Under the pieces are notes generated by a model. It was given only the letters and a program-made list of their open reading frames with translations, searched no databases and was not told the DNA's origin. DNA of 43,676 nucleotides from positions 1 to 43,676 of IMG/VR virus record IMGVR_UViG_3300023435_000036; one strand, 5' to 3'. The position numbers were made by a program, and so were the translations under genes. Shown one piece after another: positions 1 through 43,676 of this stretch. The first letter of the stretch is position 1; each line of letters opens with the position of its first letter. Origin of the DNA: a virus.

Positions 1-516
1 AGTAGTAATAATAATTTTAGTTTTGACATAGCAGACCTTCCCAGTGGATTAACTGTTTATTTAAATTATGGTTCAAACCAAACTTTTGGAGACATAGCAA
101 GTCTTCCCAGTGGATTAACTGATTATTATAATACTGGTTCAAACACAACTTCTGGAGACATAGCAAGTCTTCCCAGTGGATTAACTGATTATTATAATAC
201 TGGTTTAAACACAACTTCTGGAGACATAGCAAGTCTTCCCAGTGGATTAACTTATTATTATAATACTGGTTTAAACCAAGTTGATACCTATACATCAGGG
301 CATACGTTTTCTGCATCAATTAATTACTTTTATCATAGACCAGCGGCAGGATACGGATTAAGTGATACGGAGGTAGATAATTTATTGATTGATCTTGAAT
401 CCAGTGGAATGAGTTCAGGAACAATTGATTTAGCGGGAAACAATACTGCCAGAACATCTGCTAGCGATGCTGCCGTTACAAGTTTAGAAAGTAAGGGAGT
501 TACAGTAAACCCCTAA
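1..516 (+). CDS. C-terminal part of a repeat-containing tail/adhesin protein (5' end outside window)
   Basis: The frame is open from base 1 and stops with TAA at 514-516, so only the last 171 residues are visible. The visible part begins with four tandem 22-residue repeats of the type GDIASLPSGLTDYYNTG, which have leucine-rich-like spacing. A region of about 75 residues follows and ends in SGTIDLAGNNTARTSASDAA and a final GVTVNP. That ending resembles C-termini of repeat-bearing surface or phage tail proteins in Bacteroidetes (recognition from memory). The next gene starts 12 bases later and encodes a secreted LamG-like protein, which fits a receptor-binding block. I infer a virion adhesin or tail-fibre end. 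The true length and N-terminal domains cannot be known from this window. Confidence 0.7.
   Translation, partial: SSNNNFSFDIADLPSGLTVYLNYGSNQTFGDIASLPSGLTDYYNTGSNTTSGDIASLPSGLTDYYNTGLNTTSGDIASLPSGLTYYYNTGLNQVDTYTSGHTFSASINYFYHRPAAGYGLSDTEVDNLLIDLESSGMSSGTIDLAGNNTARTSASDAAVTSLESKGVTVNP
25..288 (+). repeat. Four tandem 66-base (22-codon) repeats inside the first gene
   Basis: Units begin at 25, 91, 157 and 223, each with gacatagca followed by cttcccagtggattaact at the same phase. Units 2 to 4 are nearly identical, while unit 1 has diverged. The period is a whole number of codons, so copy-number change would lengthen or shorten the protein without shifting the frame. The long open frame on the opposite strand here is a by-product of this repetition. 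Confidence 0.9.
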
Positions 517-528
517 TTAGGAGAAAAT

Positions 529-1488
529 ATGAAAAAATGGATTATTATTTTAATGAGTTTATTATTTGTAACGATTAGTTTGCAATCCTACTCGCAATCT
601 TCAACTACAGAATACAGATATTTTACAAATGAAAGCATAAAAGCTAGTACAGGCTTAGTAGCCTCCTACACCTTCGCTAACCCAATTAAGGGAGAGCTGA
701 TAGATGAAAGCGGTAATGGAAACACAGGAACGGTCTATGGAGGTATTTCAACAAGGGAAGGGATGTCTTTTAGTGATGCTTATATAGATTACGGAGCAAT
801 AGGAAATGTAAAAACAATAACATTTAGAATTGATTTAGAATCTACAACGGAAAAGATATTCGAGGGTGCTTCTAATGATTTAGAAGTATACGCAAATGCA
901 GGAACTTTAACATATCCTGACTATGATAATGCCTATATTGATGGAATTGATACGGATATTATTACAACGGGCTGGCATACGATAACGGTAATAAGTTCGA
1001 CAAATGTAAACTTAACGGCTGCTAAAATAGGAATTATAAATACAACGTATGGAGATTTCGAGATAGCAGAAAATCAATTTTATTCAGATGAAAAAGGAAC
1101 TACATGGATAGACATATATCACGCTAAGTGGGAGAAGGTAGTAAAGCTGATAGACTTTTCTTTTTCTCCTGTGGGTTTATCACCTGTTGGGTTTTTCAAA
1201 GGAACAGGTATATTTTTAGTTGCAGAAGAAATAGTAAGCGAAGCACATTCTAAATATCTGAATTGCACATCAAATGGAACTACTGGGTTTTATATCGAAG
1301 ATATAACGGATAGCACTTACGTAGAATCACTTTATTATTATAATGGAAGTTGGGCTGATGTGGGCGGTTACACAATTTACAGAGTGGCTAATGATAACGC
1401 TTGGTTTAGTTATTCAGGTAATAAAGTTACTTTTACATTAACAAGTGGACAGAGAATCAAAGATATTATAATTAAAAATCAGAAATGA
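529..1488 (+). CDS. Secreted LamG/concanavalin A-like protein, probable tail-associated adhesin
   Basis: The 319-residue product begins with a clear Sec signal peptide: MKKW, a run of about 15 hydrophobic residues, then a polar SYSQ end near residue 23. Residues around 42-70 carry GLVASYTF and IDESGNGNTGTVYGG. This is the typical start of a LamG-like (Laminin_G_3) jellyroll, a fold that binds carbohydrates. The rest is beta-rich and ends in a small domain with FTLTSGQRIKDIIIK. An AGGAG at 519-523 sits at good spacing before the start, unusual beside neighbours without Shine-Dalgarno sites. The stop overlaps the next start (ATGA at 1485-1488). I infer a surface-binding protein exported by the host or exposed on the virion. 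A signal peptide on a phage tail-region protein is odd. Confidence 0.7.
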   Translation: MKKWIIILMSLLFVTISLQSYSQSSTTEYRYFTNESIKASTGLVASYTFANPIKGELIDESGNGNTGTVYGGISTREGMSFSDAYIDYGAIGNVKTITFRIDLESTTEKIFEGASNDLEVYANAGTLTYPDYDNAYIDGIDTDIITTGWHTITVISSTNVNLTAAKIGIINTTYGDFEIAENQFYSDEKGTTWIDIYHAKWEKVVKLIDFSFSPVGLSPVGFFKGTGIFLVAEEIVSEAHSKYLNCTSNGTTGFYIEDITDSTYVESLYYYNGSWADVGGYTIYRVANDNAWFSYSGNKVTFTLTSGQRIKDIIIKNQK

Positions 1489-2078
1489 AAAAGTGTAATA
1501 AATGTAAGGATTTAATATCAAAGGATGACTTCTATAAATGTAGTACTAATTCAGATGGATTACAATGTATATGTAAAGATTGTACAAAAGATCGTATACT
1601 TGCTTCAAAGAGAACAAAGGATGGGTTAATTACAAAGGTATATTCTGCTCAGAAAAGTAATTCTGCACAAAAAGGCTACCCACCACCAACTTATACAAAA
1701 CGAGAATTAAAAGAGTGGATGTTTTCTCAGCAGAAATTCCATGAATTGTATGATAACTGGAAGAACTCAGGATATGATACTGCATTAATTCCATCCTGTG
1801 ATCGTAAAGACAACTACCTTTCTTACACATTAAAAAATATACAACTTACTACTTGGTGTGATAATTTACAGAATGGATATGATGATATGCGAAATGGAAT
1901 TAATAATAAAAACTCCAAAGTTGTTATTGGAATAAACTTAATCACAGGTGAGAAGGTTGAATTTCATTCCACAATGGATGCAGAAAGACAAACTAATGCA
2001 GATCATAGGCATATATCAGATTGTTGTAATAATATACGTAAAAGTCATGCTGGTCATGCATGGGAATTTAAAAATTAA
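1485..2078 (+). CDS. Free-standing HNH homing endonuclease with NUMOD1 domain
   Basis: The 197-residue product has three visible parts. Residues 4-33 hold paired cysteines (C4xxC7 and C30xxC33, plus C28), a zinc-ribbon-like knuckle. Residues 103-124 carry SCDRKDN...LKNIQLTTW, the signature of phage HNH nucleases (usually S-DR-D...DNIQL). Residues about 144-197 form a NUMOD1-like DNA-binding module (VVIGINLITGEKVEF, then the invariant-looking HAWEF end). Such genes cut intron- or gene-free alleles and spread by repair (known for the family). The gene overlaps the lectin gene by 4 bases and is followed within 4 bases by an unrelated membrane protein. It therefore looks inserted into the cluster rather than part of its function. 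No intron boundaries were recognised. Confidence 0.75.
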   Translation: MKKCNKCKDLISKDDFYKCSTNSDGLQCICKDCTKDRILASKRTKDGLITKVYSAQKSNSAQKGYPPPTYTKRELKEWMFSQQKFHELYDNWKNSGYDTALIPSCDRKDNYLSYTLKNIQLTTWCDNLQNGYDDMRNGINNKNSKVVIGINLITGEKVEFHSTMDAERQTNADHRHISDCCNNIRKSHAGHAWEFKN

Positions 2079-2082
2079 AATA

Positions 2083-2520
2083 ATGAAGAAGTGGCAGAAC
2101 ATATCAATTACAGTTTTAGTATTTCTTATAGTAATAACCTTTGCTATATTCAATGGATTAGTAATTAATTGGGCTCATGAACACGAACCTATAGCTAGGA
2201 AGTTATTATCATCACAATGGCATGCTATAGGAACGCTGACGAAGCTTTTAGTAGGTTTGATACCTATAGTGCTATTATGGAAGAAATGGCTGTATATGCT
2301 CTCTTTTGCACTTGCCTACTTTATCATACAATGGAGTGGATATAACATTATCATAAATTTACTCATAGGTCAGTCATGGGATTACATCGGTGGTACTTCC
2401 TGGGTAGACTTATGGGGTAGGAGTCATCCTATCTGGTTTTGGACTTTACAGGTGCTATCCTTAGTACTGGCTATCGCTATTAGTATATATGCTTTGATAA
2501 AAGAGAGACGTTCTTTATAA
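2083..2520 (+). CDS. Multi-pass membrane protein of unknown function
   Basis: I chose the ATG at 2083, giving 145 residues that start MKKWQNISITVLVFLIVI. An in-frame ATG at 1948 exists but lies wholly inside the homing endonuclease gene. Hydrophobic segments lie at about residues 6-27, 50-66, 68-92 and 118-138, suggesting four transmembrane helices with short polar loops. No enzymatic motif is visible. Its position beside single-helix and two-helix small membrane proteins suggests a role in lysis, superinfection exclusion or membrane attachment, but this is inference from context only. Confidence 0.7.
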   Translation: MKKWQNISITVLVFLIVITFAIFNGLVINWAHEHEPIARKLLSSQWHAIGTLTKLLVGLIPIVLLWKKWLYMLSFALAYFIIQWSGYNIIINLLIGQSWDYIGGTSWVDLWGRSHPIWFWTLQVLSLVLAIAISIYALIKERRSL

Positions 2521-2580
2521 CTCAGATCTTTCAACCGACCAAGTAGACAAAGAATAATTAATCATTTAAAAATTAATTAA

Positions 2581-2883
2581 ATGCCTAACATTAAAGATAT
2601 CAAATTTACAATGAGGGATGTTATAGGAATCTCTTTCTGGTTGGCTTCTGTACTATCTGTTTATTTTCTCAATGCAGGACAGATAAACACTAATAAAACA
2701 AACAGCGAACATAATACGACACATATTAAAGAGCTGAGGGTAAATTTTAAAGATCATGTTGACTGCTCATCTATACTAATTAATAGTGTAGACAAAGAAG
2801 TGGCAATAATAAAAACTAATCTTGAAAATATAAAAGAAGATGTTAAAGCTATTAATGAAACTGATGATAGTAGCCCTAATTAG
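2581..2883 (+). CDS. Small membrane-anchored coiled-coil protein, inner-spanin-like
   Basis: The 100-residue product has one hydrophobic helix at about residues 13-32 (VIGISFWLASVLSVYFLNAG). A polar, helix-forming C-terminal half follows, with heptad-like spacing (VDKEVAIIKTNLENIKEDVK). This layout, with a short N-terminal anchor and an extended coiled coil, is that of inner-membrane spanins and of some phage holin accessory proteins. The downstream small gene starts inside it in another frame, as is common for Rz/Rz1 pairs. No sequence signature proves the function, so the spanin idea rests on topology and overlap. Confidence 0.6.
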   Translation: MPNIKDIKFTMRDVIGISFWLASVLSVYFLNAGQINTNKTNSEHNTTHIKELRVNFKDHVDCSSILINSVDKEVAIIKTNLENIKEDVKAINETDDSSPN

Positions 2884-3163
2884 TGGCCTTGTCATAACTC
2901 TTACTGGATATAATTCTGATGATGGAATTGCTAAAGGAGGTAATATAGAGTATCTTCCAGAAAACATTCCTCTTCTTGAGAGTATAACATCTGAAAATAT
3001 AGTTTTCCTAGATAGTGATTCGGTGATGAAGGAAGGACAGAGAGTTTTTCAGGATCTCAATGATGTTGTCAAAGATACAGACTCCTTACGTTATATGGTA
3101 AGACAGATCAGGATCAGGAAAGAAAAAAGTGGTGAGATAAAGAATAAGAAGTATGTCAAATAA
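2840..3163 (+). CDS. Small exported or membrane protein overlapping the previous gene, outer-spanin-like position
   Basis: The 107-residue frame could start at 2840, 2855 or 2864, all inside the upstream gene. The 2855 start gives the tidiest signal sequence (MKLMIVALISGLVITLTGY). After the hydrophobic stretch the protein is acidic and then helical, ending in a basic tail rich in K and R. The position is that of an Rz1-type outer-membrane lipoprotein. The expected lipobox cysteine is absent: the stretch reads LTG followed by tyrosine (codon 2909-2911). It may be a degenerate o-spanin, a secreted protein or an unrelated membrane protein. Confidence 0.55.
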   Translation: MLKLLMKLMIVALISGLVITLTGYNSDDGIAKGGNIEYLPENIPLLESITSENIVFLDSDSVMKEGQRVFQDLNDVVKDTDSLRYMVRQIRIRKEKSGEIKNKKYVK

Positions 3164-3215
3164 CTGACAATATGTGATAACGATAATATTTACTAACTTT
3201 ATAAAAAATTAAATC

Positions 3216-4844
3216 ATGAAAAAGATAATTCTAATAATCTTCAGTCTCTTCATTGTAGGAGTTGCTTGTTCACAAACTTATATCTATAAGAGAAATAGCA
3301 GAACAGGTAAGCCAGATGTAGTTCTAGACTATTTATCTACTATCTCTGCTGATACTTCTAATATTAAAACTACTGGTGATGATAATATATGGGCTACCTG
3401 GACCTTCAAGAATGATCAGGTGTTTGAAAAAGGTATTTCTGTTGAAGGAACTATATCAGGAGGTGCGAGTGCTGGTAGTCTTATAAAGCTAACCCAGGCA
3501 GCAGGAGAGACGTACTCAGGAACCACTGCAGGACTTACTGTTAAAAACTACGATGTAGCAACTTCTGTACATGGTTCCGGTGAAAATACTGGACTAGCTG
3601 TATTTATGAAGCAACTATCTGCTTCTGGTGCAGGAGGTGAAAATTCATTAGCATCCTTTCATTCTCATTCATCTGCGATAGGAAAGCTAGATCATGGTCT
3701 TGTAATCTATCCTGACACAGTAGGAAGTGTAATTGCTGTCCGATCAGCTGTAGCAGACTATGGTCTTGATTTTAATGATAGAGCTAATGTAGTAATAAAT
3801 ACTGCTGAGATACGAGGTAGTAATGGAGAGACTATTGATAATACGACTGATGGAGAATGGGATTTTGGAGCTGCTAATATTGCAACTACTGGAACACTTG
3901 CTGCTAAAAATACAACTCTTGATGGATATTTATTATTTAATGATCCTGGTACTAATGCTAATTCATTTGTAACACAATGGCAAGCTGACAATGCAACTAC
4001 AGTACAGACAGCATCAGTACAGACAATATATGCTGCTGATCCTTACTTTCAGTTAAAGGTTCCTAGCGATGCAGGAACAGCTACTACTGTTGCAGATTTC
4101 TACGATCAGGAGATAAAATGGTTTAATGATCTGGCAGGGACAGACTATGTTATGACTTGGAGAGGAGAGACAAATGATGGTACATTGACGTATATGGAAG
4201 ACGAGGATCGCTTTGTCTTTGATAACGATTTACAGGTACAGACAGCAAGGGTTATCGATACCATAACAATAGGTGTGGCAGGCAGTAACAAGGGAGTTAT
4301 AAATTTTGTTTCAGATGCAGGGGATAGTACGGAATTGGTTGCTGAGAGTGGTGGTGTTATCCTTAAAGGTAACTGGCTTGTAGAAGAGGGTTATTCAAGA
4401 CAAAGACCAGAAAACTATTCTTATACTTACGGTTCAACACAAGATATTATATATAATGTCCATGATACAGTTCATCATACAGCAACATCTGCTTGGCATG
4501 ATTTATTTCTTGATGGATTAACAAAGCAAATGATTATTCCAGCATCAACAACATGGACATTTTCTGTTCAGGTATCTGGTACAGGGAGTGTAACTGGAAC
4601 AAGTTTTTCATATTATATTCTTGATGGATGTATAACAAGAGATGATGCAGGAAATACTACATTAAGATCTGGTACTCCTGTTATAAATTATGAAACAGAC
4701 GGAAATTTTAATATAAGGGTTGCTGCTGATGATACGAATGAGGCACTTGTAGTGGAAGTGACAGATTCAGGAAATAGTGGCATTTATGTTAACTGGATGG
4801 CAACAGTAAAAATAACAGCTGTATCACAAACAGGATTACCATAA
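3216..4844 (+). CDS. Tail-fibre-like structural protein with an N-terminal signal peptide
   Basis: The 542-residue product starts with a signal peptide (MKKIILIIFSLFIVGVACSQ), cleaved most plausibly after the ACSQ stretch. The centre (about residues 60-390) is rich in G, T, A, D and N with short beta-prone repeats (GTISGG, TTGTLAAKNTTLDGYLLF), as in trimeric phage fibres. The C-terminal 150 residues (from about YSRQRPENYSYTYGS) resemble a compact C-terminal fibre domain seen in phage and prophage tail proteins. No catalytic motif is visible. It lies between the small membrane genes and the holin-like gene. I infer receptor binding or fibre structure. As with the gene at 529, an export signal is unexpected for a virion part assembled in the cytoplasm. 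Confidence 0.65.
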   Translation: MKKIILIIFSLFIVGVACSQTYIYKRNSRTGKPDVVLDYLSTISADTSNIKTTGDDNIWATWTFKNDQVFEKGISVEGTISGGASAGSLIKLTQAAGETYSGTTAGLTVKNYDVATSVHGSGENTGLAVFMKQLSASGAGGENSLASFHSHSSAIGKLDHGLVIYPDTVGSVIAVRSAVADYGLDFNDRANVVINTAEIRGSNGETIDNTTDGEWDFGAANIATTGTLAAKNTTLDGYLLFNDPGTNANSFVTQWQADNATTVQTASVQTIYAADPYFQLKVPSDAGTATTVADFYDQEIKWFNDLAGTDYVMTWRGETNDGTLTYMEDEDRFVFDNDLQVQTARVIDTITIGVAGSNKGVINFVSDAGDSTELVAESGGVILKGNWLVEEGYSRQRPENYSYTYGSTQDIIYNVHDTVHHTATSAWHDLFLDGLTKQMIIPASTTWTFSVQVSGTGSVTGTSFSYYILDGCITRDDAGNTTLRSGTPVINYETDGNFNIRVAADDTNEALVVEVTDSGNSGIYVNWMATVKITAVSQTGLP

Positions 4845-4855
4845 AAATATAAGTT

Positions 4856-5182
4856 ATGACTGCTAAAGAAGTACTAACAAAAAATATAGTCTATGAAAGG
4901 CTAACTTCTGAGACTCCGGACTTCTGGAAGAGGATACGGTTCTATGCACAGGTAGGTACGGTCTTAGTATCTATTTTAGGATCCATAGCTGTACCATTAT
5001 CAGCTCCTTTGTGGGTAGGTATCACTATAGGTGCCTTAGATGCTTTATGTGTCTCTACGATAGCTCTAAGCTCTGTTACAACTACTAATGAGAAGATCAG
5101 TGAGAAGGAGGCTAAGCCAAGTTGGTTAGAGAGGAATATTAACAAGATTATTAATTCGCTGTCTAAGAACAAGGCAGTATAA
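4856..5182 (+). CDS. Two-helix small membrane protein, candidate holin
   Basis: The 108-residue product has two hydrophobic segments at about residues 29-47 and 52-75, separated by a proline-containing turn (VPLSAPLW). The N-terminus and the C-terminal tail (ERNINKIINSLSKNK) are charged. Size and topology fit class II-like holins, and similar proteins sit near tail genes in Bacteroidetes phages (from memory). It is followed 10 bases later by a small soluble protein. No endolysin was recognised next to it, which weakens the call. Confidence 0.5.
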   Translation: MTAKEVLTKNIVYERLTSETPDFWKRIRFYAQVGTVLVSILGSIAVPLSAPLWVGITIGALDALCVSTIALSSVTTTNEKISEKEAKPSWLERNINKIINSLSKNKAV

Positions 5183-5192
5183 ATTCAATATT

Positions 5193-5558
5193 ATGATAAC
5201 AGAACAAGTAATGACAAGAAGTCAAGATTTCTTCGATGAACTCATTGACGAAAAAGGATGGAAAGAATTTGTATCAGATCAGCTTATTAACAAGGGTCTT
5301 CCCCTGCTTGACAAGTTAGTATTCGAAAAATACATCCCGGTAACTTACCACAAACCTATCAACGATATCCTTTTACTATTGTTAGATGAGGATTATCAGG
5401 GAGCAGTCTTAGCTCTTGCCGGTGTCATCCAGGAGATTGTTAATATCAACTGGTTTAGCAAAGAGAATCAGAAAGCATTTATCGATGGTCTATTGATGGC
5501 TATTGGTGCTGTTGTTAAGCAACTGGTAGAAAATGCCAAGGAAGATGAGACTGCCTAA
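5193..5558 (+). CDS. Conserved-looking small soluble protein of unknown function
   Basis: The 121-residue product is predicted mostly helical, with amphipathic stretches (NDILLLLLDEDYQGAVLALA; INWFSKENQKAFIDGLLMAI) and no signal peptide. The leucine-rich stretch is interrupted by D and E and is not a convincing membrane span. I do not recognise the family. Spacing of 10 bases to the holin-like gene suggests co-transcription. Confidence 0.6.
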   Translation: MITEQVMTRSQDFFDELIDEKGWKEFVSDQLINKGLPLLDKLVFEKYIPVTYHKPINDILLLLLDEDYQGAVLALAGVIQEIVNINWFSKENQKAFIDGLLMAIGAVVKQLVENAKEDETA

Positions 5559-5685
5559 AGGGATAAGAAGGTTTTTCAAAAGATTCAAGATCAAGATATC
5601 TCTGAACAGTATATTTTTCTATTCAGAGTCAGAGAGTAAAAGAAAGAAGATTACAGATGGCAAGCACCATAGAAAAAGAATGTAA
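5545..5685 (+). CDS. Possible 46-residue basic protein
   Basis: A frame from ATG at 5545 to TAA at 5683-5685 encodes a very basic 46-residue peptide (MRLPKGIRRFFKRFKIKISL at its start). It fills the only gap in this stretch and overlaps the upstream gene by 14 bases and the downstream gene by 29. The composition could suit nucleic-acid or membrane binding. It is short, has no recognised family, and may be chance. Confidence 0.25.
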   Translation: MRLPKGIRRFFKRFKIKISLNSIFFYSESESKRKKITDGKHHRKRM

Positions 5686-5902
5686 ATATGCTATAGGAGA
5701 CAAGTTTATTTACGTCAGGGGATCAGAGGAATTCAAGATCATTGAAATAGCCCCTTTATTCACTAAAAGTAAGGGTAAGAGGAAAACCTTCAAGAGTTAT
5801 AAGATCGTCTTACTACGCTTAGGAAACGATGGCATTAAGGCTAACATGACTCAAGAACAGCTAGACGATTACCTAAACAGACAAATATTTAAAAGGATAT
5901 GA
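5657..5902 (+). CDS. Small protein of unknown function
   Basis: The 81-residue product has an SH3-like feel in its first half (YAIGDKFIYVRGSEEFKIIE) followed by a lysine-rich strand pair and a helical end. I do not recognise the family. The stop overlaps the next start (ATGA at 5899-5902), which suggests translational coupling to the gene just before the terminase. Confidence 0.6.
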   Translation: MASTIEKECKYAIGDKFIYVRGSEEFKIIEIAPLFTKSKGKRKTFKSYKIVLLRLGNDGIKANMTQEQLDDYLNRQIFKRI

Positions 5903-6531
5903 GTTTTATAACACTAGATAAGGAAACAGGTCAGGTAGAAGTAACTCCTGAAGCAATGTCTTTCTCTGTTGTTAAAAGCTTATATTCTTTTGATAAGTCT
6001 GCTGACAAAGGATTCTTCCATGACATCACCAAGTACACATACCATACCTATATAAAAGATCACCCCTTACACTATCTCCTATTAAAGGAACGTAAGGATA
6101 GGGTGGCCAGGGAATACTTCCAGGAATTCGATTGGGAGAAGGCAGAGAAGAACAAGAAGGTCCAGGCCTTTATAGATCAGTTTATAAGAGACAACCACAC
6201 CTCTACAGAGAGATTCTATCTTTCCATCAAAGGAGATCTAGAAGAGCTTAAAGAGCATATCCAGAAGATACCCTTCACTAAGAAGGAAAAGGTAACACAA
6301 GAGATCACAGTAGATTTTAAAGATGCAGAAGGCAATGACAGAAGAGAGAAGGCCTATGTAGATATTGTGATAGATATCGATAACAGCAAGGCCAAGATAG
6401 AAGCATTAAAAAGAGCCAGTGACATTATCACCCTGGAGCAGCAGATCAGAGAAAAAATATCTCAAGAGGAGATAGAAGTAAAAAAGGGATCAGGGTTAAG
6501 ATTATTTGATAGTAGAGACTTTCGTAAATAA
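5899..6531 (+). CDS. Unknown 210-residue protein before the terminase; small-terminase candidate by position
   Basis: The product is charged and helical. The first third contains FSVVKSLYSFDKSADKGFFH, and later parts have long helices (SKAKIEALKRASDIITLEQQ). It ends with LRLFDSRDFRK six bases before the large terminase start. Small terminase subunits often occupy this spot and are poorly conserved in sequence, so this is a reasonable guess. No helix-turn-helix motif was clear. It could instead be a packaging accessory or an unrelated protein. Confidence 0.5.
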   Translation: MSFITLDKETGQVEVTPEAMSFSVVKSLYSFDKSADKGFFHDITKYTYHTYIKDHPLHYLLLKERKDRVAREYFQEFDWEKAEKNKKVQAFIDQFIRDNHTSTERFYLSIKGDLEELKEHIQKIPFTKKEKVTQEITVDFKDAEGNDRREKAYVDIVIDIDNSKAKIEALKRASDIITLEQQIREKISQEEIEVKKGSGLRLFDSRDFRK

Positions 6532-6537
6532 TAAAGT

Positions 6538-9500
6538 ATGAAATTCGTTAATAGTAAAAGATTCAGTCCAGTTGTTTTTGAAGAAGATCTTCCTGATCCA
6601 CAGGATTATTTTCACAAGACTCCTGAGACTATCGATAAGGAATTTCTCAAGAAAGGAAACTACTTTATAGATGTTGCATGGTGGAGTAAGCAGATAGACA
6701 GATGTATGAACGGATATACTGTAAAAGATGCTATTGCTCCTGGTGGTGATATGATGATTGACGGTATCGATGCTATCTGGTATCCTAATGGAGACTGCTA
6801 TATCCCTTTATATGATCTACTGATAAAAGATAGGACTGTATGGATATCTGGAAGACATTATTTTTATCTTAACTTCTGGCCTATCTATGGTACTAAAAAA
6901 GGATCTAAAAGCAAGGGACTTACCAATCCTAGATTCTTAGGTATGGACTTCTTCTTTGCCATGCGTGTAGAGATGATGTTTGACCAGAACAAAGATGGAC
7001 AGGAATTAAAATGTAGGCAGATAGGGATAAGCGAAAAAGGTGCTGGTATGGTAATAGGATATAATTATACTTTCTATCCTGACTCACAGAACTTAATCAT
7101 TGGTGGTGTACAGGCAGATGCAGATCATACTATGCAGCGTACCATTGAGGGATTAGATAATCTGGCTAACACTCAGTTCTACAAAGAACGTAAGAGGGGT
7201 GGAGACAGTAAGAAATATGTAAAGGCTAAGAACTATGGTGCTGAGATCTATTCACTTACAGCTAAGAACGACTTCCAGACTGCATCAAGGTTCAGTCCAT
7301 TTGTTGTATGGTATGAAGAGATTGGTAAAGGAGTGAAGGGATGGTCTTTAGAGGTAGCTAAATATATTGATCCCTCTATAGAAACTGAAGGAGAAAAAAC
7401 GGGTTGGCAGTTTTTTATCGGAACCGCAGGGGAGATGGATGAAGGCATATATGACTTAGAACTACGTCATTATAACCCTGAAGAATATAATATATTATCC
7501 TTTGATAATGTCTTTGAGAAAGAAAATCCTGATCAATCTGTTAAGGTAGGACACTTTACAGGTAAAGACTGGTATCTTAAAGTCGATGAAGATGGTAACC
7601 CACTACGAAGAGAGAGTAGGATGGATATCTTACGAAGAAGGTCTCTTAAAAAACCAGAGGACAGATATAAGTTTATCACCCAGAGACCTATCTATGCTTC
7701 AGAGGCTTTCTTAACGACTGTAGCAGGCTTCTTTGGAGAATATAAGATACAACTGTTAAACGCAAGGAAGACACAGCTTAGGACTAAGAAAGAACTTCAG
7801 GTAGTACGGACAGGAAGACTAGAGTTTATAGAAGGTACTAACTGGAAGAAAGGCTTTAAGTTTGAACCTGACGAAACTAATGGATGGTTAAAAATTATAG
7901 AGGAGCCAGAACTCGATGAGAAAGATCATCATTATAGAGGATTGTATCGTGGAGGATGTTTGCTGCCAGGAGAAAAAGTGATAACTAATGATGGATTAAA
8001 AAATGCAGAAAATGTTTTTGAAAATGATAAACTTGTTAATGAATATGGAGATTATGTAGAAATACAAAACTTTTTTAAGAGAATGAAAATAGACTCTGAT
8101 GTGTATACTATTAAGTCAGGGAATACATTTAGAACTAATACAGTAACAGAAGAACACCCTGTATTAATAACTAAACCAAAGTTTCATTCAGATAAGACAG
8201 TTAATGAAGATGCTTTTGATTTTTCTTATGAGCAAGCTAAAGATATAAATGTGGGAGATTGGACAAGGGTTCCTAATTTATATAATAAAGAATCAAAAGA
8301 TCTTATTATGTGTAGTTTATGGGATGATGAAAATTGCAGGATTGATAGGAGGATTGATAATCCATTATTTGATAAAGATTTTTGGTGGTTTGTTGGATTA
8401 TGGCTTGGTGATGGATACTGTGATAATCACTATAAGAAAATTTCTATATCTATAAATAGTAAGGAGTCTTTTTATCTAAAAAAATTAGAGGAAATAGTAC
8501 TTAGATTATTTAATAGAAAAGTAAGCTGTAGAAAAAGAAATGGGTCTACAGAGTGTACGTTTTCTATTTCTCAGTTAAACTTATTTTTAACAAAGCATTT
8601 TGGAAAATATTCTTATGGAAAGAGGATACCTGAATGGGCTAAATATATTAAAAAAGATTTAAAGAGAAGCTTAATGCTTGGATATCTAGATTCTGATGGA
8701 TGTATTTCAAAACACCTAAGAGGATATTATAATATACAATATATAAGTGTTAACTTAGAATTATTAGAATCTATTCAGGATATAGGATTCTCATTAGGTA
8801 TAGTATCTAGTTTATGTAAACTTAGAGACGCATCTGTACATATATTTCCAGGTAATCCTAAAAAGAGTAAAACAAGAGAGTGTTATCAGTTACGTTTTAC
8901 ACATCATGATACTTTAAACTTGGTAGAGCAGTTAGATTGTAAGAATGATCTTAAAATACAAAGAATAGATTTTAAAAACTTACCAAAAGTAAGAAGAAGG
9001 CCAAAAGATAGTTGTTTTTTAAGTGCTGATAATAGGTTTATATATTTTAAGATAAAGAATATTGAAAAAGAAAAATATACCGGAACAGTTTACAACTTTG
9101 AATGTGATACCCATACTTATATTGGACATCATATAGGATATCATAATTGTGACAGCTACGACCAGGATGAAGCCCACACTTCCAAGTCTAAAGGTGCTAT
9201 GTATATCAAGAAGGGATTCAATCCTTACAAGAAAGAGTCTGTTGCTAATCTATATGTAGCTCAGATACTAGAAAGACCTTCAGTAGAACATGGAGGAGCA
9301 GAAGCTTTTTATCTTCACTGTGCTATGGCCGGTATATGGTTTGGATGCTTTGGCAATATAAATATAGAATATTCTAACTTACGTATCTTCCAATGGTTTA
9401 GTGATCATGGCTATGACTTCTTACTCAAGGAGAGACCACGCTTAGCCTTTGCAGGGATGATAGGAAAGTCTCAGGTGAGTAACCGTTATGGTACTGACAG

Positions 9501-9789
9501 GGCTCTCAAGCCTCAGATACTAGCTATAGGATCCTCATCACTGACAGAAGACTCTATCAACAACATGTATTTTATAGAGATGGTAGTTGCCTTGGCTCAG
9601 TATCGTTATGATCCTTCAGGGAAAAAATATAATTGTGATATTACTATTGCCTTCTGTGAGACAGAGGTTGGTATGAAAGAAGATGAGCTCATTCCTGTGA
9701 CAAAGGTAGATGCTCATAAAGAGACTGATAAGAAAGGTTTTTTGGTTTATAAGAGGAGTGCTAACGGAATATCATCTAAATTTGTATAA
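6538..9789 (+). CDS. Terminase large subunit (TerL) interrupted by an intein
   Basis: The DNA-packaging motor ATPase and nuclease. The open frame is 1083 residues; removing the intein (residues 474-870) leaves 686, near the usual size for crAss-like TerL. In the ATPase domain, CRQIGISEKGAG at residues 159-170 is a terminase-type Walker A (R160...K167). VVWYEEIG, with E260 and E261, is Walker B with the catalytic glutamate. FIGTAGE follows as coupling motif. Right after the splice point, CDSYDQDEAHTSKS (D872, D875, D877) looks like the first acidic motif of the RNase H-like nuclease. The portal gene follows after 5 bases. The start at 6538 is the first ATG after the upstream stop. The protein should be inactive until spliced, since the intein separates ATPase and nuclease. 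Confidence 0.9.
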   Translation: MKFVNSKRFSPVVFEEDLPDPQDYFHKTPETIDKEFLKKGNYFIDVAWWSKQIDRCMNGYTVKDAIAPGGDMMIDGIDAIWYPNGDCYIPLYDLLIKDRTVWISGRHYFYLNFWPIYGTKKGSKSKGLTNPRFLGMDFFFAMRVEMMFDQNKDGQELKCRQIGISEKGAGMVIGYNYTFYPDSQNLIIGGVQADADHTMQRTIEGLDNLANTQFYKERKRGGDSKKYVKAKNYGAEIYSLTAKNDFQTASRFSPFVVWYEEIGKGVKGWSLEVAKYIDPSIETEGEKTGWQFFIGTAGEMDEGIYDLELRHYNPEEYNILSFDNVFEKENPDQSVKVGHFTGKDWYLKVDEDGNPLRRESRMDILRRRSLKKPEDRYKFITQRPIYASEAFLTTVAGFFGEYKIQLLNARKTQLRTKKELQVVRTGRLEFIEGTNWKKGFKFEPDETNGWLKIIEEPELDEKDHHYRGLYRGGCLLPGEKVITNDGLKNAENVFENDKLVNEYGDYVEIQNFFKRMKIDSDVYTIKSGNTFRTNTVTEEHPVLITKPKFHSDKTVNEDAFDFSYEQAKDINVGDWTRVPNLYNKESKDLIMCSLWDDENCRIDRRIDNPLFDKDFWWFVGLWLGDGYCDNHYKKISISINSKESFYLKKLEEIVLRLFNRKVSCRKRNGSTECTFSISQLNLFLTKHFGKYSYGKRIPEWAKYIKKDLKRSLMLGYLDSDGCISKHLRGYYNIQYISVNLELLESIQDIGFSLGIVSSLCKLRDASVHIFPGNPKKSKTRECYQLRFTHHDTLNLVEQLDCKNDLKIQRIDFKNLPKVRRRPKDSCFLSADNRFIYFKIKNIEKEKYTGTVYNFECDTHTYIGHHIGYHNCDSYDQDEAHTSKSKGAMYIKKGFNPYKKESVANLYVAQILERPSVEHGGAEAFYLHCAMAGIWFGCFGNINIEYSNLRIFQWFSDHGYDFLLKERPRLAFAGMIGKSQVSNRYGTDRALKPQILAIGSSSLTEDSINNMYFIEMVVALAQYRYDPSGKKYNCDITIAFCETEVGMKEDELIPVTKVDAHKETDKKGFLVYKRSANGISSKFV
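7957..9147 (+). mobile_element. Intein with LAGLIDADG/DOD homing endonuclease inside TerL
   Basis: The intein is 397 residues. It starts at Cys474 (CLLPGEKVITNDG, block A). Block B has TEEH (T537, H540). The endonuclease helices are FVGLWLGDG (Asp625) and LMLGYLDSDG (Asp720); both acidic residues are present, so the nuclease looks intact. Block F is VYNFECDTHTYIG, and the end is GYHN with His869-Asn870, followed by the +1 cysteine at 871. All canonical splicing residues are present, so splicing should be active. The DNA here is visibly more AT-rich than the flanking TerL coding sequence and uses different codons, consistent with separate ancestry. It sits next to the nuclease active site, a highly conserved spot typical of intein targets. 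Confidence 0.92.
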
Positions 9790-9794
9790 ATATT

Positions 9795-12449
9795 ATGGAA
9801 TTTAACGAGTTATATGTATCGGACAATAAGAAGACTCCTGAATGGATAGAAAAGCTTGTTAAGCATTATGTTCAGGCAGACAGTGGTAATAGTGCTGATA
9901 TTACCAGGGATGAGATATGCTGGCAGTACTATCATAACGAACTCAATGAGGACAGGTTTAACTATCTCTTAGAGGTAGGGAAGTATAGCCTTCCTGCTAA
10001 GCCAAGACATATTCCTTTGCAGAAACACCTCTTAGACTCTCTCTCCTCTCAGCAGGTACGCAGGCCTTTTGTTTTCAGTATATCCTCAGTAGACGAAGGA
10101 TCGGTAAAGAAGAAGTCACAACAGAGGATCATGGCAGCTATGAATGACATCACTATGCTGATACGTCAGAAGCACTATGGAAACATCACTAATATCTATA
10201 AGCTACAGTCTCAGATAGAGCAGCTAAAGCAAGCACTACAGAGGGAACCTCAGAATGAGAAAGAGTTTGAGTCCATGCGTATGATGGAGATGCAGCTACC
10301 TTATATGGAGATAGAGATAAACCACCTTATAGAAGTTATAAAGGCAGAAGACTCTATTGACGAGAAGCAGATAGAGCAACTACAGAGATACTATAGGTAT
10401 TCCCATAAAGATATCGAAGAAGAGAGAGCTCAGAAGCTTATGATAAAGCTTAGAAGAGATCTAAACATAAAAGGAAAGTCCGGTAACAACTTCATCTCTC
10501 ATATCGTCACAGGAAAGCAATATTACTATGTAGACTACATCCAGGGAGAGAAGTGGCCCAGGATGGATAATGTAAGCTCTACCAAGATACGCTATCCTAA
10601 GATTCCTAACATCCCATGGGTACAAGATGGTCCATGGGTAATACTAGAAGAGGTGATGAGCTACCAACAGTTGTATCGTGAGTTTGGTACAGACATAGTA
10701 ACCAAGTATGGTAACAACAAGCTAAAAGAGTTATCAGAGACAGCAAGCTTTAAGACTTCTACCTCTACACGCTTTGTAAGTACTCCTTACGGTGGTGTAG
10801 ACTACAATGGTCCTTATCAGGGTAGCTTTGAAAATTCACAGGGTATAAAGGTCAAGAGAGTCTTTGTAAAGATACCAAGGAAGATAAGGGTAAAATATTC
10901 TCCTAACAAGTATGATCCTAATAAGTTCTTCCGTCACTTCTCTGATGATGGTAAGAAGGTTATCAATGAAGACAACTATCACTACCGTGAAGGTGTATAT
11001 ACCAATAAGAAAGATAAGAAAGAAAAGCATAACAGGAAAGAGGTAGAATGCTATCGCGAGTCCAGGGGTGAGTACATGAAGGAATATCCTATCAACGATG
11101 TCTACCAGGGAATAGTTATAGAGAATGATATTATCATACAGTGTAGAAAGAAAGAGGAGGCTCCTAGAAGTGTAGACAGCTATGGTGATGTGAAGCTTCC
11201 TATTGTAGGACCTACCTTCAGTGACATCTCCAAGCAACCTTATAGTCTTATCTGGACTACCAAGGACTTACAAGAGCTTTATGATATTGTCTATACTATG
11301 AGAGAGCTCATGTTAGCAGTATCAGGAACCAAGACTATTATCTTCGACCAGTCACAGAAGAACTCCACACTAGAAGACGCGGAATACGAGTATCAGAAGA
11401 AGAAGGGTACTATACCTATAGAAACTGTAGATAGTGTCACAGGGAGGCCTAAAAACGCCTCTTTCAACCAATGGCAGATGATAGATCTATCGTTGAGTCA
11501 GAGTGTACAGTATCTTGAGAATATGCTAGCACAGTTAGAAGATGCTATAGGTAACATTATAGGTATCCCAAGACAGCGACAGGGACAAGTGGTGAACACG
11601 GACCAGGTAGGTACCTTTAAAGAGTCCATACAGAGGGCTCAGCTAATCACAGAGATACTTTATCACGATCATGACCAGATAGAGGCTAAAGCACTTACAC
11701 AGGTCTTAAACCTTGCAGGAAAGTATTGTATGCATAAAGAGTCAGTCCTTGAGATACAGGACAATGACTTTGGTAGAGACTTTGTTAAGCTACCTAAGAA
11801 TCTGTTTAAGGGTATCCAATTTGAAGTAATGGTAATGGATAACTCTGAAGAGCAACGTAAGGTAGATGAACTAAGGAACCTTTCCATGATGGCTTTTAAG
11901 TCCGGAACATTACCTTTCTCTGCTATTATAGAGACCTATGATAGTGAAACGCTGGTAGCTATGAAGAACAAGGTAAAGTACTTTGTAGATCAGGCAGAAG
12001 ACATGCAGCAAGAAAATGCTCAAGCTGAAAGGGCAAGTAGGGAGAAGGTAGAAGGACAGAGGATACAACTGCAAAAAGAGATGGCTAAGTTCTCCGCAGA
12101 CTCACAGATGCAGATACAACAGCTCCAAGGGCAGATAGCTATGGAGAAAGAGAACGTAAAAGCTCAGTCAGAAAACTTAGACCGTCAGCTTGCAGAGAAG
12201 AAGATAGATATCGATGCTAAGCTGAAGTATTTCGAACTACTCAACGAACAACAGAGTGAAAATGCAGTCCTCTCCAATAACGATAAACATTCTACTATCA
12301 GTGAAAAGATCAGTGTGTTGGAACTACAGATGAACAATATCATGGGAATGGCTAACCTATCTAGTAATCATGAGATAGGTAAAGAGAAGGTAAAGGTAGA
12401 AAAGGAGAAGGCTAAAAAGATGGTAAAAGAACATGTCAGCGATAAGTAG
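9795..12449 (+). CDS. Portal protein
   Basis: The 884-residue product forms the dodecameric ring through which DNA enters and leaves the head (family knowledge). It is assigned by its place directly after TerL, its length, and its helical, basic/acidic layout. The motif GIPRQRQGQVVNTDQVGTFK near residue 590 resembles the conserved core of crAss-like portals (from memory). Residues about 740-884 are a long glutamine-, glutamate- and lysine-rich coiled coil, suggesting a barrel or crown region. The gene ends immediately before the promoter at 12450, so it is the last gene of the packaging unit. Confidence 0.8.
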   Translation: MEFNELYVSDNKKTPEWIEKLVKHYVQADSGNSADITRDEICWQYYHNELNEDRFNYLLEVGKYSLPAKPRHIPLQKHLLDSLSSQQVRRPFVFSISSVDEGSVKKKSQQRIMAAMNDITMLIRQKHYGNITNIYKLQSQIEQLKQALQREPQNEKEFESMRMMEMQLPYMEIEINHLIEVIKAEDSIDEKQIEQLQRYYRYSHKDIEEERAQKLMIKLRRDLNIKGKSGNNFISHIVTGKQYYYVDYIQGEKWPRMDNVSSTKIRYPKIPNIPWVQDGPWVILEEVMSYQQLYREFGTDIVTKYGNNKLKELSETASFKTSTSTRFVSTPYGGVDYNGPYQGSFENSQGIKVKRVFVKIPRKIRVKYSPNKYDPNKFFRHFSDDGKKVINEDNYHYREGVYTNKKDKKEKHNRKEVECYRESRGEYMKEYPINDVYQGIVIENDIIIQCRKKEEAPRSVDSYGDVKLPIVGPTFSDISKQPYSLIWTTKDLQELYDIVYTMRELMLAVSGTKTIIFDQSQKNSTLEDAEYEYQKKKGTIPIETVDSVTGRPKNASFNQWQMIDLSLSQSVQYLENMLAQLEDAIGNIIGIPRQRQGQVVNTDQVGTFKESIQRAQLITEILYHDHDQIEAKALTQVLNLAGKYCMHKESVLEIQDNDFGRDFVKLPKNLFKGIQFEVMVMDNSEEQRKVDELRNLSMMAFKSGTLPFSAIIETYDSETLVAMKNKVKYFVDQAEDMQQENAQAERASREKVEGQRIQLQKEMAKFSADSQMQIQQLQGQIAMEKENVKAQSENLDRQLAEKKIDIDAKLKYFELLNEQQSENAVLSNNDKHSTISEKISVLELQMNNIMGMANLSSNHEIGKEKVKVEKEKAKKMVKEHVSDK

Positions 12450-12480
12450 TTGACTTTAAATAACTAATTTTTTATATTTG
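12450..12480 (+). promoter_or_regulatory. Bacteroidetes-type promoter for the capsid operon
   Basis: TTG at 12450-12452 and TATATTTG at 12473-12480 match the Bacteroidetes sigma-70 pattern TTG...TAnnTTTG with 20 bases between. They lie in the only notable gap of this region, just after the portal stop, with the next start at 12501. The short leader is AT-rich (acataaataatacaaac) and lacks a Shine-Dalgarno site. Confidence 0.7.
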
Positions 12481-12500
12481 TTACATAAATAATACAAACA

Positions 12501-13649
12501 ATGGAAGACGAGAACAAGAACACAGACGGTATTGAAATCAAAGATGGTGATTTTGATCAGCAGAAATTTATGGATGCAGCAAGAGGTAATCCTGGTGGTA
12601 ATCCTGATGGTACTGGCGACTCAGGTGCCGGTGCCGGTGCTGGTGATGGAATTAAAGATGAGGCTACACTAGCTGCTGAGAAGTTGGCTGCTGATGCTGC
12701 TGCTGCAGGTAGTGGTACTCAGGTAGATTTAGATCCTTATTGGAAAGGATTGGCAGAAACCTATAAAGGAGAAGATGGTAAGTATGAACTGCCAAAAGAA
12801 ATCCTTACAGGAAAGAAAGAAAGTGGAGAAGACCTTACCGAGGCAGAGAGATATAAGATGCTACAGGACCATATCATAGCAAACAATCCTCCTGTGATAA
12901 GAGATCCTTTTATTGTAGAGTACCTAGAAGAGTCCCAGAAAAAAGATTTTGATAGATCTAAGTTTCTTCAGACAAAGCAGAAAGAGTCTAACGTGATGAA
13001 CCTTCCTGCTAAAGACTTCCTTAAAGAGGTCTATAAGAGTCATGCTCAAGCGAACAAGCTAGAGTGGAGTGATGACATGGTACAGTCAAAACTTGACAAG
13101 ATGGATGACATTGATGCAGAGTTTGAAGCTAACAAGTTCAAATCTAATATGCAGAATGTCCAGAGCAATAGAGAATATAATATCAATGAGCAAAACAAGG
13201 TTAGGATGAATGCAGACCTTGAGACTGCTCAGGCTGAAACAGAAGTACTGTTAAATACATATATTGACGAAAACAAAGAGAAAACTAATATAGGTGGATT
13301 TGAGTTCGGAGAATCCGATAGACAAGAATACATCGAGTTTTTACCAGAGTTTACCAAGAAGGAAGTATTGGAAGTAGATGGAAGACCTTATATTGCCAGC
13401 AAAGCTGATGTGGTCTTAAATGAAATCTTCCAGAATCCTAAACAATCATTAAACATTCTCTCTTACCTGTACTTAGTACATAAGGGTAAGATTGATGGTT
13501 TCAATGCTGACGCACTTGAGGCTAAGAAAGAAGATCTAGAAAGAAAGTTAAAAGGGGACAGAAAAGACAACATACAACCTGGAGCTGGTCAACATGACAA
13601 GCCAGGCTTTGATATGAATGCCTTTATGGCTGCTGCTAAGAAAAAGTAG
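12501..13649 (+). CDS. Scaffold-like protein between portal and major capsid
   Basis: The 382-residue product is acidic and largely helical, with a low-complexity G/A/D-rich stretch at about residues 30-75 (GAGAGAGDG, AADAAAAG). Its place between portal and capsid genes is that of scaffolding proteins, which shape the prohead and then leave or are degraded. The two ends carry a similar short motif: DFDQQKFMDAARG near residue 18 and GFDMNAFMAAAKKK at the very C-terminus. The latter is a basic helix of the kind by which scaffolds bind capsid protein. No protease motif is visible. It could instead be a head decoration or minor capsid protein. Confidence 0.6.
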   Translation: MEDENKNTDGIEIKDGDFDQQKFMDAARGNPGGNPDGTGDSGAGAGAGDGIKDEATLAAEKLAADAAAAGSGTQVDLDPYWKGLAETYKGEDGKYELPKEILTGKKESGEDLTEAERYKMLQDHIIANNPPVIRDPFIVEYLEESQKKDFDRSKFLQTKQKESNVMNLPAKDFLKEVYKSHAQANKLEWSDDMVQSKLDKMDDIDAEFEANKFKSNMQNVQSNREYNINEQNKVRMNADLETAQAETEVLLNTYIDENKEKTNIGGFEFGESDRQEYIEFLPEFTKKEVLEVDGRPYIASKADVVLNEIFQNPKQSLNILSYLYLVHKGKIDGFNADALEAKKEDLERKLKGDRKDNIQPGAGQHDKPGFDMNAFMAAAKKK

Positions 13650-13688
13650 TACTCACCCACTCACTAATCATTTTAAATAATAAAGAAA

Positions 13689-15167
13689 ATGAGATTAGTA
13701 CCCGGAAACGAAGTAACTGTTGCTCAACAATCGATCACAAGTCGCTTGTTAGTAAACATGGGAGTTATAGATCCTGATATGATGACTACAATATTTAGCA
13801 TGTATCCAGAGATGGCTCCATTAACAGCGTTGCTTGACGCTAAAAATTACAAGACAGAAGGCATTAACTATGGTACAAACTGGTTGCTCGATGGAGGAAG
13901 ATTCAACACTGTTTCATCTAACCATGTACAGTATCGTATTGCCAATGATGATTATCGTGTAGAGAGATTCAGACCAGGACCTAACGGTGTCTGTTATGAA
14001 GACGAAGCGAATGCTAGCCAACCAGGTTTGAGTAAGCTTCCTTTCTATATCTACCTGGATTCTAACTATGCAGGTGGTAACGAAGTCATCCTCCTAGCTG
14101 ATGGTGAGACACAGCTATATATTATCGACAAAGATGCAGGCGAACCTGTCTCCGGTGGAGTATGGAGATACCGTGTAAAAGTTGATGGTAACAATAAGTC
14201 AGAGTACGTAGATACAAACCTTATGCAAGATGGTGACGAAGTACAGGTCGTAACATCTAAGTATACCCAGGACTTCTCAGTTGGAGGTAATGAAAAGTAT
14301 GATTTCGGTGGATTCGGTGATGCTTACCTTACCCTACAGAGGTTTAAATATTCTTACTCTGGTACTGCAGCAGCCATGGATAAAAACAAACAGGTGAGAG
14401 GTCGCTATGTAGGTATCCCAGGATACGAAGACAAAGCTTTTATCACAGCAGCAGAAGAAATTATGATGAAGAACATTGCCAGGTACCTTGACTTCCAATT
14501 ACTCGAAGGAAAAGGAACTGTTAGCAAGGATACCAAAGAGGTAGTTCTTACTGACGGTGCTAACCAGGACATCCTCTCAGGTAATGGTGTATTGTATTCA
14601 GGAGATGGCCCTATTGAGTTCCCACTGAATAATGGATGGACAGAACCAGTGCTTACTGCTTTACTTAGGGATATTGATACGTATATTAGACCTGACGAAA
14701 ATGGTAAGAGAGAGGTTGCTCTTTTCTTACATCCTACATCATATTTCGACTTGCAGACATTGCTTGCCAGTATGAATGTTACTCAGAATCAGAATATCAT
14801 AGGTGACGGTGATAACAAGATCATCAACAACACTTATAAAGGGTATTCTTTGGGTGGTATTACGCTTCTCCTGACCCGTTCTACCTCTCTATCACGTAGG
14901 CCTGGTAAAGTCCTTAAAGACGGTACTAAGTCTAATGAATGGGTTGGTATCATGCTACCTCTAGGATTGACTGCCAGTGGTGACAGAGGTATTCAGCTTA
15001 TCCAGTTGAGACCTATGAGTAAAGGTACTGTAGCCGGTATCGACAAAGGTGGGAATATTTCATCTGAAGTTGACGGTTCCTCAGAACATGCACTCATCCA
15101 GAATGGTGTTATCTCACAGATTCAACCTATTAAATTGTACAGACCTTACTTGAACAACTTAATGTAA
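13689..15167 (+). CDS. Major capsid protein (HK97-fold, crAss-like)
   Basis: The 492-residue product is assigned from its place after portal and scaffold and its typical size. Its composition is capsid-like: an N-terminal helical arm (SRLLVNMGVIDPDMMTTIF), a beta-rich core, a helix with ITAAEEIMMKNIARYLDFQL, and a C-terminal part with SLGGITLLLTRSTSLS and VGIMLPLGLTASGD. It resembles crAss-like capsid proteins from memory. The start follows a 39-base AT-rich spacer (aataataaagaaa) with no Shine-Dalgarno site, as in highly expressed Bacteroidetes genes. It forms the icosahedral shell. Confidence 0.8.
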   Translation: MRLVPGNEVTVAQQSITSRLLVNMGVIDPDMMTTIFSMYPEMAPLTALLDAKNYKTEGINYGTNWLLDGGRFNTVSSNHVQYRIANDDYRVERFRPGPNGVCYEDEANASQPGLSKLPFYIYLDSNYAGGNEVILLADGETQLYIIDKDAGEPVSGGVWRYRVKVDGNNKSEYVDTNLMQDGDEVQVVTSKYTQDFSVGGNEKYDFGGFGDAYLTLQRFKYSYSGTAAAMDKNKQVRGRYVGIPGYEDKAFITAAEEIMMKNIARYLDFQLLEGKGTVSKDTKEVVLTDGANQDILSGNGVLYSGDGPIEFPLNNGWTEPVLTALLRDIDTYIRPDENGKREVALFLHPTSYFDLQTLLASMNVTQNQNIIGDGDNKIINNTYKGYSLGGITLLLTRSTSLSRRPGKVLKDGTKSNEWVGIMLPLGLTASGDRGIQLIQLRPMSKGTVAGIDKGGNISSEVDGSSEHALIQNGVISQIQPIKLYRPYLNNLM

Positions 15168-15177
15168 TAAAAAGACT

Positions 15178-16398
15178 ATGACAACAACGACAGAGAATAA
15201 AGACAAAGTAAAAGTAATCTTCATGGAGCCTATCTATAAGAAGCATCCATGGACTATACCTATCACTAAGGTAGGTAACAACTACATGACAGGCCAAGAC
15301 CTGACGGTAGATAAGAAGACAGGAGCCACTCCGTTGACTGCTGAAGAGTTAGAGAAGTTTCCTTTTGTCATAAATCCGACAACCTTTCCCAAGGTCAGGG
15401 ATTTTCACACATATGATATGTCTCTCTTTGCTGATAAAACTATGGTAGATCTTATCCTTATTTCTAAAAGGATAGCAAGGACAGAGCTGGACTATAAAAG
15501 AGATCCAGGTTCTTTCTATGGTTATCTTCACAATGCAACCCTTGAGGCTCAGAGTGAGAATAGCTTCTATGATAATGTTTTTGATGCAGAGAGTTTCATT
15601 CGTACATGGCCTCCGGAAAGGTATATTGAATTGGTTCTTTTGCTTAACAACAGAATTCAAAATTCAGAGTTTTATATTCCTGAGAAAGGGGTAGGGATGT
15701 CAGTACAACGCAATGGTTTGTTAAAAGCATGCCACAAGTATCCTGAGATTGTCCTTAACTGCTCTCCTGATAAAGATAAGAGTCTGGAAGCTCACATTGT
15801 AATATTGGAATTGATATTCTACAACATCCTCAATCGTAATCGTAACAATGATATTATGTATGATGGTACATTCCTTGGTAATGACACTAAAAGTGCAATA
15901 CGTTTCCTCAACAAGAAGGATAACGAACATTTAAAGACCAGGCTATATAACCTCTTACAGAATAAAAAAGGTAAGATTACCGATGGACAGAAGGAAGAAT
16001 TAGATTTCAAGATAGGCAAGACGATCCCTTCTACACTAGCTAGCTACACTAACGCTATTAATATGCTTAGGGTATCTGTCCTGGATGGTAAAGAGAAAGA
16101 TGCTGATAATGCATTCGACTCTATTAAGGCTATCCATGCAGAGCTATTGAAGATGGGTCATACTCCTGAGTTTACACTTGAGAATGCTACCAGTCTCTAT
16201 GAGAATATGAAGACCGGTAATGAATCTAAAAAGCTTAAAGAAGAGCTAACAAGAATCTCAAAGGCAGAAGATGGACTTGGTAAACTTCAACGGAAGGTCA
16301 AGCACCACCTTACTCCTTATGTCGAAGAAGACTGTAAGGACTTTTGGGATGATACTGAAAAATTGATTAATTATATGGTAGAGAAAAAATTTAGCTAA
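15178..16398 (+). CDS. Unknown 406-residue protein of the capsid operon
   Basis: It lies 10 bases after the capsid stop and shares one base with the next start (TAATG at 16396-16400). The product is soluble and mixed alpha/beta at first (VKVIFMEPIYKKHPWTIPIT), then mainly helical, with a charged coiled-coil-like end. I recognise no motif. Gene order suggests a capsid-associated or neck assembly factor conserved next to crAss-like capsid genes. This is context only. Confidence 0.6.
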   Translation: MTTTTENKDKVKVIFMEPIYKKHPWTIPITKVGNNYMTGQDLTVDKKTGATPLTAEELEKFPFVINPTTFPKVRDFHTYDMSLFADKTMVDLILISKRIARTELDYKRDPGSFYGYLHNATLEAQSENSFYDNVFDAESFIRTWPPERYIELVLLLNNRIQNSEFYIPEKGVGMSVQRNGLLKACHKYPEIVLNCSPDKDKSLEAHIVILELIFYNILNRNRNNDIMYDGTFLGNDTKSAIRFLNKKDNEHLKTRLYNLLQNKKGKITDGQKEELDFKIGKTIPSTLASYTNAINMLRVSVLDGKEKDADNAFDSIKAIHAELLKMGHTPEFTLENATSLYENMKTGNESKKLKEELTRISKAEDGLGKLQRKVKHHLTPYVEEDCKDFWDDTEKLINYMVEKKFS

Positions 16399-17153
16399 TG
16401 TATACTACGGCTGACGATATATTTAAAGGGTTCTTAGATGGTATAAAGAAGACATCTACGAGTACTGTTATCCCTGAAGTGTTTTGTAGACTATGGAACA
16501 TGTATGCCATGAGAGACTGGATACTGTCTAATGAGTCTATGAAAGAGGGTGTACAGCTTACTACTAAGCAGATGGATGATATGCAGCGTTTGAGACGTAA
16601 AGTGGTAATGAAGAATGTAGGAGATAATCTATTCTATATTCCCGATGGGGTTTCTATAAAAGGAAGGATGGTGACTGATATTAACGAGACACTCCTTACC
16701 TATGATGATATTCTCCCTAAATACCAACGAGCTTTAAATATGATGTTTGAAATTGATTATAGCACCTCCTCAGCACAGGAGTGTAGTCTTACAGGTACCA
16801 GCGGATGGTTAAAGTCCTTCAGGATGCTATCTGATGCTGAATCTGTGATACGTGACTCCTATTACCTTAAACCCAGGGACAGTAAACTATACCGTCAGAT
16901 CTTTAACGATCAGATATTGATGATTACTGACCCTGATGTAGGTTCTGATGCTACAAGGATTATGCTAGACTATTACAAGTATCCTAACGAGATGTCTTAT
17001 TCGTCAGGGTTCGTATATACTATTGATCTACCAGATTATCAAATATCCGAGATTATAGACAAAGCTGTAATGATATACCTTGATAGGATTCAAGATCCAA
17101 GATTCAGGACCGCTATTGGTCTGGAACAAGGAAGACAGCTAGACAGAATATAA
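16398..17153 (+). CDS. Head-tail connector/ring-like protein
   Basis: The 251-residue product has a helical N-terminus with VFCRLWNMYAMRDWILSN, a central part with DNLFYIPDGVSIKG, and a C-terminal half with VYTIDLPDYQISEIIDKAV ending in a basic stretch (RFRTAIGLEQGRQLDR). This helix, strand, 'Y-LP', helix pattern is one I associate with neck or adaptor proteins downstream of crAss-like capsids, which stack under the portal. The identification is from gene order and general pattern, not a proven family match. Confidence 0.55.
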   Translation: MYTTADDIFKGFLDGIKKTSTSTVIPEVFCRLWNMYAMRDWILSNESMKEGVQLTTKQMDDMQRLRRKVVMKNVGDNLFYIPDGVSIKGRMVTDINETLLTYDDILPKYQRALNMMFEIDYSTSSAQECSLTGTSGWLKSFRMLSDAESVIRDSYYLKPRDSKLYRQIFNDQILMITDPDVGSDATRIMLDYYKYPNEMSYSSGFVYTIDLPDYQISEIIDKAVMIYLDRIQDPRFRTAIGLEQGRQLDRI

Positions 17154-17174
17154 ATATTTTTAATTCTAAACAAG

Positions 17175-18719
17175 ATGAGAACTAAAAGACAACCTCCAAA
17201 GATGATTTTGCTGAATACATTAGATGCAACAGACTTTGGAATTTATAATGATTACATATCCGGTTACAAGATGGGAATCTTTAAAAAGCTTGGTATTGAT
17301 ATCAGAGGTGGTGTGGTTACAGGAACAGCAGATAGTCCTGTCATTCCTGCTAGTGTAGGAACACTAGCTTCAAACATTAAGGTATCTAAAAGCTGTACCG
17401 ATGATGGCAAGTATGCTTCTCTGGAAGTGTTATTTGCTCCTCCTGCTCCATGTACGTCATGTGACTGGGAATATGGTCTTACCTTCAGGGAAAAGGTTAA
17501 GCTTCCTGGTGTAGGTAATAGTAAGAACAATCTTCAGCAGAAGTCATATGTAGGAGTACTTAAAGTCGTTGAGGCTACTAGTACAACTATTGACGCTGCT
17601 TACATCCTGGCTATGGAGAACGATCTTATGGATCAGATTCATAATGACATAGGTCTTCACAATCAGAATACCGATGCTCTTACTAAGATGTCAGGTGCTA
17701 TCGTTAATGTATTCAGAGGATATTATGTGACTACTACTAATGCTAACACTGATAAAATACTTATCACGACTCCTGCAGGACTTACTGAAACTATTGACCT
17801 TGATGGAGGTGCTACTATTATCACTGCTGTAAATGACTTTAACGATGACAACTCTTATGATCTTGCAGCTATAGCCGTAAGTTCTACAGTGATGTTAGTG
17901 ACTGGTCCTGCAGGATATAAGTATACTCTTGCTGATGGTGCTGGTGCCTCTACTTGTACTTTTGTTCGTAAGATGTTATTTACTTCAAAAGACCTTAACG
18001 TACAGTTCGACCTTATCTATGGTGATGATATGGGTGGTACTACAAGAGGTGTATGGATTACTCCTATCATAGGAACTACTATTACTACTTCCGGAGCCAG
18101 AGCTTATGTTGACGGTGTTGCCATGGGCGCTGCTGCTACTGTTGCTACTAATGTAGCTGCATTGTCTATCGAGTTGATAGCGGATCTTACTGCCGGTGCG
18201 GTAGGATATGCAGGTATTAAAGGTGCTGCAGGAGAGACAGTATATGTATATACTAATACTGACCTTGTCACGGACTTTAACCTGACTCTAAGTGCTGCAT
18301 CTACGTGTACTCTTGGAGTAGAGACTTCTCCATGGGGAAGGTATCCTTCTTTAACTTCTGATGACATATTCCGTATGTTCTGGAATAAGAAAGATCAGGG
18401 TAGTCTTGCCAGAGGAATATATCTGGATCAGCCTTTGCAAGGTATAGATTATTGTGTATACACTATTGCCGTTGGTGATAATGATATCAGTGGTCTCCAT
18501 GGAGCTAACTACGACACTAAATATACTACCGAGTATGTTATTGCTGTACGTAAGTCTTTGGTAGATGATGATCTATGGGATAAGACTAACTCTGCTGCTA
18601 CTGGTGCCAGGTATTCTTATATGCAAGAGTCTACTGATGATCCTGCTGTATGGGCAGTGGATAGTAGCTTCGAGGATCTCCTTGAGATCCTTGTAGGAAC
18701 TGCTGTTGAAAACTGGTAA
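17175..18719 (+). CDS. Structural protein with a duplicated internal domain
   Basis: The 514-residue product ends the promoter-to-terminator capsid unit, so it is probably abundant. Residues 1-175 and 390-514 form the flanking parts. Between them, two similar A/G/T-rich beta domains lie at about 182-263 and 292-384. Both contain an ITT.../T-rich start and end in the same ASTCT stretch. The layout (core plus surface-type beta domains) suits a head decoration, collar or tail-tube protein. A four-cysteine-containing N-terminal stretch (SKSCTDDG, PCTSCDWE) is unusual for a cytoplasm-assembled virion protein. The exact role is unknown. Confidence 0.6.
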   Translation: MRTKRQPPKMILLNTLDATDFGIYNDYISGYKMGIFKKLGIDIRGGVVTGTADSPVIPASVGTLASNIKVSKSCTDDGKYASLEVLFAPPAPCTSCDWEYGLTFREKVKLPGVGNSKNNLQQKSYVGVLKVVEATSTTIDAAYILAMENDLMDQIHNDIGLHNQNTDALTKMSGAIVNVFRGYYVTTTNANTDKILITTPAGLTETIDLDGGATIITAVNDFNDDNSYDLAAIAVSSTVMLVTGPAGYKYTLADGAGASTCTFVRKMLFTSKDLNVQFDLIYGDDMGGTTRGVWITPIIGTTITTSGARAYVDGVAMGAAATVATNVAALSIELIADLTAGAVGYAGIKGAAGETVYVYTNTDLVTDFNLTLSAASTCTLGVETSPWGRYPSLTSDDIFRMFWNKKDQGSLARGIYLDQPLQGIDYCVYTIAVGDNDISGLHGANYDTKYTTEYVIAVRKSLVDDDLWDKTNSAATGARYSYMQESTDDPAVWAVDSSFEDLLEILVGTAVENW

Positions 18720-18749
18720 TCTATTCATTAAATTGATATAACCTAATAA

Positions 18750-18782
18750 GGGCAGAGGGGATTTGCCTTCTGTCCTTTTTTT
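18750..18782 (+). terminator. Rho-independent terminator of the capsid operon
   Basis: A ten-pair stem (GGGCAGAGGG at 18750-18759 with CCTTCTGTCC at 18766-18775, two G-T pairs) closes a six-base loop and is followed by seven T at 18776-18782. It lies 30 bases after the stop of the 514-residue protein gene and before the next start at 18796. Confidence 0.9.
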
Positions 18783-18795
18783 AATCTATAACAAA

Positions 18796-19506
18796 ATGGC
18801 TATAACAGGGGAACAGAGATCATTCGATTCTATTTTAGATACTTTAATGCTAGATCTTAAACAGACTACCGATGATAGTTTTTTAATAGGTAAGAGAGAG
18901 TATGTCGCTGATAAGATCCACGATATGAATGCTACTCTTATCCGGGAAGAATATAACAACAGAGGTGGTAGGATTTCAGATCAGTATTATAAGATGTCTG
19001 CTTGCTTGGAGGTAGAGTGTCAGAAGAACTCTTGTACTGTAGATAACATATCTTTTACTTCAGATGCAGTGATGTATACTATAGACCTTCCTGCTTTGAT
19101 TCCAAATGTAGGATGGAAAGATATCTCCTTCTTAGGTACAGAGAACTTCGAGTTATCCTTTACCAGAAAGACTATTAAAGGTTTTAATGCTAGTAAGTAC
19201 AAGCGATGGGTTAAACCTGGTCCTATCTATACCGTTATAGGCAGTAAAGCTATATTAAAGGACTTACCTACAGAAGGGTTTGTAATGGCTACAGGGGTAT
19301 TGTTATACAAGATACCAATACAGGCCTGTAACTATAAGTCTACAGACTCTTACCCTACTCCTTCGGTAAACAAGTTACTCATATTGGTAAAGAAAGACCT
19401 GCTGAGTACCTGGGGGATTACTGAAGACACCTATAATGATGATACAGAGATACAGGGTTCACCAGTACAACAATCTAAACAACAGACAACAACCGATGAA
19501 CAATAA
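18796..19506 (+). CDS. Tail/connector-region protein of unknown function
   Basis: I start at ATG 18796 (MAITGEQRSFDSILDTLMLD, 236 residues). An upstream in-frame ATG at 18763 would put the start inside the terminator hairpin. The product has an N-terminal helical part, then a beta-rich core with YTIDLPALIPNVGWKDISF. This echoes the Y-x-I-D-L-P phrase of the connector-like protein at 16398 and suggests a related structural role. The C-terminus is glutamine/threonine-rich and disordered. It overlaps the next small gene by 11 bases. Confidence 0.6.
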   Translation: MAITGEQRSFDSILDTLMLDLKQTTDDSFLIGKREYVADKIHDMNATLIREEYNNRGGRISDQYYKMSACLEVECQKNSCTVDNISFTSDAVMYTIDLPALIPNVGWKDISFLGTENFELSFTRKTIKGFNASKYKRWVKPGPIYTVIGSKAILKDLPTEGFVMATGVLLYKIPIQACNYKSTDSYPTPSVNKLLILVKKDLLSTWGITEDTYNDDTEIQGSPVQQSKQQTTTDEQ

Positions 19507-19666
19507 GATTAAAGAGATAAGAGCAAAGATATCTAGCCTATTATATAGATGTTATGATATAGCTAAGATAAAGAGGTGTCCTGCTGATGGATACAATGTT
19601 TATTACATACGTATTTTTAGAAAGAGGTTCTTAATAAGAATAAGCTGCCATGGAACAAATTACTGA
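19496..19666 (+). CDS. Small basic protein
   Basis: The ATG at 19496 gives 56 residues (MNNKIKEIRAKISSLLYRCY at its start) with many K and R. It overlaps the upstream stop by 11 bases and the downstream start by 17. An earlier in-frame ATG at 19436 would lie wholly inside the upstream gene. I recognise no family. Tight packing between genes supports it being real, but the small size limits confidence. Confidence 0.45.
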   Translation: MNNKIKEIRAKISSLLYRCYDIAKIKRCPADGYNVYYIRIFRKRFLIRISCHGTNY

Positions 19667-20159
19667 TTGCAATGGGGATATAGTAGATCCTTTAACCATT
19701 CTTACAATGATGGAGACTATTTTGATTACCGGTGATGTTGGTACTGAGAAATATTTTCTTATCAAGAGGCAATATCAGTTTGAAGACAAGTCTACTCGTC
19801 AGGGCTCCTGTGATGGATGCTCAGAGGACACAGAGTATGCCTATGTGACTTACTACCGTATTTTAATCGGTACAGAGTCCTTTTATATACCTGAAGGTAA
19901 AATAGCCATAGAGGGTACGATAAAGCCTGAATGGATGCAAGACAAGTTTAAGTTTCATGAATTCAAATCAGATCAGCCTAAAGATTACCGTCAGGCAGTC
20001 CTGGATACGATAGGTGTAGACCTTGAAAAGACTACCGAGGAGTCCCATGACGGTTATGAGTATGGTGAGAAGATGATAGAACAGGCAGGAAAGAACAATG
20101 GAAAAAGATACGGTCAAGTCGAGACAGACGAAGAAGAAGACCCATGTGAGAGCTCATAG
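19650..20159 (+). CDS. Tail-region protein of unknown function
   Basis: The 169-residue product begins MEQITDCNGDIVDPLTIL and is mixed alpha/beta. A cysteine pair (SCDGC) lies near residue 55, and an acidic, disordered tail ends in DEEEDPCESS. It overlaps the next gene by 62 bases, in a different frame, exactly across that acidic tail. The family is not recognised. Its position among connector and tail genes suggests a structural or assembly role. Confidence 0.6.
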   Translation: MEQITDCNGDIVDPLTILTMMETILITGDVGTEKYFLIKRQYQFEDKSTRQGSCDGCSEDTEYAYVTYYRILIGTESFYIPEGKIAIEGTIKPEWMQDKFKFHEFKSDQPKDYRQAVLDTIGVDLEKTTEESHDGYEYGEKMIEQAGKNNGKRYGQVETDEEEDPCESS

Positions 20160-20673
20160 GATAATAAATAGAGATGGAGAGCGAAAGACTCTTAAAGATG
20201 TAGACTACATGGAGCTGGTATATGATAAGACTTTTGAGTATAAATATTTAAGGTTACAGCATAAGCCAGGAAAGTTAATAAGAAAGTTCTTTGATACATT
20301 AGGTGTAGAGAGAAAGTATCCCTACATAAAGTTTGAGAAGATGGTCATAAAGCTCTTGATAGATGACTTGACTGATAAGATATGCTATGACTTAGTTTAT
20401 AACAATGCTATCTTTCATCTTCCTAACGGGATAGGATATATTGTAGTGGCAGAGGATAGCATGACTAGGAGTACAAAGCTCAAGGGATTCAAGAAGAGGA
20501 CATCGCTTCACTTTTACCATAAAGGGATAAGCATATATTATTTACAGCAATGGCAAAAAGTTATGTTTAACATAAAGTGGAAGAAAAGACTTGACAAAGA
20601 GATAAAAGGTGGTCACTACTACGAGAACATTGATGATATACAAATTAAAATGAATGTACGCTATGGCAAATAA
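20098..20673 (+). CDS. Basic tail-region protein of unknown function
   Basis: The 191-residue product has a very basic N-terminus and a body with IKFEKMVIKLLIDDLTDKIC and YNNAIFHLPNGIGYIVVAED. A C-terminal helical, lysine-rich part follows. The start at 20098 overlaps the upstream gene by 62 bases, and no better internal start keeps the basic N-terminal arm. I do not recognise the family. The strong opposite charges of this protein and the acidic tail of its upstream neighbour would suit partners in one assembly, but this is inference. Confidence 0.55.
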   Translation: MEKDTVKSRQTKKKTHVRAHRIINRDGERKTLKDVDYMELVYDKTFEYKYLRLQHKPGKLIRKFFDTLGVERKYPYIKFEKMVIKLLIDDLTDKICYDLVYNNAIFHLPNGIGYIVVAEDSMTRSTKLKGFKKRTSLHFYHKGISIYYLQQWQKVMFNIKWKKRLDKEIKGGHYYENIDDIQIKMNVRYGK

Positions 20674-21301
20674 CACAATATTTATGAGTCCTTCTGTGGT
20701 ATGGAGTACGCTAAGTGAACTCTATAAAAGCATAGAATTTGATGAGGATGTTGTTATAGGGTTATGTGCTACCCTGGAAGTAGACCATATAAAAGATATT
20801 ACTCTTATGCAGCCCTTTCAGGGTATAGGCATAGAGAAGATCAATGGCCTGGTGAAAGTTCCATGCAATGTATTTCGTATCCTGGATATCTATGAAGCTA
20901 ATGAAAATCCTCTTACTGCAGCTAACAATGGCTCTTACCTTTATAACTTACAAGACAAGTATGGTAATGCTCCTGACGATGGAGATATCATATACCTTAA
21001 CTACAAAGGTATCCATGTAGACAATGACGGTATTCCTCAGATAGTCACCTGGCACCAAGAAGCTTGTGAGACATACTGTAAGATTAAGATACTGGAAGAA
21101 GCTGTAGGCATGGGTAAGTTCAAGGAGAGCATGTATGAGAGATGGCTTATGATGTTACCTGGACAGATCTCTGCTGCTAAGAACAACTTCAGACACAAGA
21201 CTCGTAAGGAGGTTGATGATTTGAATATTATAAGATACAATATGATAGTGAAGATTCACAACTTGCCTATCCAACAGAAAATGATGAGAGATGGATCATA
21301 A
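20654..21301 (+). CDS. Connector or tail-tube-like protein
   Basis: The 215-residue product could start at 20654 (MYAMANN) or 20663 (MANN), both overlapping the upstream gene by 11-20 bases. It has an N-terminal part with SPSVVWSTLSELYKSIEFDE, then a beta-rich middle (GLVKVPCNVFRILDIYEA, DDGDIIYLNYKG). The helical C-terminus ends in LPIQQKMMRDG. The pattern of helices, a beta 'plug' and a basic helical end resembles P22 gp4-like tail adaptor proteins that precede the tail-hub gene in crAss-like phages. This is a position-based call. Confidence 0.5.
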   Translation: MYAMANNTIFMSPSVVWSTLSELYKSIEFDEDVVIGLCATLEVDHIKDITLMQPFQGIGIEKINGLVKVPCNVFRILDIYEANENPLTAANNGSYLYNLQDKYGNAPDDGDIIYLNYKGIHVDNDGIPQIVTWHQEACETYCKIKILEEAVGMGKFKESMYERWLMMLPGQISAAKNNFRHKTRKEVDDLNIIRYNMIVKIHNLPIQQKMMRDGS

Positions 21302-24300
21302 AAACGTATTTACTAAAGGTATAACTACTGACCTTGACTATATGCTAAGGTCTCCTGATTCATGGGATTTCCCTACACTGAATATCCGTGTTATCAACAA
21401 GGAAGGACAGGGCTTAGTTGTCACAGGTATGAAAGGTAATGAGAAGCACTTCCAGGTCAGTGATGGCTTTATGGTGATCGGTGCTTCTGAGTATAATGGT
21501 ATAATCTACATCGTCTCTTGTAATGATGATACGGGACATGGGGAGATAGGTTCTTATCCTTCTCCTGAACAATGGTTAGCTACCAATACTTCTTTTGTAA
21601 GAGAATATAAGGCTTTTCATAACTTTGGTAATGATGTGAAGGTAGGTTCGCTGAGGTCTACTCTTTTTAATATGTCTACTCAGCATTATGCAGATGTCTT
21701 TGTACGTATCTCTTATGACAATACTGCTAATGTCTATATTACAGACTTCCACAATCCTATCAGGGTGGTAAATAGTAACTTCAAGCAGACTGGTGAATCT
21801 GTAGGAAGGTATTATACGGAAGAGAGCTTTGACGGTGCTTTAAACCTTATCGCTTCTACTAAAAAGATTCCCTATTGTGATAGTCTCTCTGTCATCAATG
21901 GTGGAGAGATGCCTCCTGGTAATTACTTTCTATTTTATAGGTATCTTACTGCAGACTATAACAGTACTCACTTTGTCTCAGAGTATGGAGTTATAAGTGT
22001 CTTTGACGGTACTGAGGCACCAGACATTACAGGAGCACAATATAAAGACTGGCTTAACAACGTAGTCAACAAGACTAACAAGAAGATATCTTTTACTGTA
22101 AGAAACCTGGATCAGTCCTATGCTTACTTCCAGATAGGAGTACTTCACTATACTGCTACTACAGAAAATGCTGCAGCTATAAGAGACGTGTATCTTATCA
22201 ACAAGTCTTTCCCTATTACAGGAGAATCTAAAAACATTACTATCCTTGGTACAGAAGCACAGAGTGTACTCGCTTATGCTGAGCTTATCACACCTAGGAT
22301 ACCTTATAACATCAACAAGTCTCATACGGAGGCAAACAATACCTATTATGGTGGTAACTGGAAGAAGACTTCCTATGGTTACGATAAAGAAAAGCTAGCA
22401 CAATATGCTCAGGAACTCACATATTATTTCGTAGATTCTGGTCCATATATAGGAGGTGATAGCTTCTGGGGTCATCAACAAGGCTATTCACAGGTAAGTG
22501 CTTTTAAGAATCCTAAGAATACAATAGATTTCGTAGGTCTGGCCAAAGGTGAAATATATCCCTATGCTATAATATACCAATTTGCTGATGGTACCGAGTC
22601 AGAAGCATATCCTGTATTAGGAAGAGTAAATGGTTTAGCTAATGATGTAGGACTAGTACAGATAAGAGACTGGTTATTGTCAGATACTATCAATAGATCT
22701 ATAGGAGTGCGCTTTGACGTTACTTCTGCTAATGGATACTATAATCTTAATGAAAAGGATTTCGAAGGAGTTACAGGCTTTAGGATAGTAAGAGGTGAGA
22801 GGATAAAGAATCTTATCTGTCAGGGAATGTTGTTACCATGCTATCAAGGATTACAAGCTGACAGTCCTGGAGGCATTGTTTATCCTGCTACTGGATTTGG
22901 TATGAACAAGACATATAATGCTGATCAGAATCTTAATATTCCATTATATAAGGGATATCTACCCTGTGCCGTTACACCTGATGGTACAAATTATAAATAT
23001 TATGCATCAAGAACAGAGAGTCTTTCTAAAATAAGTGATTTTAAAACGATAAAGACTCCTAAAAAATATGGGCTATTCTGTCCAGATGTGACTATGGGAA
23101 AGATAAAGAGTATTCCTACTAATACATATTTGAAATTAGCATTTAATCCAAGGATTAATGAGTATGTCCTTGGTAATTTACAAATACAGCCTGCTACTAT
23201 AGGAGTGGAAGTTAATTGTGGTGAGGGTCTTGATCCAAAGAGACTAAGTACTAATCCTATTCATTTTGATAAAGAAATATGGGATGTAGATACTGTTTTT
23301 GTAGAAAAAGGTACCGAGCAAGGTCCTTCTCGTTTTACCTCTTCTCTTCCTGGGAGGAGTACATATGCAGCCTCACCAGGGGCATCTTATTATTATAATA
23401 GAAGTTTAGCTACAGGATCTTATATAGGAATAACTACTGCTATAGATTTTGATAATGTAGAAAAGCAGACTCTTATTCTACCATCTACAGGCTTTGTCGT
23501 TAACCTTTATGCTAACAATCCTGATGATACTTATTTTTTAGATGTTGTTAGCTCTTTTGATCCAACTGTAGAAATCTACCAACCTGTAAGTAACTTTATA
23601 CCTATCACCAATGACACTTCGATAAATATATTTAAAGGAGATTGCTTCCCTACAAAATTATATATAAGATCACATAGATTTAATGGTTATGACTATGCAG
23701 CTTCTAATACAAATCCTATTAGTGGCATGGGTGGTGATGGATGGGAGTTTGTAGCTGGTAATGGTATATGGTATCAGTATGGTATGGGCTTAGGACTATT
23801 TACAGAGAATTTCTTAAATGTAGATATGCGTAATGAAGTTAAAGCTTATGATCCTAGTGATGATGAGATAACATATACTTATTTTCCTAAGTGTTTAGAC
23901 TTTTATGAAAACTTACAGAGCTGGATAGTGTTAAGAGATATCCCTGCAGCTTTGGTAGAAGCTACTCAGGTGAATGATGGATACAATAATGTCTTACCAA
24001 GTAAATATTTTCTGGGTTATGACTCTAACCTTCCAGAGGTAGATGACAACCAGAGGCCGGGAAGGATATATCACTCTTCGAAAAATATTCCTGGTAGCAT
24101 CATTGACTCTTTTAGAAGCATAGCTCTCTCCAACAAGATAGATGTGAACAGTGAGTATGGAGCTATCATTAAGCTCTTAGAGTTCTCTGATGATGTTATT
24201 TCTATACAAGAGTATGCTATCAACCAGCATCCTATCAAAGAAAGAGTTACACAGTCAGATACTACTTCAGGAGAGATACTCCTTGCAGACTCAGTAGAGC

Positions 24301-25262
24301 TATTGCCTACCTACTTTAAGAAGCTAGCAGAGTTTGGCTCTCAACATATGAGTGGTATTATAAAGACTCCTAAAGGTATCTATGGTGTAGACTGGCTTAA
24401 CAGTGTGGTATGGATCATAGCTGCTAAATCTACACAGACAGGTAGAAGGATGCTATCTGCTAATGACCTGCTAGAGAACAAGCTTCTAGCTAAATGGTTT
24501 AATGACTACAAGACACAGATAACTTCTTTTAATGATATCAAGAGTAAGCTAACTGATGATCCTGTTAATGGTACTGGCATTGTCTTAGGATATAATAAGA
24601 AATATGATGAGGTATACTTTACCTTCTTATTTGATAGCTTAAAGGATACTCCAAGTACTGATAGTGATGGTATCCCTAATCCTCCTCAGTTAGCAGGTTA
24701 TAACAACACTCTTATCTATAATGAGCTTATCAATGCCTTTGTAGGTGAAGCGTCTTTCACTCCTTATGCTTATCTTGGAATAAGAGATGATCTTTATACA
24801 CTAGAGCAGAATAACCCATCTGAAGTGTTTAAGCATGATTCTAACAACTTTCTCAAGTTCTATGACACTAAGTACCCTTTGAAGCTTTCGTTCATTGTTA
24901 ACGGTAGGCAAGGGGATAAATCACTATATGACTTTGAAAAGATATTCCAGGCTCTAAAGATAGAGATGAGCAAAGAAGACCTATATAGTATTGCCTATGA
25001 GACAGAATCACAGTTTGGATCATATGTCTTCCTTACGAGTGACAATGACACTGCTAGTTTCTGGAAGCACTCTGAGTATACAGAAAACGAGTGGAGGATA
25101 CCGGTAGTGGTGGAGACTCGTTCTAAAGACAAAGACTATGATTGTGGCAGTGATATGAGAGGACATTGGATGAAGGTTACTATAGTGTACAATCCAACTA
25201 CTGACGCACAGGCTATCTATATAAAGAAAGTAATAAGTAATTTTATAATCTCTAAATCTTAA
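21291..25262 (+). CDS. Large tail hub/stabilisation protein (P22 gp10-like, crAss-like)
   Basis: The 1323-residue product overlaps the previous gene by 11 bases. The N-terminus (KGITTDLDYMLRSPDSWDFP, then TLNIRVINKEGQGLVVTGMK) matches how crAss-like tail stabilisation proteins begin: a 'no-touch' strand followed by repeated GNE/D-type beta blades. The remainder is beta-rich with many aromatic and asparagine residues and no enzymatic motif. Such proteins form the hub or needle under the neck and are usually about 1000-1400 residues, so the length fits. The assignment uses N-terminal pattern, length and gene order. Confidence 0.7.
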   Translation: MDHKNVFTKGITTDLDYMLRSPDSWDFPTLNIRVINKEGQGLVVTGMKGNEKHFQVSDGFMVIGASEYNGIIYIVSCNDDTGHGEIGSYPSPEQWLATNTSFVREYKAFHNFGNDVKVGSLRSTLFNMSTQHYADVFVRISYDNTANVYITDFHNPIRVVNSNFKQTGESVGRYYTEESFDGALNLIASTKKIPYCDSLSVINGGEMPPGNYFLFYRYLTADYNSTHFVSEYGVISVFDGTEAPDITGAQYKDWLNNVVNKTNKKISFTVRNLDQSYAYFQIGVLHYTATTENAAAIRDVYLINKSFPITGESKNITILGTEAQSVLAYAELITPRIPYNINKSHTEANNTYYGGNWKKTSYGYDKEKLAQYAQELTYYFVDSGPYIGGDSFWGHQQGYSQVSAFKNPKNTIDFVGLAKGEIYPYAIIYQFADGTESEAYPVLGRVNGLANDVGLVQIRDWLLSDTINRSIGVRFDVTSANGYYNLNEKDFEGVTGFRIVRGERIKNLICQGMLLPCYQGLQADSPGGIVYPATGFGMNKTYNADQNLNIPLYKGYLPCAVTPDGTNYKYYASRTESLSKISDFKTIKTPKKYGLFCPDVTMGKIKSIPTNTYLKLAFNPRINEYVLGNLQIQPATIGVEVNCGEGLDPKRLSTNPIHFDKEIWDVDTVFVEKGTEQGPSRFTSSLPGRSTYAASPGASYYYNRSLATGSYIGITTAIDFDNVEKQTLILPSTGFVVNLYANNPDDTYFLDVVSSFDPTVEIYQPVSNFIPITNDTSINIFKGDCFPTKLYIRSHRFNGYDYAASNTNPISGMGGDGWEFVAGNGIWYQYGMGLGLFTENFLNVDMRNEVKAYDPSDDEITYTYFPKCLDFYENLQSWIVLRDIPAALVEATQVNDGYNNVLPSKYFLGYDSNLPEVDDNQRPGRIYHSSKNIPGSIIDSFRSIALSNKIDVNSEYGAIIKLLEFSDDVISIQEYAINQHPIKERVTQSDTTSGEILLADSVELLPTYFKKLAEFGSQHMSGIIKTPKGIYGVDWLNSVVWIIAAKSTQTGRRMLSANDLLENKLLAKWFNDYKTQITSFNDIKSKLTDDPVNGTGIVLGYNKKYDEVYFTFLFDSLKDTPSTDSDGIPNPPQLAGYNNTLIYNELINAFVGEASFTPYAYLGIRDDLYTLEQNNPSEVFKHDSNNFLKFYDTKYPLKLSFIVNGRQGDKSLYDFEKIFQALKIEMSKEDLYSIAYETESQFGSYVFLTSDNDTASFWKHSEYTENEWRIPVVVETRSKDKDYDCGSDMRGHWMKVTIVYNPTTDAQAIYIKKVISNFIISKS

Positions 25263-25266
25263 CATT

Positions 25267-27411
25267 ATGGTTGGTTCAATAATAGGCGGTGCAGCAAAAG
25301 GAATTGGTTCCTTAGTATCAGCAAATTTTATGAGTAGAGGACAGACTGAGATATTTGACAACCAGAAAAATAGTTGGGGGGACTTCGGTACTGCAGGAAA
25401 CTTCTCAGGTTCCTCTGCAGGATCAGAATCTAATACCTATAAGTCTGGTGAGAGGATGGGCAAATATGCTCAGAGAATGTTGGATATGACTGCTGCATGG
25501 ACAGGTGGTAATTCTGTTGCAGGTAGTCTGATGAATAAAATAAAGCCTACAGGTAATGGTCCTGAATCAGCACCAGGTAAGAGTAGTTGGGATGCTGGAT
25601 ATAGACCTGAAGGTGCTGATGCAGGTATAGGTGTAGGTGATATTGATTTAAGTACACCTTATGATGATGCTGATATTGACAATAGTATTCCAGAACCTTA
25701 TGAGAGTGGTACTTTTGATTTTGATACTGGTACTATGGATGATGGGATGAATGCTAGGAGTGGAGTATACATCCTACCTTCAAGAGGAGGAATGTTTACT
25801 AAGTTTGCTAAAGATGGTGCCTATGTTCCTAATCCAAGAAGAGGAGCAGGAAAGATGATACGACAAGGAGTTATTGATAAACTTATGAAGCTCAATAACA
25901 AGATAGGAGAGTTTGGTAATGAGTCTATATATAACAGGATGATTATAGGTGGTACACAGATGCATAGGCTAGGAGGTCTTCTAGGTAATGCTATCAGTCC
26001 TGCAGCTACAGCAGCAAGCTGGGCAATGATACTTCCAAGGCTAGAAGGTGACAGCTCTCCTAATCAACAAGAATGGAGAAAGCAACGGTCTATAGAGCAG
26101 GATGCTGAATATAAAGGGATACGATGGTCTAAACCACAATTAAGAATGGGTGGATACTTCCCTGAAAAAAACAACGATATTATGATAAAAAATAGAAGAC
26201 GTGCAAACAATGGATTATACGTCACAGGCGTAAGTCCTATCTATGGACCTTCACATGAGGGTGGTGGTATTAATATGTCAGTAGGAGGAAGACCTATAGA
26301 AGCAGAAGGTGGAGAGTACAAAGTAGCCTTAAACAAAGGTGATGCTATCTTTAATGATGATCAGATGTCTATGCTTAACTCAGGTATGCCTATAGAAGAT
26401 ATTATAGCTACTATGCCTACAATGAGTAGTAATGCTGAAGATGGTACTTTCTTTCCTGATGGTAAAAAAAGAAAGAAACAATTCTCTCAGGGTTCTATCG
26501 CAAATTATATGTTATTTGATAAATTAGATGATATACATACAGGACAGCCTTTTGCAAATAAAAAAGAAGGAAGAGAAGTTTTTGGTGCATATGAAGATAA
26601 TATGTTTGACGAAAGACGGATTGGTAAACCGGTTAGTCCTGATATAAAATTAAAGGAAGATAGAAAAAAGGCTGCTATTAAGACAGCAGGAGAATTTACT
26701 TTTGATCCATCTTTTACAGGAACTACAAAAGCTCCTACCAGTTCTGTTATTAAGAAGGGTAGGGATTCAAAACCAACTCTACCAGAGTCTGTTAATCCAG
26801 AAGATGATCTTTATGCAAGGTATAAAAAGAATTCTAAGATAGCTGCAGGAATAGAAGGAGTCAATACAGGTGTCCAGTTCTTTAATGCTTTTATGGCACG
26901 TAAGAGGAATATGAATCAGAATGCTCCTATAGGTGTATCTCCTATCAAACTACCTCGTAATAGACCTTATTTTGAAGATCCTACCACTTATATCAATGAG
27001 ATAGATAAAGGCTTTATATCAAGTGCTAATCAGTTAAGAAGGCTAGGACAACCAGATCTTATCCCAGGACTGTTTGCTAACAGGGCTGATGCTATCAGTA
27101 AGGTACAACAGGGAGTGGGAGGAGCAAACATAAAGTCTTCTATAGAGAACAACAGGATGAACTCAGAGCTTGACCTTAAAGAGAATATGTTTAACCTTGA
27201 TATCTTCAGGGCTAACAGAGATATGCTCGATAAGTTCGAGACTAGGAAGGAACAGGCTATCTATAGTAATGACGCAGCTATGAATGCAGCATCTTCCAGA
27301 GGATCTAGTATCTATGGAGAGCTAACACAGAAACAACTGCAAGCTGATGTTATTAAGGAGGCAGCAAGAAGTAAAAGGATGGCAGGAATTATGTCTTATC
27401 TATTTAGCTAA
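25267..27411 (+). CDS. Large virion/tail-associated protein
   Basis: The 714-residue product starts with a glycine-rich hydrophobic segment (SIIGGAAKGIGSLVSANFM) followed by a disordered S/G/D-rich region. A middle segment contains SPIYGPSHEGGGINMSVGG and EAEGGEYKVALNKGDAIF, a phrase I associate with structural proteins of Bacteroidetes phages. The C-terminus is helical (ELTQKQLQADVIKEAARSKR). It sits directly after the tail hub. I infer a tail muzzle, tail-tip or internal virion protein. No catalytic motif was found. Confidence 0.55.
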   Translation: MVGSIIGGAAKGIGSLVSANFMSRGQTEIFDNQKNSWGDFGTAGNFSGSSAGSESNTYKSGERMGKYAQRMLDMTAAWTGGNSVAGSLMNKIKPTGNGPESAPGKSSWDAGYRPEGADAGIGVGDIDLSTPYDDADIDNSIPEPYESGTFDFDTGTMDDGMNARSGVYILPSRGGMFTKFAKDGAYVPNPRRGAGKMIRQGVIDKLMKLNNKIGEFGNESIYNRMIIGGTQMHRLGGLLGNAISPAATAASWAMILPRLEGDSSPNQQEWRKQRSIEQDAEYKGIRWSKPQLRMGGYFPEKNNDIMIKNRRRANNGLYVTGVSPIYGPSHEGGGINMSVGGRPIEAEGGEYKVALNKGDAIFNDDQMSMLNSGMPIEDIIATMPTMSSNAEDGTFFPDGKKRKKQFSQGSIANYMLFDKLDDIHTGQPFANKKEGREVFGAYEDNMFDERRIGKPVSPDIKLKEDRKKAAIKTAGEFTFDPSFTGTTKAPTSSVIKKGRDSKPTLPESVNPEDDLYARYKKNSKIAAGIEGVNTGVQFFNAFMARKRNMNQNAPIGVSPIKLPRNRPYFEDPTTYINEIDKGFISSANQLRRLGQPDLIPGLFANRADAISKVQQGVGGANIKSSIENNRMNSELDLKENMFNLDIFRANRDMLDKFETRKEQAIYSNDAAMNAASSRGSSIYGELTQKQLQADVIKEAARSKRMAGIMSYLFS

Positions 27412-27596
27412 TGAGAAGGTTAAAGACAGATAGAAAGGGAAAGAAAGTGATCAGGGCAGGTAATCGTAAAAGCATACAGTGTACTCATTGTAAAAATATT
27501 TATTACTTTTATGGTGCCATGTGTAAGTGCAAGTGTCCTAAATGTAAAGGCAAAGGTCACAAGTTACTAGCAGTAGAAGGTAAGCAAGAAATTTAA
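27411..27596 (+). CDS. Small zinc-ribbon-like protein
   Basis: The 61-residue product is basic and carries C24xxC27 and then C38, C40 and C42xxC45 (CKCKCPKC), a plausible zinc-binding ribbon. The start shares one base with the upstream stop (TAATG). Such small proteins may bind nucleic acid or stabilise a larger partner. The role here is unknown. Confidence 0.6.
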   Translation: MRRLKTDRKGKKVIRAGNRKSIQCTHCKNIYYFYGAMCKCKCPKCKGKGHKLLAVEGKQEI

Positions 27597-27607
27597 ACCC
27601 TACAACT

Positions 27608-27922
27608 ATGTATATCAGACTTCCTATAAAGATGAACAACAGTACCTTTGAAGAGATAGAAGAGCTTACCTCTCAGGGTAGGGATCCACATATAGGTGAC
27701 TACAATAGCTTTGTGCATATTGACATCACGAAGATTGTAAAGATAGCAGAGTGGTCTCCTTATAATAATGGAGTCTTTGAAGGATGTATCGTTTATACTA
27801 CTGATGCTACATGTAACTATGTCTTTATGAAGGTTGCTCAGGTAAAGAGGCTTATAGAGGCTACCTTAAATATGAAATCAAGAGAATTTTTATTAGGTGA
27901 AACATTAACAAATACAAACTAA
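27608..27922 (+). CDS. Small protein of unknown function
   Basis: The 104-residue product is mostly beta followed by a helix (VFMKVAQVKRLIEATLNMK). The body (ITKIVKIAEWSPYNNGVFEG) is weakly reminiscent of small FlbD-like folds, but the match is too loose for a name. It lies between the zinc-ribbon and the GroES-like gene, with spacing of 11 bases before and 1 base after, so the three are probably co-transcribed. Confidence 0.55.
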   Translation: MYIRLPIKMNNSTFEEIEELTSQGRDPHIGDYNSFVHIDITKIVKIAEWSPYNNGVFEGCIVYTTDATCNYVFMKVAQVKRLIEATLNMKSREFLLGETLTNTN

Positions 27923-27923
27923 G

Positions 27924-28358
27924 ATGAGAGATTTAAAAGAAACAGTTATTTTCATTGACAAGTTCAGCAGGAAGTCAAGTGAACAAGAGGTACAGATTAC
28001 AATCCAAGAGCTGGTAGACAGATTCAAAGATATAGAGCCTATCCCAGGTACCTATGTTGTTCTTAGGGTTAAGCCAAAGATTACTAAGAGTACGCTGGTA
28101 ATGAGTCCAGGACTAGATGAGAGACCTAGTGATCTAAAAGAGTGGAGACTACATACAGAGGAGAACCCTTCACAGGCTATCGTGGTAGCTAAAGGTATCC
28201 CTCTTCTTATGGGAGATGGTAAAGAAGATCCTATGATATGTGAGCCAGGTGATAAGGTATATCTAAGTATGAAGAGTATCCTAGGAGAGGTTATTATGCA
28301 CAATGCAACTATAGCATATCACATACACCAACGCAATTTAGTCTGTAAGGTTAAATAG
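27924..28358 (+). CDS. GroES-like (Cpn10-fold) co-chaperonin candidate
   Basis: The 144-residue product has an N-terminal extension of about 38 residues. A pattern matching GroES in order follows: IEPIPGTYVVLRVKPKITKS (residues 37-56, like the first strand of Cpn10), a 30-residue loop where the mobile loop would be, AIVVAKG (85-91, like EVLAVG), CEPGDKVYL (106-114, like VKVGDIVIF), and IAYHIHQRNLVCKV (130-143, like the final strand). Phage co-chaperonins such as T4 gp31 replace GroES for capsid folding (known). The gene lies within the virion cluster, which fits. The resemblance is by strand pattern, not identity. Confidence 0.45.
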   Translation: MRDLKETVIFIDKFSRKSSEQEVQITIQELVDRFKDIEPIPGTYVVLRVKPKITKSTLVMSPGLDERPSDLKEWRLHTEENPSQAIVVAKGIPLLMGDGKEDPMICEPGDKVYLSMKSILGEVIMHNATIAYHIHQRNLVCKVK

Positions 28359-28376
28359 GCTCTCAGATCAACGATA

Positions 28377-28392
28377 TACCCTCTATAGGGTA
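28377..28392 (+). promoter_or_regulatory. Short perfect hairpin in the gap before the cargo gene
   Basis: TACCCT and AGGGTA form a six-pair stem around a four-base loop in the 85-base gap 28359-28443. There is no T-run after it, so it is not a normal terminator. It could be an RNA-processing or stability element, or chance. No Bacteroidetes promoter motif was found in this gap. Confidence 0.35.
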
Positions 28393-28443
28393 AGACATCA
28401 GAACATAGATAATTATTGATTCACGCTTCTTAAAACGTACAAG

Positions 28444-30450
28444 ATGGCACTATTTTCTATATCCCCACAATTCCAAGGAAACAAACTTCCCTCTTCTTCT
28501 ATTCTTTCTCCCTTAGCTGCCATAGGATCTACTGGTAGAAGTTCTGGTGGAAGTGGTAGTAAGAGTAAAGAAGATACTATTAAGACAGACAAGATGTTAT
28601 ATCGTCAGAGTCTTGAGACTAAGAATGCTTTATCAGCAGCAGAGAGGAAGTATAAAGATGTTCAAAGAAGAGTGGCCCTAGAAGCTATGGACTCTAATGA
28701 TCCTATTGGAGTTATGACAAAAGGTAATTTATTTCAGGATTTAAAAACTGCTTTATTTGAATATACTTCTACTAAGGATCAGATAGAAGCTCTTATTCCT
28801 ATGCAACAACAGAACAAGGAAATATATGATAAGTCAGTAGAACAGATCAGTGATGGCAAGCTTAATGAAAATGATCCTTATTTTAATAATGGTAGCTTTG
28901 AGTATGTACCTGCTAAAGATAAAGAAGGTAATGATATAGTGAGACCTTTGAAGGTTAGTGAACATCTTGATAGAATGAGAGATATTCCTATGGGTTCTGA
29001 GCTAAGAAGATATAGTGCTCCTGATATGGAAGCATTGTTTACAGCTTATGATGATGCTTTTCAAGGTATTAAGTATGAGGATAAATTTACTCAATCTGGA
29101 TTCTATGATAAAAATGGTAAATTACCTACCGAGGTCTTGAATGCTAACAAAAATGATCAGTATAATGTAGGCAATAAGCATTCTATCACAAAGATCTCTG
29201 GAAACAAGCAAGTTGTTCAAGCTGCTTATAATGATTTCATAAGTACAGTAGAAGCAGATCCTAAGTTAAAACGTGCCTTTGATTACATGACAGCTATGGA
29301 AGAATACAGATCTATCTCTGAAGGGAAAGAGTTTAACTATGCTGCTTTCCAGAAGGATTTTGCAGATACTAGAAAAGCAAAGTATCTACAGAATAGATTT
29401 GTTGAGAGTTATGATCAGCTGATTCTTGGTAAAAAGAAAACAGTTGATAAGGGTAAGTGGGATTTACCTACTCTTATAGATCAGGAATTAGTAACTCCTT
29501 CGAAAGATGCTATAACAATTTCATCTAAGGGATTAGAAGACAATGTCTATACTAAAGAAGATATCCCAGGATATAGAACATGGTCTATGAAGACTAATCA
29601 ATATTATTCATATGTTAACCAAGAGGCTCATAAAGTAGCAGGTACTTCTAATGCTATTAAATTAGATGATTCTTTTGGTGATTTTGGATATCAGACATAT
29701 GGTGATCCTCTTAACTTAAATGACTTTAAAGGCTTAGGTATTCAGGTAGGAGGTTTGATACCTGTTGTTACAGAATATCCTTCTCCTACAGTGTTACCTA
29801 AAGAATCTGAGAAGATAGGTGTTAAGTTAACTACTAATGATGACTATGTGTTTATGGATCCTGCTCTTGGTAGGAGAATTGAAGAGAGGGATATGCTAAT
29901 AGCTCAAAGAGTTCCTGATGTACAAATGGGTTTTGGACATGAGAAGACTTATTATGATATCAAACTAGAAGATAAGATAAGAGCAATTAATCTACAGATA
30001 TCAGATGAACTACGAGTATATAGTAAAAGAGCTAATGTAAGTACTGAAACAGGTCATACAATTACTCAGGAAGATATGGATAAGTTAGAAGATTACTATA
30101 TGAAACATGCTAACAGATATGGGGAGAAAGTAAAAACTCACAGATTTGTATTTAACGTTCCTAAAGAAAGCTGGGAGAAGGTAGATGAGAGAATGAATTT
30201 TATTGATGCTGATGGAAAGATAGGTTATGGGAAATGGAGTGGTGCAACAAAGACAATAACGTTAAAAGATCAAGAATGGAAACCATGGATAATTGATATC
30301 CCTGTAACAGAAGGAGAGATAAGTTCCTTTGGAAACCATTTCCAAGATGTATCTCAGTTAGCACAAGATATAGCCCAGAAGCAAATGAATCAGATTAATG
30401 CTCAAAAAGAACTTGTAGAGTCAACAAGTTCAGAAAATCCAACAGAGTAG
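28444..30450 (+). CDS. Probable virion cargo/internal protein
   Basis: The 668-residue product starts MALFSISPQFQGNKLPSSS with a disordered S/G-rich region. A long charged helical body follows, without membrane spans or catalytic motifs, and the tail is glutamine-rich. Large helical proteins of this kind lie between the tail genes and the virion RNA polymerase in crAss-like phages and are packaged as ejected cargo (family knowledge). The giant gene follows after 26 bases. The role is inferred from position and composition. Confidence 0.5.
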   Translation: MALFSISPQFQGNKLPSSSILSPLAAIGSTGRSSGGSGSKSKEDTIKTDKMLYRQSLETKNALSAAERKYKDVQRRVALEAMDSNDPIGVMTKGNLFQDLKTALFEYTSTKDQIEALIPMQQQNKEIYDKSVEQISDGKLNENDPYFNNGSFEYVPAKDKEGNDIVRPLKVSEHLDRMRDIPMGSELRRYSAPDMEALFTAYDDAFQGIKYEDKFTQSGFYDKNGKLPTEVLNANKNDQYNVGNKHSITKISGNKQVVQAAYNDFISTVEADPKLKRAFDYMTAMEEYRSISEGKEFNYAAFQKDFADTRKAKYLQNRFVESYDQLILGKKKTVDKGKWDLPTLIDQELVTPSKDAITISSKGLEDNVYTKEDIPGYRTWSMKTNQYYSYVNQEAHKVAGTSNAIKLDDSFGDFGYQTYGDPLNLNDFKGLGIQVGGLIPVVTEYPSPTVLPKESEKIGVKLTTNDDYVFMDPALGRRIEERDMLIAQRVPDVQMGFGHEKTYYDIKLEDKIRAINLQISDELRVYSKRANVSTETGHTITQEDMDKLEDYYMKHANRYGEKVKTHRFVFNVPKESWEKVDERMNFIDADGKIGYGKWSGATKTITLKDQEWKPWIIDIPVTEGEISSFGNHFQDVSQLAQDIAQKQMNQINAQKELVESTSSENPTE

Positions 30451-30476
30451 ATTGTTAATTATCCAAATATAACGCA

Positions 30477-33400
30477 ATGAATAACGATACTGAAAATGTT
30501 AATAGTATAGGTGATGGTGGAGAAGAAGAAGCAACACCAAAAGCAACACTTGATTATTTCCCAATGTATGCCTTTCAATGGTCAGCAGATCAAATAAGAC
30601 AATCACTAAAGGAGAATGATGCAGTAGTGACTCTCTGGGATAGAGAAAAGGCAAGAGAAAAGTATACTGTAGATACTCCTATGATAGATCCAAAGAACTT
30701 TGATAAGATCTACGATATGGCTTCTACGGGTTATTTAGATCATCAAGATGGGATTGATCACTTTGTTACTCCATGGATTGCTTATGGTAATGATACCTTC
30801 TTAAAACAAGAGATGGGAATTAAGTCTATTGATAGAAATTCTTTAGAGCAAACTTATATCTCTCCAACTATAGGTGTTAATCAGTTTGGACAGAATCTAC
30901 TTAGTCCTCAAGAAGAAGTATTTGCTAAAGGATATTATATTGACAGATTTGGCAAAAAGATAATAAAAAAGAAACCTACCGTATCTGATAGAGTACATAC
31001 TGTATTAAGAGGGTTAGCTGCTCTTGATAATTTCTTTGTTGGAACTAAAGATGATGTTGTTTATGATCCTAAGATGAGGACCCAGGAACAAAAGGATGGT
31101 TATGTAGCATATATGAATGCTCTTCAAGAGAAAGGTACATATGGTGATATAGATGTTAATGTAGAAGATCCTGATGATTCTGATAAAACTATTCCTCTAT
31201 TTCTTACAGATAAGAATGATTTTATTAAAATATATGCTCCGGGCCCAGATGGTACACCTACTATGTTAGAAGTACCAGTAGAAGATCCTAGAGTCACTCG
31301 AAGTTCTATTGTTAGTGCTATGGGGCCTGCTCCTTTTCAAAGGAATGCTATAAAAGATGGAATATTTCAAGCATATAATATGTTTTCTAGTGGTGCTGCT
31401 ACTTTTGAGACTGCTGATGAAATGGGTAGTAATTATCTAAATGAACTATTTTTTGGTGGTGATTATTATGGATTAAATAAATGGGCTGATAGATCTAAAA
31501 GAGAAACTACTATTCAGAATAAAGCACTGTTTGGAAAATCTCTACGTGCTAATCAGGGAATGTTTAATAGTTGGGAAGGATTCTCTTCAGTAATGGGTAG
31601 TGTAATTGCCCAATTAGTAATACAAAAAGGACTAGCACAGGGATTAAGAAATTTTAATGGGTTTAAATCTTTTGCTTCTACCTGGACATCTTTTGGAGTC
31701 TTTGGATTAATGAGTGGCCATCACTTTGTACAGACTGCTAGAGATATGGGGATAGAGGAAGCTGATATCGCTTGGATGTATCCTATACAGGTAGCTTCTG
31801 AGACATTTACAGAAGGATTTATAGGCAGAAATGTTATTGCTAGAGGATCAGGTTATTTTGTAGATAAGGCAGCAAGGTTAACTGCAGCTAAAAAGGTAAT
31901 GAAAAAATTTGGTATAAAGAATCTTAAAGAAGGTACAAAGACACAAAAAAGATTATGGTTGCACGGCTTTATCAAAGCTATTTCTGAGGGGAAAACTATA
32001 TTTGCTAGAACTATCTTAGCAGGTGGTGAAGAAGGAACAGAAGAATTCTTTCAGCAGATGATAGAGAACTCTATGCAGACATTCCATGATCAGATAAGAT
32101 ATGATGGAGAGAATGGATTATTACCAGGAAAAGGATTATTTGGTCCTGTAGATGCTAATAAGAGTTACTTAGAGAACTTATCTAATAGGATAGGAGATAA
32201 TGTACTAGAGTCTACTGTAGCAGGATTTATGGGTGGTATTACAATGGGACTCACTATGGGTGCCGGCAAGAATCCTATGGCAGATTATACTATGGGTTAT
32301 TATGGTGTAACTGGTGAGATGGATAAGCTAAGAAAGGCTACTCAAGATCTATATAACAAAGAGTCTTTAGGTCCAAATTACATCTCTACTGAAGGAGAAA
32401 TAAAAAATCCTGAGAGTGTTGATGGTTCTATGAATGATGTTGCATATCAGGGTATGATGCAGTCTATGGATATGTTTGAAGGTATCGTTAAAGATTTTGG
32501 TATTGACAACCCAATAGTACTTGAGGCTATAGGTAGGAGTAAGCTCATGCAGAAAGAACTTACTGATCTTATCGTATCCTATAAAGGTCTTGCTGAGCAG
32601 AAGCTAGCATTAGAGAATAAGGAAGAGGCTACCGAGGAAGATGCTGCACAGATAGCTAAGATCGATGAGCAGCTAGGTGTTGTCTCTCAAGCTATACAAG
32701 AGTATACTGTTCCTGAAGGTGCAGACACAAAATACAGTAAGAAATATAATGAAGCTATCAGAGAGAAGTATAGTGCTTTACTCTATGCTAAGAATGTCTC
32801 TGATGAACATTTTAAGAATGAAGGTACAGAGCTTACCGATAAGTTTCGGAAGTCAGAGAAGTACCAGACTAAATACAAAAGGAATATCCTGGATCATTTA
32901 GATACCTATGAGAAAGCTACAGAGTTCTCACAGAAGCTCACAGAATACCAGACTCAGGAAATAGAAAAGCAAGAGAAGATTGTAAAGAGTAACAATGAGA
33001 CTGTAGTTACCCACAAAGACCTATTTACTACCGTAGGTGAAGCTTCTAAGCTAAAGTCAAAGAAAGACCTTATGAAGGGGTTTGAGGGTGTCTGCAAGGC
33101 AATAATAGCTCTCTCTAAAGAAATTACTTTTGGTATCCCTGCACAGGGTAATGAAGAGCAGATCCAGGCAATAAGAGAAAGTGCTAAATATCAGAAGCAG
33201 CTAGAACAACTTGAGAAAGAACTTAACGATGAATATGCTACTGATCCTACCAATGAAGATGTAAAAGATCAGCTTAATACTACCAGGGAAACTATAGATG
33301 CTATTACACAGCTATCAGAGAATGCTTTTGTAGATGAGAATACAGAGAAGATAAGACAGCTAAGCAATGATGACAATGTACCTATGATGTTTCTCGAAGA

Positions 33401-36400
33401 GATGAGGGCTAGGGTGGATAACTTCAGGGAGCAGACAAGTACTGACCTTAACCCGTCTACTGCAGCCTCTTTGATTAAGTCTATCAATGCTGTTAGAGAT
33501 GCTCTGAAGACTGCTGATAAAGGAATGTTCTTCTTCTCTAAAGGATCAGATCATCCTAAGCTAGAACCTTCAAAGAATAAAGAGCTACCTGCATATAAAT
33601 ATTATGTCAGTGAGTCAGAGCTAAGGAATAGCAGAGAGCAAGTAAGTGAGATGTTGATAGATCTCGATACTATGGGTAACAGTGTACAGCTAGCTAAAGA
33701 AGCTAGTAAGTTTTTCCAGATCAAGCTACGTCAAGGACATATCAATGCTCAGAAGCAGGTAGTGACTCTCTTCTATGAGATGGATCCTACCATGATGGAA
33801 GAGCTCGTTCCTGATATTAAGAAACTGTTAGAAGATGTTAAAGACCTTACCCAGGAACAAAAGGATAAAAACACTCCTCCGGGTGTAGAGGAGATGGCAG
33901 ACTTGTTAAACAGTGAGAAGGTGCTACATGACATTTTTGTAAAGATGCAGGGTGCCAGTGACCAGCTAGTGAACTATGACTTTATAAACAGGCTACTTGC
34001 TGCTAAGAAGTTCAGATACAACTCAGCTTACTTCAATGCTCCTGACTATACTAAGGTAGGAGAGACTCTTAACTATTACTATAATCTGTTAAAGGTAAAT
34101 AGTGTCAATGATGTATATAAGACTCATGAAGGATATACCTACCTGGTAAACTTCCTCATGGCTCTTAATGGAGAGAGCATCAATACTCTTCAGGGTGCAA
34201 GGTCTAAAGTCAATGTAACGGCTCAGAATATCTCTACCTTCGAACAGATGATGGGTGTGAATATGGTGGTAAACCAACTGCTAGGACATAATGCTGATGT
34301 GCTCAAGATCGTCAGGGAGGTAGAATTTAACAACAGTGAACATATAAAGAAGGTGTCAGAGAAAGAAGATATCTTTATGGCTAACTCTATCTTTATGAGA
34401 GGAGACTTTGGAGGTGGTAAGAGTCAGCATATGATTCCTGAAGCTATAGCTATCAGAGACCAGCTTAAAAAAGATCCTAAAAGAAAATATTTATTGGTAC
34501 ACCATACCCAGGAGGTACTAAATACGCTAAGCAGTTCTTTAGAAGGTATTGATCAGGTATTTGATAATATCTCTATGGCAGACTTCATAGGTGGTAAGGT
34601 ACAAAACCCTAATCAGTATGAAGGTATGATAGTCGATGAGGCTTCTCTGCTTAGTAAAGACAACCTACAAGTTATCAATAAGAACTATAATGAAGATACT
34701 ACCGATCCTAGCTTTCAGATCATATGGCTCGGTGATGCTTCACAGATGATGCCTCCTGATGCTAAGAACAATATCTCCTATGCACAGAAGACGGGTGCTC
34801 GTACGTTCCCGGTGATGTTTAAGTTCACCACTCGCAATCCTGTTATCGAAAGACTAGCAGAAGCGTTTAGGAACAGACTAGACAATAACTCTATGGGTTA
34901 TCCTGAAGTGTATGTCAACGAATATGAAGCAGTAGGGATAACTAGAAGAGAGGGAGGAAAATATTATAATACTGTAGATAGTGTTATCAGTGATGCACTG
35001 TCCAGGCCAGAGAGTGTAAGCAGTGCTCTTGTCTTCTTAAACTCAGAACAGATAGATGCACTCCTAAAAGATCCTAACACCAAAGAGGAAACTAGGAAGA
35101 TAGTTGAAAAGCTCTTTGACAAGCATGGTAACCTAAAGACAGAATTCCAGGGACAGGTATATGTGTTGATGTCTGATCCTGCAACCAATGTGATGCCTAG
35201 GAAGATTCCAAGCATCCAAGGTCTTCGTAAAGATGAAGTATACATGGCAGTAAACCTCAATAGCTGGGGATATAAATACAATGGTAAAGAGTTAAAAGAA
35301 TTTGTAGCTTCTAACAGTGCTTATACAGCTGTAGGGAGAGCTTCTCGCTTTATGGGTCTGGTAGGCTCAGAAGGGTTAAATCTTACACAGAGGCCTTCAT
35401 GGTGGATAGATGGTCAGCAAGAGGTACTTGATACTTCTGATATCTATAATGATATGAATGAGTATCTAAAGAACATAGGTATAGAGTCAGCTATCAAGCC
35501 ACAGGAGAAACCTAAAGAGGTAAAGACTAAGATAGCTACTCCTATCCTTCACAAGTTCCGTAAGAACGGTATCTATACTATCAACAAAGGAGATGATTCT
35601 GGTGCCTTCTTTAAGATTACCCAGAGTGTAACGAACCAGAAAGACCTGACAGCAGACTCTTTTGCTACAGGACAGAAATATAAAGCTTATAATGAGCTTA
35701 CCAAGACTTTAGCAGAACCTTTTGGTAAAGAGTCACAGGTAGCTCTAGGAATATTGGATCCTATAGTCAAGACTCCTGCACCTACTCCCGGATATACTAC
35801 TAACAAGTATCTTACTGAGTACCCAGGAAAGCCAAGCATCGTTAAAGGTGCTGTAGCTGATGAAGTCTCTACAGGAAACTTCTATATCATAGATTCTATT
35901 ATAGAGAAAACTACTGATGGTGTGGTAGAGTATGAAATATACCTCGGTGGCAAGCAGATAGATCTTAACACTTTTGAGAAAGAGTATACCCTTCGCAGTG
36001 GCCCTAAAGAGACTACTGACCTTGATGACATAGAGAGTGGTAAGACGTTCTTCACAGGACAAGCTAAGGCGTGGCTTAACGGTAACAAGCTTTGGGGTAC
36101 TATCTATAGTGTCTTTAACACTTCGTCAGCTGATGTAAATATGGATCAGCTACGTAAGGATAGAGTGTCTATCTTAAACATGGTCTATAAGAGAAAGGTA
36201 ACTTCTGAGCTAGTATATCTAAAGTCAGCATTGATGGAAGATAGAAATACTGGTACCTGGAAGAACTTTGACAACGTGCTAGCTATTAAGGTTAGTGCTA
36301 TCAACGAAGAGTCTCTTACAAGTAATGAAAGAGAGATCTTACAAAGAAATCAATATATAGCTTCTCTGGGGGAGACTGATGCAGGATACGCTAAGCAGCA

Positions 36401-39400
36401 GATAAGAGATTACTCACAGCCCTTAGAGAATATAAAGCGACAGATATCTGAAGGCTTTGACAGTAGCTATACAGGCATGGAGCTAAGCCCAGAACACCAT
36501 ACAGCTAACAAAGAGGTTAACTACTATAAGGCTTCTCTGAGAAAGAAAGGATATGACTCTAATACCGATGAGTACAGCTTTGGAGAGATCATACTAGAAA
36601 ATGATATCAACGAGGGTAATGTAATCTATAACAAAGGTCCTCTTAGAACTTTTGCTGAGTTTATGGCTCATATAGAGAATACACTTTCCGGACAAATGGT
36701 TACTTTCTCTGATAAGATAGTACAGACATTCTATGGTAGTGGTAGGGTAGGACTACTCTTAAAGTATAAGTTCTCTGAAGGTGATGTAAACAGTACTGCT
36801 AACGAGGCCTATGTGATCTTTAAGACTAACAACCTTGGGAAGATGAATTCTAAGAGGATGCATGAGAAGATCAAAGAGGACAAGCAGAGCCTAAAAGATA
36901 TCCGTGCCTCTGAACAGGATAGCTTCTTTGGTAGTGAACTTAACAGGATGTTCTGGAAGAATGTCTTCGCACAAAACCTAAGCATCATTACTAATAACAA
37001 AGCTCTTAACGACTTCTTTGGTACCTACTTTGAAAAGGTAGGTGGTAGAGTCAATGTAAGGGTAAACAGAGATATCTTCCTTTTAGATTCAGACAATGTA
37101 CGTACCGATGCACAGATAAAGCTTGACGTACTAGATGCATTCCTGGACCAGGTGACAGAGCTATATAAAGATGACGTTACCGGTGAGGCAGCGAACCTAA
37201 GACTACAGATAGACAAACTATACCAGCCGTATACTATAGACCTAAGCACAAGTACCAGAGAGTTATCACCTAGTGAGATGGAGAATATCGTTACCAGTGC
37301 AGAGGCTATACACTTTCCATATGTAAATATATCTACTGATGGACTTGTTGACGTTAACGAAGAAATTACTAATAAGACTCCTAAAAGTTCAGATGGACCT
37401 GCAAGTAAGAAAGGTGCTAAGAGACCTAGGTTTGAAATAAAGACTGATAACATAGAGCCACGTACTGTAACTGTAGCTGCGGTAAGAGAACTATTCGAAA
37501 AGATAGCTCACCCTTCTATTTGGGAACAGGTAAAGAATGATATTACTCCTAACCTTCAGTTTGACGGTATGGACATCCACGGGTTAATGTATAATGGTAG
37601 GATAAAACTAGCCTTGTATAAAAAAGGTATTAAATACACTACTCCTAAGCACGAATTCTTTCATCTGGTATTCGACTACCTAATTGATGAGAACTCTCGT
37701 CAGAGGCTCTATAATGCCACAAAGGAACTGTTAGGCCTTCCTAATGCTACTGAAGACTATCTTACAGAGTGGATGGCAAGAGACTATGGCTATTCAGGAC
37801 TAAACTTAGACTCTGTAAAGCCTAAGCAAGGACTATGGAGTAGATTTGTAGACTTTGTAAACAAGCTCTTTAATGGATATACTAAGAGGGTAAATACTCT
37901 CGATGAGCTATTTTATAAGATGGATCACGGTTACTATAGAAATGTACAACCAGTACATGATGGTGGTAGAGACATTGTAAGAATGGAAGGAGAGAGTGAG
38001 CTTGACGAATACCAGGCTGATAACTTTAACCATAAGGCAGAAGATGGATTCGCTAAAGATGATACTCCTAACACTGACTATATAGAGATCTTCAATAATC
38101 AATATAAGGTATTTGGTAATGACATTAACAAGTATCTCAATGCTGTAGCTGATGCAGTAATACAATATACTTTCTTCTCTTCTGATTTATCTGTTGACAA
38201 GGTAGTACCTATGACAGAAGCTATCAAAGATGTACAGAAAGAGTATGAAGAGTATGGTAATGAGTTTGCTGATGAGCTTACCTCTGTAGGTATCCCTTAC
38301 AGCCAGATCACTGATGACGATGCAAAGAAACTCTCTATAGTAGAGAGAAGAAATCTAGGGTGGCTTAGGTTAGCTAACCAAGAAATATTCACTTCTTTTA
38401 TAGTAAGGCTTATGCCAGGGTATAACCCAGAGACAGGTCGCTTCTACAAATGGAATAAGCAGTCTACTCAGTATAACAGAGCCGGGGATGATGCAAATCC
38501 TGACCAGACTAAGAGTGACTTTATGAAGATGCAGATAAATGCTACTAGGTTTCATCAGTACTATTATTCTAGCAATGGGAGATTGGTACGCAACGAGTGG
38601 GATACTAAAGATGCATATGCCTTTGTGAACAGTAAGGACCTTGAGAAGTCTCTGAAAGATGCAGGGATGCGTGTAGCTAACAGGCTACTAAAAGATCCTT
38701 CACTGAATCCAGTAGAGGCCTTTACTCAGGAACTCTATAACTTAGCTACTGAGGCAGGACTTGACACCTATAAGGGTAGTAACATCCTTAGTTTCTATCA
38801 TAGGTTCTTTGAAGCTTTCACAGGTAAACCTTCATTAAGCAATAGGATAAATAGTATCGATGAGCTTATCAAGAGTGACGGTAGAAGCAATGTGTCTCAG
38901 CTAAAGCTAGATATCCAGAGTGACCTCTCAGACTTTATCAACTCACTGATATCCTATAATATTTCTTTTATGAGGCCTAAGTCTTCTTTTATAGAGTCTA
39001 AGAAGTCAGGAGACGAGACGGTATATAATATTGTTAACTCCTTTGAGAATACTTTTGATAACAAGAAGAAAGAGATTATCGATGGCATCTCTCAGACACT
39101 ATATGACAAAGACACCCGGAGCTTCAGAGAGCATGTAAAAGATAGACTAGGCAGTGGTAAGAATGCAGAGTTTGAAGTTACTTCTAGTGGTATCTCCTAT
39201 GTAAAGAACAAGCAGAAGATAAAAGTCATCTCTTATACTGACGGTAAGATCTCTTTCACTGAGGCTTTCCATGACAACGACAGTAGAGATAAGATACTCA
39301 CATACATCAAGAACTTTATAGGACTCAAGAACGTCACTGACCAGACTATCTACAATATGTATAACAACATGCACCATGAAGGTGCTAGGGTAGAGCTGAA

Positions 39401-42400
39401 CAAACGTACTCCTGAGTATAACTTAGAGAACACTAATACCTTCCTGGCAGAGACCTTTATGAATATGTTCTGGTCTGCGTCTTCTAACCTTACCATGCTC
39501 GACAAGATAGAGACTATCAACAAGGGTATATTGCGTAAGCTAGACAATAAAGCTATTAATGAAGAGGAAGCAAAAAAGCAAGAAGCTAAGCAGATAAAAG
39601 AACTATCTGTACCTTTCAACCAAGAGATGAGTTCCTTTCGTAAGAAGATGAACATCACCGATAGCACTATAGATGGTTTTGAGAAAGTCTTTGCAGGTAA
39701 CAACGTAGAGACTATTAAGAGTGATGTTAAGATTTATAAGCCTGTAGACTATTATAATGCCTTTGGTGTGATAGCAGCACTGGAAGTATATAATAAGGGT
39801 ATAGACTCCGATCTCTTCTCCAATAGACCTGATGGTACTAAAGCCTGGGGATTTAAGATGAAGTCCTGGGTCTTTGATATGTTCGGGGATGGTTCTGCGT
39901 GGCTTACTGATAAGATCAATAATATGCCTAAAGAAATACTAGATAACTCTATCTGGAAGAATACTAAAGGCAAATGGACTAACTGGATAGCTGATCCTAA
40001 AGGTATCCGTATACGAAGCCTCACTATAGGTAATGGACTGCGTGTAGGTAATAGAGGTATTGTAAAGCCTGGTTCTAAAGATCTAGCTACTATAAACCTT
40101 GCTAATTTCATAGAAGGTATACGTAAGTCTACTGATAAGCTTCAGGATATCTTTCTTACTATGACTAATATAGCTGATAAAGAGCTAACATATATTACTA
40201 ATACTGACTTCTCCTTTGGAAAGGGAAGAAGACTGATAAACATAGATAGAGACTCTAATGGTAATATCACCTCAGCTAATGTAGATGAGAAGATGATAAG
40301 CCATGGTATCGCTATAGAATTTGAGAGAGCTAACAGAGAGATGCAGATGTCCCAGGGTAAATTTGCCAGAGAGATACCTGCTAACAACCTTACCAAAGTA
40401 TTTCCTAGAGAGCTATGGTCTGTTAAAGACTTAAAGAACTTTAATCCTAAAAGCCTAGAATCTTTCTCTAAGACTCTCACCGATGAGCAGGCTATAGACC
40501 TAATGCGTTCTGGACTACGTAAGAACAAAGATTACTTCTTAGATGGTAATACTGTTACACTCGGTAATTCTATACTGTTTAAGGTACCTGGATATGAAGC
40601 TATCTATAACCATGACAACTATCAGAAGTTCTCTAACAATGGAGAAAGGTTTGCCTTACTAAACAAGACTGAAAGAGATAAGCTGTTCTTTCCACTATAT
40701 AGGGAATATGCAGGTAAGCTATCACAAATAGGATATCGTCAACAAAACGACGTAAAAACCCTTATAGAAGGTAAGATGGGTTACTTCTATACAGAGAAGA
40801 TGGAAGAGCACATGGAAGAGATGTCTATTTCAGCAAATCGCTATGGTGTTTCCGAGACTCCTATCACAGTCACAACTACTACAGAGAATATAATATGGAA
40901 TCCTGTCTACAAAGCTCACTTCTATGCATACCATATCGTTAACAATGCGGTAGGAGAGTTTGCCTTTGGTAATGTACAGAACCATAAAGATGCTGCTGAT
41001 AAGGTTAAGAGATCAGGATCTAAAGCAACTGGTGGTAGTAAGCTTGTAGTAAATACTAAATATGGTCTCCCTGCTATGGGTAAGGAGATAATGGTTAGTA
41101 CCATGTACAAAGAAGATGCAACGACCGGTGAATGGATAGAAAATGATGACGGTGGTGTGAATGGGTTTATGCTCTGGGAATCTTTTATGGAGAAAAGTGG
41201 TATAGATTATCAGTATGGTCCTATTGACAAGACAAGAGTCAAGACTCTGGATAATCGTATGGATTTTCAGTATGGTGATCAGTACCAGGAAAAAGAGTCT
41301 ATGAATTTTTTCAGCTCTCAGACCTACGAACAGACACTTCCTGTACGTCAGATGCAAAAAGATCTATTAGATCATGTCACAAAGGTTATGAGAAAAGACT
41401 TTGAGAACTATGATATAGACCTCTATGCTAAATTCAAAGAACTTTATGAAGCTACAGGTCATGCTGGTAGCAGGGATGCACAGAAAGCATTTAGGAACCT
41501 AAGAGACTGGATCGTAGAAGAGAGTAACTTCTCTGAAGAGATAAAGGCTCGTACTCCAAGAGGATTTGCTGATGAGACTATAGAGAAGCAGACTGTCAAC
41601 TATGTGAACATGTATGATCCTTACTCTTCTGAAGAGAAAGATCTCATAGCAAGAGATTTTGACAACTCTTCTCTGCGTATAGTGTTAAATCCATACCAAG
41701 AGACTAACAAGGTACAAAGACAGGCTCCTCCTTCACAGAATCTATCCTATATGGGCATAGGTGCTAGTAACCTAAACAGAGGTAAGAGGATAAGGATATT
41801 ACAAGAAGAGCTTTATACTATGAGTAAGGCTAGGATAAATACTTTGATGGGTATAGAGGCTAACAAACCAGAAGCAGCCTTTAACGAACAGGATATAGAG
41901 AAGTTTGTTTCTTTCCTCAGAGAGAGAGGCTTACAGGCTATACGTCAGATGGGTCTTATCACAGGATACACTGACCTTATCAACAATGTTATCAACAACC
42001 CTGGCATTATACATTCTCCTGAAGTAGCACAGAAGTTAAAACAGGCTTATAGGAGTTTTGTAAACGACAATGCTATACGTACCTCTTTTAAAGGCTTACG
42101 TGTAAACCAGTCTTCTTCCTATGGTTATCAGCTTTATTATGAGAATGGGATTCCTTATACTCTACAAGAGATAGAACGGTTTACCAATAGCACTATAGAG
42201 TCAGTAGAAGACCTTATAGATCTCGGATATACTCCTGCAGACTTAAAAGATATGACTGCTGGCAATGAAGGTATTCAGAGAGGACAGACGGTAATGCCTT
42301 ATCCTTACATGAGAGAGTTTGGTATAAAGAATGATGAAACTCTTAACGATGTCTTTACTATAGAAGCAGAAGCTAATGGAGAAGTGTTATCCTGGAATGT

Positions 42401-43676
42401 ACGTAACCTAAACGATGATGAGTTTATAGACTTCTTACAGACTTTAGCTGAAGGTGGCTCTGTTATCAACAAAGAGAGTTCTCCTATATTTAGAAACAGT
42501 CCAGAAGATCCACTGTCTTACTTTAGAAACTTCAAAGAGTCTCTAAAAGTATATTCAGGTCGTGTACCTGCAGATAGGTTAGGCAGTGCTTCTATATTAG
42601 AGATCACAGCTTTTATCAATGACAATGGTAACACAGCTTATGTTCCTGTAGAGATGAACATCCGTAACAATGCTGACCAGGATATTGACCAGTTAACGGT
42701 ATATATGAGAGAGTTTGCTGATGGTAAGTTAGCTATCGAAGGAGAGGGTGGTGCTCGTAACGCTATCCTTGATGAGATAGACAATGTATACCAGGACCCT
42801 GCTAATGCTAGTAAGATATTTATTAAGTCAGATGTAAAAGGCTTAAAGGAACTTGTAGATAAAAAGAAAAGAAAGTATGGAAGAGATAATGATTTTGCCT
42901 CTTACCTTGATAGTAGTCAAACTGCTAGTGAAGGTAACAAGGCTATAGGTATCTTGGCCATGTCTCTCTCAGGAGTCTCTTACCTGGCACAGCTAGGAAA
43001 GACCTTTATCAGAAATAATGCTCCGGGGTTAAGAAACCTCTCACTGTTTGACGAAGAGCAGTGGAGCACATCTCCATTTATCAATTTAGGTAATTGGATG
43101 CAGGTAGCCTTAGATAATGCCAAAGAGCTTGTATTAGGTAGGCTAGGTATCACTGCTGAAGCTGTTCCCGTGGTAGCTGTAATGACTGCTGACGGTAAGA
43201 GCAACCAGGAGATAGCTACATTCTTCGAACATCCTGTAGTAGAGAAGATCTATACACAAAGAAGTTTCCAGAACAGCTTAGAAGTTTTTGAGGCAGAACA
43301 GGTATATGAACTGGTAGCTGAAGAGATGGTCCTTAACGAGAGAAGTAAAAATACTGACAGCAACAAATCTTTACTTTCTAAGAGAGAAGCTTTAGAGACA
43401 AAACTTACTGAAGCTGAAAAGGTAGATGAGAACACTCCACCGGACATGAATCTTATAGAAGAGCTGTCCAGAGACATACGTGCTATAAAGAGTGAGCAGG
43501 AGAGAAGAGAAAACTATCAGGTCCTTACAGAGCTTAAAAAATACGTCTTCACAGCAGAAGCTTTACGTAGGATGACTCGCTTTGTAGCTTTACGCAATGG
43601 AGTACCAGTAATGGACTTTGACCTCTATAAGGCAGAGAACGAGCTTTCTAAGTATCTAGGGATGACTTACGAGGAG
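30477..43676 (+). CDS. Giant multi-domain virion protein (helicase, zincin, RNA polymerase-like); 3' end outside window
   Basis: ATG at 30477 opens a frame that I read through to the last base without a stop: at least 4400 codons. In order: an acidic N-terminus; a hydrophobic, glycine-rich region (about residues 360-600) with FFQQMIENS and GFMGGITMGLTMGAG; long coiled-coil-like helices (about 620-1250); an SF1 helicase (about 1300-1640); unassigned sequence; a zincin motif HEFFH (2392-2396); about 1000 unassigned residues; and an RNA-polymerase-like region from about 3480, with DQDID at 4067-4071. The mix fits 'polyvalent' giant phage proteins, thought to be packaged and injected with DNA. 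The preceding cargo-like gene agrees. Many antisense frames seen here are shadows of its codon use. Confidence 0.9.
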   Translation, partial: MNNDTENVNSIGDGGEEEATPKATLDYFPMYAFQWSADQIRQSLKENDAVVTLWDREKAREKYTVDTPMIDPKNFDKIYDMASTGYLDHQDGIDHFVTPWIAYGNDTFLKQEMGIKSIDRNSLEQTYISPTIGVNQFGQNLLSPQEEVFAKGYYIDRFGKKIIKKKPTVSDRVHTVLRGLAALDNFFVGTKDDVVYDPKMRTQEQKDGYVAYMNALQEKGTYGDIDVNVEDPDDSDKTIPLFLTDKNDFIKIYAPGPDGTPTMLEVPVEDPRVTRSSIVSAMGPAPFQRNAIKDGIFQAYNMFSSGAATFETADEMGSNYLNELFFGGDYYGLNKWADRSKRETTIQNKALFGKSLRANQGMFNSWEGFSSVMGSVIAQLVIQKGLAQGLRNFNGFKSFASTWTSFGVFGLMSGHHFVQTARDMGIEEADIAWMYPIQVASETFTEGFIGRNVIARGSGYFVDKAARLTAAKKVMKKFGIKNLKEGTKTQKRLWLHGFIKAISEGKTIFARTILAGGEEGTEEFFQQMIENSMQTFHDQIRYDGENGLLPGKGLFGPVDANKSYLENLSNRIGDNVLESTVAGFMGGITMGLTMGAGKNPMADYTMGYYGVTGEMDKLRKATQDLYNKESLGPNYISTEGEIKNPESVDGSMNDVAYQGMMQSMDMFEGIVKDFGIDNPIVLEAIGRSKLMQKELTDLIVSYKGLAEQKLALENKEEATEEDAAQIAKIDEQLGVVSQAIQEYTVPEGADTKYSKKYNEAIREKYSALLYAKNVSDEHFKNEGTELTDKFRKSEKYQTKYKRNILDHLDTYEKATEFSQKLTEYQTQEIEKQEKIVKSNNETVVTHKDLFTTVGEASKLKSKKDLMKGFEGVCKAIIALSKEITFGIPAQGNEEQIQAIRESAKYQKQLEQLEKELNDEYATDPTNEDVKDQLNTTRETIDAITQLSENAFVDENTEKIRQLSNDDNVPMMFLEEMRARVDNFREQTSTDLNPSTAASLIKSINAVRDALKTADKGMFFFSKGSDHPKLEPSKNKELPAYKYYVSESELRNSREQVSEMLIDLDTMGNSVQLAKEASKFFQIKLRQGHINAQKQVVTLFYEMDPTMMEELVPDIKKLLEDVKDLTQEQKDKNTPPGVEEMADLLNSEKVLHDIFVKMQGASDQLVNYDFINRLLAAKKFRYNSAYFNAPDYTKVGETLNYYYNLLKVNSVNDVYKTHEGYTYLVNFLMALNGESINTLQGARSKVNVTAQNISTFEQMMGVNMVVNQLLGHNADVLKIVREVEFNNSEHIKKVSEKEDIFMANSIFMRGDFGGGKSQHMIPEAIAIRDQLKKDPKRKYLLVHHTQEVLNTLSSSLEGIDQVFDNISMADFIGGKVQNPNQYEGMIVDEASLLSKDNLQVINKNYNEDTTDPSFQIIWLGDASQMMPPDAKNNISYAQKTGARTFPVMFKFTTRNPVIERLAEAFRNRLDNNSMGYPEVYVNEYEAVGITRREGGKYYNTVDSVISDALSRPESVSSALVFLNSEQIDALLKDPNTKEETRKIVEKLFDKHGNLKTEFQGQVYVLMSDPATNVMPRKIPSIQGLRKDEVYMAVNLNSWGYKYNGKELKEFVASNSAYTAVGRASRFMGLVGSEGLNLTQRPSWWIDGQQEVLDTSDIYNDMNEYLKNIGIESAIKPQEKPKEVKTKIATPILHKFRKNGIYTINKGDDSGAFFKITQSVTNQKDLTADSFATGQKYKAYNELTKTLAEPFGKESQVALGILDPIVKTPAPTPGYTTNKYLTEYPGKPSIVKGAVADEVSTGNFYIIDSIIEKTTDGVVEYEIYLGGKQIDLNTFEKEYTLRSGPKETTDLDDIESGKTFFTGQAKAWLNGNKLWGTIYSVFNTSSADVNMDQLRKDRVSILNMVYKRKVTSELVYLKSALMEDRNTGTWKNFDNVLAIKVSAINEESLTSNEREILQRNQYIASLGETDAGYAKQQIRDYSQPLENIKRQISEGFDSSYTGMELSPEHHTANKEVNYYKASLRKKGYDSNTDEYSFGEIILENDINEGNVIYNKGPLRTFAEFMAHIENTLSGQMVTFSDKIVQTFYGSGRVGLLLKYKFSEGDVNSTANEAYVIFKTNNLGKMNSKRMHEKIKEDKQSLKDIRASEQDSFFGSELNRMFWKNVFAQNLSIITNNKALNDFFGTYFEKVGGRVNVRVNRDIFLLDSDNVRTDAQIKLDVLDAFLDQVTELYKDDVTGEAANLRLQIDKLYQPYTIDLSTSTRELSPSEMENIVTSAEAIHFPYVNISTDGLVDVNEEITNKTPKSSDGPASKKGAKRPRFEIKTDNIEPRTVTVAAVRELFEKIAHPSIWEQVKNDITPNLQFDGMDIHGLMYNGRIKLALYKKGIKYTTPKHEFFHLVFDYLIDENSRQRLYNATKELLGLPNATEDYLTEWMARDYGYSGLNLDSVKPKQGLWSRFVDFVNKLFNGYTKRVNTLDELFYKMDHGYYRNVQPVHDGGRDIVRMEGESELDEYQADNFNHKAEDGFAKDDTPNTDYIEIFNNQYKVFGNDINKYLNAVADAVIQYTFFSSDLSVDKVVPMTEAIKDVQKEYEEYGNEFADELTSVGIPYSQITDDDAKKLSIVERRNLGWLRLANQEIFTSFIVRLMPGYNPETGRFYKWNKQSTQYNRAGDDANPDQTKSDFMKMQINATRFHQYYYSSNGRLVRNEWDTKDAYAFVNSKDLEKSLKDAGMRVANRLLKDPSLNPVEAFTQELYNLATEAGLDTYKGSNILSFYHRFFEAFTGKPSLSNRINSIDELIKSDGRSNVSQLKLDIQSDLSDFINSLISYNISFMRPKSSFIESKKSGDETVYNIVNSFENTFDNKKKEIIDGISQTLYDKDTRSFREHVKDRLGSGKNAEFEVTSSGISYVKNKQKIKVISYTDGKISFTEAFHDNDSRDKILTYIKNFIGLKNVTDQTIYNMYNNMHHEGARVELNKRTPEYNLENTNTFLAETFMNMFWSASSNLTMLDKIETINKGILRKLDNKAINEEEAKKQEAKQIKELSVPFNQEMSSFRKKMNITDSTIDGFEKVFAGNNVETIKSDVKIYKPVDYYNAFGVIAALEVYNKGIDSDLFSNRPDGTKAWGFKMKSWVFDMFGDGSAWLTDKINNMPKEILDNSIWKNTKGKWTNWIADPKGIRIRSLTIGNGLRVGNRGIVKPGSKDLATINLANFIEGIRKSTDKLQDIFLTMTNIADKELTYITNTDFSFGKGRRLINIDRDSNGNITSANVDEKMISHGIAIEFERANREMQMSQGKFAREIPANNLTKVFPRELWSVKDLKNFNPKSLESFSKTLTDEQAIDLMRSGLRKNKDYFLDGNTVTLGNSILFKVPGYEAIYNHDNYQKFSNNGERFALLNKTERDKLFFPLYREYAGKLSQIGYRQQNDVKTLIEGKMGYFYTEKMEEHMEEMSISANRYGVSETPITVTTTTENIIWNPVYKAHFYAYHIVNNAVGEFAFGNVQNHKDAADKVKRSGSKATGGSKLVVNTKYGLPAMGKEIMVSTMYKEDATTGEWIENDDGGVNGFMLWESFMEKSGIDYQYGPIDKTRVKTLDNRMDFQYGDQYQEKESMNFFSSQTYEQTLPVRQMQKDLLDHVTKVMRKDFENYDIDLYAKFKELYEATGHAGSRDAQKAFRNLRDWIVEESNFSEEIKARTPRGFADETIEKQTVNYVNMYDPYSSEEKDLIARDFDNSSLRIVLNPYQETNKVQRQAPPSQNLSYMGIGASNLNRGKRIRILQEELYTMSKARINTLMGIEANKPEAAFNEQDIEKFVSFLRERGLQAIRQMGLITGYTDLINNVINNPGIIHSPEVAQKLKQAYRSFVNDNAIRTSFKGLRVNQSSSYGYQLYYENGIPYTLQEIERFTNSTIESVEDLIDLGYTPADLKDMTAGNEGIQRGQTVMPYPYMREFGIKNDETLNDVFTIEAEANGEVLSWNVRNLNDDEFIDFLQTLAEGGSVINKESSPIFRNSPEDPLSYFRNFKESLKVYSGRVPADRLGSASILEITAFINDNGNTAYVPVEMNIRNNADQDIDQLTVYMREFADGKLAIEGEGGARNAILDEIDNVYQDPANASKIFIKSDVKGLKELVDKKKRKYGRDNDFASYLDSSQTASEGNKAIGILAMSLSGVSYLAQLGKTFIRNNAPGLRNLSLFDEEQWSTSPFINLGNWMQVALDNAKELVLGRLGITAEAVPVVAVMTADGKSNQEIATFFEHPVVEKIYTQRSFQNSLEVFEAEQVYELVAEEMVLNERSKNTDSNKSLLSKREALETKLTEAEKVDENTPPDMNLIEELSRDIRAIKSEQERRENYQVLTELKKYVFTAEALRRMTRFVALRNGVPVMDFDLYKAENELSKYLGMTYEE
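31550..32290 (+). other. Hydrophobic N-terminal region of the giant protein
   Basis: Residues about 360-600 hold several glycine/alanine-rich hydrophobic stretches (GSVIAQLVIQKGLAQGL near 374, GVFGLMSGHHF, then VAGFMGGITMGLTMGAG near 581-598). Acidic helices lie between them (GGEEGTEEFFQQMIENS near 516). This could be a membrane-inserting or ejection segment. I cannot tell membrane spans from buried amphipathic helices by eye. Confidence 0.45.
34401..35360 (+). other. SF1 helicase domain inside the giant protein
   Basis: Motifs are in the correct order. GDFGGGKS (Lys1315) is Walker A. IVDEAS (Asp1387, Glu1388) is Walker B/motif II. IIWLGDASQ (Gln1423) is motif III. FTTRNPVIERLAEAFRN is motif IV-like. 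TAVGRASRF (Arg1621) is motif VI with the arginine finger. This is the set for superfamily 1 helicases of the RecD/Pif1/UvrD type. The spacing (about 310 residues) is compact. All catalytic residues look intact. Confidence 0.75.
37650..37775 (+). other. Zincin-type metallopeptidase motif inside the giant protein
   Basis: HEFFH at residues 2392-2396 lies in a predicted helix (KHEFFHLVFDYL). About 30 residues later comes an acidic helix EDYLTEWMARDYGY (Glu2426, Glu2431) that could supply the third zinc ligand, as in gluzincins. Metallopeptidase domains with H-E-x-x-H are known in polyvalent phage proteins. Substrates could be host proteins or the giant protein itself. Confidence 0.6.
40900..43676 (+). 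other. Virion RNA polymerase-like C-terminal region of the giant protein (partial)
   Basis: From residue about 3480, the sequence follows the pattern I recall from giant virion RNA polymerases of crAss-like phages. There is an N-terminal piece with FAFGNVQNHKDAADKVKRSG. A stretch starting RVPADRLGSASILEITAF (from residue 4029) leads into NADQDIDQL, whose D4067-D4069-D4071 would be the DxDxD metal-binding motif of the beta'-like double-psi barrel. After it come SEGNKAIGILAMSL and LGRLGITAEAVPVVAVM with EHPVVEKIY, also typical of the downstream part. The usual glycine of DxDGD is isoleucine here. The end is beyond the window. Confidence 0.6.

Follow-up and report, generated by a model that had tools for sequence, protein, structure and literature searches.

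In the crAss-like phage crAss001, the cargo proteins gp47, gp49 and gp50 were detected in virions, and it was proposed that this cargo is partially unfolded during its ejection ahead of the DNA (PMC10172136). The RNA polymerase (RNAP) of the Cellulophaga phage phi14:2 makes rifampicin-resistant early transcripts, and giant crAss RNAPs that reach about 6,000 aa have been described (PMC10136315). Likewise, the survey of Yutin et al. 2021 (PMC7886860) describes transcription-block proteins with several domains from every group except Epsilon. In phi14:2, gp076 to gp078 are annotated as structural or virion proteins by mass spectrometry. The virion RNA polymerase (vRNAP) of this phage is gp66 of Drobysheva et al., annotated as gp077 and deposited as PDB 6VR4. 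Here, we show that one giant gene of an environmental virus joins homologues of all three cargo proteins in colinear order, and its product is very probably the transcription machine that a crAss-like podovirus packages in its virion.

The window, that is the whole stretch of DNA analysed, has 43,676 bases and is a virus record of IMG/VR. An earlier note on this DNA had claimed a single open frame from position 30477 to the right edge. This frame (30477..43676, + strand) is real and comprises 4,400 codons from the ATG to the window edge with zero stops; the chance of such an open run at the given base composition is log10 P about -148. The contig end cuts the gene, which on its own would be compatible with an artefact such as a chimeric contig or missed stops. 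However, the same ORF runs to its stop on two further IMG/VR contigs, 3300022868_000021 (58,700 bases) and 3300022890_000019 (74,217 bases), where its end is listed at 18046 and where residues 3701-4400 are encoded at 100% identity. A 12,100-base overlap between 3300022868_000021 and the window was compared base by base and contained no mismatch, and the left end of the window is also present on 3300022890_000019. The frame furthermore stays open in homologues that have diverged to 20-28% identity in the aligned blocks, with giants of 6,603 and 5,520 aa and one of 1,589 aa that is cut. The artefact reading is refuted for practical purposes, and the assembly error or missed stop that the note had named as a refutation did not materialize. 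The gene extends over the window-equivalent positions 30477-49622, so that its stop lies outside the window and residues 1-4400 of 6381 lie inside; the complete product has 6,381 aa, 728 kDa and a pI of 5.5. The hydrophobic N-terminal region that had been described is present in two stretches, residues 369-387 and 576-594 (31581..32258, + strand), but these score low (1.2 on the Kyte-Doolittle scale at 369 and 576) and the strongest hydrophobic stretch is C-terminal (2.0 at 6283).

The homology of the giant to known phages is visible only by direct pairwise or profile comparison. Pfam and PHROGs applied to slices of the giant gave nothing over the cut-offs, and searches of named phages with residues 1-4400 as DNA and with residues 1251-2333, 3300-4400 and 4401-6381 as protein returned no match. 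A profile of the giant and its homologues in two environmental relatives, G008 and G005, was compared with the three transcription-block cargo families. Three matches were obtained that are colinear along the giant: residues 2363-2487 with the C-terminus of gp47 (score 62), residues 3796-4685 with residues 1145-1969 of the phi14:2 vRNAP (score 146, prob 98, E 3e-14) and residues 5921-6344 with residues 948-1356 of phi14:2 gp76, a member of the gp49 family (score 81, prob 93). One reversed and four shuffled profiles served as controls and scored at most 28. By extrapolation of the ends, the borders between the parts fall near 2540-2650 and 4800-4900. The part lengths fit those of the relatives, which are 2341+2412+1349 aa in crAss001 and 1797+2180+1421 aa in phi14:2, and the gene order gp78-gp77-gp76 of phi14:2 is the order of the parts in the giant. 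Part 1 (residues ~1-2540) is gp47-like, with a superfamily 1 (SF1) helicase module and a C-terminal protease signature of the gluzincin type, part 2 (residues ~2540-4800) would be a single-chain two-barrel-type RNAP, and part 3 (residues ~4800-6381) is gp49-like with a second HExxH motif and a C-terminal hydrophobic segment. Two long stretches had been reported to match nothing. By colinearity, residues ~2540-3450 would be the N-terminal half of the vRNAP, and residues 1650-2380 lie inside the gp47-like part; for residues 1-1250, 1650-2340 and most of 2540-3480 no homology was detected outside the clade. The comparison with polyvalent phage proteins has to be replaced, as the giant is better described as a fused crAss-like transcription-block cargo protein, and the named polyvalent-protein domains (LPDs, MPTase-PolyVal; Iyer et al. 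2017) had no Pfam match in any slice of it.

The RNAP module carries the strongest evidence, and its earlier assignment from motifs is strongly borne out by the profile match, by an invariant DxDxD motif and by structure prediction. Homology of the crAss vRNAP type extends over residues ~3480-4685, of which 3480-4400 are in the window (40914..43676, + strand). The catalytic segment of the double-psi beta-barrel DPBB-B (42546..42716, + strand) has the pattern R4029-x-P4031 ... S4037 ... D4067-Q-D4069-I-D4071, and residues 4029-4077 read RVPADRLGS...NNADQDIDQLTVYM. Nine positions are invariant in 49 aligned sequences, namely R4029, P4031, S4037, D4067, D4069, D4071, K3511, R3512 and K3654. For a second barrel in the chain, DPBB-A, profile comparison gave a weak colinear match at residues 3481-3533 (E 0.07), a segment that contains the invariant K3511 and R3512. 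An AlphaFold model of residues 3390-4560 is of low to medium confidence, with a mean pLDDT of 59 and a pTM of 0.63; the pLDDT is mostly 70-88 around the active site. With this model, Foldseek retrieved 6VR4 (E 3.9e-11, prob 1.00, TMq 0.41) as the sole PDB match below E 0.001, and the next matches were other RNA polymerases. We regard the match to 6VR4 as a confirmation and not as independent proof, because the alignment behind the model contained crAss-like relatives.

The SF1 (PIF1/RecD-like) helicase module occupies residues ~1300-1650 (34374..35426, + strand). Motif I (GDFGGGKS, 1309-1316), motif II (IVDEAS, with D1387/E1388), motif III (LGDASQ, 1418-1423) and motif VI (YTAVGRA, 1616-1622) can be recognized. 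The Pfam family AAA_30 matches all three homologues (best 1.9e-13) and lies above the cut-off in G008 with 6e-15; the window copy reaches 0.08, below the cut-off. The motifs and the strong matches in the homologues bear out the helicase that had been proposed. A profile search against solved structures retrieved PIF1 at 0.013. Structure prediction, which the earlier note had proposed as a check of the three motif sites, recovered the fold of the RNAP (6VR4); for the helicase, AlphaFold with a three-sequence alignment gave a pLDDT of 38 and no significant fold match. Because this model is not confident, its Foldseek list was set aside. When alignment A2 was used to look for relatives that carry the helicase, it retrieved the same phage and G005 and no others.

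Zincin 1 is located at residues 2363-2487 (37563..37937, + strand), with HEFFH at 2392-2396 and E2431. It aligns with the C-terminal zincin of crAss001 gp47 (BLAST 1.5e-4; 0 of 1000 shuffles were as good), and the H, E and H of the motif together with E2431 are invariant across six crAss-like homologues. No curated Pfam entry matched it and a profile search of the PDB remained without significant match. By its signature zincin 1 would be a gluzincin-type metallopeptidase, and the protease claim of the earlier note thus holds up well by homology. A second HExxH (HEFQH) is found at residue 5017, beyond the window, and motif and position make it a putative metallopeptidase (zincin 2). Pairwise comparison gave no support for homology between zincin 2 and phi14:2 gp76, since 272 of 1000 shuffles scored as well; for its counterpart in G008 none of 1000 shuffles was as good.

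The position of the two zincins bears on the question of whether the giant is a polyprotein that its own zincin(s) would cut near ~2540 and ~4800 during head maturation, in which case the virion would hold three proteins, like those of crAss001 and phi14:2, and only the gene would be fused. We give this reading a substantial chance, somewhat below an even one. Zincin 1 lies just before the inferred border between part 1 and the RNAP, and HEFQH 5017 just after the border between the RNAP and part 3. In addition, the unfused gp47 of crAss001 also has a C-terminal zincin, and Iyer et al. 2017 (PMC5512222) proposed that zincins process polyvalent proteins. However, the gp47 zincin occurs in phages in which the proteins are already separate, and hence it is not needed for their separation. 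Moreover, the giant of a further relative, G013, is fused yet has no HExxH, and the giant of G008 lacks zincin 1. If the chain stays uncleaved, the three cargo parts would be delivered in a fixed 1:1:1 stoichiometry and in an ordered N-to-C manner. The presence of all three cargo proteins in one chain would make it testable whether cargo crosses the tail threaded or in pieces.

Comparison with described phages reveals how far the fusion has gone. As in the giant, the RNAP of phi14:2, homologous over ~890 residues, has the DxDxD site and is followed by a gp76/gp49-type part; the catalytic motif is DQDID in the giant and DFDID in phi14:2. In contrast to the giant, the parts are three separate genes in phi14:2 and there is no detectable helicase. 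In crAss001, the C-terminal zincin of gp47 and the DFDVD of gp50 align with the giant in the series gp47-gp50-gp49, and the cargo adds up to 6,102 aa compared to 6,381 aa, both nearly free of cysteine. Unlike in the giant, the crAss001 genes are separate, gp47 is on the other strand and no helicase was found. A similar architecture has been published for the uncultured phage cr50_1 (Suoliviridae), whose 4,774-aa ORF QOR58058, annotated as 'DNA helicase', combines a zincin (1665), an RNAP (3154) and an SF1 helicase (4275). Here, however, the helicase follows the RNAP at the C-terminal end, and a gene of its own (1,386 aa) encodes the gp49-like part. The combination of protease, RNAP and helicase in one frame, which had been thought possibly undescribed, is therefore already present in cr50_1 with the helicase last, and the order of helicase then protease is likewise not unique, as it recurs in the environmental contig G025 (helicase 1220, HEAFH 2644), where the frame is cut by the contig end.

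The environmental relatives add further layouts. G008 encodes a complete giant of 6,603 aa, in which the helicase is at 1394 when numbering starts at the upstream stop, the RNAP motif DYDID at 4169 and HETIH at 5223. In G005, the contig end cuts the giant after the N-terminal 1,589 residues, which are 24% identical over 1,493 positions. In G013, the giant of 5,520 aa comprises an RNAP part and a gp49-like part and also matches the C-terminal region of the gp47 type; no helicase was recognized in it. In G024 (IMGVR_UViG_3300001525_000014), one frame of 6,083 aa, open only when TAG is read as a residue, contains a zincin (2336), an RNAP (3930) and a helicase (4793), and a separate gene of 1,830 aa carries HEICH. 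Thus, gene fusion and fission are frequent in the transcription block, and the helicase has come to stand on either side of the RNAP: it is N-terminal in the window giant, G005, G008 and G025 and C-terminal in cr50_1 and G024. The C-terminal helicases are closer to each other than to the N-terminal ones, as judged by pairwise scores, and the two kinds may have been acquired independently. That related giants carry a helicase at two different places suggests that an ejected polymerase benefits from a DNA motor. Measured against the text of the published surveys, new in the giant are the larger size range, the greater degree of fusion and the added N-terminal helicase; helicases in other crAss giants may already be drawn in the domain figures of these surveys.

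A feature shared by the giant and ejected proteins is the depletion of cysteine. The giant contains 1 cysteine in 6,381 aa, although the other + strand genes predict about 58 (P about 3e-24), and the two preceding large proteins of 714 and 668 aa (25267-30450) contain none; in the early genes of the same phage, cysteine makes up 1.33%. In phi14:2 there are 6 cysteines in 7,004 aa of cargo, compared to 38 in 6,816 aa of other virion proteins and 77 in 6,460 aa of early genes. The crAss001 proteins gp47/49/50 have 5 in 6,102 aa, the G013 giant has 0 in 5,520 aa, and 46 of 67 environmental RNAP segments are likewise depleted. Among the ejected proteins of N4, the vRNAP (0/3500), gp51 (0/644) and gp52 (0/150) are free of cysteine, as are gp15 (0/747) and gp16 (0/1318) of T7, with gp14 having one (1/196), and gp96 of the Thermus phage P23-45 (0/5002). 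The capsid proteins of N4 and P23-45 are also free of cysteine, so a lack of cysteine is not exclusive to ejected proteins. For N4-like vRNAPs the lack was noted earlier and tied to membrane crossing (PMC5795418); here, this mark extends to crAss-like cargo, T7 gp15/gp16 and P23-45 gp96. As a sequence mark of ejected proteins, the cysteine count is simple and can be checked, and it may serve as a predictor of injected proteins. For the giant, the depletion supports the view that the whole chain, including the helicase, is built for ejection through the tail.

The suggestion that the giant is packaged and injected finds support in this depletion and in the homology to virion cargo. In principle, the giant could instead be an early or middle cytoplasmic enzyme that is not packaged. 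We consider this quite improbable, as the gene lies on the structural strand directly after the tail genes and opposite the replication genes, its homologues are virion proteins, and the cysteine depletion is common to ejected proteins and absent from the early genes of the same phage. Even less probable is a fusion of the RNAP to a tail tape measure. The precedent would be P23-45 gp96, which is similar in size (5,002 aa), lacks cysteine and combines a two-barrel-type RNAP with a metallopeptidase. However, the terminase large subunit (TerL), the portal and the stabilisation protein of the window phage are of crAss-like podovirus types, and the flanks of the giant match the gp47 and gp49 families instead. 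To our knowledge, crAss-like podoviruses have no tape measure of the gp96 kind. The N4 vRNAP and P23-45 gp96 resemble the giant as giant cysteine-free virion RNAPs, and zincins have been reported fused to N4-like RNAPs. In contrast to the giant, the N4 RNAP is T7-like and not of the two-barrel type, in P23-45 the RNAP is joined to a tape measure, and neither protein has the crAss flanking parts.

Since they are homologous, the giant in one chain should act like the crAss001 and phi14:2 cargo. We infer that it would be made late and loaded into the capsid near the portal, and that it would be ejected through the tail before the DNA, N-terminus first, either unfolded or as beads on a string. In the cell, the giant would refold, and the opposite-strand early genes would be transcribed by its RNAP. 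Since this polymerase would reach the cell ahead of any other phage protein, the helicase may pull in or open the entering DNA for it, and the zincin probably separates parts of the chain or attacks a host target. A bolder version, which we hold to be possible but rather unlikely, is that the whole 728-kDa chain would be threaded through the tail as one polypeptide in which the helicase goes ahead of the RNAP, that both would jointly form an internalisation motor pulling in the genome, and that phage proteins ejected through tails would in general be recognizable by being nearly free of cysteine. If so, the unassigned N-terminal and middle regions of the giant would be predicted injected effectors.

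The genome surrounding the gene points to a deep-branching crAss-like lineage. Among 50,697 named phages, all listed matches to TerL (112 records) and to the portal (123 records) are crAss-like, with identities of only 22-28%; an alignment-based scan of IMG/VR found closer environmental relatives, with TerL identities of 52, 43, 37 and 31-36%. Two of these relatives, G005 and G008, share the gene order of the window across the terminase, portal, capsid, tail and stabilisation genes, and a window protein of 1,323 aa aligns with the phi14:2 virion protein gp082 (E 9e-10). From these TerL and portal matches, the synteny and the gp082 alignment, we assign the phage to such a lineage. On the + strand, the order is TerL (6538..9789), portal (9795..12449; nearest named relatives all crAss-like), major capsid protein (13689..15167; phrog_11589, 5e-8) and the crAss-like tail stabilisation-type protein (21291..25262), which holds the region similar to gp082. 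It is followed by the cysteine-free protein of 714 aa (25267..27411, + strand), which has hydrophobic Gly-rich stretches and is a probable companion ejection protein in a gp45-like position, and by that of 668 aa (28444..30450, + strand), by position and cysteine count a probable companion cargo or ejection protein. On the 3' side of the giant, a few further genes lie on the + strand; the following stretch of about 20 kb carries - strand genes, in which translations read by eye include ligase-like, DUF932-like, PDDEXK-like exonuclease and DnaB-like ATPase proteins. A layout in two gene arms is usual for crAss-like phages, and the arrangement of the window phage agrees with it. IHF, gene 74 and gene 75 are named as Crassvirales signature genes by Yutin et al. 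2021 (PMC7886860); no IHF was seen in PHROG scans of the window.

Contigs from metagenome-assembled genomes (MAGs) with a related TerL include one binned as Bacteroidales (52%) and one as Neomarinimicrobiota (40%). A host call from this binning was rejected, as one contig per taxon at these identities is too weak. The second, JAIPHI010000018.1, is a 21-kb phage contig with a 40% identical TerL in a Candidatus Neomarinimicrobiota MAG, and possibly indicates either a host outside Bacteroidota or a binning error. The TerL of the window phage contains a probable intein at about residues 475-860, which starts with CLLPGEKV, ends with ..GYHN before C and has a homing-endonuclease-like middle (PHROG matches to endonuclease and RNR entries). 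Among the tail-side genes, positions 1485-2078 encode an HNH/endonuclease VII-like protein with 10 cysteines in 197 aa, likely a free-standing homing endonuclease. The protein encoded at positions 1-516 is truncated and contains a repeat of about 22 residues in tandem (GDIASLPSGLTDYYNTGSNTTS), and in the early region, at window-equivalent 62049-62624 (- strand), there is a protein of 6-8-residue repeats of the form F-[TK]-A-G-[DY]-N/S.
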